In this document: piece by piece, positions 1 to 64,000 of the stretch | How positions within the stretch are numbered: position 1 is the first letter of the stretch | Layout: each line of letters opens with the position of its first letter | Origin: Terebella lapidaria | Lineage: Eukaryota > Annelida > Polychaeta > Terebellida > Terebellidae | Assembly: GCA_949152475.1 (NCBI GenBank) | Contig: OX424561.1 | Coordinates: 29,630,481 to 29,694,480 of the forward strand | Reading direction: 5' to 3' | Length of the DNA stretch: 64,000 bases | Made by a program: the position numbers and the translations under genes | The notes under the pieces: model-generated | What the model saw: the letters and a program-made list of their open reading frames with translations, nothing else | What the model was told of the DNA's origin: nothing | Databases searched by the model: none

Positions 1-221
1 TTCGCCCTGCGGTGGACGTCGCACTCCCACGCCGTCGAGCTGGCGACGGCTTCGTTCAATTCTTCAATTCTGTCCTCTTTCGGGATTTCTCGCATGAGTT
101 CTTTGAATAGAACTGCCTTCATAGTACACCCTTTCTCTGTGATAACGTCAAAGCAAACGTCAGGTTGTTTGTTGGTCGACGTCTTGAGGCGACACGTGAT
201 TCTGTCGCTGAGCTTGATGGT
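1..221 (-). CDS. Partial exon of an unidentified protein
   Basis: On the minus strand an acceptor (TTATTTCAG) sits just above position 221, and an open frame then runs to the window edge. The frame begins TIKLSDRITCRLK and continues through KAVLFKELMREIPKEDRIEE, giving about 73 residues with no stop. The mixed charged/hydrophobic composition looks like real coding sequence. I do not recognise the family. The 3' end lies outside the window, so this is an internal or terminal exon fragment. It could also belong to a multicopy mobile gene. Confidence 0.4.
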
Positions 222-539
222 CTGAAATAATAAGGATAATGATATATTTTTTATTTCTATTTCAGTAGAGGTTAGGTGGTGTAGGGAGCAGATACTGACG
301 TACAGCCGAGGATTTTTGTAGAAGATGTGTGACTGCGATATAAATATCCATGGAATTTTTTGTGTGTGATGCGTTTGTGCTTTTGTGGCACTGTACAGTT
401 TGCTACCTGTGATATGTACCCAAGGTATTTCACGTTGTGACTGCGATATTATTAAGGCATTTCGGCAGAAATGCCTTTATGGTTTTAGCAGAATTTTTTT
501 TTTTTTTTCTTTTTCTTCTTTTTCTTCTTCCGCCACTTT

Positions 540-2065
540 TGGTTTCCGGACGATAACTTTAGATTGCCTTGACGGATCCTCGTCAAATTTTCACCACAAG
601 TCAGAAATGATATGTGGAAGAACCCTATTCTTTTTGAGCCGGATCCGGATGAAATCAAGGCTAATTTTGAGACTTGGTTTCTGGACGATAACTGGAAAAA
701 TATTCACGCAATAGTTGCAGAACTCTGCATGGAGGTTCATATGCCACCAGGGAAGAACCCTATTGATTTTGGGATCGATCCGTCGAACGACCTTTGACCT
801 AGAGGTCGAAATAATTTTTTGCTGATTCATCCTTGAGGCTTCCTGCATATCTCAGAAACCGTGCATCGTAGAGCGAAACGGACGTTATTTTCGGACTCGT
901 CGCCCTAGACAAACATCTCTAGGGTGTATTATTTTTTTTTGATCCGGCTCCGAGGTCCGTGACGTCCTTGAGGATGAAATCGAGGCTGATCTTGAAACTT
1001 GGTTTCCGGACGATAACTCGAAAAATATTCAGGCAATAGTTGCAGAATTTTGCACGGAGGTTTATATATCAACAGGGAAGAACCCTATTGATTTTGGGAT
1101 CGATACGTCAAACGACCTTTGACCTAGAGGTCAAAATAATTTTTTGCTGAGTCATCCATGAGGCATCCTGCATATCTCGGAAACGGTGCGTCGTAGAGCG
1201 AAACGGACGTTATTTTCGGACTCGTCGCCCTAGACAAACATGTCTAAGGGGTATTATGGATGAACTTTGACCTTGACCTTGAATTTTTTTGCCGAGTCGG
1301 CATTTTTCGTTTTCCTCGATATCTCGGAAACGGTGCGTCGTAGAGCGAAACGGACGTTATTTTCGGACTCGTCGCCCCTAGACAAACATGTCTAAAGGGT
1401 ATTATGGATGAACTTTGACCTTGACCTTGAATTTTTTTGCCGAGTCGGCATTTTTCGTTTTCGTCGATATCTCGGAAACGGTGCGTCGTAGAGCGAAACG
1501 GACGTTATTTTCGGACTCGTCGCCCTAGACTAACATGTCTAGATGGTATTATGGATGAACTTTGACCTTGACCCGAAATTTTTTTGCCGAGTCGGCATTT
1601 TTCGTTTTCGTCGATATCTCGGAAACGGTGCTTCGTAGAGCGAAACGGACGTTATTTTCGGAATCGTCGCCCTAGACAAACATGTCTAAGGGGTATTATG
1701 GATGAAGATTGACCTTGACCCAATTTTTTTTTGCCGAGTCGGCATTTTTCGTTTTCGTCGATATCTCGGAAACGGTGCGTCGTAGAGCGAAACGGACGTT
1801 ATTTTCAGACTCGTCGCCCTAGACTAACATGTCTAAGGGGTATTATGGATGAACTTTGACCTTGACCCGAAAATTTTTTGCCGAGTCGGCATTTTTCGTT
1901 TTCGTCGATATCTCGGAAACGGTGTGTCGTAGAGCGAAACGGACGTTATTTTCGGACTCGTCGCCCTAGACTAACATGTCTGAGGGGTATTATGGATGAA
2001 CTTTGACCTTGAACTTTGAAATTTTTTTGCCGAGTCGGCATTTTTCTTTTTCGTCGATATCTAGT
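540..2065. repeat. 147-148 bp satellite array with longer composite units
   Basis: From about 1180 to 2065 a unit containing GGAAACGGTGCGTCGTAGAG, GGACTCGTCGCCCTAGAC, TATTATGGATGAACTTTGAC and GCCGAGTCGGCATTTTTC repeats. The marker GTATTATGGA starts at 1251, 1399, 1546, 1693, 1840 and 1987, so the period is 147-148 bp. Before that, two longer units (about 613-950 and 951-1250) carry the same satellite core plus an extra segment containing GAAGAACCCTATTGATTTTG. Short ORFs here are artefacts of the repeat. Confidence 0.9.
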
Positions 2066-2439
2066 ATATATTATAAATTAATCATCACACCGAAATGCCT
2101 CCAAGGCATCTTTAGGCCTTGACGTCTAGTTATTCAAAACAGTCTCATTATCTATTCAACAATGGTCTCAGGTTAAGGTCATGGCCTGGATTTTTATGTC
2201 ATGACCCCAGAGTTAAGGTCACTACGCCATACAGGCGTCTTACGTAACGCATTCCACGCTACGCTATACAGCATATCTTACTCTCTCTTGTAGCATATTT
2301 TCATTCCTGGAGACTTTAATTTGTTGTCTCAATCTAGTCACTCGTTTTTCCCTAGAATACTTTTATTTCTTGAAACTTTGTGCTGACAATCTAGTCACCT
2401 TGTGTTTTCCTAGTCATGTTTCCATTTCACGAGTGATCT
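2066..2439. other. Non-coding, AT-rich, no gene seen
   Basis: No coding potential, RNA gene or terminal repeats are visible between the satellite and the hAT-type element. AGTCACT-type phrases recur weakly. Confidence 0.5.
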
Positions 2440-3293
2440 CAGGGCTCGAAATTAACTTTTTGGGCCACTTGCTCTGAGGGAAAGTGGCTTGAAAATTTTT
2501 TTTGCCCGCAGAAATATTGTACTTGCCCTCCATGTCATGCGAATTCATAATAAGCGCTATTTTAAAACAAGCCTGGTGTTGATTTTACGCACATACATGT
2601 ATCATCATTATGTTAAAATAGTGTCAAAACTACTGATATTTGTTGTTTAATTTTATCATATTGTACATATATATTGCACCATCAATTTCTGGGCAGGGGT
2701 GATCATGACGTAGCAGGTCAATGCTGTAGCGGCTGTCTGCGCAGCTTCTTGTTCAACTCGACCCCCCATCATTCGAATTAGAAGACGTCGTGACATCTGA
2801 TTCACGAGGTGCAGATTTCTTCAGCGAAATATCTTCCTCGTTAGGTTCCTTTGCGGGTCTTTCCGCACCCTTAAAGTGTTTCAACATACCATGTCCAACG
2901 ATCATTACGATGTTGTCATGCAAGCGCCGCTGAGGCCTGAGGGGAGTGCAATCACGTGACACATTTCTACAACGCCATTGGCCGATCAACCATGCTTGCA
3001 TAATTGTATACCCAATTATTTGTCGTTGGCCAATGAAAAATAGCGCTCGGAAAAATCAATAATGACTCGCTACGCTTCGTGAATCATCGGCCGTGGGCAA
3101 TATGGTCACACGTGGCAATCGATGTACGAGGTTGGCGGAAGGAAATTACGTAAAATCCGACATTTCATGGGAAATCTGGGATTTCCGGGAAAAAAAACCT
3201 ACTTGCCCGTGCGGGAATGAGCTTGGCATATTTTACTTGCCCCCACCAATTATCTACATGCCCCGGGACGTCGGTCCTTAATTTCGAGCCCTG
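2440..3293. mobile_element. Non-autonomous hAT-type element, about 854 bp
   Basis: The ends are inverted: CAGGGCTCGAAATTAA at 2440 and its complement ending at 3293. CAGGG-type ends are characteristic of hAT transposons. The flanks share GATCT/GATCTCA next to the ends, consistent with an eroded 8-bp target duplication, though the exact frame is ambiguous. Both subterminal regions carry ACTTGCCC-like phrases. No transposase is encoded, so it would depend on a hAT transposase supplied elsewhere. Confidence 0.7.
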
Positions 3294-4047
3294 GATCTCA
3301 CAGGTCTTACCTTTCATTAAATATTTTGTATTACTCGAACATTGTATCTGTCATATATGTGTGATTTACGATTGTCTTGCCTCTGTATGTCCGTAGATGC
3401 TTCATTGTCTTTGACTACCACAACCAAGCGAAATGATTATCATAACCAAAATTTGCCGTGCATTTTGTGATAAAATTGAACTGCAATACTGTGAGTCATT
3501 TCCACAAAACATAGCCAAGAAAAACATAAAAAAATCTCAGATGTATGAGACAAAGTACAACAAATGAAATTACCATTCGGAGACCAATGATGGCAAATAA
3601 AATATAACATTGTATAATAAATTGAACATAGCACCAAGGGTGTTGTAGCTTACCGGCAGATAATGAGAATTCTACAGATTATTGATTTTCCAAAATATAA
3701 ATTGTTACACTGATTTTCAACTCTTTTGTCGAAACATGTTCCTAAATGTTGCCGAACACACGTTTTCCGTTTTGACTATAATACGAAAATCACAGAAAGG
3801 TGAAAGAAGGTTAAGGTACATGAGTGCAGGGTTTGGGAAAAAATTGTTTGAATAGATTTTGAGAAAATGGCTGCCAAAGACAAAAGTCATCCTTTTTTTG
3901 ACAAAAAAGTCGATTTGACCTTCCAAGGCATTCAAGGTCAAATTCAAGGTCACCACTCTAACTACAATATTTGATTTCCCATTTGAATTTGCCAATACTT
4001 AGGCTCTATTTTGAAGTGTTCTTTGAGTTTAGTCTGCACAGCCATTA
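3294..4047. other. Non-coding stretch with left arm of a 36-bp inverted repeat
   Basis: At 3488-3523 there is a sequence (core CCACAAAACATAGCCAAGA) whose inverted copy lies at 5635-5670. No gene is recognised. GACCTT/AAGGTCA phrases cluster at 3915-3955. Confidence 0.5.
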
Positions 4048-4810
4048 TCACTGTGGTGAGACTGGATGCACTAACGATCGTTAGTGCATCCCGCAATGGC
4101 GAACCCACTCGCGGTTCGTTTGAATTTTCTTCATTTTCCCGATAATTACGATTGTGATCGATACACACATGCATCTGCTGATTCTTATGCGCACGAAACA
4201 ACCGTTCGTTGCAAATACATAGCGATTTATGTTGGTTTGAGCATGAAAAACTCGTCTGAAAAAAAGCTGAAAGATTCCCTAACGATTGTTTTTGTAAAAT
4301 CGAAGATTCCCTAACGAACATGTGAAGATTCCCTAACGATCTTTTCTTTATTAATTCAAATCTACGTTATTTAAATGTTAAGCGTGAAATAAAGAACCAA
4401 TTGACATGTATTGATGTGTATAGATGATCTTCTAATACAGATTTCCTATTATTGATGTGACATTCGCTAATTTATGTCGCATAAATAAACGAATTCACAA
4501 TGGTGTATGATATGGACGTATTACAATATACACGTATTAGGCCTATATCGTTAGGGAATCTCACTTTCGTCGTTGGTGAATCTTATCGCTAATTCTTTTC
4601 CTCAACATATCTAAACAAAGAAGCGTGATCTGCTTGAAATAACTACGCATGTCTTTGACCAAAACACTAAGCTACCTTCAGAGTGTCCATTTATCACAAA
4701 TGGACCTGTCATTTAATAGAATACGGTTAAAAACCAAACTGATCGTGTTTACTGTCGGCCATTGCGGGATGCACTAACGATCGTTAGTGCATCCAGTATC
4801 ACCACAGTGA
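4048..4810. mobile_element. MITE with palindromic terminal repeats and TTA target site
   Basis: Inverted ends begin TCACTGTGGTGA and run through a perfect 28-bp palindrome at each end (4064-4091 and 4767-4794, half-site GGATGCACTAACGA), then CGCAATGGC. The flanks are TTA (4045-4047) and TTA (4811-4813), which suits a PIF/Harbinger-type 3-bp duplication. Inside, the motif GATTCCCTAACGA occurs three times forward (about 4272-4340) and once inverted (about 4550), like subterminal transposase sites. No transposase ORF is present. Confidence 0.75.
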
Positions 4811-6035
4811 TTATGAACGAAAAATTGGGTGAAACGTCCAAAAAAAAATTTAATTACCAAAAAAAAAGTTTTGCTGCAAATGGGTCAAAAGGAATAGTGA
4901 CTCGATTTGGGACCCGTTAAAAAATTAAAATGGCTGCCACACACACAAATTTCAAAACTGATCAGACTGTTTTTGAGAAAATGGCCACCATGGTCCATTT
5001 TCCATTTTTGACTTCAGTTTTGACTTCAGAAAAAAAAAATTGCTGCAAAATCGGCAAAAAACGATTCAATCAACAGATTTTCAAAACAAATTTTTACATA
5101 TTGGCAAAAGGTATGATTAAGAATTACAGACCTGGACGGACGATGGACGACGGACGAAAAGCCGCGGCAATAGCTTATCGGCCCAAACAAACACAATTTG
5201 TCCTACTGGGTGTGCTTAAATGTACGTGGTGCAATTTTATGTTACTGGACCTATGATCCGATAGTCTATTGGCATGTAGTTGCCTCTGTCGTCCGTCATC
5301 GTCATAGAATACTAGTCGTTGAAGTCCTGAGTATTGGCCCATTCAAATGTGGAGTCACATATAGTGATTTCAATAGTGACATTGAATTTGACCTTCAATG
5401 ACCATGGGAGGTCAATCAGCAATTTTGCTGAAGAATAAAAAACAGACTTTCTGTATGTTCCTTTATGACGTCTAAAAGTACTGTTGCCATTGATTCGCCG
5501 GTCTGCTGATGGTGGTCATTATGATTTAATGACAGGTTACTGAAATTGAAAGTATTTGGCTGAAATCAAATCACTATCAGTTTTGCATTTTTTTTCTCAA
5601 TTTAGGAAAAAATGTAACATAATTTAAAATATGGTTTTCTTGGCTATGTTTTGTGGGAATGACTCATAGTACCATAGTACATCCTAAATTTGGACGACAA
5701 TTCATTGAGTGACATGCCTACTATATTCCTAGCTCTATGTTATACGTAACGAGACGTTGATCGGGTTGACAACGTTTGTTTTTTTCAGGTTTCATCTACC
5801 AATGCATCATTTTTGAGCATGTGAGACACAACGCATGTGAGGCACAACGCATAGGTATGACAGACAGAAACCTATAGGGCCGTGAAGACGGTATCACTAT
5901 GTCTGAAGCTATAAATATGCTCACCCAACAGTAGTCAGTCCAACAAGGAACTAAATATGCACTTGACATGTATGTGGTACTTGAGAATGTTGTGAGCCAA
6001 TCCCACCCCCACTCAATGTTTGAAAAAATAGGTGA
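4811..6035. other. Non-coding stretch with right arm of the 36-bp inverted repeat
   Basis: The inverse copy of the 3488-3523 sequence lies at 5635-5670, so the pair brackets the MITE and about 2.2 kb in all. No convincing exon was seen. The 5' exons of the 6.0-7.0 kb gene may lie here or further upstream. Confidence 0.45.
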
Positions 6036-7037
6036 ATGCATTCAACTGAATGTATGTTTGTCAATATAGTAGATCTCGATTTGTATCTTTTCGCTTCAGA
6101 AAATGTCGTAGAGATGCTGTCCGCAAGTATCGTCGTTGCAATCGTAACCATAACGTGGATGCTGGTGTTATTTGCTGGAGTTTACATCACACTGAAAAAC
6201 TATGTCCAGATCTGGCGATATACACGGCAGCACCGTGAGGAGAGCTCCCGAGCTGAAATGAGGTGGAGGGCTCTGCGAGCGGGCCAGTGTGCCACGGACG
6301 TTATAATGTGTCTCACCAGTGGTGTTCTCATCATGACACCCCTTGCACCAGCGCTAGTGGCCACTCTTCGAGAGAATTATCAGTGGAATACAAAAGCTCC
6401 AACCTTCAGCAACGGAAGTGCGTTCTACACAATCAACTTAGGTATCCTGTTTCACATGTTGATTCTCATCATGTGTGCAGTCATTCTGGTAAGATTCAGA
6501 CATCGATTTTTGATGAAAGTTAACTCGTCCACAAGCAAGTGTGACAAGAAGGATTCATTTTGTACGAGAATGGTTGTCAATTTACGCAGATACAGCAAGT
6601 CTGCGATATTCTGGATGTGCGTGGTACACATACTCCTGTTTCTCGACTTGCGCTTTGGACCGACTTTCCCGGAAATGGAAAACACCAAAGTGATTGAAAT
6701 ATACTCAGACATGGAAATAGACCTACACTCATTGAGTAAAATATATCCACTGGTTTTGATCCCATTTAGTTTGATCATCACGGTGGCCATTGCAATAGCA
6801 ACCGAAAAACTTGGGTGGAGGTTGGCGGCTGGTGTACAGGACAATCTCTATATAACATCCGAATCCCATGGCACAAGTTGGCAGGACCTTTGGCTCCATT
6901 TCGTGCTGCCTTGGATACTTGAAATAGTGGCAGTGTCTTTGACCTACACTCACACAGAAACTTTCTTTGTGGCAAACATCACCTGGTACTGGACATATGC
7001 CTGCGTGGCTTGTTGTTCTTTCTTCATGGGACACTAG
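6036..7037 (+). CDS. Putative seven-transmembrane protein, family unknown
   Basis: A 333-codon open frame has about seven hydrophobic segments: near residues 29-52 (ASIVVAIVTITWMLVLFAGV), 87-110, 130-155, 191-207, 238-260, 290-308 and 314-331. Charged loops separate them, and there is an N-glycosylation-like NGS. This suggests a plasma-membrane receptor-like protein. I see no diagnostic GPCR motif (no clear DRY or NPxxY). Residues before about 22 may be intronic, because a good acceptor (TCTTTTCGCTTCAG) ends at 6099, so this could be the last exon of a longer gene. The stop is TAG at 7035. Possible poly(A) signals follow at about 7301 and 7580. Confidence 0.55.
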   Translation: MHSTECMFVNIVDLDLYLFASENVVEMLSASIVVAIVTITWMLVLFAGVYITLKNYVQIWRYTRQHREESSRAEMRWRALRAGQCATDVIMCLTSGVLIMTPLAPALVATLRENYQWNTKAPTFSNGSAFYTINLGILFHMLILIMCAVILVRFRHRFLMKVNSSTSKCDKKDSFCTRMVVNLRRYSKSAIFWMCVVHILLFLDLRFGPTFPEMENTKVIEIYSDMEIDLHSLSKIYPLVLIPFSLIITVAIAIATEKLGWRLAAGVQDNLYITSESHGTSWQDLWLHFVLPWILEIVAVSLTYTHTETFFVANITWYWTYACVACCSFFMGH

Positions 7038-9486
7038 CTATGGTAGGAGATGTGGACAGCTTCAGAGAGAGGCTAGAGATGTGTGGAATAAGATTTGGAA
7101 AAGTATGGATCCCATGTATGGATCGTAAATATATTTACATGATGCAATTTCAGAGGAGTTGATTCTTCTTGTGAGTTTCGATGTTGTTTGAAAAACATAT
7201 GATATATATCTGACATTTAATATTTTTCATCATTTGTGATAAGTGAATATGTAATATATTTTATCTATGGTTGGATTTTATTCATGTAGGTGTAACGAAA
7301 AATAAAAACATATACCTGTATTCATGTTCCAGCCACTTAGTACATTGCTGTAAAAATACCGGTATGTGTTGAAAATTGCTGATCTGCCTGTATGTTTAAG
7401 TGACATAAATGTCATCGAAGAGTTTCTCTTTGGTGTCATATACTCGCTCAGTCTCCATGCTCAGTATGTGATAATGAGTGAAAGAAGAATTCTATCAACT
7501 TTACAAAAGTGTTTGTAGAATCAAATCCTATATATTATTATATTATATCATTTTTATAAGTCTTTTATATTTATTTGCTGAATAAATATTGTTGTGAAAT
7601 TTGTATATTCTGTTTGACTTTCATGTCTAAGCAGGTAAGGGAAACAGTGATCATGCCAATGACCACCCAATACCAAACATATCTAGGATGGGGTATGACC
7701 AGTAGTCTAGGATTTTTTTCCAAACACCAAGCATCTGTGCCTTGCAATGTGGATACATGAGTTTTGATAATTGGAAGCGATATTCATGGATTGCATATTT
7801 AATGCCTGATGGATGCCCCGGACTTTTTTGGATAAATGTATTCTAGGGAGGATCATACACGCTTGTAAGGGCACGGGGTACTCTGCTAAAAACACCAGTT
7901 TGTGTTACCGGGCAGGGACTAAAGCTAAGAACATGACAAAACAAGAAGCAAAAACACAAGAAGCAAGAACAGAAGACCGTTTATTTATTTACACAAACCA
8001 TTTGCAATTAGTACTTGGTACAGGTATGAACATTGGAGCTTTGAAATTGAACGGGCCCACTTAACAGTCGATTTCGCATGTGTCATGCAATGAGAAAATG
8101 AAGGAATAATATGCATAAACGTAAAAATGATAGTAATGACAGTACTGCGGTCAAATCTGCCGGTCGTTTCAATAAACTTAAATATACTTATGATGGTGTT
8201 TAACGGGGATGTCAACGCAGAACAACCTCTCAGAAGAGAATGCAATATATTTTGTTTGTCGACTTTATTAAATGAAAGTTTGATGTATATTGAGCAACGG
8301 TAAGATGTGAAGCAGAATATTTCTTGCATCGTTGAATTGCGGGCATTCAAGACAGAAATGTAGAGGACTTTCAGATTGGAAGTTACACTTATTGCTTCTG
8401 GATGAATCTATGAAATTGTACATAAATCATTGCTCGTTTAACCCACATAAACCCATTCGTGTTCTGCAACGGTGTATTTGGTCCATGCCATATCCAAAAG
8501 AATACATCTCCTACCTTTGGAAACAGACTCGATTTTCAAGTGGAGAGTCCATCGGCCTCAATATCACACTCGTACTACACCATAGCCTAATTAGACGATG
8601 TATAGAAAGAGTTGCGATAGACACAGTTCTCGTCATGGGAGGACGTATATCAAGTTCGTTAAGAAGTATGTAGTTTCTAACCGTTTGAATGCTCTGGATT
8701 TTCCTGGCAAGTTTTAATCTTGACTTGCGTGGATGGTCGTTCCCAGTATGTTCTTCTGAGTATTTCGATCGATATGCTCTCACGCTGATCAGTGAGTTTG
8801 TTTTGTATGAACACAAACAATGATACAAGTAACCTACAGTGGAGAGAATTATTTTTGTGGCCAGCGGAAATATGTTGGGATGGGAAAGTTTATGTGATCA
8901 GTAGCCTTAATTTTTGGATTAAAGAACATATCTATCGATGTATATCTAAGCCCAGACATTCAATGGTTTTAATGATGCCCAATGTTTTGGATCAAATTGA
9001 TAGTTTATTCGTCTATTTTGGTGTAAAAAAAAACATTTGTCATCACATTTTATCACTTTTATATCTTAAGCTATAAAAGTTGGCAACCTTTCGTAATTGT
9101 TCTGTCAACATCAGAAATTTAGCTCAATATTTTTGTTGCGCTACTATATGCGTATGTATTACGGTAAATCAACAAATATCGCAAAGCTCTCACAGTATTT
9201 GCGTTTATTCACAAGATTAAAATGTAAAACCTCATGGAAACAATCAGAAATATTATTTTTGAAAGTGCTGTGATCCTTTTGTTGAGATTACTGTATTTAA
9301 CAAAGAATAGCAGCATGAGCAGGACCGGGCCCACTCATACCTACCCTCCGTGGGTCTCATTTTAGGCAAACCTAGAAGACCAGCGCGACGCGCTGGCCAA
9401 TAATACGGGTCTCAAATCCATATCTGCACCTGTCGAGTTATACACCCATTGCATCATTGGGAAACTAGGTATTATCGCCTTTTTTT
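7038..9486. other. 3' flank and intergenic DNA, no gene recognised
   Basis: AATAAA-like signals near 7301 and 7580 could end the upstream transcript. The open frames at 8.3-8.8 kb are short, on both strands, and match nothing I recognise. Confidence 0.4.
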
Positions 9487-9502
9487 CTTCCACCAACATG
9501 GC

Positions 9503-9554
9503 TGAAATGGCCTTCTTGAGCCCAAAGTGCCGTTAAGCTTTATTCCTCCTTCTT
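9503..9554 (+). repeat. 52-bp LINE 3'-tail insertion with 16-bp target duplication
   Basis: Only TGAAATGGCC through the TTC-rich tail is present. It is flanked by CTTCCACCAACATGGC at 9487-9502 and again at 9555-9570, a perfect target-site duplication. This proves a retrotransposed, extremely 5'-truncated copy of the same LINE 3' end seen at 18.4, 24.9, 30.1 and 62.8 kb. Confidence 0.9.
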
Positions 9555-9570
9555 CTTCCACCAACATGGC

Positions 9571-11172
9571 CCTGACATTGCTCAAATTGTTGATCGTCCA
9601 GACAACTCAAATAGGATGTATAGCTTCTTAATACTACTCATGTAATGATGCGCTTAATTGAGTTGGTGATCCTGCATTTTAAGCCTCACTGAAGGTACAT
9701 TAGGAGACCCGAGTTGCACAACGAAAAAGTGTTCCCGATGTGAGCAATGCGTTTGGTAAGTCAAATTTGTTCAGTTGAATTGATGAGTTGAAAGTGATCT
9801 CAATGGCTCTTTGCATTAAAGCTGTAAGTATATTATAAATAGATAAACGACCATGTAAAAAAATATTATGATAACGACCACGATCTTCCCCGACGGATAA
9901 ACCGAACGTAAAACCACAGAACCACGCGTTGTTTGTTTTGCTTCGAATGTGGGCGGGTCTATGCACTGGCGCGAGTCAGGCCGCCCACGACAGAGGCCAG
10001 AGGCAGTCGGCTGTAACGGCGAAGTGGTATAAAGCCATTCTTGCAGTGTGTGTCGATGATCATTTGACATGTTCCCCACAGCACAGATGTCAGAGAACAC
10101 ACAAACTGCAAAGTATAATTGCATAATATACATACGTGCACACAATTACTCGTATAATTAGGGCTACATATTTCCCTCCTAGCCGTAATGAACGTATTAT
10201 CCATTGGTGTGACGAATTTGTATGGTTCCCAGTAATTCACGTGCATAGATATATCCCCGTAATGTAGCCACATCAACAGTAAAGTTATCATACATATTTG
10301 TACACAACATACAAACAGGCTTTGTGACCTGGTAAATTTTGTACTCATATGTTGTTGAGCAGTGCTCAGTCATTGTATGCTATATTACTAACCTAGAGTA
10401 CATGCCAGTAGGTGTATACCTGTAACATAGCATGTACATGTACAATTGGACAGACTATCAAGGGTGACGCTATCAATGTTATATGATTACAAAATATTCC
10501 GTCAGAGATGTCACCCATATTGTCACACCCTACATTCAACCAATATGCTATAAACACTGAAATATAGATATACACAATGAAATGCATTACATACGGACAT
10601 TGAGGACGATGTGTATGCCTCCTTGGTCTATTGAGTATGCCACATTGTAGGCCAGTCGCCCCCTCCTTTTATACGGCCGAAAATCCCCCTGGTCGGCCTA
10701 GGCCAAAGGCACCTACTTACGTCACCAGTCAGCACGAAAGGTTCAGGGGATGTCTCAAAAGGTCGAATGGATTGTACAGTATCTCTTTATATAGCATACT
10801 TACAGCTTTAAGGAGACTCATGGCAGATCTTTCGCCGCCCGCATACTATTCCCAGTCGCTGAAGATTTCCTTCTGCAGTCTTCTGTATTTTTGTCGTTGA
10901 TGGCGTTTCAATTTTCGGTCGTTCACGAGTCAGACTTGCGTCGCTACAAAAGTACACTCCTTGTGAAAGAGTTGGACCAGCAGATAGAGGGACATCTAGG
11001 GTCGCCTTTTCCCGTTCATGTGTTCCAGATCGTTGTTGGTACGAATTGGAAGCCCGTATACACTCCATGAATCGGGAGACCACACGAAGTTCGTGGCCTC
11101 GGTCCAGGTGTGGCGCATATACTAGTAAGTGACGAGGTCCTTCAGGGCTCGCTGGTTGCGTCACCCTCTAAC
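9571..11172. other. Intergenic, no gene recognised
   Basis: Open frames on both strands are short and low in complexity. No domain or RNA gene is recognised. Confidence 0.4.
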
Positions 11173-11306
11173 CTGCCAAGAATGGCTGGGATGTGGTTGG
11201 TGGGGATGAGACACAGGGCGATGATCTTCTTCACAAACTTGTTCGTCCCGTCATCACCGTGGTATGCAGCCTGAAGACCAATGCCGTGCACGTTTCGCCA
11301 CACAGC
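11173..11306 (-). pseudogene. Mutator-like (MULE) transposase exon fragment
   Basis: On the minus strand an acceptor (TTCTTTCTAG) opens an exon reading AVWRNVHGIGLQAAYHGDD, then KFVKKIIALCLIPTNHIP. It ends at a GT donor (GGCAG|GTTAG). The pattern W-x2-V-x2-[IL]-GLQ-xAY...FVxK-[IL]-x-AL-x-[FL]-[IV]-P-x2-I resembles the segment after the DDE core in animal MULE/FLYWCH-type transposases. No DDE core was found next to it, so it is a relic or one exon of a broken copy. Confidence 0.4.
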
Positions 11307-12665
11307 CTAGAAAGAAGAAGAAAAACACTGACATTATAGATAAACATATAGACAAACATAGCAGTAAAATAGACACAAACTAATATACATGGCGGTAAAA
11401 TATGCACAAACTAATATATACCTGGGCAAAGTGGAAGGCACTGCTTTATGTTCGACATCATGTATTTAGGTAGCTATGATTATATCGTCGCATACTGCGA
11501 TACTACTAACAGAATAATTAAAAACTCGTAGTATATAAAGCAATAGATATAGTAGTAGTATATGAAGCAATAGAAATCGATGTGATAAAAAGTGATTGTG
11601 AATAACTTTTGAACATAAACTAGTAAACTACAATCTAAAATTTTCACTGACTGTTCAGTGAGTGTTGATGAACTGTTCAAGTAAGCTGTCTTGCAGATTC
11701 TCACCGAGTGTTGAAGAAAAGTCCAAGCAAGGTTTCTTTGAGATCTTCACCGAATGTTGACAGACAGTTCAGAATAGGCTTAATCAAAACTGGAAGGTGT
11801 GCATGATCTGAATAAAAAGATGTGGTATACTTGATATTACTTGAAAAATACACATCATAACAAGTCATGCCTCCATATGGGATACGAACTCGAGAGTATG
11901 ATGCTGGTGATTTTCCTGTGCATTTATCACGACTGTGTTTTCTTCGTGCAGTGGGGGTATTTTTTAAACAAGAAAATAAACCCAAGGTAAATGCAATATT
12001 AGGTAAATAACCCCAAATAGTCACATCCAAGGTGTTGATGTGTTTCCCGTTAGGGTGTGGTTAGAGGTAATTGGTTGCCGGAGGTAGGCAAAATGTAGTT
12101 GTCGGAGCATATCAACTTATTTGTCTCTTGTACCACTGAATCTTGAAGGATGGTATAGGTGTGATTAGAAGAAAGAAGATGACGATCCGAAAGGGGAAGT
12201 GAATCAAGTTGGTATCAGAAGACCTCTATGATGGATTTAAGCGAGTCTTGGGAAACATGAGGCGGCGGGAGGAAACCTCAAGAAAGCGAAAGCCCGAGCG
12301 CCAAGCCCTCAGGCATCCACTCGAGTGTGGTACAGTTCGACTGAGGAAGCCGATGTAGATATTTAGTATTGAGCCCACGACGGAGTAATTGACCAATGAA
12401 AATCCACTGAGGGTGTACATGTTGTAGATACTGGGTTTAATGGTAAGTAATTGGGTATTATTGCTATAAACTTTATTGACGGTGATTGTACAAATATTTT
12501 ATCAGTGTTTGTCCAGCTCCCTGCTGCTGATGGCGTAGATTAGGAAATCAGCAAACAAGGAGAACAAAGCAGATTTTGTACCTCGCCCGTTGAGGGTTAC
12601 GGAGCACAATTGCTGCTGGCCAATGGCGATCTCCGGACGACTCCATGATCCTGAAGGCAGGGGTG
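11307..12665. other. Intergenic, no gene recognised
   Basis: AT-rich DNA. A minus-strand AATAAA near 12470 could be a poly(A) signal of the LTR-like remnant to its right. Confidence 0.35.
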
Positions 12666-13568
12666 TGGCTCGGCAGTGGAATGTCTGGGCAGGGGTGCAG
12701 GGGACAATGGCGTAGGGCGTGTCTATGAGATAGGGGGGGGGGGGGGGGTATTGCGCTACTTGCTGCAGTTTAGCCACTTACAACACTGCCCCCCTCCCTA
12801 GCCCACTGAGTCCATTCAGTGATACATCTCCTTCATTTCCTGCACCTGGCCCTGCAAGGTTTGATGGACAAGCTCCCAGTCAGAGTTGTAGTTAGGGGTC
12901 GATGGCGGTCGATTCTCGTTCCTCTCTGGCCTCCTCTTGTGTCCTGTTTGTTGACTCGGGGCCAGGTCTTGGAAAACAGACCTGGCCGATCTCCGTTTAC
13001 CTGATCCCGTTGTTTGAAAAGTTTCATAGTCTCTTTTTGAGCACTCACGGCTGTAATGTCCATGAGTCCCACACTTGAAGCACTCCCCTTTTCGAGCTGG
13101 TGAAGCATTTGGTGACTGGGACCTCCCCCGCCTGGAGCTGATGGAGGTGTGCGTGCTGCGAGTCACAAGCCCGTCCTGGTTACCCTTATGGGACCTATGC
13201 CCGGTCGGTTTACGCACGGAGTCTAGTGAACCAGCTTGTTCAGGACATCCTGGAACTGTTCGGTTGTCACATAGGATGGACCAGTGACTCTTCTTGCTGC
13301 AGTGCATTTAGTGTTTTCCTCATCATCTCTCCATGACACACTTCGAGATTTTGCAGATGACTTCCCCATGGTGGCCCGATAGTTGTGCCCATAGACGCTT
13401 ACCAGGCCTAGGCCTTGTCCATCGATTTTGGTTCATCGCTCCGTGGCTCGGCAGTGGACTGGCTGAGCAAAAGTGCAGGGGAGATTGGCGTTGCGCGAGT
13501 CCATGAGCTGGGGTGGGGGGGGGGGGGGGGAGGGAATTGCGCTATTTGCTGCAGTGTAGCCACTTACA
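12666..13568 (-). mobile_element. Short LTR-retroelement-like remnant with gag fragment
   Basis: Two direct repeats of about 115-125 bp bracket 0.66 kb: about 12666-12782 and 13444-13568. On the minus strand both start TGTAAGTGGCTA, contain CTGCAGCAA and a poly-C/G run of 15 or more, and end near GAGCCA, so they have TG...CA ends. Between them lies a zinc-knuckle gag-like frame. No RT, integrase or matching target duplication is visible. It may be a small non-autonomous (TRIM-like) element or a heavily deleted Gypsy-like copy. Confidence 0.5.
12816..13307 (-). CDS. Gag-like fragment with CCHC zinc knuckle
   Basis: An open frame of 163 codons has a Ser/Arg-rich centre and one classic retroviral-type knuckle, CFKCGTHGHYSRECSKR (CX2CX4HX4C). 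A basic, Pro-rich tail follows. The knuckle binds RNA in retroelement nucleocapsids. The frame is bracketed by LTR-like direct repeats and is not followed by protease or RT, so it is a truncated or non-autonomous gag. A cellular CCHC protein is a less likely alternative. Confidence 0.55.
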   Translation of the reverse strand: MHCSKKSHWSILCDNRTVPGCPEQAGSLDSVRKPTGHRSHKGNQDGLVTRSTHTSISSRRGRSQSPNASPARKGECFKCGTHGHYSRECSKRDYETFQTTGSGKRRSARSVFQDLAPSQQTGHKRRPERNENRPPSTPNYNSDWELVHQTLQGQVQEMKEMYH

Positions 13569-14512
13569 ATCAACTTGTATTTAATTGCAGTACATTTGTT
13601 GTAGTCACAATGAAATCCGCAGTATCAGACACAGATTTCTTAATATCTACATCGTTTTCCCTACCTCTCTCCTCAAAAATGTAGGTGAGTAATTATTAAT
13701 AGCTCGTGAAACGTCGTACAAGCGCCAACTGCCACTTGAAACGAATTCCACGCTGATACTTTTGTATCAGCGATTCCAAAATCGTATCGGATTGAAAACG
13801 ATCGTTCGTCTGACTCCGACTCAGATGTGTCTCCGTTGCGTACTCTATCCTGGCCTGCGAGAGTCCAATAAAAAGTAGGCGTACACTTTGACGAGGCCCG
13901 AAGCAATGAATTGGAGACGACACAAGAAGGTTTATCGAACGTATAGATCTTGATTTCAGATTGAAAATTTGTGAAATTTAGGAAACGAGAACTTGTGAAT
14001 GTTTTAAAAATACCAACTTCATGATAAAACAATCCACATAAAATAAACATTGATTACTTGTAAAAACACCAACTAAAACTAAAGTGCATCATAATTACAA
14101 TATCCATCATATTATAGGAAGAAAAGAAAAACGTGTTCTAAAACATGAAATTAATATCCATTAATTTATGTTTCATTAAGAAACTACTTTTATTTCATAA
14201 GAACTACTTTTATTTCGAGAACCTCTAGCTAGTCACCCAACTGTTCTTTGTTTTGGTCAATCACTGATTCCAAGATCAACCTTGTTGCTCGTATCTTGTC
14301 TAGAATGTCTCGAATGAAGTTATGCTGGTTTTATTATGACTAATAACCATTTCTGTGTTCTGGTTGGGTTCAGAATGTCTTTTTTGAGATCGAAGTGCAG
14401 CTGAACTACATTGATTGATTGACTGATTTTTCTTCATGATTTGTTTTGCTATGTATATTATGTTGGTTGTGTCTGCCCCCTTAGCAAGATTTCCATCCCT
14501 CATGCATTCCAG
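13569..14512. other. Expected location of first DPH6 exon, not identified
   Basis: The DPH6 gene downstream needs a short first exon ending in the codons for an ATP-binding strand plus AG. I looked for ATG...AG|GT in the right phase here and found no convincing candidate. A strong donor (AATGTAG|GTGAGT) at 13685 has no suitable in-frame ATG. Confidence 0.4.
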
Positions 14513-17500
14513 TGGCGGGAAGGACAGCTGTTACAACATGATGCAGTGTGTTGCAGAGGGACATGAACTTGTGGCTTTAGCGAACCTACGTCCAAGAGTC
14601 AAAGGTAAGACGAACACTGATGAATTTGTGTCGTTATTTGGTCGAACTGAACTTCAAGACTCGGCCTGGTTTGGTTTATGTTGGTCGTCGCTGCTGCGTT
14701 TCAGACGAGATGGACAGCTACATGTTCCAGACAGTGGGACACCATGCCATCGATTTATATGCCGAAGCGATGGAGCTGCCACTGTATAGGAGGACTCTTG
14801 AAGGAGACAGCATAGCTTGTGGTCGTGATTACGAGATCACTGCGAATGATGAGGTGGAGGACTTGTACGAACTCCTCAAGCAAATTAAGGCTAGTTGAAT
14901 TGCTATTGCTCTGGAACTTTGTGGAACGTTTTGACTACGTGGCCAGTGCAATGAACACATATAGCTGCAGTACAGGATATCCCCACTTCCTCATTTACCC
15001 CATTCAAATTGTTTCACTGTGGTGTGTAAGTTAATCGACCCTTTTAATCGATTCAATCTTTCAGAGTGAGCTGGACATAGAAGCGGTCTCAGTAGGTGCG
15101 ATATTATCCGATTATCAACGAGTGAGAGTGGAACACGTGTGAGTGAATGATTCTTTTGACTGATGAATAATTTTGCCTGGCTCTCTCACCATAAATATTA
15201 TTCATTCTCGTCTGTCTATAGTACAGCAAGTTTTGTTCGGTTCAAACTTGACCAAAAAGTTCTAGCACACGAATACGAGCATACAACCAGTATAATTTAT
15301 TCTATTTTGGTTTCTGCGATGACTTTGTTGATCCCAAAGTGCGCTCGTGCATTTTCACCAAATTATCTGGTACACATTTACACGGTCGATATTGTATACA
15401 GATGTCAAAGACTCGGATTACACTCGCTGGCATTTTTGTGGCGACGAGAACAAGACGAGTTGTTGAAAGAGATGATCAACTGTGGCGTGCACGCTATCCT
15501 CATCAAAGTTGCAGCACTAGGTTTTGAGTTTTCCAACACTATAACATACTCTTGCTCTACTTCGCGCTCAGATGATTAGGAATAGTGAAAAATATATGCA
15601 TTGCATAAGTTAATGTGCACGTTGTGATGTGTTTACAGGACTTGAACCAGACGAACACCTGGGCAAAAGCTTGGCAGATATTCTACCGCACATGCTCAAA
15701 ATGGTTAGATATATGTACAAGTCTATACGTTAATTAAAGTCAACGGACTTATCAACAATGTCATTTCATTGCATTGCCAATTTCAGAAAGAGAAATACGG
15801 TCTGAATGTCTGTGGTGAAGGCGGAGAATATGAAACATTCACATTAGACTGTCCTCTCTTCAAGAAAAGACTAATTCTGTAAGTTCCATCCAGCAATACG
15901 TGTTTGCTAGCTGTTTAAAGGCTCATCATCAGTGCGAATAATTTAAGTTCAAAGTCTGAATTGGAATAAATCACTTGAATGTGCCAAACCTGATTATGTA
16001 GGGATTCAGCAGAAACAGTAGTTCATTCCGCTGACGCGTTCGCTCCTGTTGCTTACCTGAACTTGACAAAGTTGCATTCCGAAGATAAAACTGACGTAGA
16101 TAAAGGGGAGGTGAGTCTATTCATTTGAATTGCCACATATGTTCTGTGACAACCAGATAGTATTTTGGCCCAACACATAATATTATAATACACATTCATG
16201 ACAGGATTTGGTGGATATATTCAGCCGCCTACCAATGAAACATAGCAGAAACTTACAGGACGAACTGGGTGATATCCCCAAATATGTAGATGAGGATAAT
16301 GACGTCACACAAGCACGAGTGCCCGTGTCTACTGGAGTGTGTCACTGTAAGTTGAGTGCAACTGGTAATGAAGCTAGCTTCTAAAACTGGATTCGAATTC
16401 ATTCGTCAAATTGCAGTTCTCTGTTCATATCACAGGTGACAATGTCTATGTGTCGAGAAATACTGATGGAGAAGGGTCATTCACTTGCGTTGTTGGAGTG
16501 ATGGGAATCATCCAAGCTGGGCAGACATTAACAGATTCGACCACAATTGCTATGGAGAAATTACGGGGTATCTATCATTCAAATTATAGTGGTACATTAA
16601 AATGAGGCAGAATGTTGATGCTTGAACTTGGATGCTTAACTTGTTGCAGACAGTCTCGCACAGAACGACTTGACTCCTGCTGACATCCTGGCTGTGCATC
16701 TGTATGTCAATGACCTCAGTAATTTCAGTGCAATCAACACAGTTTACAAAGAACTGTTCGGCATTAACCCACCAGTTAGGTACGTTCTATGTGTGTACCA
16801 TGCAAGTTTCGAATGCAGTCCTGATCACAGTATTCGTATTTGTATCAGTATTTGAAAATATTTCCAGTGTTTCTAGAATTGTTTCTGACAACAACCCCAT
16901 TCTGCAGCTTCAATACTTAACTACGCCATGCATGTTTTATAGTGTCCCATGCTCGGTAGTGAGAGAAGCTGGTATTATGATCCTCCAATCAGATTTATGT
17001 TGGAACAATTCCAGAGTATGTGTGGAACTGTGCTTGCCGTCGAATGTACATTTGCAAATGGATGCTGTTGCGGTACCCTCATGTTCAAATGTAAATACGA
17101 TGCATGTGCAAGGACGGTCACATTGGGCCCCAGCAAATATCGGGCCTTATAGCCAGGCAAAACATGTACGTTCCAAATCAGTATTTGCTGCTTCATGGAA
17201 TTTGTTAATATAAATTTTCTATTCAATATATAGAGGTTTGATCTCTGTTTTATTCTGATTAACCACTGAAATGGTCATGTTGAGCCCAGAATGCTGTTCG
17301 ACTTTCTGTATATTGTGGTATAAATTGTAGTAGCCTAGTAGTCGTTACAGAACGTGATTATACAGAAAGAGCTCGCGATCAATACTAGCACTGACTGTAT
17401 GTTTCCAGTATGGCGGTATGGTGTACGTCGCAGGCCAGATAGCACTGTGTCCAGCCACGATGTCTATGGTAGAGGGTGGTGTAGCTGTCGAGGCGAGGCT

Positions 17501-19189
17501 CTCCTTGCGACATGTTTCCCGTGTTCTCAAGGCGATGTTACCGTCTTGTGGTCTCAAAAACATAGTCAGTGCAGTTTGCTATGTGACTGATAATCGGTAC
17601 ATAACGACTGCTCAAAAGGAACTGCAGTTAGCAGTCTGGATAGAGGTATGTCCTATTCAGTCCTGGCAGGCCCGCCAAATACGTAAATGAATTACATGGA
17701 ACTGAAAAACGCTTCCTCTTGCACAGGCTGATGGAAATGAGGAGAAATCACCGCTCCTAGTCGAATATGTTGTTGTGCCTGCCTTGCCGAGGAAAGCGCT
17801 TGTGGAATGGCAAGTTAGAGCTTGTGATCCCGAAATAGAGTGGACAGGTAAAGACGAATCTCAACATAATTGTAGCATCTGACATATGCAAAAGTGTTTA
17901 TGTCACACTTTCAATTACTTTCAATTCATTCTGGGATGAGCAGGTTGATAACAAATTACACAAAGTCAAACCAACGATTGGTTGTTGTACCCCAATAAAC
18001 GAAATGTCCAGGCGTGATCAACTGGTCATGTCACGGGCTCGTATAGGGCATACGTACCTTACTCAGGGTTACCTGCTCCGTGGGGAGGAGGCCCCTGTGT
18101 GTGTGCCCTGTCGAGAGTGGCTGACCGTTGAACATGTCCTGGTACATTGTCAAGATTTGGCTGACACTCGTCGTTTGTTTTACGAGTGGCAGTCAATGCA
18201 TGATGTTTTTAACGATATTAATATTTATAAAATCCTCAATTTCCTTCGGGAAATTGGGGTATATTTCTATTTTTAGACAAATAAATTCTAGTCAATGCCT
18301 TTGGGTCTAGATCTAGTCATTTTTTTTTCACCACTAACTTTGTAAGGTTTTACTGTTCACTACAAATTTTTAATTGCATAACTTGTGGTTTTATCATTCT
18401 TGATATTACTTTTATATCCTTGTTTGGCACTGAAATGGCCTTCTTGAGCCCAAAGTGCCGTTAAGCTTTATTTCTTCTTCTTCTCACTTTCAATTACTGA
18501 TTAATTAGTCTCGTTATTATCTGTTACTGTATAATCCATTTTGTTCCTGACAGATATGGATTTAACATTGGGAGAAAGTGCTTATATTTGTAAAGCCAGA
18601 TGCTCTTATGGAGTGGTTGGCCCTGAGCAACACTGGTCTTTCATTGTTCAGATCGGTCAGTATGTTGTTATATGCTTTAACTGAATATCAGAATATTCAA
18701 CAAACACGTAACACCGTGTTTACTTGGGATAATAATTTGACTTTGATGAAAAGTCGCCCTATTATTTTATTTTTGTAACCTACCATTACTAGAACATCCG
18801 TGTGGAGATGCGTCAACCTGTGCAGGGAAAGAATGCACTCTGCTGGAGTTCGGGATATCTTCAGTCAATAAAATTCTGCAAGAGAAATCGTCGACCATAA
18901 AGTCTATGGCTTGTCTGCGTGTATTCTTCCGCGCTGATATTCTGAGGACGGAAGAAATGCACGAAGGTTGGCATGTATTGAAATGTATTCCTAGTTTACC
19001 GTTGCAAAATGTCCGTACTTCGCACATGTGGAGATTTATTAAAAGAAAACATCACTCCCATAATCAAGTGTTTCATTTTCAGCATACCATTCTCTAAGAA
19101 GTCAACCAGGAAGTATGGTACCTGCTGTGTCTTTGGTCCCGGTCTTAGGATTGAAGTCACCTGGAATATTGATGAGCATCTGCCACTAA
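14513..19189 (+). CDS. DPH6: Diphthine-ammonia ligase (DPH6/ATPBD4-type) with RidA-like domains, 16 exons
   Basis: Family role: ATP-dependent amidation of diphthine on elongation factor 2, the last step of diphthamide synthesis, in the cytosol. Exons: 14513-14604, 14705-14889, 15065-15138, 15402-15520, 15639-15703, 15787-15878, 16002-16110, 16205-16346, 16436-16567, 16650-16779, 17015-17165, 17409-17645, 17727-17847, 18554-18655, 18793-18966, 19083-19189. Phases agree throughout and give about 676 codons, near the length of yeast Dph6. Seen: the PP-loop SGGKDSCYNMMQC, then QTVGHHAIDLYAEAM, GAILSDYQRVRVE and VCGEGGEYETFTLDCPLFKK. After these come YjgF/RidA-like segments, including HWAPANIGPYSQAK and YGGMVYVAGQIALCPATM. 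The first exon with the start codon was not found. Intron 2 starts GC rather than GT. Intron 13 holds a LINE fragment. All splice sites are by eye. Confidence 0.93.
17920..18484 (+). mobile_element. 5'-truncated I/Nimb-like LINE inside a DPH6 intron
   Basis: The copy is flanked by CACTTTCAATTACT at 17906-17919 and 18485-18498, a perfect 14-bp target duplication. It encodes a C-terminal LINE fragment (about 18004-18276) with RIGHTYLTQGYLL and a Cys/His knuckle (CVPC...TVEHVLVHC), typical of I/Nimb-type LINE C-termini. Its 3' UTR is the tail sequence found alone at many other sites, ending in TTC repeats. This copy therefore identifies the parent of those tails. Confidence 0.85.
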
Positions 19190-19237
19190 GGATCCAGTCG
19201 TTTCCATGCATCATCTGTGTCGTGCAATTGAGTGACT

Positions 19238-19243
19238 AATAAA
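19238..19243 (+). promoter_or_regulatory. Poly(A) signal AATAAA of DPH6
   Basis: A canonical AATAAA lies 49 bases after the DPH6 stop codon, consistent with a short 3' UTR. Confidence 0.7.
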
Positions 19244-20309
19244 ATTTTACAAAGTTGTGCCATCTGTTTTCTTATGTTCAGAGTTTGTAGTATGTACACA
19301 ATCGTTTGTAGTGGTTCATTCTGTATTGTGACATCAGTTTTGAGCATCTCCTGAAGCATTTTCGGGATTTATGTGACACTTTCAAGAAATCAGTTTTAAG
19401 ATATCAATATTTACAGTTATTAATTGTATCCGGTGAACAACTTCTAAAAAGTTGTCCCATAGGGCTTGGACTGGAGTTTGTTTTGCATGTTCAGCTGTGA
19501 AATTGGTACTCGTGGAAAGCCCGTAATTCTACCACATGCTTGCACCTTAGGAAGAGTGAATGACAATTTGTCAGCAGGAGGTCCAAGATGATTTGTTTGG
19601 ATTATGTCGAGTGATTAGGTATACCACTTATTCCAGTCCGAGGTATTAGGAACTCCCGTGGAAGGTGGTATTCAGCAGCATGGTGTTCTGAAATGGATAT
19701 GTCTGCACATTTCATGCCGGGCAAGCTGTACTCATCATCGAGCATGCACACGTTGCTTGGACTCTCTTTGTTGTGTGTTACCTGTAGTATCTCAGGTAAG
19801 GCTAATCCATAATCTTCATTAGTGTTTAGGCCTCCGTAGCAGCAACCTTCAAGGACATAGTGTAGCATAAGACAGTAGGATCAACTTCACTGATTAGAAC
19901 ATTATATCTTTCTCAACTGTCACACAATCATTTCGTCAATACACCACTCTCACTACCATATATGTACGTAGTTCAAATGAGGTCCACTTGTTATAAGTAG
20001 CGCTTCTTCAGTTTGTTCGAAAGGCTTATTTTCATATGACGTGCACCATGGGAAAGTTTAACCGTTGGTATCGAGAGGGAAACTCCAGACCCCAGGCACT
20101 GTGTGGATGATGTCCACGTTGGAGCTAATCATCATAAAATCCGTACTTTTTCGAATGATTAGGACCTGGTTGACCTGCTGGTGTACTATACAAAATAGTA
20201 TTGTAGGGTCAACTTCACTGGTCAAAACATTCTTTCCCAACTGTCCCTAACACCACAATGGCTTACACGTGGTATCGACATGTACACTGTTCCTAGAAAT
20301 CTGAATAAT
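19244..20309. other. Intergenic, no gene recognised
   Basis: Two segments (near 19860-19960 and 20160-20250) share phrases such as TAGTATTGTAGGGTCAACTTCACTG and so look like an old dispersed repeat. Otherwise nothing is recognised. Confidence 0.35.
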
Positions 20310-23300
20310 AAGATAAGATCAGATAAGATATACTTTATTGGGTCCAAAAAGGAAATATAATAATAATAATAATAAAACATGAGTTGATAAAAAGAAGAGA
20401 AGAATATAAGTATTAAGTATAGACATAGCACAAAACACGAGAGTATGAGGAATGACTTGATTTAAAAGACTGATTAGATGACAAATGACTAGAACATAAA
20501 GTAACCAAACTGGACAATGAATGACTAAGGAAAAAAAAGACTAGACAATGAAGTGACTAGGAAAACCGACCAGACAATTAAGTGACTAAGGAAAACAGAC
20601 TAGACAATTAAGTGACTACGTAAAATCTAAATTATCAACTACATTGTGAGTTAAAGAACTGAATGGACTTTGGGATAAAAGACACATTGTACCTGTTTGT
20701 TCTACATTTAAGGGATTTAAGTCTAACACCCGATGGTAGTTGCTCATAGAAGGGATGAAGAGGATGTGATGAATCTCCGGTGATTTGTTCGGTTTTAGCA
20801 CAGCATTGAGACTGGTACAAGGATTCCAGCGAGGGACAAGCGCCTACGATTTTCTGTGACTGTCTTATAATCCTGGACATTTTATTTAGGTCTTTCTTAT
20901 TTGCATTACTGTAGTACACTGACAGACAGAACGTGAAAATACTTTGCACCACCGACGTGTAGAACAATTGCATGATAGTTAAGTCAACTCTGCATCTACA
21001 ATGAGTGGATCCTCAGAAATTTCAGATTTAAATTTTGAAGTAGACCACAATTCGCAGGGTAATTCGTCACTTGGGCTGACCCTTAACATTTCCGAGACAC
21101 ACACGCTGAGGTCTGGCAGTTAAAAACTCATTTATCCACAGAGTTATATTGGGATTAACGCCCATAGACATTAGTTTTTTCGTCATTATATGTGGTTGAA
21201 TTGTATTAAAAGCACTGGAAAAGTCAACCATGAGAAGTCGGGCAGTGTTACCAGCAGTATCCAAGTGCTGATATAGATGATGCACCAGAGTCAGGACGGC
21301 ATCATCAACTCCACGCTTGACGCGGTACGCGAACTGGAGTCCATCCATGATGGGGCTCACGCTCGGCAAAAGGAGATTAGCGCGACCGGTCGAAAGTCAT
21401 TCTTTTCTGATGGTTTGGGCTTTTTGGGTATCGGCCTGATGTTGGAAGTTTCCCACTGAGTCGGGAGATTATGTGTAACCAATGAGTGTTGATAGAGACC
21501 ACGTAGTACATGAGCGAGTTCTGATTTGCACTCCTTCAAGACACGGCCACTTATTGGGCTTAATCTTAGCCGGGCTAGTTATGACATGATCGTCTGTTAT
21601 AGTCACATGGTCGAGTGGGCAAACAGTGCTAAGTAACTCCGTTTGAAGTTCTTCACGCTCTTGAGAAAAATCGTGAGTATCGAACCGCCCATAAAAGTGA
21701 TTAAGGTTGTTAGCAAAGGTGACATCGTTGATCAACTTGCCTTTCGGTTTGACTCCAAAGCCGGTGATCTGACGTAGGCCACGCCATGCATCGCGAGTGT
21801 TGGTAGACCTTAAATTGTTCTCGAGTTTCTGTTTGAAATTGGCTTTGCAAACACGAATTTGAGTTTGGAGCTCAGTTTGTACAGCACGTAGCTCGTACGT
21901 TTCCTTATTAGCGAGGGCCCCTTTTTTGCTTGTTAAGAGTTTCTTTGAGTTCCTTAGTTACCCAAGGCTTATTGTTTGGGTAAAAGGTCACCTCCTTATT
22001 CGGAATTATCGTGTCCTCACAAAATTTTATTTAGTCCCCAACAACATCCACATTCTGAGACAAATTATCGTCATTCGTCAGAACATCCCATATAGTACAG
22101 TCAAAGCACCCACGTAGCACATCAACTGAATCCTTAGTCCATTGTTTCACTAGACGCGTTTGGGGCTTACTTTGCTTTATTTTTTGTGGATACATTGGGG
22201 TTATGTGGATAATATTGTGGTCCGATTTACCCAGCGGGGGTTCACGATGTGTCTGGTAGGCATTTGGGACATTACAGTAGCACAATCCAGAGTTTTCTCG
22301 TCTCTAGTTGGACACGAGACAAAGTGGGTGTACGCAGGTAGACAGGAGTCCAATGACGGAGTAGACAGGAGTCCAATGACGGATGCCGACGATCAAAAGC
22401 TCGATGTCCGGCATGCATATTTTCTCTTTCACAGTCTAATTGTTTGCCCAGCGGTCATTTATGTACATGCACACTCCGCCACCTACTTGTTTACCAGAGT
22501 TCAGATTTCGATCGCCCCTGATCAGCGAGAAGCCGTCGATGTTAACACAGTCGTCTGAGATGTCATCCCGGAGCCACGTCTCGGTAAAACACATCACGGA
22601 GGATTCACGATACTCATAGCTGAATCTGGCGCACGCGGACAGTTCATCCATCTTGTTGCTGATGGAGCGGACATTACCCAAGATGATGGAAGGAAGAGGA
22701 ACATGTCTCCAGCGTCGGCGAACCCCTCCACGTCAGGCTTGGGGTTGATTACATGTAAATGTAATCGATTATAATTACAATTACAATTGATTTCCTTGAT
22801 TACAATTACAACTACAATTACATTTATTTTGAATGTAATTGATTACAATTACAATTACTTTGCAAAGTAATCAATTACAATTACTTCATGAAAGGACACT
22901 TTCCAAAGCTATATGTTACTTTGTGACATGGTATTCTGCTCAAAATGTAGCTCAAATGGCATGTTACAATAGACATATTACCAACTCATACAATCATTAA
23001 TCATAATTCATCACCAACAAATTTATATTTCTTTTTTCTTGTGAAAACATTGTATGGCTGTATGCACGAAACTCTGATTAGCTACACCTTGTTTAACCTC
23101 ATAGATCTGGATCATGCATTTTGTTGTGACCTTGTGATAACATTAATCAGGTCAGGCCCAGCAGCAGTGATTGCGCAATCACACATTGGAGTGATCAAAG
23201 ACAATAAGATTTTGTGTGTTTTAGCCACTTAGTAGCCAGTAGTATTGCCAGTCTGATTGTATTGTTGGTAGTCATTGATATTTAGCATCCAGTCAGTTTG

Positions 23301-23975
23301 GCTGGTTTTATGGCTTTTAGCATGCTGAGCCAGGAAAATTAGATGAATCATGAAAGACAAATGGCTATTGTATTGATTCTGTTAACGTTCATCATGGTGC
23401 AGTGAAAGTTTAGTGCTCCGCGTACATGTAAATATTTTCATGTGAGTTACGGTTTGTGTCCATATACTAGTAATCAATATGTAATTGAAATGTAATCAAA
23501 TATTTGATTACTTTGTGAAAGTAATCGATTATAATTACAATTACTTTCTATTTTTATTACATGATTACTGATTACATACGATTGCTTTCAAATGTGTAAT
23601 CGATTACAATGATTACAATTACTCAATGTAATCGACCCCAAGCCTGCTCCACGTTTACCACGCTTGCGAGGCTTTCGAACAATGTCAGCCGGGAGGTCTA
23701 GCAAGCAGGTGCGCTTGTCAGAGAGGGGGCGTAGGCCCAGTAGCTCATGGAAACAAACACGTTCGTTCCTCTGTTTTCGCCCAGTGCCGACAAAATCAAG
23801 TTGATGACAAGAATAACAGCAAAAAAGTTAGTAATCCGACAGCTCAGCATACTCCACGTTGTTTGTGCAACGTAATACAGTAAAAACGATTGTGAAAAGC
23901 AACGCACATATGTGCAAAAATTTGATAATATCTGTAGCCAATTTTAAATGCTGGTCGCCACAGTGCAGCGCCCTA
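20310..23975 (-). mobile_element. Degraded CR1/L2-group LINE, internally deleted
   Basis: Minus-strand order: hydrophobic N-terminus (about 23860), endonuclease start with ETWL (22436-22681), endonuclease end with SDHN (22031-22285), RT start (LQFAYRVKRGVDDA, FSSAFNTIQPH at 21067-21369) and C-terminus with HPLHPFYEQLPSG (20635-20973). It ends in an AAGAT-type microsatellite tail at 20310-20335. The RT catalytic DD box is missing through an internal deletion near 21000, and part of the endonuclease is gone. It is related to the LINE at 52.8-57.2 kb but clearly diverged from it. A hAT-type element interrupts it at 22734-23646. Confidence 0.8.
22734..23646. mobile_element. Non-autonomous hAT-type element inside the LINE
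   Basis: Inverted ends CAGGCTTGGGG...CCCCAAGCCTG are flanked by CTCCACGT at 22726-22733 and 23647-23654, a perfect 8-bp target duplication diagnostic of hAT. Both subterminal regions are built from TTACAATTACAAT-like and TAATCGATTA phrases. Nothing is encoded. It inserted after the LINE did. Confidence 0.92.
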
Positions 23976-23984
23976 TAGAATTCT

Positions 23985-24017
23985 CAAGATGTAGATGTAG
24001 ATGACATCTACATCTTG
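23985..24017. repeat. Perfect short hairpin
   Basis: Arms CAAGATGTAGATGT and ACATCTACATCTTG (14 bp each) are separated by 5 bases. It lies just outside the 5' end of the LINE. Function unknown. Confidence 0.7.
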
Positions 24018-24825
24018 AAAACAATATGCATAATACAATGTACTATATATTTATCGATGACTCCAGGACTTTGTACTTGTAAAGTCACACCAGTGTTTAT
24101 TATGCGTTAATGTTTCAATACGGTACCTTATTCAGAAACAAAACACCGAGTGGTCCGGAGCTTTCAGAACCACTTTTTCTGGAAGTATCCTAACTACGCA
24201 CAATTTATTATTGAACTTTCTGTTCACAAAAAAATATATATATCGACTGTTTCATCATAATCAACATGAGTCTGGACGAAGCATCACATAGTTCTGACAA
24301 TAATGACATCATGCTAAATTGGACCAGCGTTGTACTCGATATTACTCAGATTGAGCACGATTCCATCTTGCATATCGAAGCCTTTAGATAATCTCGATGC
24401 TGCATTTCATATGATGACATAGCCCAACTGAATGGCGCGCTGAAGCTCGACTGTCACCCAGGCACCAGTCAGCATCCGTTTTTGGTCTGTGCAATCACAA
24501 GTGCTTGGTCACTCCAATTCAGAGCATATGCAATAGAGAGGGAAGAACAGCTTTCCGTTGCACTGATAGGGCAAGACCGGGTGATTCAGTCCTTCTTCTT
24601 CTCTTCCTTCCTCTTGTTCTTCTTCTCGAAGAGAGAACTGAGACTTTCGCCATCCCATGATAGTTCTCAATCGCCCCGAAATCTGACAGACTAATTTGTG
24701 GATGCCCAACGGGTACGAGTCATATTTGCAGATGGTAGGATGAAGGGAGCATACGTCGACGTGATGTATTCTCTCTCTGCGCCTCTGAATTCGCAAACAA
24801 ACGGCAGGCATTGGTCCCCCCTCCG
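24018..24825. other. Intergenic, no gene recognised
   Basis: AT-rich DNA. No supported coding or RNA feature was seen. Confidence 0.35.
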
Positions 24826-24955
24826 CACTACAAATTTTTAATTGTAGAACTTGCGGTTTTATCATTCTTGATACTACTTTTATATCTTTGTTTGGCACTG
24901 AAATGGCCTTCTTGAGCCCAAAGTGCCGTTAAGCTTTATTTCTTCTTCTTCTTCT
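24826..24955 (+). repeat. LINE 3'-tail insertion (about 130 bp)
   Basis: The copy starts CACTACAAATTTTTAATTG, contains the GGCACT...AGTGCC hairpin and ends in TTC repeats. TTGGTCC occurs on both sides (24811 and 24955 regions), a likely short target duplication. Confidence 0.85.
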
Positions 24956-25112
24956 TGGTCCTTCCTTCGTAAAATGTGCCATACGGTTTCAAATGCTCAG
25001 ATATCGGGAGGTTTTCGATGTAGGACATGTCTTGATTAGTTTTAAGTTGCTCTTGAAATTTGTGTTCCCATACTTCGCTGTAGCGGAAACCCAAGCTTCC
25101 AAATGTTGCCTT

Positions 25113-26669
25113 TTACGAAGCGTCAAATAGTACAGCTCCTTCATCCGCTGCTTGGTTATCGGATGCAGCGGTGTCGATGACAAATCCTCTGCTCGCAATG
25201 ACGTCGTTGGGAAAGCCATAGCACTCCTTACAACCATGCCATAAGCACCCGTTGTATTCCCAACAATATTCCATACCAGTCTCGTGGTCTCTGTAATACC
25301 CATCCAGGAAGTAAATCCCCTCTTCATCGGGCTTGAGCACTATGTTCACCGCCCGGACTATGGGCGTTTTGGATGGTTATCATATGACCACGTCCACTGC
25401 AAATTTTTAATTGTAGAACTTTTATCATTCTTGATACTACTTTTATATCCTCGATTGGCACTGAAATGGCCTTCTTGAGCCGTTAATCTTTATTTCTTCT
25501 TCTTTTTTATGACCACGTCTCCTCTCTGATTCCTCCACCCATGCGAACCGCCTCAACGCATCCACGCTACACTCAAACGATGATGCGTATCTGCAAGTGG
25601 GAACTTTCGCTATCGGCGTCGATATGAACTTCTGCTTGGTGAGGAACTTCTCAGCTGTCGTCGCTTACCTTGCCGTTTTCGACACCAGTTTCACCTTCGA
25701 ATTTATCCAGGTTTTCTCACCGAGATCGTTCGAGGTCTGAATATTGTGGTCCTCGAATAGAAATTTATCGAGGTAAATGGCCATGCAAAGCGATGGCACT
25801 GTAATGTAAGGGAACGTGTCTATTGGAGTCGACGATTCGCCTTGAATTGTTATTTCCATCATCATTTCCCGGAATGTTAGACAGGCCTGCCTCAGGATTT
25901 GGACATTGATGTGACAGTAGTGTTTGATAGCGTGCGTGACATTGAATTCTTCCGTTTGACGTCGGTGCCATGTCAGGAACTCGGATCACTCTCCAGTGTT
26001 CATTTGGTCGTATCTCTGGAAATGTGAAGCAGGTGCATGTCCCACGTAGTCCCTGTTGATTTCCTTGGCAAAAAGCGAGGAAAGTCACCTTTGCTGATTT
26101 CATCTGCGAAACCAATGGTTTTGGGCAGCATCGACAGCTTCGTATGGAAGAAGCTCACCGAGTTGATCACTCAAATCTAGATGCTTACAGTATATGTACA
26201 TGATCTTGTTTGCCAGACAAAATTAATTTAGGAGCGATGGCTACATGATTGCTGCTGCTCAGCAGATAGCTCAGTAGAAAATATGAGTCCTAGCCTTTGG
26301 CATTGTGGGCTATGGCCGTGGCGTGCTGGTTAGCTGTTGAGAAGAGCCACTTCTCAAGCCAAAAGTCCTCGTCTGTATCTTTTCCCTCAAAAAGTACTTC
26401 CCGGTGTCTGCAAGTTGGACAAGGCTGTTTACTGGAAATCTTCTCCCTCTTATCCCATGCTGAACAGAGATGGCCTTAGTAACCGCAGTAGTCACACCGC
26501 GACTTTGTGGATACTGGTTCCAACACCAGGGCCAGGGGAAGGTTGGGAATGTGCTCGAATTCCTCTTGTGTAATTCAAAGTCAAAGTATATGTGTTGTAG
26601 AGGAGTGTCTTCGGGCGGTCTGGCGTTTCTCCGGAATGAACTACTGACAGGTGCAACACCACCACTCAA
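25113..26669 (-). pseudogene. Decayed type-B DNA polymerase, Maverick/Polinton-like
   Basis: Read on the minus strand, fragments in shifting frames keep the order expected for protein-primed family B polymerases. A FDFE exonuclease I motif lies near 26590, a HIPNL...C-x2-C segment follows, and AHNAKG-x-DS (exonuclease II-like) lies near 26300. A YCHINVQILRQ block (exonuclease III-like) lies near 25910, and FLDGYY...EYNGCLWHGC at 25349-25230 is a signature seen in animal Maverick/adintovirus-type polymerases. Stops and frameshifts break it, and a LINE tail is inserted at 25395. No palm-domain DTD motif was seen downstream. Capsid or integrase genes are not recognised nearby. Confidence 0.65.
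25395..25508 (+). repeat. LINE 3'-tail insertion with 11-bp target duplication
   Basis: It is flanked by ATGACCACGTC at 25384-25394 and 25509-25519. It carries internal deletions compared with the copy at 24826: part of the GCGG region, and the AAAGTGCC half of the hairpin. It interrupts the polymerase relic. Confidence 0.88.
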
Positions 26670-27208
26670 AGCAACGATGAGTCCGCGATGTTCGAGTCAT
26701 GGTTACTTTACAGGAAGGGCTTTGAATTTGACACTTTAGTATCACTCGGACTCGGTCTTGAAATATGAATTTGTATGTTTGTCGGTATCCATTTCTACTT
26801 GTATGCTATCAAAAAAATCTCAATTTGATGGAATCATAATAGTATCTCATTAGGAAAATCAGCTATGTCCATTGCTTTGTACACGCTTAACAGTGTGCAT
26901 CATGGAGCGCTTCTGTTGTTTCTGAGAATTCTTTCAGAAAGTTACAGGGTCGGCTAAGTCGCTGGGAGTAGTCCAGTACTCATTAACAGCCTGTAATTGG
27001 TGTCTGGCTCGCGAGGATACTCCATAGTACATAATACATAGGCTACGCTTTGGCCTTATGAAAAATGTTTCCAATGTTTCGCTCATTTATCGTACTGTTT
27101 CTCATAAATGATTTGATACTCTATGATAGCTGATGATGTGCAGCCAGACGATACCTAAAAAGTTGTAACCAACTAATATATGCACACATTGTTATTATTA
27201 TGGAGACC
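26670..27208. other. Intergenic, no gene recognised
   Basis: No supported feature was seen apart from scattered short inverted phrases. Confidence 0.35.
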
Positions 27209-27216
27209 TTCACCCT

Positions 27217-27258
27217 TGAGCCTAAAGTGCCGTTGAACTGTATTCCTTCTTCTTCTTT
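27217..27258 (+). repeat. 42-bp LINE 3'-tail insertion
   Basis: TTCACCCT flanks the insertion at 27209-27216 and 27259-27266. Only TGAGCC through the TTC tail was copied. It is one of the shortest copies in the window. Confidence 0.75.
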
Positions 27259-27266
27259 TTCACCCT

Positions 27267-28782
27267 GCAGCGAGTGATCCCATGTATATTGTTCCTCTGG
27301 CAGTGAGGTGGCTCACTTCGTCTGTATGCGGTTCAGCATATATTCCTGCACTTCTGCTGACTGGTAGCCGACTTCCTCGCACAGCTTCTAGATGACGTTC
27401 TACCAATTTGACAATGCAATTCACATACTATTCATAATGTTTCCTTTCACAACCTAAATATTTATTATTTTTGATTCCCACATGTCGTCTTGTCAAAAGA
27501 TACACATTTCACGTCACTATAACCCCAATATGCACTGTGATCTAACATAACACAAATTATTATAAACAACGGAGAATGCAAAAGTTCTTAGGTATGTTAT
27601 TGATATCGATGTACTCCTTAATAAGGAAACCTATGCTTAATCGTCATTTCAAAAATTACAAAATGTTCAAAGTTTTTGAGAGTACACTGGTGAAATGGGA
27701 CATAAGATTGTAACTCAAGGAGAGGTGGCACTTCCAATGATAGAATGGAGATGATCGTTATTAGCATCAAATATATTTTGTCGATAGAATGGATGCCAAC
27801 ACCCCATGATCCTGAAAGTAACATAAACAAATGGTCAGGAATATTTTATCAGTGAATATTGTATCCAATTTATCTGATTACTGAAGAACGGACTGCGTGT
27901 AAAAATCACGAATCTGGAATACGTCAGTTCTCCAATGACCTATAGAGTAAATATAAAGGTAACAAAATCATGATTTTGCAAACATTCATTTGTCCCCAGA
28001 ATTTACTTTGGCGATCTACAGACTTGGTTCTACAGACTTGGTTCTTGGCTAAATTTGATTAAATGTGACTAATAGGTGACTTATTTTGTGACTTACTAAA
28101 AAATATTTCTCAAAAGACAATGTCCACTCAAAACATGCCCAGCGGCAGGATTATTTTTTTTACTGCGAACAACTAGTAATGCTAGTAAAGCTCAACAGTG
28201 AATTGCGCTCGGGTGCACCTAATCCGTTAATTGTAATCCTCTCGCAGTAAGTACAGTCGTATTTGCATCTATTATTATACGATGACAGAAGAAGTATATA
28301 CCGAAAGCAGCTTGTTTGTGACCTAAAGAAATATGACGCGTTGTTCGATGACGCGTGTAATAATGACATCACGAATCATCAATTTTACAATTCCTGTGAT
28401 ACTATTTATAGAACCATATCTCGGTTTATCATCCATGGGTATACATATCTCTGTTAATGAAGTTTCGGGAAGAAGGGTTGAGTAGTCCTGGTATTTTGTT
28501 ACCTTTATGTTTACATTATAAATGAGTGGGAGAGCGGCTCACTACAGTGTTTGGTTTGTTACCTGCAGTCAATCCTTAAGTATCAACACAAAAGTTATTG
28601 GCATGTACATTGGCGTTTGAGTGATCACAAGGCATTTATTTTGCAAAGCTCATTTTATATCTACCGCAGTCTTGAGGCCTTCAGGATTATCCCCTATCAC
28701 GGCCAGGATGCTTTCATTGCACAATGTCCATACTTCCAAACATCTGGAATCGTAGATAGGCGTTGAAGTCCAACACAGTCGC
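27267..28782. other. Intergenic, no gene recognised
   Basis: AT-rich DNA with short open frames on both strands. No domain is recognised. Confidence 0.35.
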
Positions 28783-28884
28783 CTTGCGGTTTTATCATTC
28801 TTGATACTACTTTTATATCCTCGTTTGGCACTGAAATGGCCCTTTTGAGCCCAAAGTGCCGTTAGGCTTTATTCCTTCTTCTTC
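28783..28884 (+). repeat. LINE 3'-tail insertion
   Basis: The copy starts in GCGGTTTTATCATTC and runs to the TTC tail, with GGCACT...AGTGCC intact. No clear target duplication was seen. Confidence 0.8.
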
Positions 28885-29386
28885 CTGACGTCAGCCACAT
28901 TTCGTTGCATTCCTGACTAATGAGGTGCGGATGCTCACACATCTCCTAGAGTCGACTCGGTTGCTCGAGGACATCATGCATGTGATTGACAATTGATGTC
29001 CCCTTTGCTTCCACAAGGTCTGCCCTGCCCTCACCCTCAGGTGCAGTGGCCACATAATACAGGTGGTTGATGATGGACCGCATCATGCAGCAAGTTCACC
29101 GCACTCCTTTCGCTGTGCCAGCTGATCAATTTTTCTCTTGAGGCCTGAAAACAAACCAGCAAAGACATTCTGTAATGTTTTTCAAACATTACAATATACA
29201 ATACATGTTAGCAACACATATTTATTGTTAAGATTGATTTGATACACATTGAACCATACAGTTTCACACTATCAATCAATCAATCGTTCGATCAATCAAT
29301 CAATCTATCTATCAAATTTTTCGCAGAACTATGATACACAATTTTTTCCACTAGCTGAACTTTATTAATACGTAGGCGTACTTTCG
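28885..29386. other. Non-coding, with (AATC)n microsatellite
   Basis: An AATC repeat with a few interruptions runs at about 29271-29310. No gene is recognised. Confidence 0.5.
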
Positions 29387-29397
29387 TTGATGCATCT

Positions 29398-29488
29398 CTT
29401 TTATATCCTTGTTCGGCACTGAAATGGCCTTCTTGAGCCCAAAGTGTTGTTAAACTTTATTTCTTCTTCTTCTTCTTCTTCTTCTTCA
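29398..29488 (+). repeat. LINE 3'-tail insertion with 11-bp target duplication
   Basis: TTGATGCATCT lies at 29387-29397 and 29489-29499. The tail is a long TTC repeat. Confidence 0.9.
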
Positions 29489-29621
29489 TTGATGCATCTT
29501 GGATGAATAACGATTCTTACCTGTGCTTTGTGAAATTGAAATGATCTCCCTTTGAATGCCTTTTTTTAGTTTCGCCATGAATAGCGGTGGTATTCCTTCA
29601 TTGACGTGCATTTTTAACACA

Positions 29622-29670
29622 TTGCCTTCTTGAGCCCAAAGTGCCGTTGGGCTTTATTCCTTCTTCTTCT
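29622..29670 (+). repeat. Short LINE 3'-tail copy
   Basis: GCCTTCTTGAGCCCAAAGTG through the TTC tail. The flanks show no clear duplication. Confidence 0.7.
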
Positions 29671-29986
29671 GCGACGTCTATTGTTTCCATGTAGTGCCTG
29701 GCATTGGGATCCACGCGATCTTCTTCAACCAAAACGAAAAGTTTGCTTTCCTTGGATGGCTGTCAGGTTTGTCATGCATCTCTTCAGCCCTCCCAGCTCA
29801 CAGGCATTGCTGTTAGCAATCCTGTTTCTCTGTGAATACATCAAACCAGCAAGCTATATATGTATATATATATAATTTGATGCTAAATTCCAATTCTTGG
29901 AAATCAACTTAAACTTTTGCGGGCAATGAATGTTAGTCTGTCTCATGGTGACATTCATCTGCACTAGCTGGATGCTGATGACTTTG
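29671..29986. other. Non-coding with short TA microsatellite
   Basis: A TATA-type run lies near 29858-29875. No gene is recognised. Confidence 0.4.
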
Positions 29987-29996
29987 TTGATCCTCA

Positions 29997-30129
29997 CTAC
30001 AAATTTTTAATTGTAGAACTTGCGGTTTTATCATTCTTGATACTACTTTTATATCTTTGTTTGGGACTGAAATGGCCTTCTTGAGCCCAAAGTGTCGTTA
30101 AGCTTTATTTCTTCTTCTTCTTCTTCTTC
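29997..30129 (+). repeat. LINE 3'-tail insertion with 10-bp target duplication
   Basis: TTGATCCTCA lies at 29987-29996 and 30130-30139. It has the same start (CTACAAATTTTTAATTG) as the copy at 24826, so several copies are truncated at nearly the same point. Confidence 0.9.
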
Positions 30130-30152
30130 TTGATCCTCAGCTCAATCAGATT

Positions 30153-30577
30153 CTATCCCCCATACTTGGCTGAGTGCCCGGGGGAATCACGCCTACCGTC
30201 CCCAGCCAGCTCAAGACCTCCACCCATACACTTCAGAGTGGAATAGAGGTCCTCCTGATGCTTCTCCCAGGCCTTGGTGATGACAGGGATCAGGTACTGG
30301 GACTGGTGCCGGTGGTAGGTGGTCGAGCTGATGCGAGGCATGTTGAGCACCTTGCAAAATGCAGGATCTGGGATGGTAGACATCCAGTGAAGAGGACGGT
30401 GGCAATGACCATCAGGTTGCCGAATGGCAACTGGTGCAACACCGGCTGGCTTTTCCAGACCCTGCGGAACTTACAATTGCTGCACTGCTGTTCCACAACC
30501 AGAAAAGTTCCCTCCGCAACCAGAAAAGTCACACTTGCTCGACAAATCCCTTGCTCGTCCCTGCACACACAGGACAT
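30153..30577 (-). pseudogene. DDE-transposase-like relic
   Basis: On the minus strand one frame reads WKSQPVLHQLPFGNL and then ATVLFTG. After a frame change it continues FCKVLNMPRISSTTYHRHQ, then ELAGDGRRDSPGHSAKYG. The G-D-G-R-x-D-SPGHSAKYG segment is common in repetitive transposase-like proteins of marine invertebrates and probably holds the first catalytic Asp. The frameshift near 30370 and the lack of the rest of the DDE core mark it as broken. Confidence 0.5.
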
Positions 30578-31145
30578 GACTCAAACAGGCTCAGCAGCTG
30601 TGTCTCAAACACACGAAATTTCCTCTCACTTGTGAAAGTAGTTGGTACTTCATGTCTGGATACACATGTACATAGATTCTATACGCAATATTGTTCTGTA
30701 ATTTCAGGTTACTGACCTATGTTCCGATAACCTATTGCCGTTGCATTGCTTCGTCGTCCATCAAGATCAAGTGGGATCTGATCTTATAAGTTGCCGTTGT
30801 ATGTCCCTAACAATGGTGCTTGACGATGTCATCGTTCCTACCCTGAGTACGGGCTTGCTTTGCTGGACTCTCTCCAGCCATTAACCGTCCCCCACATGGT
30901 ATATCTGTCTGGAGTTGTTTGTTTTCTCTCAACCATGACAAAGACAAACTCCCTGTCAAAGTCTCTCCCAATCTTCCTACCATATCTTCAAGCGAGTTCA
31001 GCAACTGGTGCTGCTGTGCAGATTTTGCTACTCATTTTTGTTTATCACAGTCTTTCGCCGATCCGGAAATCATCTTCTCTCCCACCGTTCCCTGGCCCTT
31101 CAGGAGGAGCTTCATTTTTGGGCTGACGTTGATGTTGTCTGGCTT
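30578..31145. other. Flank of the transposase relic, nothing firm
   Basis: Minus-strand fragments at 30807-31004 may be the N-terminal part of the same relic, but no domain is recognised. Confidence 0.3.
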
Positions 31146-31160
31146 TTCAGATGAGCCAGT

Positions 31161-31204
31161 GGCCTTCTTGAGCCCAAAGTGCCGTTAAGCTTTATTTCTT
31201 CTTC
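31161..31204 (+). repeat. 44-bp LINE 3'-tail insertion with 15-bp target duplication
   Basis: TTCAGATGAGCCAGT lies at 31146-31160 and 31205-31219. Only GGCCTTCTTGAGCCC through the tail was copied. Confidence 0.9.
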
Positions 31205-31439
31205 TTCAGATGAGCCAGTCTCGAAGCCTGAAACAGAGTCAGTAATTCACAATATTCACTTATCATGCTTATACCATCACAGTTTTGAATTGTCAAACGA
31301 CACACATCTATTGAACACTCACCTCCCTATGAAGCCATGAATTGTCTGTTTGTCAGATATTCCAAAGTTATGACAACTGGTTCTGAGGGGTTCGACAACA
31401 TCTCTGCTGGTAGACCAATCACAGTATTCAGACCTGCCA

Positions 31440-31917
31440 CAGATATGAGGCGGACCTGGCGGCATTGCACAAGTTGCACTGGTTGCCTGTGCATTACCGC
31501 ATAATATACAAACTGTGCATGCTGATGTTCAAAACCCTCCGCTCTGGTCCAGGGTACCTCAGTGAGGTGGTACACTTGTATAAACCGCGTCCTGGTCTCC
31601 GTTCTGAGGACTGTCATCTGTGCACAGTACCCAGAACACGGCTGAAAACCCATGGAGACCGAGCCTTCGCTCATTGTGGTCCAGTTTGCTGGAATAGACT
31701 GCCTTATAGTTTGCGAAGTACTGCCACATTCTCTTCTTTCAAAAAGCAACTTAAAACTTTTCTGTTTGGACAAATTGATAATGACCAATAATTCATATGT
31801 GTATACGTGTAATAATAACTTCTCTTTTATTAGGATATAATTGTTTTTGTTATTGTGTAAAGCGCTTCGAGCAAACTGTTTGAAGAGGCGCTATATAAAT
31901 ATTCTACATACATACAT
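31440..31917 (+). mobile_element. 3' end of an L2/Rex-type LINE
   Basis: The open frame 31465-31791 has LHWLPVHYRIIYKLC, TLRSGPGYLSEVV, VPRTRLKTHGDRAF and WNRLPYSLR, the conserved C-terminus of many CR1-superfamily (L2/Rex-like) LINEs. The 3' UTR carries GTAAAGCGCTTCGAG and GGCGCTATATAAAT, typical of these 3' ends, then a CATA microsatellite. The left flank of the Penelope-array direct repeat begins exactly in that microsatellite. Confidence 0.8.
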
Positions 31918-32522
31918 CCATACATACATACATCTTAACTCCCAATATGAGCGCCATAGCGGACACGGCTACATGGTATGCCGAGTAAACATCTTCCCAC
32001 TTATGTTGGAGGTATTGCTGCCAGCCACCCTGGGCTTCCACCTCCTGATCCACCATCTCGCCCTGAAATATGACACATTGTTCATGAAGATATGAAATAA
32101 TGCAAAATAAATTACATAATATGTACTACCTCCATGAAAGGACCATGATGACACTTTGTCACAGTTGTCTTCATTGACAAAATATTATTTTCACTCACAA
32201 GGACAACTCTGCCACCAGCGGACAAATAGTCGCAGAGCGACTCCCTCAGCTGCAGATGATCCGTGCTTTGCTGTGTAGGGTCTCTCGTATTGTACACTGC
32301 AGTCACAGCATGAAAAAAGCTGTAGCCGTCTTCAGGGTTTTCAAGATTTGCATCTTGAATCCCTTCGCTTGCAGAACCCTCCGCCCCCCATGCAGCCGTT
32401 TCTATGGCTCCTTCTTTTGGCTCAACTGCCCTCGTTTTTCTCAAAGTTTCTGTGAAATTTTCAAAGTTTTCAAAGTTGAGCACATCAACATCATATTTTG
32501 ACACAAAACAGGGTTTGGACAT
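31918..32522 (-). pseudogene. OTU-domain-like gene fragment, left copy
   Basis: Two minus-strand exons: 32522-32130 (starting MSKPCFVSKYDVDVLNFE) and 32062-31918, joined at GAG|GTAGTA and TTTCAG|GGCGAG in phase. The domain reads NPEDGYSFFHAVTAVY, then LQLRESLCDYLSAGG, then GGWQQYLQHKWEDVYSAYHV, then a hydrophobic strand. This matches the layout of OTU cysteine-protease domains (DGNCFFRA, LR...YL, W..YL). The position of the catalytic Cys is Ser here (DGYS), so deubiquitinase activity is unlikely. The 3' part is cut off at the repeat border. Multicopy mobile origin is possible. Confidence 0.5.
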
Positions 32523-34273
32523 TTTAACACTCAAATAACGAAAACCACTTGATGTCACAAATGCCATATACGAAATACTAAAAGTACACTGATACTTACA
32601 CATTTCTGCTGGCAGGCTTCTGGATTAGAGGTATGCACCTGTAAATTCAATATTTAAATCAATCAAGAAAATAACATGTTGTAACAAGTATGAGACATTG
32701 CATCACACTAATCACATGTACAACACAATACAGTTACATGTATTTTCAAATAACTTTTTCAAGTTACACACCAACACTTGTCTTGGATGGGCCACTATTC
32801 GTTTTACTTGCCATACTGTCGCCTGTAAACATAATCAAATTGTACCAGTATACTATCAAATCCTATACGTAACTAAATATTTATATATTGTTTTGTTCCC
32901 GAGGACACCGTCATATCTCCATAATCAATCTCCTTAGAGCTCTCAATCTGATAGAGCTCTATGGATGATCGAATACAGAATAAAAATTATTAGACATTTC
33001 ATCCCTATCTGACTGCAAGTTGTTTAACCTTCTATTTCATAGGGTTTAGATATCAAGTAATTTTAAATAGTTTTATATATTTATTACTAACTGATTTGGA
33101 TGGGAACATGCGGAATGTTCCCCCTGAGGACACGCTGTTATCCAAGAAGAAGCTGTAAATAACATCGTGTTCGAGGGGGATATTTTGCCATTTACAATAA
33201 TTTATCGACATGATCAACTGTATCTATAGCACTCAGGAGGAAACTCTGCTGAGTACATGAACTGCAGCAGTAACAAGACCAAAGCGATATTATCTCCTAC
33301 TTCATGTATGTAAATAATATAGAAGTTGTACATTATACTATATTATAGTTGTACTTTATTTCGATAAAGCTTAAATATGTTAAACATGATCAATTACGTT
33401 GTGACACCAGATGAATACATAATATATTATGTTGGATAATGTCATGTATGTTATAAAATGATATACCCTGTCTATTGTGTCCCCATTAGTCACCAGCATC
33501 GCTAATATCTGCACAGCTGTTCCAAGTATCTTAATTGTTTTGGATTGCTCTGGATGTTTTCTTTCAAGAACTCCTCCCGCTTTGTTAGCTTCTCCGTACA
33601 TCCCCTGACATAGGGCAAAACAAGTTCCCTCAGTCCTGCAGCGTTCTGCACAGTTATCTTCTGCCAAGCAATGTGGTGGTCTTTGCAGTTTTTGGCAAAA
33701 GTATTTGCAGTATCGGACAGGAAGCCCATTTCTTCTGCCAGTCTCTCTATGTAAGGAATCCAATTTAATTACATATATGACTTAATGGTATTCATTTCAA
33801 GTTGTCCGAAACCAATTTTCATGTACATCCAGTCAAACTCCTGTACATACTAAGGCTGACCCGAATGGCTCAACCTGAAGTGTTTAAGCAAATCCCTTTT
33901 GAACAGAAATGCTATTCTGCGTGCTTTGTATGAAACACTTTTTGCAAACCAGGTATGAGAAGCCATCACAACAAGTAAAGGGGCACCCTCTTGCTGTTCC
34001 TTGGCATCTTTGCACACCATTTTTCATTCAAATATGGCGCAAGACCCTGACCAAATTTTCACAACTGTTTGGATTGCAATTGACTGGCTCAAGCAGTATG
34101 AGATTTTTGGGGGAATGTGTGGCCCGTCTCAACATGTTCATACAGACCACCAGTATCTTCAGGTCTTTCAGCAACATGCAAATCATGTATCATGACTGCC
34201 CGGTCAACTGGCTCTGGTTTTGAAGTTTTAGATATTGGGTGTTTCTTTTTTGCTCTAGCAGCTTTTATGCCTT
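31918..34273. repeat. Left copy of 2,356-bp direct repeat flanking the Penelope array
   Basis: This segment is repeated at 45451-47806 with a constant offset of 13,533 bp and only a handful of single-base differences that I noticed. The left copy ends at GCCTT (34273). After 5 filler bases (TCATG) comes the truncated Penelope unit. It carries parts of a minus-strand gene (OTU-like exons, and others not identified, around 33380-33763). Nothing else recognisable was seen in 32640-33370. Confidence 0.92.
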
Positions 34274-34278
34274 TCATG

Positions 34279-35509
34279 AGTTTCAGGCACAGCCATGGGT
34301 CAGAAATATGCACCTCATTATGCAGATATTTATATGGCTGAATTTGAAAAGCAAGCTTTACAAAAGTGTCCATTCAAACCAGACTGCTATTATAGGTATT
34401 TAGATGACATTTTCCTCATTTGGCCACATGGCATTTCCAAATTTCACCAGTTTCTCGAAATTTTCAATTCTCATAGGGCATCAATCAACTTCAAAGCTGG
34501 AATTAGTACTGATTCAGTTAATTTTTTGGATACTACTTTGTTCAGGAGCAAAGAAAACACATTAGAAGCAAAAGTTTTCTTCAAGCCAACGGATACTCAT
34601 CAGTTGTTGCATAAGCTCTCTTTTCATCCAAAACACACTTATAAAGGACTAATCAAGTCCCAAGTTTTTCGATTTTTCCAAATTTGCTCATATCCAGATG
34701 ATGTTGAATCAGCTTGTCAAATATTATTCAAGGCACTTTCGAAACGTAACTATTCAAAACGTTGGCTTCGCAAAATCAAGAATGAAACATTGAGAATTTT
34801 GAACAGTGAGGAAAGACTAGGTGCTGATTTTCAATTGCCCACTTCCAGCTCGTCTGGCTCAAAACCTTGTAATTCTAGACAATGTCAGACATGTCATTTA
34901 GTTCCAAATTGTCAAAATTTCTCGGGATCAGTTTTTGAACAGACCTACTCAATCAACTCAGCTTTGGATTGCAACTCAGAAAATATAATTTATCTATACA
35001 CTTGTAAGCTTTGCGAAAAACAATATGTAGGTGAAACCGGTAAATCACTCAAATTCAGAAACAATCGTCACCGTGCTGCAATAACTAGCTGCAATGAGGA
35101 AAATGCATTATACAGTCATCTATCTAAATTTCACAGCAAAACTGAATTTTCCATTGAATGTTTTTCTCTTTTACCAATTGAACAGGTTTCCGATCTTGGT
35201 GATGAACTTTTAAACAAACATTGGCGACTTGAAAGGGAATATTGTTGGATTGATACTCTAGGCACTTTCGAACCTCATGGCCTCAACGTTCAAAAATTTA
35301 CAAAGTATGACCCTTTGAACAAAAGTAAAAATAAATTCGACATAGTGTATATAGTACCCTTCTCAAAAACAGGTACTCTTTCAGCCCAAATTGTTAAAAA
35401 GCATATGAAACAACTCAACAAAAATACTGATGGTGATATTAAAATAGCAACAGCTTACAAGAAGCATCAAAATCTTAAAGAACTTTTAGTCAGAAGCAAA
35501 CTTAAATAA
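34279..35509 (+). pseudogene. 5'-truncated Penelope ORF2
   Basis: The copy begins inside the RT palm just before TAMGQKYAPHYADIYM, keeps YRYLDDIF and the whole GIY-YIG domain, and ends at TAA. It is identical to the full copies apart from Gly for Glu near 34500. It has lost ORF1, the RT N-terminus and the promoter. It serves as the upstream part of the left pseudo-LTR. Confidence 0.9.
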
Positions 35510-36129
35510 TCCAACAAAATTTGTTCAATGTCGCTCATTGAATTTTTATTGCTGTTTTATGTTATGTGTTACTCTTACAATTATCTTGTGCCAGTGCATT
35601 TTTTATACTCTCCAAAACATACTTAGCCCGTGCCTAGCATATTGTAAGAGTCAAAACACATTTATAAATATTTTATGAATATTTTGTTTTTCAGTTCATT
35701 TTAGTACATTTTGTTTTTATTTCATCGCATTTTATTTGAAGTCTCCTGAAGCAATGCAAGTCAATTTGACACATCTTCAGTTTCAAAAAAACAATTTCAT
35801 GTCTAATAAAATCTCTGCCTAAGAATCTATTGCTGGAAAGCACCGCAGTAATACCATTTTGAAAATACTTCCTTTCAGCATACTTCAAAAAATATAACTT
35901 CAAACGCTAATTATGTTTATCAATCAACTAACTGCTAATTGTTTTACTCAGTGTCAGATACGCATATAAGAAACAATTAAATTCACTAACTGTTAATTAT
36001 CTATACTCAACATATGTCACTCTTCTTGGCAAACTGTTCTGGAAACTGCTAATTGATTTGCTCAACCATTGGTAAACTGTTAATTGATTTACTCAAACAA
36101 AATTGACATTGGCACAAGCCAATATTTCC

Positions 36130-36137
36130 TATAAATA
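36130..36137 (+). promoter_or_regulatory. TATA box of Penelope unit 1
   Basis: TATAAATA sits about 30-38 bases before the hammerhead-like motif. A Pol II start at about 36162-36168 would begin the RNA right at ribozyme stem I. The copy in unit 2 is at 41045-41052. Confidence 0.6.
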
Positions 36138-36167
36138 CTGCAACCACAGTAGGTTCTCTAGACTTCC

Positions 36168-36205
36168 GCACTTGACAAAGGATTCAACTCCGAAACCGGT
36201 CGTGC
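36168..36205 (+). ncRNA. Hammerhead-like ribozyme motif, unit 1
   Basis: In order: stem I strand GCAC (36168-36171), core box TTGACAA, stem II GGA/TCC around a 6-base loop, GAAA (36192-36195), a minimal stem III in ACCGGT, the cleavage triplet GTC (36199-36201), and stem I return GTGC (36202-36205). Against the CTGANGA consensus, C3 and G8 are both changed (to T and A), which keeps the 3-8 pair. Penelope-like elements are known to carry such motifs. Activity is unproven, because stem III is very short and there is an extra A before stem II. Confidence 0.6.
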
Positions 36206-36222
36206 AACAGGCAGAGTACATT

Positions 36223-36304
36223 GTGAGTAACCTCTTTTATATTGTTTTGTATTTTGTTGTGTTTTAGATACTGGTCAGATTATTGACCATATCTTTGCAT
36301 TCAG
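36223..36304 (+). other. Putative 82-nt intron in Penelope leader
   Basis: Donor GTGAGTAA at 36223 and acceptor GCATTCAG ending at 36304. Penelope itself is known to have a short intron of similar size in its 5' region. An alternative acceptor (GTTTTAG) ends at 36267. The same sequence is at 41138-41219. Confidence 0.45.
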
Positions 36305-36435
36305 GTTTCTTCAAACGTTTTGTTCTCATTTTATACAATTGTTTTTATTTTTCATAATTTTATCCTTTGGTTTTATCATCCAAATCAAACACGTTCTGGT
36401 TTTAATACTTTCAAAATTAATTGCTGAAACGTATC

Positions 36436-38145
36436 ATGGCTCTTTCTAAACCTCCTCACTTCCGTTCTTTTTACACTCTTCTTCAATGTTTTCACCACCT
36501 GTCACTAATGCTCCAGCAGTCTCAAGGCCAAGTCACCAGGGCTTTCAGTAAAAAACAACAACACCTGGATGACTTCATTAAACCTGCTTGTTCTGGTCCC
36601 CTAATCAAACAAAAAATCTCCAAAATTAATCAAAATTGGGTACAAAACGTGACCAAACATTTGGTGGAACACTATGAGAGCTCAATTCAAAACCTTTTGG
36701 CCCACATTTCCTCTTTAGGTTTATCAGATTCGGACATTGCAAATTCGGTAGCTCTCGTCATTCAGCAGGCTAAATCTCATTTCGGCAAAAAACTTCAGGC
36801 TTCCACCATCCAGAAATTCAAAACCTCTACTCTTCCAAATTCCCCTATTCCAAATTCTAACTCTCAATCAAAACCTCAGACTTGCGAGGTAAAAGGTCAC
36901 AAACACCCACTTAGTAATTTCTTCCCACGTAATATATCCTATCGTGGTATGAGATTCCCTAGCCTTGAGCACATCTATCAGTATCACAAAGCCCGGTACC
37001 ATGACTGTCAACACCTAGCCAATCGGATCCTCAGGGCTCCCCATGCAGGAGTGGCCAAACGTTTGGCTAGTGAAATTCCTAGCCTGTCCCCATTCTGGCA
37101 TAAAAGTAAAAATGGAATCATGCGTCAACTTCTTCAAGTTAAGTTTAATTCTTGCAAATTGTTCCGTGACACTCTGATGGGTCTTCCTGAAGGGTGTCAC
37201 ATTGTCCATCCAGTTCCTGACAGCCACTGGGGTGTTAACCGTCATGGTCAAGGCTCTAACTTCTTTGGCCGCCTCCTAATGGACCTAAAACGTGCCAACT
37301 CTCCTACTAACAATCCTAAACCCTCTCGCTCTTCACCTCCATCTTCAAATAACACCCCTCCCTCTGTGTCCACTTCTAACCGCTTCCAACTCCTTGATAC
37401 CCTCTCTAACCCTCCTTGTCTATCATCATCTGATGATTGGCCACCTCTCTCTCGCTCTTCTCCTGATAACCGCCTTAGTGCCACGCCCAAACGGCGTCCG
37501 CGCTCTCCTTCTTCTCCTGAACTCTCACCCTCCTCTCTACCCAAAGGCAAACGCACTCGCTTTGTCTCTCCTAAAAACTCTCCTAACACCACTTTCCATG
37601 TCTCTCCTTCCACTATCAGAGGACCCAAAACTCTTTGGGCCCTTCCTAAACTAACCTCCTCCACTGTCATCCTCGGCTCTTCTAACCTTTCTCGCATCAC
37701 CAAATCCCCTGTCAGTGATATCCAAGTTGTGTCTTATCCTGGAGCTTTGTTCAACCATCTAAGAATGATGTTCACGGCCTGTAAAAAATCATTTGATGCC
37801 CCCCAAAACTTAATCTTAAGTGTAGGCCTGAACAATCGAAGCTCCAAACCAAGTGTTACTTCAATTCCAGAACTGAGGAATATGCTCAGCAGTGCTTTCC
37901 GAATCTTCCCCCACTCCAAAATTCTCATTCCAAAAATTAACTACTCAGACAATCTTCCGTCTGTAGAGAAACGCAACTTGGATATGATTAACAGGGCTTT
38001 GGATGACATGAGTTCACGTTTCAGCAATCTCACAGTTGTTAAACAGTTGGATCCAATCAAGTTTTCTACACAGACAGATAACATTCATTGGACTGAACAA
38101 ACGGCCAATGAAATGTTGAAATTCTGGCTCAGTCATTTAAACTAA
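36436..38145 (+). CDS. Penelope ORF1: NADAR + SGNH-hydrolase-like protein, unit 1
   Basis: 569 codons from ATG at 36436; the frame is open further upstream but without ATG. Residues about 151-286 match the NADAR (YbiA-like) fold: HPLSNFFPR, FPSLEHIYQYHKA, a Trp-containing IPSLSPFWHKSKNGIMRQLL, then SHWGVNRHGQGSNFFGRLLM. NADAR proteins act on ADP-ribose or NAD-related N-glycosidic bonds. A Ser/Pro-rich linker (290-400) follows. Residues 410-569 look like an SGNH/GDSL hydrolase: ILGSSNLSR (nucleophile Ser416), VGLNNR (GxN block) and DNIHW (Asp548, His551). The usual GDS Asp is Ser. CR1-type LINE ORF1s also carry such esterases. The frame ends CAT-TTA-AAC-TAA, which is a frameshift site. Role in the element is unknown. 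Confidence 0.85.
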   Translation: MALSKPPHFRSFYTLLQCFHHLSLMLQQSQGQVTRAFSKKQQHLDDFIKPACSGPLIKQKISKINQNWVQNVTKHLVEHYESSIQNLLAHISSLGLSDSDIANSVALVIQQAKSHFGKKLQASTIQKFKTSTLPNSPIPNSNSQSKPQTCEVKGHKHPLSNFFPRNISYRGMRFPSLEHIYQYHKARYHDCQHLANRILRAPHAGVAKRLASEIPSLSPFWHKSKNGIMRQLLQVKFNSCKLFRDTLMGLPEGCHIVHPVPDSHWGVNRHGQGSNFFGRLLMDLKRANSPTNNPKPSRSSPPSSNNTPPSVSTSNRFQLLDTLSNPPCLSSSDDWPPLSRSSPDNRLSATPKRRPRSPSSPELSPSSLPKGKRTRFVSPKNSPNTTFHVSPSTIRGPKTLWALPKLTSSTVILGSSNLSRITKSPVSDIQVVSYPGALFNHLRMMFTACKKSFDAPQNLILSVGLNNRSSKPSVTSIPELRNMLSSAFRIFPHSKILIPKINYSDNLPSVEKRNLDMINRALDDMSSRFSNLTVVKQLDPIKFSTQTDNIHWTEQTANEMLKFWLSHLN

Positions 38146-38173
38146 ATCATTCTGAGAGTCCACCGAACTCCAG
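38136..38173 (+). promoter_or_regulatory. Putative -1 ribosomal frameshift signal, unit 1
   Basis: The slippery heptamer T-TTA-AAC (38136-38142) is in the correct phase of ORF1 and is followed at once by the ORF1 stop TAA. After a 9-base spacer, a stem-loop runs 38152-38173: CTG(A)GAGT pairs with ACTCCAG, 7 bp with one bulged A and a 7-base loop. A -1 slip continues into ORF2 with CTA at 38142. ORF2 has no ATG until well into its sequence, so some such mechanism is needed. Confidence 0.75.
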
Positions 38174-40424
38174 TACGACTAATAATGTTGTAAACCTTTC
38201 CAAATTTACACTTTCGGACACACAAATCGCTCTTCTAAATCGTGGTTTGACATTTGTTCCCACACCCAAAATAACATTGGATCCAATTAAACAAGCTGTG
38301 CAAGATTTTGGTAGAAAACTCAAACTTCAAAATTATTTTTCTCACCGTCCAAATTCATTCACAAATAGATCAAAATTCACTCCAAAATCTACCTGGACTC
38401 CACCGAGTTCCATGATTGACAAGCCCGTTTTAGATTGCATTTCGGCAATATCTAAGGAAATTGAAAACTTGAAAATTCAACCAGAAACCAAAAACCTAAC
38501 GAAAATGGAATATAAAACTATAAAGATTTTACAAAATAACGTAGACTTGGTAATTAAAAAAGCAGATAAAGGTAGTGCAGTCGTAATTATGGATAGGCAA
38601 AATTATATTAATGAAGGCTTTCGTCAATTATACAATCCAGCTCATTACAGAGAAATTGACACTCCTCTTTACCTAGAAAATTCAGCAAAAATAACAAAAA
38701 TTTTAAAAGGATTACGCAATTCTGGATGCCTTTCTGAAAAAGTATTCCAATTTCTTTTACCACCAGAACGCCCTCGTCAAAGAAGATTTTATATGCTACC
38801 TAAAATTCATAAACCCAAAGACTCCTGGCCAATTCCAAATGTAATGCCTCCAGGGCGCCCAATTGTTTCGGACTGCAGCAGTGAATCTGAAAAGGTAGCT
38901 ATGTATATTGATTCATATATAAAAGATCAAGCAAATAAGCATCCGTCATATATAAAAAACACGTATGACTTTTTAGATAAAGTTAGAGGGCTTGAACTAG
39001 ATCCAAATTCTTTACTAATCACTTTAGATGTTGAAAGTATGTATACTAATATAAATCATGAAGAAGGTATCCAAGCAATTAAAAATGCATTCCCGACTTT
39101 GGCAAACAATGAACTATTCAAAGGTATAATAGAATTATTGGAAATTTCACTTAAATGTAATGACTTTGAATTTGACGGTAAGACATTCCTACAAGTTTCA
39201 GGCACAGCCATGGGTCAGAAATATGCACCTCATTATGCAGATATTTATATGGCTGAATTTGAAAAGCAAGCTTTACAAAAGTGTCCATTCAAACCAGACT
39301 GCTATTATAGGTATTTAGATGACATTTTCCTCATTTGGCCACATGGCATTTCCAAATTTCACCAGTTTCTCGAAATTTTCAATTCTCATAGGGCATCAAT
39401 CAACTTCAAAGCTGAAATTAGTACTGATTCAGTTAATTTTTTGGATACTACTTTGTTCAGGAGCAAAGAAAACACATTAGAAGCAAAAGTTTTCTTCAAG
39501 CCAACGGATACTCATCAGTTGTTGCATAAGCTCTCTTTTCATCCAAAACACACTTATAAAGGACTAATCAAGTCCCAAGTTTTTCGATTTTTCCAAATTT
39601 GCTCATATCCAGATGATGTTGAATCAGCTTGTCAAATATTATTCAAGGCACTTTCGAAACGTAACTATTCAAAACGTTGGCTTCGCAAAATCAAGAATGA
39701 AACATTGAGAATTTTGAACAGTGAGGAAAGACTAGGTGCTGATTTTCAATTGCCCACTTCCAGCTCGTCTGGCTCAAAACCTTGTAATTCTAGACAATGT
39801 CAGACATGTCATTTAGTTCCAAATTGTCAAAATTTCTCGGGATCAGTTTTTGAACAGACCTACTCAATCAACTCAGCTTTGGATTGCAACTCAGAAAATA
39901 TAATTTATCTATACACTTGTAAGCTTTGCGAAAAACAATATGTAGGTGAAACCGGTAAATCACTCAAATTCAGAAACAATCGTCACCGTGCTGCAATAAC
40001 TAGCTGCAATGAGGAAAATGCATTATACAGTCATCTATCTAAATTTCACAGCAAAACTGAATTTTCCATTGAATGTTTTTCTCTTTTACCAATTGAACAG
40101 GTTTCCGATCTTGGTGATGAACTTTTAAACAAACATTGGCGACTTGAAAGGGAATATTGTTGGATTGATACTCTAGGCACTTTCGAACCTCATGGCCTCA
40201 ACGTTCAAAAATTTACAAAGTATGACCCTTTGAACAAAAGTAAAAATAAATTCGACATAGTGTATATAGTACCCTTCTCAAAAACAGGTACTCTTTCAGC
40301 CCAAATTGTTAAAAAGCATATGAAACAACTCAACAAAAATACTGATGGTGATATTAAAATAGCAACAGCTTACAAGAAGCATCAAAATCTTAAAGAACTT
40401 TTAGTCAGAAGCAAACTTAAATAA
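38142..40424 (+). CDS. Penelope ORF2: reverse transcriptase with GIY-YIG endonuclease, unit 1
   Basis: The frame is open from 38112; as a frameshift product it adds about 760 residues to ORF1 (total about 1,329). The RT has KADKGSAVVIM, RFYMLPKIHK, PGRPIVSDCSS, LDVESMYTNI, GTAMGQKYAPHYADIYM, catalytic YLDD (39312-39323) and NFLDTTLFR. A Cys-rich CNSRQCQTCHLVPNC linker precedes the GIY-YIG nuclease (about 39900-40190): IYLYTCKLCEKQYVGET, RNNRHRAAI, LEREYCWIDTLGTFEPHGLN. This is the EN-plus Penelope layout, which nicks target DNA and copies RNA. The first in-frame ATG precedes IDKPVLDC, far downstream of the frame's opening. Confidence 0.93.
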   Translation, partial: LNHSESPPNSSTTNNVVNLSKFTLSDTQIALLNRGLTFVPTPKITLDPIKQAVQDFGRKLKLQNYFSHRPNSFTNRSKFTPKSTWTPPSSMIDKPVLDCISAISKEIENLKIQPETKNLTKMEYKTIKILQNNVDLVIKKADKGSAVVIMDRQNYINEGFRQLYNPAHYREIDTPLYLENSAKITKILKGLRNSGCLSEKVFQFLLPPERPRQRRFYMLPKIHKPKDSWPIPNVMPPGRPIVSDCSSESEKVAMYIDSYIKDQANKHPSYIKNTYDFLDKVRGLELDPNSLLITLDVESMYTNINHEEGIQAIKNAFPTLANNELFKGIIELLEISLKCNDFEFDGKTFLQVSGTAMGQKYAPHYADIYMAEFEKQALQKCPFKPDCYYRYLDDIFLIWPHGISKFHQFLEIFNSHRASINFKAEISTDSVNFLDTTLFRSKENTLEAKVFFKPTDTHQLLHKLSFHPKHTYKGLIKSQVFRFFQICSYPDDVESACQILFKALSKRNYSKRWLRKIKNETLRILNSEERLGADFQLPTSSSSGSKPCNSRQCQTCHLVPNCQNFSGSVFEQTYSINSALDCNSENIIYLYTCKLCEKQYVGETGKSLKFRNNRHRAAITSCNEENALYSHLSKFHSKTEFSIECFSLLPIEQVSDLGDELLNKHWRLEREYCWIDTLGTFEPHGLNVQKFTKYDPLNKSKNKFDIVYIVPFSKTGTLSAQIVKKHMKQLNKNTDGDIKIATAYKKHQNLKELLVRSKLK

Positions 40425-41350
40425 TCCAACAAAATTTGTTCAATGTCGCTCATTGAATTTTTATTGCTGTTTTATGTTATGTGTTACTCTTACAATTATC
40501 TTGTGCCAGTGCATTTTTTATACTCTCCAAAACATACTTAGCCCGTGCCTAGCATATTGTAAGAGTCAAAACACATTTATAAATATTTTATGAATATTTT
40601 GTTTTTCAGTTCATTTTAGTACATTTTGTTTTTATTTCATCGCATTTTATTTGAAGTCTCCTGAAGCAATGCAAGTCAATTTGACACATCTTCAGTTTCA
40701 AAAAAACAATTTCATGCCTAATAAAATCTCTGCCTAAGAATCTATTGCTGGAAAGCACCGCAGTAATACCATTTTGAAAATACTTCCTTTCAGCATACTT
40801 CAAAAAATATAACTTCAAACGCTAATTATGTTTATCAATCAACTAACTGCTAATTGTTTTACTCAGTGTCAGATACGCATATAAGAAACAATTAAATTCA
40901 CTAACTGTTAATTATCTATACTCAACATATGTCACTCTTCTTGGCAAACTGTTCTGGAAACTGCTAATTGATTTGCTCAACCATTGGTAAACTGTTAATT
41001 GATTTACTCAAACAAAATTGACATTGGCACAAGCCAATATTTCCTATAAATACTGCAACCACAGTAGGTTCTCTAGACTTCCGCACTTGACAAAGGATTC
41101 AACTCCGAAACCGGTCGTGCAACAGGCAGAGTACATTGTGAGTAACCTCTTTTATATTGTTTTGTATTTTGTTGTGTTTTAGATACTGGTCAGATTATTG
41201 ACCATATCTTTGCATTCAGGTTTCTTCAAACGTTTTGTTCTCATTTTATACAATTGTTTTTATTTTTCATAATTTTATCCTTTGGTTTTATCATCCAAAT
41301 CAAACACGTTCTGGTTTTAATACTTTCAAAATTAATTGCTGAAACGTATC
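40425..41350 (+). promoter_or_regulatory. Penelope pseudo-LTR / leader of full unit 2
   Basis: Essentially identical to 35510-36435, with one T/C difference near 40717. It contains the TATA box, hammerhead-like motif and putative intron of unit 2. Confidence 0.85.
41083..41120 (+). ncRNA. Hammerhead-like ribozyme motif, unit 2
   Basis: Exact copy of the motif at 36168-36205. Cleavage at both sites of a read-through transcript would release a 4,915-nt unit-length RNA. Confidence 0.6.
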
Positions 41351-43060
41351 ATGGCTCTTTCTAAACCTCCTCACTTCCGTTCTTTTTACACTCTTCTTCA
41401 ATGTTTTCACCACCTGTCACTAATGCTCCAGCAGTCTCAAGGCCAAGTCACCAGGGCTTTCAGTAAAAAACAACAACACCTGGATGACTTCATTAAACCT
41501 GCTTGTTCTGGTCCCCTAATCAAACAAAAAATCTCCAAAATTAATCAAAATTGGGTACAAAACGTGACCAAACATTTGGTGGAACACTATGAGAGCTCAA
41601 TTCAAAACCTTTTGGCCCACATTTCCTCTTTAGGTTTATCAGATTCGGACATTGCAAATTCGGTAGCTCTCGTCATTCAGCAGGCTAAATCTCATTTCGG
41701 CAAAAAACTTCAGGCTTCCACCATCCAGAAATTCAAAACCTCTACTCTTCCAAATTCCCCTATTCCAAATTCTAACTCTCAATCAAAACCTCAGACTTGC
41801 GAGGTAAAAGGTCACAAACACCCACTTAGTAATTTCTTCCCACGTAATATATCCTATCGTGGTATGAGATTCCCTAGCCTTGAGCACATCTATCAGTATC
41901 ACAAAGCCCGGTACCATGACTGTCAACACCTAGCCAATCGGATCCTCAGGGCTCCCCATGCAGGAGTGGCCAAACGTTTGGCTAGTGAAATTCCTAGCCT
42001 GTCCCCATTCTGGCATAAAAGTAAAAATGGAATCATGCGTCAACTTCTTCAAGTTAAGTTTAATTCTTGCAAATTGTTCCGTGACACTCTGATGGGTCTT
42101 CCTGAAGGGTGTCACATTGTCCATCCAGTTCCTGACAGCCACTGGGGTGTTAACCGTCATGGTCAAGGCTCTAACTTCTTTGGCCGCCTCCTAATGGACC
42201 TAAAACGTGCCAACTCTCCTACTAACAATCCTAAACCCTCTCGCTCTTCACCTCCATCTTCAAATAACACCCCTCCCTCTGTGTCCACTTCTAACCGCTT
42301 CCAACTCCTTGATACCCTCTCTAACCCTCCTTGTCTATCATCATCTGATGATTGGCCACCTCTCTCTCGCTCTTCTCCTGATAACCGCCTTAGTGCCACG
42401 CCCAAACGGCGTCCGCGCTCTCCTTCTTCTCCTGAACTCTCACCCTCCTCTCTACCCAAAGGCAAACGCACTCGCTTTGTCTCTCCTAAAAACTCTCCTA
42501 ACACCACTTTCCATGTCTCTCCTTCCACTATCAGAGGACCCAAAACTCTTTGGGCCCTTCCTAAACTAACCTCCTCCACTGTCATCCTCGGCTCTTCTAA
42601 CCTTTCTCGCATCACCAAATCCCCTGTCAGTGATATCCAAGTTGTGTCTTATCCTGGAGCTTTGTTCAACCATCTAAGAATGATGTTCACGGCCTGTAAA
42701 AAATCATTTGATGCCCCCCAAAACTTAATCTTAAGTGTAGGCCTGAACAATCGAAGCTCCAAACCAAGTGTTACTTCAATTCCAGAACTGAGGAATATGC
42801 TCAGCAGTGCTTTCCGAATCTTCCCCCACTCCAAAATTCTCATTCCAAAAATTAACTACTCAGACAATCTTCCGTCTGTAGAGAAACGCAACTTGGATAT
42901 GATTAACAGGGCTTTGGATGACATGAGTTCACGTTTCAGCAATCTCACAGTTGTTAAACAGTTGGATCCAATCAAGTTTTCTACACAGACAGATAACATT
43001 CATTGGACTGAACAAACGGCCAATGAAATGTTGAAATTCTGGCTCAGTCATTTAAACTAA
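41351..43060 (+). CDS. Penelope ORF1: NADAR + SGNH-hydrolase-like protein, unit 2
   Basis: The 569-codon protein is identical to that of unit 1 as far as I can compare, with the same NADAR motifs, Ser/Pro linker and SGNH blocks. Intactness of both copies indicates recent amplification. The same terminal slippery codons are present. Confidence 0.85.
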   Translation: MALSKPPHFRSFYTLLQCFHHLSLMLQQSQGQVTRAFSKKQQHLDDFIKPACSGPLIKQKISKINQNWVQNVTKHLVEHYESSIQNLLAHISSLGLSDSDIANSVALVIQQAKSHFGKKLQASTIQKFKTSTLPNSPIPNSNSQSKPQTCEVKGHKHPLSNFFPRNISYRGMRFPSLEHIYQYHKARYHDCQHLANRILRAPHAGVAKRLASEIPSLSPFWHKSKNGIMRQLLQVKFNSCKLFRDTLMGLPEGCHIVHPVPDSHWGVNRHGQGSNFFGRLLMDLKRANSPTNNPKPSRSSPPSSNNTPPSVSTSNRFQLLDTLSNPPCLSSSDDWPPLSRSSPDNRLSATPKRRPRSPSSPELSPSSLPKGKRTRFVSPKNSPNTTFHVSPSTIRGPKTLWALPKLTSSTVILGSSNLSRITKSPVSDIQVVSYPGALFNHLRMMFTACKKSFDAPQNLILSVGLNNRSSKPSVTSIPELRNMLSSAFRIFPHSKILIPKINYSDNLPSVEKRNLDMINRALDDMSSRFSNLTVVKQLDPIKFSTQTDNIHWTEQTANEMLKFWLSHLN

Positions 43061-43088
43061 ATCATTCTGAGAGTCCACCGAACTCCAG
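43051..43088 (+). promoter_or_regulatory. Putative -1 ribosomal frameshift signal, unit 2
   Basis: TTTAAAC at 43051-43057, then TAA, a 9-base spacer and the same bulged stem-loop. Identical to unit 1. Confidence 0.75.
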
Positions 43089-45339
43089 TACGACTAATAA
43101 TGTTGTAAACCTTTCCAAATTTACACTTTCGGACACACAAATCGCTCTTCTAAATCGTGGTTTGACATTTGTTCCCACACCCAAAATAACATTGGATCCA
43201 ATTAAACAAGCTGTGCAAGATTTTGGTAGAAAACTCAAACTTCAAAATTATTTTTCTCACCGTCCAAATTCATTCACAAATAGATCAAAATTCACTCCAA
43301 AATCTACCTGGACTCCACCGAGTTCCATGATTGACAAGCCCGTTTTAGATTGCATTTCGGCAATATCTAAGGAAATTGAAAACTTGAAAATTCAACCAGA
43401 AACCAAAAACCTAACGAAAATGGAATATAAAACTATAAAGAATTTACAAAATAACGTAGACTTGGTAATTAAAAAAGCAGATAAAGGTAGTGCAGTCGTA
43501 ATTATGGATAGGCAAAATTATATTAATGAAGGCTTTCGTCAATTATACAATCCAGCTCATTACAGAGAAATTGACACTCCTCTTTACCTAGAAAATTCAG
43601 CAAAAATAACAAAAATTTTAAAAGGATTACGCAATTCTGGATGCCTTTCTGAAAAAGTATTCCAATTTCTTTTACCACCAGAACGCCCTCGTCAAAGAAG
43701 ATTTTATATGCTACCTAAAATTCATAAACCCAAAGACTCCTGGCCAATTCCAAATGTAATGCCTCCAGGGCGCCCAATTGTTTCGGACTGCAGCAGTGAA
43801 TCTGAAAAAGTAGCTATGTATATTGATTCATATATAAAAGATCAAGCAAATAAGCATCCGTCATATATAAAAAACACGTATGACTTTTTAGATAAAGTTA
43901 GAGGGCTTGAACTAGATCCAAATTCTTTACTAATCACTTTAGATGTTGAAAGTATGTATACTAATATAAATCATGAAGAAGGTATCCAAGCAATTAAAAA
44001 TGCATTCCCGACTTTGGCAAACAATGAACTATTCAAAGGTATAATAGAATTATTGGAAATTTCACTTAAATGTAATGACTTTGAATTTGACGGTAAGACA
44101 TTCCTACAAGTTTCAGGCACAGCCATGGGTCAGAAATATGCACTTCATTATGCAGATATTTATATGGCTGAATTTGAAAAGCAAGCTTTACAAAAGTGTC
44201 CATTCAAACCAGACTGCTATTATAGGTATTTAGATGACATTTTCCTCATTTGGCCACATGGCATTTCCAAATTTCACCAGTTTCTCGAAATTTTCAATTC
44301 TCATAGGGCATCAATCAACTTCAAAGCTGAAATTAGTACTGATTCAGTTAATTTTTTGGATACTACTTTGTTCAGGAGCAAAGAAAACACATTAGAAGCA
44401 AAAGTTTTCTTCAAGCCAACGGATACTCATCAGTTGTTGCATAAGCTCTCTTTTCATCCAAAACACACTTATAAAGGACTAATCAAGTCCCAAGTTTTTC
44501 GATTTTTCCAAATTTGCTCATATCCAGATGATGTTGAATCAGCTTGTCAAATATTATTCAAGGCACTTTCGAAACGTAACTATTCAAAACGTTGGCTTCG
44601 CAAAATCAAGAATGAAACATTGAGAATTTTGAACAGTGAGGAAAGACTAGGTGCTGATTTTCAATTGCCCACTTCCAGCTCGTCTGGCTCAAAACCTTGT
44701 AATTCTAGACAATGTCAGACATGTCATTTAGTTCCAAATTGTCAAAATTTCTCGGGATCAGTTTTTGAACAGACCTACTCAATCAACTCAGCTTTGGATT
44801 GCAACTCAGAAAATATAATTTATCTATACACTTGTAAGCTTTGCGAAAAACAATATGTAGGTGAAACCGGTAAATCACTCAAATTCAGAAACAATCGTCA
44901 CCGTGCTGCAATAACTAGCTGCAATGAGGAAAATGCATTATACAGTCATCTATCTAAATTTCACAGCAAAACTGAATTTTCCATTGAATGTTTTTCTCTT
45001 TTACCAATTGAACAGGTTTCCGATCTTGGTGATGAACTTTTAAACAAACATTGGCGACTTGAAAGGGAATATTGTTGGATTGATACTCTAGGCACTTTCG
45101 AACCTCATGGCCTCAACGTTCAAAAATTTACAAAGTATGACCCTTTGAACAAAAGTAAAAATAAATTCGACATAGTGTATATAGTACCCTTCTCAAAAAC
45201 AGGTACTCTTTCAGCCCAAATTGTTAAAAAGCATATGAAACAACTCAACAAAAATACTGATGGTGATATTAAAATAGCAACAGCTTACAAGAAGCATCAA
45301 AATCTTAAAGAACTTTTAGTCAGAAGCAAACTTAAATAA
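43057..45339 (+). CDS. Penelope ORF2: reverse transcriptase with GIY-YIG endonuclease, unit 2
   Basis: Same layout as unit 1, with all RT and GIY-YIG motifs present. Noted differences: Asn for Ile near 43440, and Leu for Pro in the QKYALHYADIYM block (44145 region). The latter lies beside the conserved RT motif and might affect activity. After the stop at 45339 only about 110 bases of the 3' flank remain before the array ends at 45449. Confidence 0.93.
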   Translation, partial: LNHSESPPNSSTTNNVVNLSKFTLSDTQIALLNRGLTFVPTPKITLDPIKQAVQDFGRKLKLQNYFSHRPNSFTNRSKFTPKSTWTPPSSMIDKPVLDCISAISKEIENLKIQPETKNLTKMEYKTIKNLQNNVDLVIKKADKGSAVVIMDRQNYINEGFRQLYNPAHYREIDTPLYLENSAKITKILKGLRNSGCLSEKVFQFLLPPERPRQRRFYMLPKIHKPKDSWPIPNVMPPGRPIVSDCSSESEKVAMYIDSYIKDQANKHPSYIKNTYDFLDKVRGLELDPNSLLITLDVESMYTNINHEEGIQAIKNAFPTLANNELFKGIIELLEISLKCNDFEFDGKTFLQVSGTAMGQKYALHYADIYMAEFEKQALQKCPFKPDCYYRYLDDIFLIWPHGISKFHQFLEIFNSHRASINFKAEISTDSVNFLDTTLFRSKENTLEAKVFFKPTDTHQLLHKLSFHPKHTYKGLIKSQVFRFFQICSYPDDVESACQILFKALSKRNYSKRWLRKIKNETLRILNSEERLGADFQLPTSSSSGSKPCNSRQCQTCHLVPNCQNFSGSVFEQTYSINSALDCNSENIIYLYTCKLCEKQYVGETGKSLKFRNNRHRAAITSCNEENALYSHLSKFHSKTEFSIECFSLLPIEQVSDLGDELLNKHWRLEREYCWIDTLGTFEPHGLNVQKFTKYDPLNKSKNKFDIVYIVPFSKTGTLSAQIVKKHMKQLNKNTDGDIKIATAYKKHQNLKELLVRSKLK

Positions 45340-45450
45340 TCCAACAAAATTTGTTCAATGTCGCTCATTGAATTTTTATTGCTGTTTTATGTTATGTGTT
45401 ACTCTTACAATTATCTTGTGCCAGTGCATTTTTTATACTCTCCAAAACAT

Positions 45451-46055
45451 CCATACATACATACATCTTAACTCCCAATATGAGCGCCATAGCGGACACG
45501 GCTACATGGTATGCCGAGTAAACATCTTCCCACTTATGTTGGAGGTATTGCTGCCAGCCACCCTGGGCTTCCACCTCCTGATCCACCATCTCGCCCTGAA
45601 ATATGACACATTGTTCATGAAGATATGAAATAATGCAAAATAAATTACATAATATGTACTACCTCCATGAAAGGACCATGATGACACTTTGTCACAGTTG
45701 TCTTCATTGACAAAATATTATTTTCACTCACAAGGACAACTCTGCCACCAGCGGACAAATAGTCGCAGAGCGACTCCCTCAGCTGCAGATGATCCGTGCT
45801 TTGCTGTGTAGGGTCTCTCGTATTGTACACTGCAGTCACAGCATGAAAAAAGCTGTAGCCGTCTTCAGGGTTTTCAAGATTTGCATCTTGAATCCCTTCG
45901 CTCGCAGAACCCTCCGCCCCCCATGCAGCCGTTTCTATGGCTCCTTCTTTTGGCTCAACTGCCCTCGTTTTTCTCAAAGTTTCTGTGAAATTTTCAAAGT
46001 TTTCAAAGTTGAGCACATCAACATCATATTTTGACACAAAACAGGGTTTGGACAT
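45451..46055 (-). pseudogene. OTU-domain-like gene fragment, right copy
   Basis: Same two exons and the same DGYS in place of DGNC as at 31918-32522. It is cut at its 3' side by the Penelope array. Upstream on the minus strand it would connect, through unidentified exons near 46913-47296, to the zinc-ribbon/SAP part at 47622-48444. A single original gene is likely but not proved. Confidence 0.5.
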
Positions 46056-47806
46056 TTTAACACTCAAATAACGAAAACCACTTGATGTCACAAATGCCAT
46101 ATACGAAATACTAAAAGTACACTGATACTTACACATTTCTGCTGGCAGGCTTCTGGATTAGAGGTATGCACCTGCAAATTCAATATTTAAATCAATCAAG
46201 AAAATAACATGTTGTAACAAGTATGAGACATTGCATCACACTAATCACATGTACAACACAATACAGTTACATGTATTTTCAAATAACTTTTTCAAGTTAC
46301 ACACCAACACTTGTCTTGGATGGGCCACTATTCGTTTTACTTGCCATACTGTCGCCTGTAAACATAATCAAATTGTACCAGTATACTATCAAATCCTATA
46401 CGTAACTAAATATTTATATATTGTTTTGTTCCCGAGGACACCGTCATATCTCCATAATCAATCTCCTTAGAGCTCTCAATCTGATAGAGCTCTATGGATG
46501 ATCGAATACAGAATAAAAATTATTAGACATTTCATCCCTATCTGACTGCAAGTTGTTTAACCTTCTATTTCATAGGGTTTAGATATCAAGTAATTTTAAA
46601 TAGTTTTATATATTTATTACTAACTGATTTGGATGGGAACATGCGGAATGTTCCCCCTGAGGACACGCTGTTATCCAAGAAGAAGCTGTAAATAACATCG
46701 TGTTCGAGGGGGATATTTTGCCATTTACAATAATTTATCGACATGATCGACTGTATCTATAGCACTCAGGAGGAAACTCTGCTGAGTACATGAACTGCAG
46801 CAGTAACAAGACCAAAGCGATATTATCTCCTACTTCATGTATGTAAATAATATAGAAGTTGTACATTATACTATATTATAGTTGTACTTTATTTCGATAA
46901 AGCTTAAATATGTTAAACATGATCAATTACGTTGTGACACCAGATGAATACATAATATATTATGTTGGATAATGTCATGTATGTTATAAAATGATATACC
47001 CTGTCTATTGTGTCCCCATTAGTCACCAGCATCGCTAATATCTGCACAGCTGTTCCAAGTATCTTAATTGTTTTGGATTGCTCTGGATGTTTTCTTTCAA
47101 GAACTCCTCCCGCTTTGTTAGCTTCTCCGTACATCCCCTGACATAGGGCAAAACAAGTTCCCTCAGTCCTGCAGCGTTCTGCACAGTTATCTTCTGCCAA
47201 GCAATGTGGTGGTCTTTGCAGTTTTTGGCAAAAGTATTTGCAGTATCGGACAGGAAGCCCATTTCTTCTGCCAGTCTCTCTATGTAAGGAATCCAATTTA
47301 ATTACATATATGACTTAATGGTATTCATTTCAAGTTGTCCGAAACCAATTTTCATGTACATCCAGTCAAACTCCTGTACATACTAAGGCTGACCCGAATG
47401 GCTCAACCTGAAGTGTTTAAGCAAATCCCTTTTGAACAGAAATGCTATTCTGCGTGCTTTGTATGAAACACTTTTTGCAAACCAGGTATGAGAAGCCATC
47501 ACAACAAGTAAAGGGGCACCCTCTTGCTGTTCCTTGGCATCTTTGCACACCATTTTTCATTCAAATATGGCGCAAGACCCTGACCAAATTTTCACAACTG
47601 TTTGGATTGCAATTGACTGGCTCAAGCAGTATGAGATTTTTGGGGGAATGTGTGGCCCGTCTCAACATGTTCATACAGACCACCAGTATCTTCAGGTCTT
47701 TCAGCAACATGCAAATCATGTATCATGACTGCCCGGTCAACTGGCTCTGGTTTTGAAGTTTTAGATATTGGGTGTTTCTTTTTTGCTCTAGCAGCTTTTA
47801 TGCCTT
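45451..47806. repeat. Right copy of 2,356-bp direct repeat flanking the Penelope array
   Basis: Copy of 31918-34273 starting immediately after the Penelope 3' end; ACAT is shared at the junction. Unlike the left copy it continues into further host sequence at 47807, so the left-copy/array/right-copy order mimics a target-site duplication of extreme length. Confidence 0.92.
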
Positions 47807-48444
47807 CTTTTTGTTTACACTTGACACATATTCTTTGCCGGCTGTCACTTGGAACCCCACACGTCAGACATATGATCACACATATGAAATTGCTGTTCAC
47901 AGTGTTGTTGACAACTTCTTGGGAACAGCCATATTGGTTCAGACTCGGTGGGTCCCCCCAGTGGGGAAAAACAGGAACAGTACCGGTGTGTCTTGTCAGT
48001 GGAACCACCTGGTGAATGTGAGCTGAAGTCTGCAGACCCTGGCTTGCACCGGAAGTAGCCTCAGGGGCCGGCGCGTGTTGTTGTTTACTACTCTCCACAG
48101 TTTGCTGCAGCAGGGATCGTATTTTCCCCCGGCTGTCAGACCTGTCAGGCAAAATATCCACAACTGGTGATGGATCGACACTGTTGTTTATTTCTTGCTG
48201 CTCCGGTGGTCTGGCTACTGTCAGTGTCAGCACCTCTCTCCCTAGTAGTATCAACGACCCTGGAGCGGCCGGTTCGAGGCTGTCTCTTTGAATGACGACC
48301 GTGGGAACTTTCCCCTCTTGTTTGCCGACTGGATGTGTTCGCTTGCCTCAAAGCACGCTTCAGCAAAGTGACCAGAGCAGGACGATTGCTCCACGAAGGC
48401 CAGGTCTTATTTAGACATTTTAGTTCTTCTTTAAGTCTTATCAT
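47622..48444 (-). CDS. SAP / zinc-ribbon gene part, copy A
   Basis: Two overlapping minus-strand frames. One (from 48435) reads LKEELKCLNKTWPS, then RPALVTLLKRALRQA, like the second part of a SAP DNA-binding domain. The other (about 48350-47622) is long and open and contains ICLTCGVPSDSRQRICVKC, a CX2C...CX2C zinc ribbon, followed by a basic stretch. An intron or a frameshift must join them. The SAP start (MAPNKIP...MNVAEL) lies at 57324-57281, beyond the LINE insertions. I do not recognise the full protein; SAP plus Zn ribbon plus OTU could be a mobile-element gene. Confidence 0.45.
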
Positions 48445-48966
48445 TCTTGGTACTATTTAAGATAAGATAAGATAAGATAAGATATACTTTATTGAGTCAT
48501 CGAGATGAAACTTGTAACAGAACAGAACGGCATATAACAAATGAATGACACACGTGATACACAACGGAACTGAGAATTATGAAACATTTGACACAGAGTT
48601 GTACATGCGGATACTGGATGGGATGCAAGAGTTATGGTAGCGAGCAGTTTTACAAAGAATGGTTCTGAGACGGCGTTTTGAAGGAAGATTTACATACAGT
48701 GGATTCAACGGATGACTGGTGTCGTTTATGACCTTACTAGTGAGCTTGCGTAGTTTGTTTTGATAGAGTTCTTGACAAGCAGTAACATGACACATTTTGC
48801 TGGCTATTTGGGTTATACGAAAGAGTTTTTTTTAGGTCCTTTAGTCTAGCGTTGCCGTACCAAGTAACAATGCCGAATGTTATGACATATTCGACGACAG
48901 ATTTGTAGAACATGTCAAGTATGTATCTATCAACACGAAGGTTATTGAGTATTCGCAAAAACGATA

Positions 48967-49690
48967 CTGTAAACGTACAAAATTTCGCGATGTATTAATT
49001 TCGCGAATTTCGCGTTTGAAAAAAAAAACGCGAAAATAAATACACGCGAAAATACGGCGAAAATAAATACATATGCAGACCACATCACGCTTGAAATCTT
49101 ATCAAAGATTTAATGTGTTCCATCCGTGTTGTCGCTCACCGAAAAAGGCATTTGTGAGACAATTATCGCCCATAGGTCGCTGAAGATGTCACGTGTCACT
49201 CTGACACTGGATACTTCTATGACCAACAGCACTTTGTTAGTGTAGTTCGTCGGGAAAATGACCAGCCGGCAGAACAACTCATGTGATAATTGTCTCACAA
49301 ATGCCTTCCTTGGTTGATGTCGCCACTGTTACTTCATGTGCTCTGGCAGAAATAAACAATGAGTAGATTTATTGAGTATTGATCGTTTGTGTTTTGTTGA
49401 CTGTCTGAATATACTAGTATGCTAGTATAGCAACATACTAGTGCTAGTATAGCAACATACTAGTGCTAGTATAACGTGAACATACTGTACAAGTATTGTA
49501 CTACTGATCATTTGCAGTTTATGGCAAACATACATCTGTGATCAATAATATTTGGGCCTTGTGCAATTACTACCAATTTAAAATACCTGATCCCACACCC
49601 AACATAAAAACGCGAACTTGAATCCACGCGAACCTGTTGAGATGTTGAAAACGCGAACATTGATACACGCGAAATTTTATACGTTTACAG
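48967..49690. mobile_element. MITE with CTGTAAACGTA ends, TA target, copy A
   Basis: Inverted ends CTGTAAACGTA...AAAATTTCGCG of about 40 bp are flanked by TA (48965-48966 and 49691-49692). Taking out the element and one TA restores the LINE frame exactly (GLRRI-S-FLRILNN), which confirms the borders. TTCGCG phrases repeat near both ends. A perfect 23-bp inner inverted repeat lies at 49145-49167 and 49285-49307 (GATAATTGTCTCACAAATG core). Confidence 0.9.
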
Positions 49691-50418
49691 TATGCGTCTG
49701 AGCCCTTTACAATACAATTGGTGGATGTTTTCAGAGCCGGACAGGTTTTGGTCAATAATTGTACCCAAATACTTATAATCGTTGACAATGTCGATGCCTT
49801 GATCCTTTATTCTTACTGGCTGTGATGCATGAATGTTACGACTAAAGATGAGAATTAGTTCCTTTGTGTTTTTAACATTGAGTTCCAGAAAATGTGTTTG
49901 ACACCAGTGAACAAAAGTAGCAATTAATTCTCGGTATGCTGATTCATCTTGGTCTGTAATGTTACCAACTATGGCAGTGTCATCTGCATACTTGAATATA
50001 TGACAATCAGCTAATTGGCTAGAGCAATCGTTAGTATACAGTGAGAACAACACAGGAGAAAGTACACACCCTTGCGGTGCTCCAGTATTGGTATGAACAA
50101 TGGTAGATGTTGTGTTATTGAGCTTTACAAATTGTGGCCTGTTTGTGAGGAAACTATATATCCACCTGATTAGTGAGTTGTTTACATTTAGTTGGTGCAG
50201 TTTTCCGAGAAGTATGTGCGGCTGTATAATGTTGAACGCACTGGTGAAATCAACAAACAAAACTCTTGAGTAGTTACCCGGGCAGTCGGTATGTGAGTAC
50301 AGTTGGTGAAGTAGGGCACACGTGGCGTCATCAACACATCTATGTTGTTTATATGCAAACTGATATGGGTCAAGTGAACCAATGACCTGATTACACAATA
50401 GTTTTCTAACAATAAGCC

Positions 50419-50663
50419 AGTTCGGAAATGTTTCTAGGTCAGGTCAAGTGGTATAAACAAAACGTTCGTACACACTACGTTCAAACGTGAGTGACGCGGT
50501 GAACTCGAAGTAAACAAAGTATTTAGTATTGTACAGGCGAAATCGAGTAATGTGTTGGTGACAGTGACTCGACAATGGTAGTGTGACAGCATGGGTTGGC
50601 TATGTTTATACCACTTGACCCTGACCCAATTCCACTGACCTGACCTGAAAACATTTCCGAACT
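50419..50663. mobile_element. MITE with AGTTCGGAAATG ends, copy A
   Basis: Ends AGTTCGGAAATGTTT and AGGTCAGGTCA are inverted at both sides, and GGTCAAGTGGTATAAACA is also inverted further in. No target duplication is visible, but removing 50419-50663 restores the LINE frame (KCLEKIR-GLIVRKLL). Confidence 0.75.
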
Positions 50664-51181
50664 CACGTATTTTCTCAAGACATTTCATGATGATACTGGT
50701 TAGGGCAACAGGTCTGAGATCATTGTTCACAAGAGGAACATTGCATTTGGGCACTGGAACTATTGCAGATGTTTTTTCACAACAAGGGGATATAATGACT
50801 GTCCAGGGAGCATTGGAACAACAGAAGCAATGGGTAAGTGAGTTGTTGTTTACATGTTTTGACAGTTCTACCACATATATTATCTGGACGGCAAGCTTTG
50901 TTTGGTTTCACTGTGTTCAAAGCAGATAACACATCAAGGTCACTGAGGATAATCTTGTCATACATGCCTTCATTTATTTGATCCAACACTTGGCTACATT
51001 CAAGTGAAAAATCAGTTTTGTCAAATCTGGCATAGAACCTGTTCAAATTATTGACAAATTCAATGATTCCATTATGTACATTGAATGATATGGCAGGTTT
51101 ATATCCAGTCAACATCTTCAGGCCATGCCAAGCATCTTTGGTGTTGTTGCTTTTGAAGAGATGTTCAATTTTACATTTGTA

Positions 51182-51397
51182 CGAGCCATCCGTCCTAAAT
51201 TCGCCGCATCCCAAAATTCGCCAACTCAATATTATCAGAGCTCAGAAACTCGGTTTATGGAAAACAAACCGCTGGTACTAATATTGAATATCAGAGTCTC
51301 GATTGATGATAAGACTGGTTGGTTTCATTTGCATTACAAGGTCTGAAAACCCTGTTGGCGAATTTGGGAATGCGGCGAATTTAGGACGGACGGCTCG
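51182..51397. mobile_element. 216-bp MITE with CGAGCC ends, TA target, copy A
   Basis: Inverted ends CGAGCCRTCCGTCC plus TAAATTCGCCGCAT (about 43 bp) are flanked by TA. Excision of the element with one TA restores the LINE frame (AKHN-Y-KCKIEHLF). Likely mobilised by a Tc1/mariner-type transposase. Confidence 0.9.
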
Positions 51398-51926
51398 TAG
51401 TTATGTTTGGCAGATTAAATAGCCTTGTTAAGCTGTTTTTGTACAACTTTAAGTTTTGATCTATCTTTGCTGGCAAGTGCAATCTTTTTTTCATTCAACA
51501 GTAGTTTTAGATCCTTAGTTACCCAGGGCTTATTATTGCCATACACAGTGATAGACTTAGTGGGAATGATGTTGCCTACACAGAAATTAATGTAGTCTGT
51601 GATAACTTCAACCTTTGACTTAATGATATTCATTTCAAGTTGTCCGAAACCAATTTTCATGTACATCCAGTCAAACTCCTGTACATACTAAGGCTGACCC
51701 GAATGGCTCAACCTGAAGTGTTTAAGCAAATCCCTTTTGAACAGAAATGCTATTCTGCGTGCTTTGTATGAAACACTTTTTGCAAACCAGGTATGAGAAG
51801 CCATCACAACAAGTAAAGGGGCACCCTCTTGCTGTTCCTTGGCATCTTTGCACACCATTTTTCATTCAAATATGGCGCAAGACCCTGACCAAATTTTCAC
51901 AACTGTTTGGATTGCAATTGACTGGC

Positions 51927-52749
51927 TCAAGCAGTATGAGATTTTTGGGGGAATGTGTGGCCCGTCTCAACATGTTCATACAGACCACCAGTATCTTCAG
52001 GTCTTTCAGCAACATGCAAATCATGTATCATGACTGCCCGGTCAACTGGCTCTGGTTTTGAAGTTTTAGATATTGGGTGTTTCTTTTTTGCTCTAGCAGC
52101 TTTTATGCCTTCTTTTTGTTTACACTTGACACATATTCTTTGCCGGCTGTCACTTGGAACCCCACACGTCAGACATATGATCACACATATGAAATTGCTG
52201 TTCACAGTGTTGTTGACAACTTCTTGGGAACAGCCATATTGGTTCAGACTCGGTGGGTCCCCCCAGTGGGGAAAAACAGGAACAGTACCGGTGTGTCTTG
52301 TCAGTGGAACCACCTGGTGAATGTGAGCTGAAGTCTGCAGACCCTGGCTTGCACCGGAAGTAGCCTCAGGGGCCGGCGCGTGTTGTTGTTTACTACTCTC
52401 CACAGTTTGCTGCAGCAGGGATCGTATTTTCCCCCGGCTGTCAGACCTGTCAGGCAAAATATCCACAACTGGTGATGGATCGACACTGTTGTTTATTTCT
52501 TGCTGCTCCGGTGGTCTGGCTACTGTCAGTGTCAGCACCTCTCTCCCTAGTAGTATCAACGACCCTGGAGCGGCCGGTTCGAGGCTGTCTCTTTGAATGA
52601 CGACCGTGGGAACTTTCCCCTCTTGTTTGCCGACTGGATGTGTTCGCTTGCCTCAAAGCACGCTTCAGCAAAGTGACCAGAGCAGGACGATTGCTCCACG
52701 AAGGCCAGGTCTTATTTAGACATTTTAGTTCTTCTTTAAGTCTTATCAT
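51927..52749 (-). CDS. SAP / zinc-ribbon gene part, copy B
   Basis: Identical in layout to 47622-48444. This copy is the one adjacent to the full-length LINE and, beyond it, the SAP start at 57324-57281. Its downstream (OTU) side is replaced by LINE copy A, so the gene is broken at both sides. Confidence 0.45.
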
Positions 52750-53276
52750 TCTTGATACTATTTAAGATAAGATAAGATAAGATAAGATAAGATATACTTT
52801 ATTGAGTCATCGAGATGAAACTTGTAACAGAACAGAACGGCATATAACAAATGAATGACACACGTGATACACAACGGAACTGAGAATTATGAAACATTTG
52901 ACACAGAGTTGTACATGCGGATACTGGATGGGATGCAAGAGTTATGGTAGCGAGCAGTTTTACAAAGAATGGTTCTGAGACGGCGTTTTGAAGGAAGATT
53001 TACATACAGTGGATTCAACGGATGACTGGTGTCGTTTATGACCTTACTAGTGAGCTTGCGTAGTTTGTTTTGATAGAGTTCTTGACAAGCAGTAACATGA
53101 CACATTTTGCTGGCTATTTGGGTTATACGAAAGAGTTTTTTTTAGGTCCTTTAGTCTAGCGTTGCCGTACCAAGTAACAATGCCGAATGTTATGACATAT
53201 TCGACGACAGATTTGTAGAACATGTCAAGTATGTATCTATCAACACGAAGGTTATTGAGTATTCGCAAAAACGATA

Positions 53277-54000
53277 CTGTAAACGTACAAAATTTCGCGA
53301 TGTATTAATTTCGCGAATTTCGCGTTTGAAAAAAAAAACGCGAAAATAAATACACGCGAAAATACGGCGAAAATAAATACATATGCAGACCACATCACGC
53401 TTGAAATCTTATCAAAGATTTAATGTGTTCCATCCGTGTTGTCGCTCACCAAAAAAGGCATTTGTGAGACAATTATCGCCCATAGGTCGCTGAAGATGTC
53501 ACGTGTCACTCTGACACTGGATACTTCTATGACCAACAGCACTTTGTTAGTGTAGTTCGTCGGGAAAATGACCAGCCGGCAGAACAACTCATGTGATAAT
53601 TGTCTCACAAATGCCTTCCTTGGTTGATGTCGCCACTGTTACTTCATGTGCTCTGGCAGAAATAAACAATGAGTAGATTTATTGAGTATTGATCGTTTGT
53701 GTTTTGTTGACTGTCTGAATATACTAGTATGCTAGTATAGCAACATACTAGTGCTGATATAGCAACATACTAGTGCTAGTATAACGTGAACATACTGTAC
53801 AAGTATTGTACTACTGATCATTTGCAGTTTATGGCAAACATACATCTGTGATCAATAATATTTGGGCCTTGTGCAATTACTACCAATTTAAAATACCTGA
53901 TCCCACACCCAACATAAAAACGCGAACTTGAATCCACGCGAACCTGTTGAGATGTTGAAAACGCGAACATTGATACACGCGAAATTTTATACGTTTACAG
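53277..54000. mobile_element. CTGTAAACG MITE, copy B
   Basis: Duplicate of 48967-49690 with the same TA flanks. The internal 23-bp inverted repeat is present. Confidence 0.9.
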
Positions 54001-54708
54001 TATGCGTCTGAGCCCTTTACAATACAATTGGTGGATGTTTTCAGAGCCGGACAGGTTTTGGTCAATAATTGTACCCAAATACTTATAATCGTTGACAATG
54101 TCGATGCCTTGATCCTTTATTCTTACTGGCTGTGATGCATGAATGTTACGACTAAAGATGAGAATTAGTTCCTTTGTGTTTTTAACATTGAGTTCCAGAA
54201 AATGTGTTTGACACCAGTGAACAAAAGTAGCAATTAATTCTCGGTATGCTGATTCATCTTGGTCTGTAATGTTACCAATTATGGCAGTGTCATCTGCATA
54301 CTTGAATATATGACAATCAGCTAATTGGCTAGAGCAATCGTTAGTATACAGTGAGAACAACACAGGAGAAAGTACACACCCTTGCGGTGCTCCAGTATTG
54401 GTATGAACAATGGTAGATGTTGTGTTATTGAGCTTTACAAATTGTGGCCTGTTTGTGAGGAAACTATATATCCACCTGATTAGTGAGTTGTTTACATTTA
54501 GTTGGTGCAGTTTTCCGAGAAGTATGTGCGGCTGTATAATGTTGAACGCACTGGTGAAATCAACAAACAAAACTCTTGAGTAGTTACCCGGGCAGTCGGT
54601 ATGTGAGTACAGTTGGTGAAGTAGGGCACACGTGGCGTCATCAACACATCTATGTTGTTTATATGCAAACTGATATGGGTCAAGTGAACCAATGACCTGA
54701 TTACACAA
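53995..54708 (-). pseudogene. LINE RT core, copy B
   Basis: Reads GSLDPYQFAYKQHRCVDDA, FVDFTSAFNIIQPHILL, GAPQGCVLSPVLFSLYTND, then FKYADDTA (catalytic DD). It is cut after GLRRI by the CTGTAAACG MITE and before LIVRKLL by the AGTTCGG MITE. It has one Val-to-Ile difference from copy A. Confidence 0.85.
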
Positions 54709-54728
54709 TAGTTTTCTAACAATAAGCC

Positions 54729-54973
54729 AGTTCGGAAATGTTTCTAGGTCAGGTCAAGTGGTATAAACAAAACGTTCGTACACACTACGTTCAAACGTGA
54801 GTGACGCGGTGAACTCGAAGTAAACAAAGTATTTAGTATTGTACAGGCGAAATCGAGTAATGTGTTGGTGACAGTGACTCGACAATGGTAGTGTGACAGC
54901 ATGGGTTGGCTATGTTTATACCACTTGACCCTGACCCAATTCCACTGACCTGACCTGAAAACATTTCCGAACT
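54729..54973. mobile_element. AGTTCGGAAATG MITE, copy B
   Basis: Duplicate of 50419-50663. Confidence 0.75.
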
Positions 54974-55491
54974 CACGTATTTTCTCAAGACATTTCATGA
55001 TGATACTGGTTAGGGCAACAGGTCTGAGATCATTGTTCACAAGAGGAACATTGCATTTGGGCACTGGAACTATTGCAGATGTTTTTTCACAACAAGGGGA
55101 TATAATGACTGTCCAGGGAGCATTGGAACAACAGAAGCAATGGGTAAGTGAGTTGTTGTTTACATGTTTTGACAGTTCTACCACATATATTATCTGGACG
55201 GCAAGCTTTGTTTGGTTTCACTGTGTTCAAAGCAGATAACACATCAAGGTCACTGAGGATAATCTTGTCATACATGCCTTCATTTATTTGATCCAACACT
55301 TGGCTACATTCAAGTGAAAAATCAGTTTTGTCAAATCTGGCATAGAACCTGTTCAAATTATTGACAAATTCAATGATTCCATTATGTACATTGAATGATA
55401 TGGCAGGTTTATATCCAGTCAACATCTTCAGGCCATGCCAAGCATCTTTGGTGTTGTTGCTTTTGAAGAGATGTTCAATTTTACATTTGTA

Positions 55492-55707
55492 CGAGCCATC
55501 CGTCCTAAATTCGCCGCATCCCAAAATTCGCCAACTCAATATTATCAGAGCTCAGAAACTCGGTTTATGGAAAACAAACCGCTGGTACTAATATTGAATA
55601 TCAGAGTCTCGATTGATGATAAGACTGGTTGGTTTCATTTGCATTACAAGGTCTGAAAACCCTGTTGGCGAATTTGGGAATGCGGCGAATTTAGGACGGA
55701 CGGCTCG
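55492..55707. mobile_element. CGAGCC MITE, copy B
   Basis: Duplicate of 51182-51397, flanked by TA at 55490-55491 and 55708-55709. Confidence 0.9.
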
Positions 55708-55724
55708 TAGTTATGTTTGGCAGA

Positions 55725-57029
55725 TTAAATAGCCTTGTTAAGCTGTTTTTGTACAACTTTAAGTTTTGATCTATCTTTGCTGGCAAGTGCAATCTTTTTT
55801 TCATTCAACAGTAGTTTTAGATCCTTAGTTACCCAGGGCTTATTATTGCCATACACAGTGATAGACTTAGTGGGAATGATGTTGCCTACACAGAAATTAA
55901 TGTAGTCTGTGATAACTTCAACCTTTGCATCTAAGTTAGGCTCACAATTATATAACATTTGCCAATCAGTGCAATCAAGACAACCTTGAAGTTGGATTTT
56001 GGCTTCATCAGTCCATGTTTTCACACAAATCTCTTTGTTGGAGACTGTTTTTAGCTTTTGCTTGTACTTAGGCAAACACACTAGCATATTATGATCAGAC
56101 AGGCCAAGTGGGGCTTTAACATTTACTTTGTAACTGTTAGGAATATTACAAAACATGAGATCAAGGGTTGCTTCCTTTCTGGTAGGGCAATTTACAAACT
56201 GGAACATATTAGGTACAGCAGAAATGTCCAGCCTGTTGAAATCACCAACCATAATATTGATGCCATCTGGATTTTCATCATTCATATAATCATTGCATTC
56301 ATGAACATATGATGATGCTAGGTCTTTGTCACAAGCAGGAGGGATGTAGACTACAGCAACATATACATTGTTGAATTCTCTAGGGAGATAGTAGGGTCTA
56401 CACTGTATAATCATGTACTCCACATGGTCATTACACACTTTGGATTTCACAAAGGAATTGTTACACCATTTGTTATTGATATAGACACAAAGGCCCCCAC
56501 CTGTTTTTTTCTTAGTGTTTGTTCTATCCGAGCGATACAAAGTGAATCCGTCAACATTGTAAGTTCCGTCATTGTCCTTGTCCTGTAACCAGGTTTCAGT
56601 CATGCACACCAAAGAGCACTCGCGATATTCGTGAATGAAACGGCAGTTCGCTGCAAACTCGTCGATCTTGTTACGTAGCGATTGGACATTTCCAAACACA
56701 ATGTTCGGGAGAGGAAGCTTGGAACCACGACGACGACATCTGGCGCGAACTCCTCCTCGCCTGCCTCGACTGCGACGCTGACGTCTGGAGCCATGGAAAG
56801 GGTCGTCATGGGTACCATCAGCCACAATAATTCCAGATAATTCATCTACCAAATCAGTCGGGGGTCCAAAATCAAGATGGCTACCGCGTCGTTGTAACGA
56901 CAACAATTCACCTCGGCTGTACTGTATATGGAAGGGCTCTTCAACATCACCCACGGCAGTTGATGTTCGGCATAGAATCAGAACTACAGCACCAAAAGCC
57001 ACCAAATCCCAGCCATTCAGGATCCACAT
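55725..57029 (-). CDS. LINE ORF2 N-part: APE-type endonuclease
   Basis: 434 codons from ATG at 57029. Residues 1-30 form a hydrophobic, signal-like segment (VAFGAVVLILC). An Arg-rich patch follows near 80-105. The endonuclease follows with NVQSLRNKIDE, TETWLQD, GGGLCVYINNKW, VVYIPP, MVGDFNRLD, TLDLMF and LSDHNML. It nicks target DNA for target-primed reverse transcription. The frame stops at TAA after KQLNKAI. The next codons (SAKHNYKCKIEHLF) continue the protein, so this is a nonsense change shared by both tandem copies. Confidence 0.85.
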   Translation of the reverse strand: MWILNGWDLVAFGAVVLILCRTSTAVGDVEEPFHIQYSRGELLSLQRRGSHLDFGPPTDLVDELSGIIVADGTHDDPFHGSRRQRRSRGRRGGVRARCRRRGSKLPLPNIVFGNVQSLRNKIDEFAANCRFIHEYRECSLVCMTETWLQDKDNDGTYNVDGFTLYRSDRTNTKKKTGGGLCVYINNKWCNNSFVKSKVCNDHVEYMIIQCRPYYLPREFNNVYVAVVYIPPACDKDLASSYVHECNDYMNDENPDGINIMVGDFNRLDISAVPNMFQFVNCPTRKEATLDLMFCNIPNSYKVNVKAPLGLSDHNMLVCLPKYKQKLKTVSNKEICVKTWTDEAKIQLQGCLDCTDWQMLYNCEPNLDAKVEVITDYINFCVGNIIPTKSITVYGNNKPWVTKDLKLLLNEKKIALASKDRSKLKVVQKQLNKAI

Positions 57030-57154
57030 GATACTTCTGTGTACTTCAGAACAAAAATAGCAGGCAACACAGTGCTAAAACATTGAAAAATCAGCAAAAT
57101 AGTGAGAGCTGTTCTGAACTAGGGTCGCCATTGAACAGCGCCACCTGTTGCACT

Positions 57155-57279
57155 GTTTTTATATCTTTGTTTGGCACTGAAGTGGCTTTCTTGAGCCCAA
57201 AGAGCCCAAAGTGCCGTTAAGCTTTATTTCTTCTTCTTGAGCCCAAAGTGCCGTTAAACTTTATTCCTCCTTCTTCTTC
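57155..57279 (+). repeat. I/Nimb-like LINE tail, doubled, split by the CR1/L2 LINE
   Basis: TTTTTATATCTTTGTTTGGC onwards to the TTC tail, then a second GAGCCCAAAGTGCCGTTAAA to TTC tail. The missing left part (TTATCATTCTTGATACTA) lies at about 48438-48456 and 52743-52761, on the other side of the big LINE. AAGT flanks the combined insertion. Confidence 0.8.
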
Positions 57280-57280
57280 A

Positions 57281-57324
57281 AGTTCTGCCACATTCATGGT
57301 TGAAGGAATTTTATTCGGTGCCAT
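57281..57324 (-). CDS. Start of the SAP-domain gene
   Basis: The minus-strand ATG at 57324 reads MAPNKIPSTMNVAEL and is then cut by the retroelement insertions. Joined in frame to LKEELKCLNK at 48435 (or 52740), it gives a good SAP motif (x-V-x-EL-K-x-EL...RxALVxLLKxAL). This shows the gene was intact before the insertions. Confidence 0.55.
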
Positions 57325-58990
57325 AGTTACTGATGATGATAACAATTGGTTCTGATAACTGTATAGGTTGTTGTTTGTAAGCCAACTGTTGTCAGTTGTA
57401 TCCTATTACATTTCAAATAGTCTGTAGCACAAGTTATGTCCGAAGACAATAGATGACACACTGTGTCGTTTGAAGTTTAGATATCATGTACACTATGTGC
57501 ATCATCAAATATTATTCAACTTATCGTGTTCATATTTTTTTGTTACACGTGAATGCGGCTTTTGTAATAAAACTGGCCATTTTAAAGGTAAACCCGGGTG
57601 TTCATGCTCCATCTGGCGGACGAACACGTCATTACGCGGGAATATTGGCGTTGCCTAGTATACGATATAGGCATTTGTCATCGTAATATTCCCTTTGAAT
57701 CAGGATTATCCATTCGGATTTCACGGGTTATTATAACATGTTGGCATTCCAAGTAACAAACCATGGTGCCTACTTTTGTACACCATGTACACAGATTTGA
57801 TCTAGGCCTATCAGCAAACAGCCTCTCAGTGAAATGTAGGCCTACACAGATAGTCGTTGCAAGTGTTACGGTTATAGTATGTGCGGTATGTCGATATGAG
57901 TAGGCTATGGTTGCGAACGGAAACAAGCGTGCTGACAAACTGATATTTTGCATTAGACTAGTATAAGTTTTCGTATTTTCCATTACAATTGAGCTTCTGA
58001 TATCCTTCCAAAAACAAGGAATTACCTTGAATTTCCGGTCATTATGCCATTTCCTCATCCACGAAAAATGGGGACTTTTAACATGTTGTATAATTTTTGC
58101 AACCTCTGGCCCTTTTGGACTAAATACTGCCGCAGGATAGAATACATCTCTCGTTCAACAGGCATGTGTACATTTCGATTCCTGACATCCCTCGCTGCGG
58201 TCATATTAGATCTATCTTGGAGAGAAAATTTTTTACCCAGTTCATACACTCCACTGATGCTATGATTCGGGTCAAGTTTGTTTACCTTGTGCTTGGCGGA
58301 AGTGACTGGTCGTTTGTGTATTCTGTCTTGTCCCAACTGTACTTTGGACCCCTGCTTGGTCAATCTGACACTCAGTGGTTGTAGGAGGAAAAATCAAATA
58401 ACGATGGGATGATTCCGGGTTTCAGCTCATTAGTTTGGTATGGAACAAACTACGAGTGACGCAAGCTCCTGCTCCGTGAAACGACCGCGGGCAGAATAAA
58501 ACCATGTATAGCTCAGTATTTGATTGATATTGTGCAAATATTTGGGGGGGGGGGGGGTGGAAAGTATGAAGTTTCTGTATTTTCAGTCTATCATTATTAA
58601 TAATAATTTCAATCATTAATAATAATGATAATAACTTGATAATAATGAATTGATAGTGAACATAATTATGCATATACAACCCACATATTCAGTGTTATTG
58701 GTCAGTATCCATAATTCCACCATATCCGACAAAGTGAAAAATGGTGTTATTGATAGAGCCAGTTCGTCAAATTATCTCATATATCCCTCCGGTTCTTAAG
58801 TACAGGGCTTTAGGATTATTTGTTTGACAGTATTTCCATGAGCGTGTTGGGCATATCCTTTATGGCATATATTTAGCGTGTTACTGAATGATTCCACGTA
58901 ATTTGTGTCCAGCACCTGAGCGCATTTCTCTGCGTGTTGATGATAGACAATAGACTGTCTGAAAACATTTTGGAGGAGTGTCAGACCCAC
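57325..58990. other. Intergenic, no gene recognised
   Basis: Contains a poly-G run near 58545 and an AATAAT-rich stretch near 58590-58640. Possible promoter region of the SAP gene, but no box is clear. Confidence 0.35.
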
Positions 58991-59072
58991 TACCCAGTCA
59001 TGTGGACATTCCTGGGAATGGCCTTCTTGAGCCCAATGTGCCGTTAGGCTTTATTCCTTCTTCTTCCTTCTT
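58991..59072 (+). mobile_element. LINE tail with RNase H codons fused to 3' end, copy 1
   Basis: TACCCAGTCATGTGGACATT encodes PSHVDIPGN of a LINE RNase H domain and runs straight into the GGCCTTCTTGAGCCC 3' tail. The same join occurs at about 59268. Confidence 0.7.
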
Positions 59073-59129
59073 CTTGAAAGCAATACTGTTAGCACTGTTC
59101 CACATCCGCCGCTCCGGGGAAGTGGGTTT

Positions 59130-59343
59130 TGTCATTTGTTGATATTCTCTATCAGCCCTTCAAGCCATAGAGAATCGTAATATTGACCATCCTCTACTTT
59201 TTTGATATTTTAACTGAACATCAACGTACTTTTCAAATGCATAAAGTTGTGGTATTTTGTTGGGTACCCAGTCATGTGGACATTCCTGGGAATGGCCTTC
59301 TTGAGCCCAATGTGCCGTTAGGCTTTATTCCTTCTTCTTCTTC
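59130..59343 (+). mobile_element. LINE tail with RNase H codons fused to 3' end, copy 2
   Basis: Longer than copy 1: FDILTEHQRTFQMHKVVVFC and WVPSHVDIPGNG (RNase H) precede the identical fusion to the tail. The shared join shows a deletion-derivative LINE subfamily rather than two chance events. Confidence 0.7.
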
Positions 59344-59345
59344 CT

Positions 59346-60521
59346 ATGCTGCATCGCCAAGTTCAGACAACAAGGAATTGGTACATTCTGAACATGACCG
59401 GATGGAAGGGGGATAGATGATAACTTTGCTTGTTTGAGTTTATTTTTTCTGAGTTATTCCATCACCGAATCTAATTAGGGTGGGTATTATGTTCGCCCCG
59501 AATATACGATAAAAGCAAAAAAGCACATTCCAGCTTAACCTATTACAGTATATATTCAATAAAGTTTCTTTTATGACAACATCTATACTGACAGTAGTAT
59601 TTGGACGATCACATCAAGTTTAAATCATCAAGTGTCTTCACATATTCATGACTGCTAGCATTTAAGTTATCACAAGAACCCAATGTTGTATATAGAAAGA
59701 GCATTCAATATCCACTTTGCAGTAGCTATCATTGGTTGAAACGCCATGGTGGCTTTCTATGACTGTCTCAAGAGGAGCTTCGAGGCTTGGCGATAGGTTG
59801 CCTTCATCTCGAACGTTTCTCTCTGTAAATCAAAATGAATTCATAATGACAGTTATATTAACATCAAGTTAAATATAATCGCTACACTAATGATGTATGT
59901 AAACAAATACATTTGTGAATATCGAGATTGTAACAAACAGTTACCTTACTGCTATTACGTTACCGTACCTTGCTGCTTTTATGTTTGTTACCTTAACTGG
60001 GGCTGCTGGTCCCCGATCAGATCTAGTCCCAACTCTCTTCTTGTCAGTAAGGAAATTTGTTCCTGACGATATCCATTCCAGGATTTTTTTCTATTGACAG
60101 TCGACAAGTCCCCAAAACATACACGACTGAGAAATCTTGAAAAAGTACACTCAGATAATATAATTACATATAAATTATATCCCATTTCGAAATGCAAATA
60201 TAGTGTCAAATTAAAAATATGAGATTAGGCTAAGTAATATAGGTATGTCAAAATTGTCCTCAATGTAAAGTAGTGTAAAAAAAAAAACCTTCCCCCCTCC
60301 AGATTCTTCCCACGGCCAGCCTTCAAAGGCATCAGCTGTTGTCTAAACAGCTCCATCAGTCCATTTGACTCTTTGCCGTCGGCGCCCTCAAGCAAAACAA
60401 CAAAAGAAACTATATTTGTTTCTCCAAATCTGTGCCGCAAAATGAACACGAAATATTTAGGCCGTCACTGCAATGTAGCCCCAGAGCTTACTCCCAAGTT
60501 CGCAACTAACAAAATGGCCTC
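59346..60521. other. Intergenic, no gene recognised
   Basis: No supported coding feature. A minus-strand open frame at 60225-60449 has no recognisable domain. Confidence 0.35.
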
Positions 60522-60530
60522 CTTGACCTC

Positions 60531-60591
60531 GTTTGGCACTGAAATGGCCTTCTTGAGCCCAAAGTGCCGTTCAACTTTATTCCTTCTTCTT
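60531..60591 (+). repeat. LINE 3'-tail insertion with 9-bp target duplication
   Basis: CTTGACCTC lies at 60522-60530 and 60592-60600. The whole GGCACT...AGTGCC hairpin is present. Confidence 0.88.
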
Positions 60592-60679
60592 CTTGACCTC
60601 CACCCGCGCATGTGCACAATCGTTTTCGAGATTGCGCCATCAGGCATACAAGAACAAAAGTCAGGTAAAAAAAAATTCA

Positions 60680-60837
60680 GTATTGATGTCCTAGATGGCT
60701 TACATTCTCTACATACCCTGCAGGCTATGGACAATCACAATATTAAGCATCTTCTACTTTCAGATATTTTGCCTAAATATCAATATATATTTCAAATGCA
60801 TAAAGTTGTATCATTTGTTGGGTACAAGGAAATGTCG
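60680..60837 (+). pseudogene. LINE RNase H fragment
   Basis: Reads DVLDGLHSLHTLQAMDNHNI, then DILPKYQYIFQMHKVVSFVG, matching the RNase H segment at 59130-59290. Degraded, with no tail attached. Confidence 0.5.
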
Positions 60838-61534
60838 ACATCTGGACCAGTTCTCACTAGCTTGAATGTCGTGAGGTTGCCCTGGCTCAGTGGCCAGTGT
60901 GCCATGAGGTTAGTTCTCTATAACTTGAGTGTCCTGTAGCTAGGGTGTAATAGTGTTGTCTTCTGGCTCTGTAGCTTGTGTGTCATGGGGGTTGTCCTCT
61001 TTCTCTGTAGTTTCTTTTTCGAGGGGGAGGTGGGAGGGGGTGTTCTCTGGATACCAGAAAACACCAGGACATCATCAATGTGGATCAATACTCTATCTGA
61101 ATATTCTAGGGTTCTTTTAAATCATTCCCTGAAGTGCTCAGAGAAATTCTGAAGATTTCAGAATCATTCTTCCCCTGAATGAAGAAATTCTGAAGATTAG
61201 ACGGTTGAAGGGACAGCGTCCGAAGTGTGTGATGAATGCTCATCTCTTGGCACCTACCAGAAACCTGGATTTGCATCTAGTTTGATGAAAACCTGGGATC
61301 CGCTAAGTTGATCCAGGGAGTGGTCCATAATTGGATGTTGGTGTTCCTTACACTCTCGCTCAACGTGATGAGTTCGACACAAATCCTGACTTCCCTGTTG
61401 GCTGTATGGACTAATACAATTCTTCCACACATTTGATAAAGCCAGTCCTCTCCATTCTCCCAAGTTCTCCCAGAATTTCACTCACTTGCAGTTCGTGGGA
61501 GCTCAACCAATCTCTCTTTCTGCGCAGAATGAGA
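60838..61534. other. Non-coding, minor internal repeats
   Basis: Phrases GGTTGTCCTCT/CTCTGTAG.TT.TGTGTC recur at 60880-61020, and GAAATTCTGAAGATT recurs at about 61145 and 61185. No gene is recognised. Confidence 0.35.
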
Positions 61535-61695
61535 TAAAGTCACACAAAGTCATACCAACACTTGAATGCTGTACCCCAAAAACAATACGCACAGGCCTGA
61601 TCAAATGGTTATGCCAGAGTTACCCGTTACGTGCATGGGAAAGAGGCCCCTGTTTGTGTGCCCTGTCGAGATTGGCTGACCATTGAGCACGTCGA
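61535..61695 (+). pseudogene. Decayed I/Nimb-like LINE C-terminal fragment
   Basis: Shares TCACACAAAGTCATACCAAC, GTACCCCAA and GTGTGCCCTGTCGAGA-TGGCT with the DPH6-intron LINE at about 17950-18130, but with deletions and without the 3' tail. Confidence 0.6.
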
Positions 61696-61974
61696 CCACG
61701 GATGGGGTTGAATACATACGGTCGAATACAAATAATCAAAGCCGAATACAAATACACACTCCCAGAGCCCACTGAACACAAAAACATTTCTTTAAATGCA
61801 AATACATTTTTTAGTCATTTATTCGTCATGTTCTTGGCCAATTATAAGTCATTACACATGTATCATAAGCATGCTAAGGGTTATTCAATATATTTTGTGA
61901 GTCTTAAAAAAACATGGTTCACAAGAGTTATTCAATATGCGAGTCCATCCTGATTGCACTGTACAAACATGAAT

Positions 61975-62599
61975 TTTTCAAATCGGCTGTCGCTGAGATT
62001 GCACCTGTCAACTCAGAACACATTGCCTGCCATGCTGAATAGCCATTGGACAGGGGGAGACGACCCTGCCGTCATGAAGTACTGCGAGGCCAACTGAGCC
62101 AGCTGGGGATATTGTGTGGCGTTCTGGACCCAGAACTCCAAGGGGTCCATCTCTGACTCACATTGTTCAGCGCAGTGTTTGTCCATTTGGAAATCTGCAG
62201 TTACAGTGTGGTGTTGTAGAGAAGCTCAAAACAGTTTCTAGCGGTGGTCAAGGTTGGCGGATAGAGTATGTGTCTCGATGCTATTTGCAACGGGTGATGC
62301 AAAAGTGCGGACCGGCTTGACAGCACTGCAGCTAAACCTGTTCTGTACCTGGGAAAGAGTATAGCCGTCTCAAACAGGGTCAAAATCTCAATGAGCTCGT
62401 CCAGTAGTTTGTTTTTGTATGGTGAATTTTTTCCATGATAATCCATTTTTTTGCATGGTAGCATTGCTGGTTTTTTTTTCATCATCCTCAGCTGACTGTT
62501 CCAGCCAACTGCGGTGTACTGTATCAACTTCAGTGTTGTCAAGGCATTGTGCAAACTTTTTACATACTCTCCTGAAAGTTGGTCAAAATACGTCTTCAA
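61975..62599 (-). pseudogene. hAT transposase relic
   Basis: The minus-strand frame at 62599-62201 contains LIQYTAVGWNSQLRMM, like the D-x-x-TRWNS block of hAT transposases, and LLDELIEILTLFETAI. Downstream (about 62125-61975), in another frame, ATQYPQLAQLASQYFMT and SMAGNVF match the C-terminal hAT dimerisation region (yP-x-LA-x-LA...FS-x-aG). Frame breaks show decay. The two non-autonomous hAT elements in the window may depend on relatives of such a gene. Confidence 0.6.
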
Positions 62600-62818
62600 G
62601 TAGTCTTTGGAGAGGAATCCTGGAAGACTTCTTGTCTTTCTAAAGCCATAAAAGCGTTACCTGATAAGTCATCCTCAAGACTACCTCATTGGCGTTCTCA
62701 AGAAGGCATTGTCCAATCTTTACAGACTCTCTGGAAGTTCGTTAACAGACGTCTTCAAAACAGCTTGATATCTACACAATCATTGCAAACGTTTACATGA
62801 CGTTCAGCAGACGTTCAA

Positions 62819-62906
62819 GTTTGGCACTGAAATGGCCTTCTTGAGCCCAAAGTACCGTTAAGCTTTATTTCTTCTTCTTCTTCTTCTTCTTCTTCTTCTT
62901 CTTCAG
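62819..62906 (+). repeat. LINE 3'-tail insertion with 14-bp target duplication
   Basis: CAGCAGACGTTCAA lies at 62805-62818 and 62907-62920. The tail is a TTC repeat of more than 30 bases. Confidence 0.92.
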
Positions 62907-62920
62907 CAGCAGACGTTCAA

Positions 62921-63380
62921 TCTATAGTACATCTGTGCCTTCAAGATGTCCGGGAAGAGATGTATGAAAGACGACGTCATATCGTTCAGAAGACTGCGAA
63001 GTGTCACCGACAAGTAATTCTGATGACTAATTACTTTTTGGACGTTTGCAGATATTCGTAGACTCGTCCGGTTGTCCGTTTATGGTTAAAATCCAACCTG
63101 CATCGATCTGAGAATGGTGTTGGCGAGCAGTTTTGTTTGTTTTGAGAAAGACTCATGAATAATTTCGATCAAAGATATTGGTGTATGTCACACTGAAACG
63201 AAGTTATTGTGAAACTTGTTTTGTTTTTTGCACAAATAATTGCAATACAAAATTAAGTACAAATAAAAAAATGTCTTTGTATCCGCATGAAGTTTTGTGT
63301 GTGTACATGATATGTGAAGACAATGTGATGAAGGTGAAAAAATAAAGTTGTACTGAAGTGATGTTTGTTCAGTGTTGTGT
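62921..63380. other. Non-coding, no gene recognised
   Basis: AT-rich DNA with no supported feature. An AATAAA-type phrase lies near 63341. Confidence 0.35.
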
Positions 63381-63592
63381 TAGAAAGGAAAGGAAAGAGA
63401 AAATGGGTAAGGTAGATGAGGTGGAGCAGAGGTTGGGAGAGAAAGCGAAAAAAGAGAAGGAGAAGAAGGAAAAGAAATAGGGAAGAGAGAAAAGAAGGGA
63501 GAGAAAGCAAAAAGGGATGGGAGGGAGGGAGGGGGTGGGGGAAACGGGGAAAAAAAACCGGAAAAATAGGAGGATGGAAGTATAAGGAGTTT
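63380..63592 (+). repeat. Polypurine tract
   Basis: About 200 bases almost wholly A/G on the plus strand (GGAAAGGAAAGAGAAAATGG to GGGAGGGAGGGGGTGGGGGA) with very few pyrimidines. Such strand asymmetry can form triplex (H-) DNA. The matching K/R/E-rich ORF is an artefact. Confidence 0.8.
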
Positions 63593-63604
63593 GTGTGATT
63601 TGGT

Positions 63605-63915
63605 GAGGGCTTGCCGAGCCGGACGCCCAGGGTTTATGTGATTGGTCAGGGTGAAGAATATGGTTTACCGAGTCGGACGCCCGAGGTTACGTAATTCGTG
63701 GGGGTGAAAGGTAAAAAGTGCCGTTCTTAAACGGCTTGTATGGTAGCGGTTTGGGAAGATTACATAAGCGGTGGAATGAAATATGCTGAGGGGAGCCAGA
63801 CCCTGGTTTGCCGGACCGGACACCTAGGGTTGGGTTAATTCAGGGTATAAATACTTTTATTTATAATGAGGGAGGTCTGTAAAGGGCTTGCCGGACCAGA
63901 CGCCCTGAGTTTGGT
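63605..63915 (+). repeat. Four diverged copies of a GC-rich motif
   Basis: GGCTTGCCGAGCCGGACGCC-like words followed by an AGGGTTT-like word occur at about 63608, 63662, 63805 and 63885, with uneven spacing. Lineage unknown; the edge of a larger repeat beyond the window is likely. Confidence 0.6.
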
Positions 63916-64000
63916 TTCTACCTAATGGTGTTAGGTGGGGGAGGGTGAGTTTTGGCTCGGACAAGATAATTTGCTAAATTCTTTGGTCTGTTAAGAGCTA

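Follow-up and report, generated by a model that had tools for sequence, protein, structure and literature searches.

The element described here is a young, abundant, endonuclease-bearing Penelope-like retrotransposon, to judge from its sequence, with a Gag-like upstream protein (ORF1p). The ORF1 of this Penelope element joins a NADAR to an SGNH domain, a combination that selection preserves and that, with the predicted Gag-Pol-like fusion, appears to be new. The element lies in an array inside the 64,000-nucleotide stretch of Terebella lapidaria DNA that was analysed, hereafter the window (Table 1). The tandem units measure 4915 bp and the first is truncated, an arrangement in the tandem or partial-tandem manner of Penelope-like elements, and the host DNA copies on either side are 99.87% identical. 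The spacer between units was not observed in full-length solitary copies; five such copies begin at unit position 648-655 (window 36157-36164). An identical intact copy had been reported in an earlier note on this DNA, and the ORF1 protein of the second full copy is indeed identical to that of the first. Elsewhere in the window, 47311-51617 is duplicated in tandem at 51616-55927 (4.3 kb, 99.7%), and fragments of another retroelement occur there; frames resembling an RT (49685-50443, 53995-54708) and an endonuclease (55725-57029) were named by eye. Self-comparison also revealed tandem repetition at about 1166-2062, the period being about 147 bp.

Table 1. Features of the element array and its flanks, in positions of the window.
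Feature	Position	Strand	Remarks
Host DNA direct duplication, 5' copy	31918..34273	.	2356 bp; 5 nt gap to element array
First Penelope-like element copy	34279..35622	+	5'-truncated, end of ORF2 only
pLTR-like spacer between units	35623..36158	+	contains TATAAATA at 36130-36137
Full copy 1	36159..40537	+	in the form found alone elsewhere in the genome
ORF1, full copy 1	36436..38145	+	569 aa: helical domain, NADAR, linker, SGNH
N-terminal helical domain	36460..36831	+	residues 9-132; common to relatives without NADAR
NADAR domain	36880..37299	+	residues 149-288; profile match, alignment, fold
SGNH hydrolase domain	37654..38142	+	residues 407-569; profile match, fold, block residues
ORF2 open frame, full copy 1	38112..40424	+	-1 relative to ORF1
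Heptamer T TTA AAC	38136..38142	+	in frame, directly ahead of ORF1 stop TAA
RT domain in ORF2	about 38976-39410	+	
GIY-YIG domain in ORF2	about 39900-40172	+	
ORF1, full copy 2	41351..43060	+	protein identical to copy 1
ORF2 open frame, full copy 2	43027..45339	+	
Array 3' end	45421..45450	+	ending CTCTCCAAAACAT
Host DNA direct duplication, 3' copy	45451..47806	.	2356 bp

In ORF1p a helical domain is followed by domains of NADAR and SGNH fold. The earlier note had read ORF1 as NADAR plus an SGNH-like domain, and both identities are borne out by profile match and fold, results which rule out a chance match as the source of the domain calls. The SGNH part matches structure 4c1b at 6e-8 in a profile search and has the block residues S, G, N and D-H; the rows of VIA-align cover both SGNH and NADAR. 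The relatives P0009 and P0019 no longer have the catalytic residues of SGNH, Ser being replaced by Gly or Gln and His by Phe or Gln, so that not every lineage requires esterase activity.

The NADAR active site was mapped via alignment to 8bau and to the residues given in PMC11543638, and 11 NADAR-bearing ORF1 rows were compared. E43, K50, W89 and W133 of 8bau correspond to E178, K185, W221 and W265, invariant in all 11; the first two belong to the ADP-ribose site by which a NADAR is recognised. The counterpart of K75/K115 is Lys in ten rows and Arg in one. The YbiA-type catalytic glutamate, E125 of 8bau, is conserved in P0012 alone and replaced by V, S, T or A in the other ten, the window ORF1 carrying V257 in place of this mark of the YbiA subfamily. 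The catalytic acid may have been lost from the ORF1 NADAR. A His stands two residues ahead of this position in seven of the eight rows with a residue there, and we infer that it is the counterpart of the phage NADAR His.

Regarding ORF2, an RVT_1 match (E 3.5e-11) is followed by a GIY-YIG domain with the motif IYL...YVGETG, which PF01541 matches over residues 552-642 at 21.8 bits, just below the cut-off of 22.6. The same domain scored 30 bits in the relative P0063, with no match in P0034, a cut-short protein, or in P0040. RT relatives numbered 1915 at E 1e-20 among 7990 scored. The assignment to Penelope made in the earlier note is supported by the RT, the GIY-YIG domain and the tandem units; the type itself, which we regard as probable, is read from these features, the RT tree containing no named Penelope reference. 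An Rfam scan of the window at gathering, in which a hammerhead ribozyme, a frequent component of the pLTR in Penelope-like elements, was sought, gave no match, and at E<=5 over 35400-41500 there were two weak mir-891 matches and nothing else.

The two frames are predicted to be joined, an ORF1-RT-EN fusion arising via -1 frameshifting at U UUA AAC, which we take to be a known site of this kind. ORF1 ends in CAT TTA AAC TAA, a scan found no second slippery heptamer in its frame, and the heptamer is present in all 29 matches of an upstream pattern across the fetched loci (overlapping loci counted apart). ORF2 reads open from 38112 onward; the conserved GLTFVPTP block precedes its first ATG, which is codon 101. 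Among the 19 related proteins, the ORF1 C-terminus is LN in 13, and four more have LN within the last 13 residues; P0018, which ends early, and P0019 are without the LN end, which counts against the frameshift. The start ...FKL is seen in four of the 12 listed ORF2 proteins (P0023, P0027, P0028, P0034), the others starting further in. An ORF1 ending ...LN together with an ORF2 beginning ...FKL implies TTTAAAY in P0006/P0028 and P0008/P0034, if the frames overlap as in the window. A 9-bp stem predicted 8 nt 3' of the heptamer was no stronger than in shuffles (z -0.45).

In the genome, 76 copies were scored of 1254 candidates, all of them at 98-100% identity. Outside it, 19 related ORF1 proteins were found, 11 with NADAR and eight with the helical part and SGNH but without NADAR; P0001 is 99% identical to ORF1 and the ten other NADAR relatives are 29-53% identical in the alignment. 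A further protein search returned two additional NADAR proteins, P0140 and P0141, and nothing more. The NADAR-SGNH order is common to relatives from other sources, so that a one-off capture, the outcome that the earlier note had named as fatal to its reading, did not materialise; it is ruled out by the genome copies, the outside relatives and the purifying shared changes described below. Viral contigs gave no match when scanned with part of ORF1 or with query A4, and query A1 matched L041 and L042 over the NADAR part only. A search of the genome with P0017 gave 67 matches over the SGNH part, many at known element copies, and no NADAR-less family was recognised.

Among the RT matches listed, four of the ten NADAR ORF1 contigs pair with an RT contig by source and length (P0002/P0026, P0003/P0025, P0006/P0028, P0008/P0034), a number reached by none of 200,000 simulated sets in a test on 61 of the 120 listed RT rows with lengths entered by hand. 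The remaining listed rows, compared by eye, held no additional pair, and none of the eight NADAR-less ORF1s paired with an RT contig among the matches listed. In an RT tree of 61 of 121 rows, the four paired RTs and that of the window fall in one 12-row clade (SH-aLRT 100). In the ORF1 tree, calculated with the NADAR columns removed, nine NADAR rows form a clade (96/92) and P0010 and P0012 (long branch) group with NADAR-less rows (88/87), which requires two changes of NADAR presence, compatible with gain or loss.

A second, stronger-scoring NADAR group was also observed in the genome (E 1e-48 to 1e-31; at least 150 places, from 973 candidates), in frames of 136-568 aa (one of 812) on C273 and on all of C1-C17 apart from C10. 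One copy, among L050 and L051, has a coiled-coil part with the NADAR at its C-terminal end and a motif that we presume to be of LINE-1/Tx1-type ORF1, a type not confirmed by Pfam and PDB searches of this group; in the 1.4 kb behind a copy the longest frame is 93 aa.

Changes shared by at least two copies are purifying, in the dN/dS comparison of ORF1 across copies that the earlier note had proposed. Their omega-like ratio is 0.08 in NADAR (CI 0-0.27; three nonsynonymous and ten synonymous changes), 0.08 in the N-terminal part, 0.18 in SGNH, 0.31 in the linker and 0.14 (0.09-0.21) in ORF2, these intervals being rough because the copies are related, and the counts being small. Singletons gave 0.56 for ORF1 and 0.53 for ORF2 (0.48-0.80 by region), and pairwise pN/pS agrees with the shared changes (NADAR 0.12, N-terminal 0.16, SGNH 0.24, linker 0.41, ORF2 0.17). 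The sample comprised 39 ORF1 stretches, 28 of them distinct, with at least 1500 of 1707 nt, shorter ones being left out, and 26 distinct ORF2 stretches of at least 1900 nt; codons with gaps or stops were left out, three of the 28 distinct ORF1s containing a stop. The low omega of shared changes, small as the counts are, is the pattern expected of a domain needed for transposition. Since relatives have the same NADAR-SGNH protein and selection preserves it, it probably does a job for the element.

The best explanation as a whole, which we hold with moderate confidence, is that the NADAR of a fused NADAR-SGNH ORF1p removes guanine-linked ADP-ribose. Ribosomes would make mostly ORF1p plus some ORF1-RT-EN fusion, through which NADAR and SGNH could travel with the enzyme copying and inserting the element. 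The helical domain would assemble the RNP, and the SGNH domain may bind or cleave lipid, a role already suggested for the ORF1 esterases of LINEs. The NADAR would bind guanine-linked ADP-ribose on the RNA or cDNA of the element or on the opened target DNA and remove it, so that the template would stay readable despite host transferases. Countering ADP-ribosylation or processing ADP-ribosylated nucleic acid, as the earlier note suggested, would fit the known NADAR activity. According to the accessible sections of PMC11125620, four NADAR subtypes from E. coli strains and a phage all cleaved guanosine-ADPr in vitro, and in E. coli C7 NADAR efficient hydrolysis of guanine-ADPr depends on K95 (equivalent to K50), and K115 is dispensable for catalysis but required for rescue by the antitoxin (PMC11543638, in the part available). 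Several observations count against such a removal: the YbiA-type glutamate is replaced in ten of 11 rows, although phage NADARs with His there are active in vitro; E88A, a change in the residue matching E178, altered the activity only slightly in vitro (same part of PMC11543638); YbiA and phage NADARs failed to shield cells from DarT1 (PMC11125620, accessible sections); D130 is kept in 9 of 11 rows and R79 is not kept, the structure model being weak just there; and the wider ORF1 family can do without NADAR, eight of 19 members lacking it. A search of the genome with PF22596 (pierisin/scabin-like transferase) gave no match, but 14 control genomes were equally silent, so this negative carries no weight.

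It is conceivable, if rather improbable, that the NADAR acts as a reader, binding ADP-ribose, NAD or nucleotide ends without catalysis and serving in RNP assembly or in targeting to ADP-ribosylated chromatin at breaks. The four ligand residues are invariant, yet the YbiA acid is replaced in ten of 11 rows, and the adjoining SGNH is without catalytic residues in P0009 and P0019; against this, phage NADARs with His in place of E125 do hydrolyse guanosine-ADPr in vitro (PMC11543638 and PMC11125620, as far as their accessible text goes), and the ORF1 rows have a His nearby whose equivalence is inferred. It seems unlikely that the domain instead acts on protein, taking ADP-ribose off proteins of the element or host that antiviral PARPs or silencing factors have marked. 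Such a counter-defence fits the role of NAD/ADP-ribose enzymes in virus-host conflict (PMC9503650, in part), the recurrence of NADAR in unrelated retrotransposons (PMC12477816, in part) and its presence at no fewer than 150 other scored places in this genome; the NADAR activity described in the available sections of PMC11543638 and PMC11125620, however, is on guanine in nucleic acid. There is very little to be expected of a YbiA-like N-glycosidase acting on riboflavin intermediates or free nucleotides as a metabolic side effect: NCBIfam TIGR02464 (riboflavin biosynthesis intermediates N-glycosidase) matches ORF1 at E 5.7e-17, but its 62.4 bits lie below the cut-off of 73.7, and a transposon has no clear gain from a metabolic enzyme. 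A neutral passenger captured by the element is the most improbable of all; the absence of NADAR from part of the relatives would suit it, but NADAR omega is low in shared changes, its position is the same in all 11 aligned NADAR-bearing ORF1s and 74 of the 76 scored copies are without stop.

The insertion sites are also unusual; neither their kilobase duplications nor the frameshift site figured in the earlier note. Short target-site duplications are usual, not defining, for Penelope-like elements, and those of bdelloid Penelope elements are, in the part of the literature available, of 8-10 bp or none; here, of 23 places inspected (the window plus 22 fetched loci), 11 have direct duplications of 0.34-4.3 kb adjoining the element. 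Besides the 2356 bp of the window, they measure 445 bp in L022 (100%), 2393 in L026, 1796 in L027, 2206 in L028, 1485 in L030, 339 in L033, 1835 in L035, 1500 in L037 and 1972 in L040 (100%), while the one in L039, about 4.3 kb long, is older, shows breaks and has copies 93-95% alike. For L026, L028 and L030, lengths of about 2394, 2206 and 1484 had been written down beforehand, and extra flank gave 2393, 2206 and 1485. No flanking duplication was found within the flank examined in L021, L025, L029, L038 and L043; L024 and L031 sit in satellites, and arrays run off the locus in L023, L032, L034, L036 and L044. Two tandem ACAT units lie within 25 nt ahead of the duplication in six of eight non-nested cases (by eye), the base rate being 266 of 80,544 25-mers, and in L028 and L033, which are nested insertions, the start of the duplication coincides with an older element's 3' end. 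The 3' end of the element (AAAACATAC) could pair with ACAT repeats at the 3' junction.

The pattern resembles target-primed insertion at ACAT repeats in which the second cut is made at a great distance; the rival reading is a tandem duplication whose joint holds the element. Older tandem repeats were rejected as a general cause, since both borders come to within 0-5 nt of the element at each of the 10 tabulated places, and assembly error appears unlikely given the different lengths and the 0-0.9% divergence among ten duplications. We would put little weight on the wider proposal that a NADAR-SGNH-RT-EN fusion inserts via cuts 0.3-4 kb apart from ACAT microsatellites, the NADAR clearing ADP-ribose off exposed single strands. 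If true, it would be a new insertion route duplicating kilobases of host DNA, with a base-ADP-ribosylation eraser built in. If these are true target-site duplications, many insertions would become segmental duplications and the picture of Penelope integration would change.

The earlier note knew of no described role for NADAR in Penelope-like elements, and our literature search likewise found none described there, other co-mentions being name matches by title; the parts themselves are in print, as the accessible sections of the following papers indicate. SGNH-esterase ORF1p is known from CR1/L2, RTEX and Penelope-like elements (Schneider et al. 2013, PMC3905857), the esterase occurring 'even in Penelope-like elements', likewise in an upstream ORF1; here, in contrast, NADAR lies between the helical part and SGNH, with a predicted -1 frameshift into RT-EN. 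NADAR has been found inside the Gypsy Pol of Ectocarpus and the Tx1 LINE ORF1 of oyster (PMC12477816), which are LTR and LINE elements, whereas here the RT is of Penelope type and NADAR is joined to SGNH. Terminons, the giant Penelope-like elements of bdelloid rotifers (PMC6431247, PMC5408684), combine a Penelope-type RT with GDSL esterase/lipase ORFs, but reach 40 kb, are telomeric, have no endonuclease joined to the RT, and in the available text of PMC6431247 are described without mention of NADAR. Poseidon PAc of Anolis (PMC11167929) likewise has RT and GIY-YIG, tandem units and an AC-rich initiation region; one ORF is described for it in the accessible part, whereas here ORF1 precedes and the flanking duplications are kilobases long. 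Unlike the DarT1-associated NADAR and Phytophthora NADAR 8bau (PMC11543638), the present domain has its catalytic acid replaced and belongs to the protein of a mobile element, in which no adjacent transferase gene was seen.

In the sources available, NADARs have been assigned roles mainly in bacterial toxin-antitoxin pairs, and this young element offers a eukaryotic setting in which NADAR function can be tested. A NADAR under purifying selection beside an RT suggests that nucleic-acid ADP-ribosylation may restrain retrotransposons.
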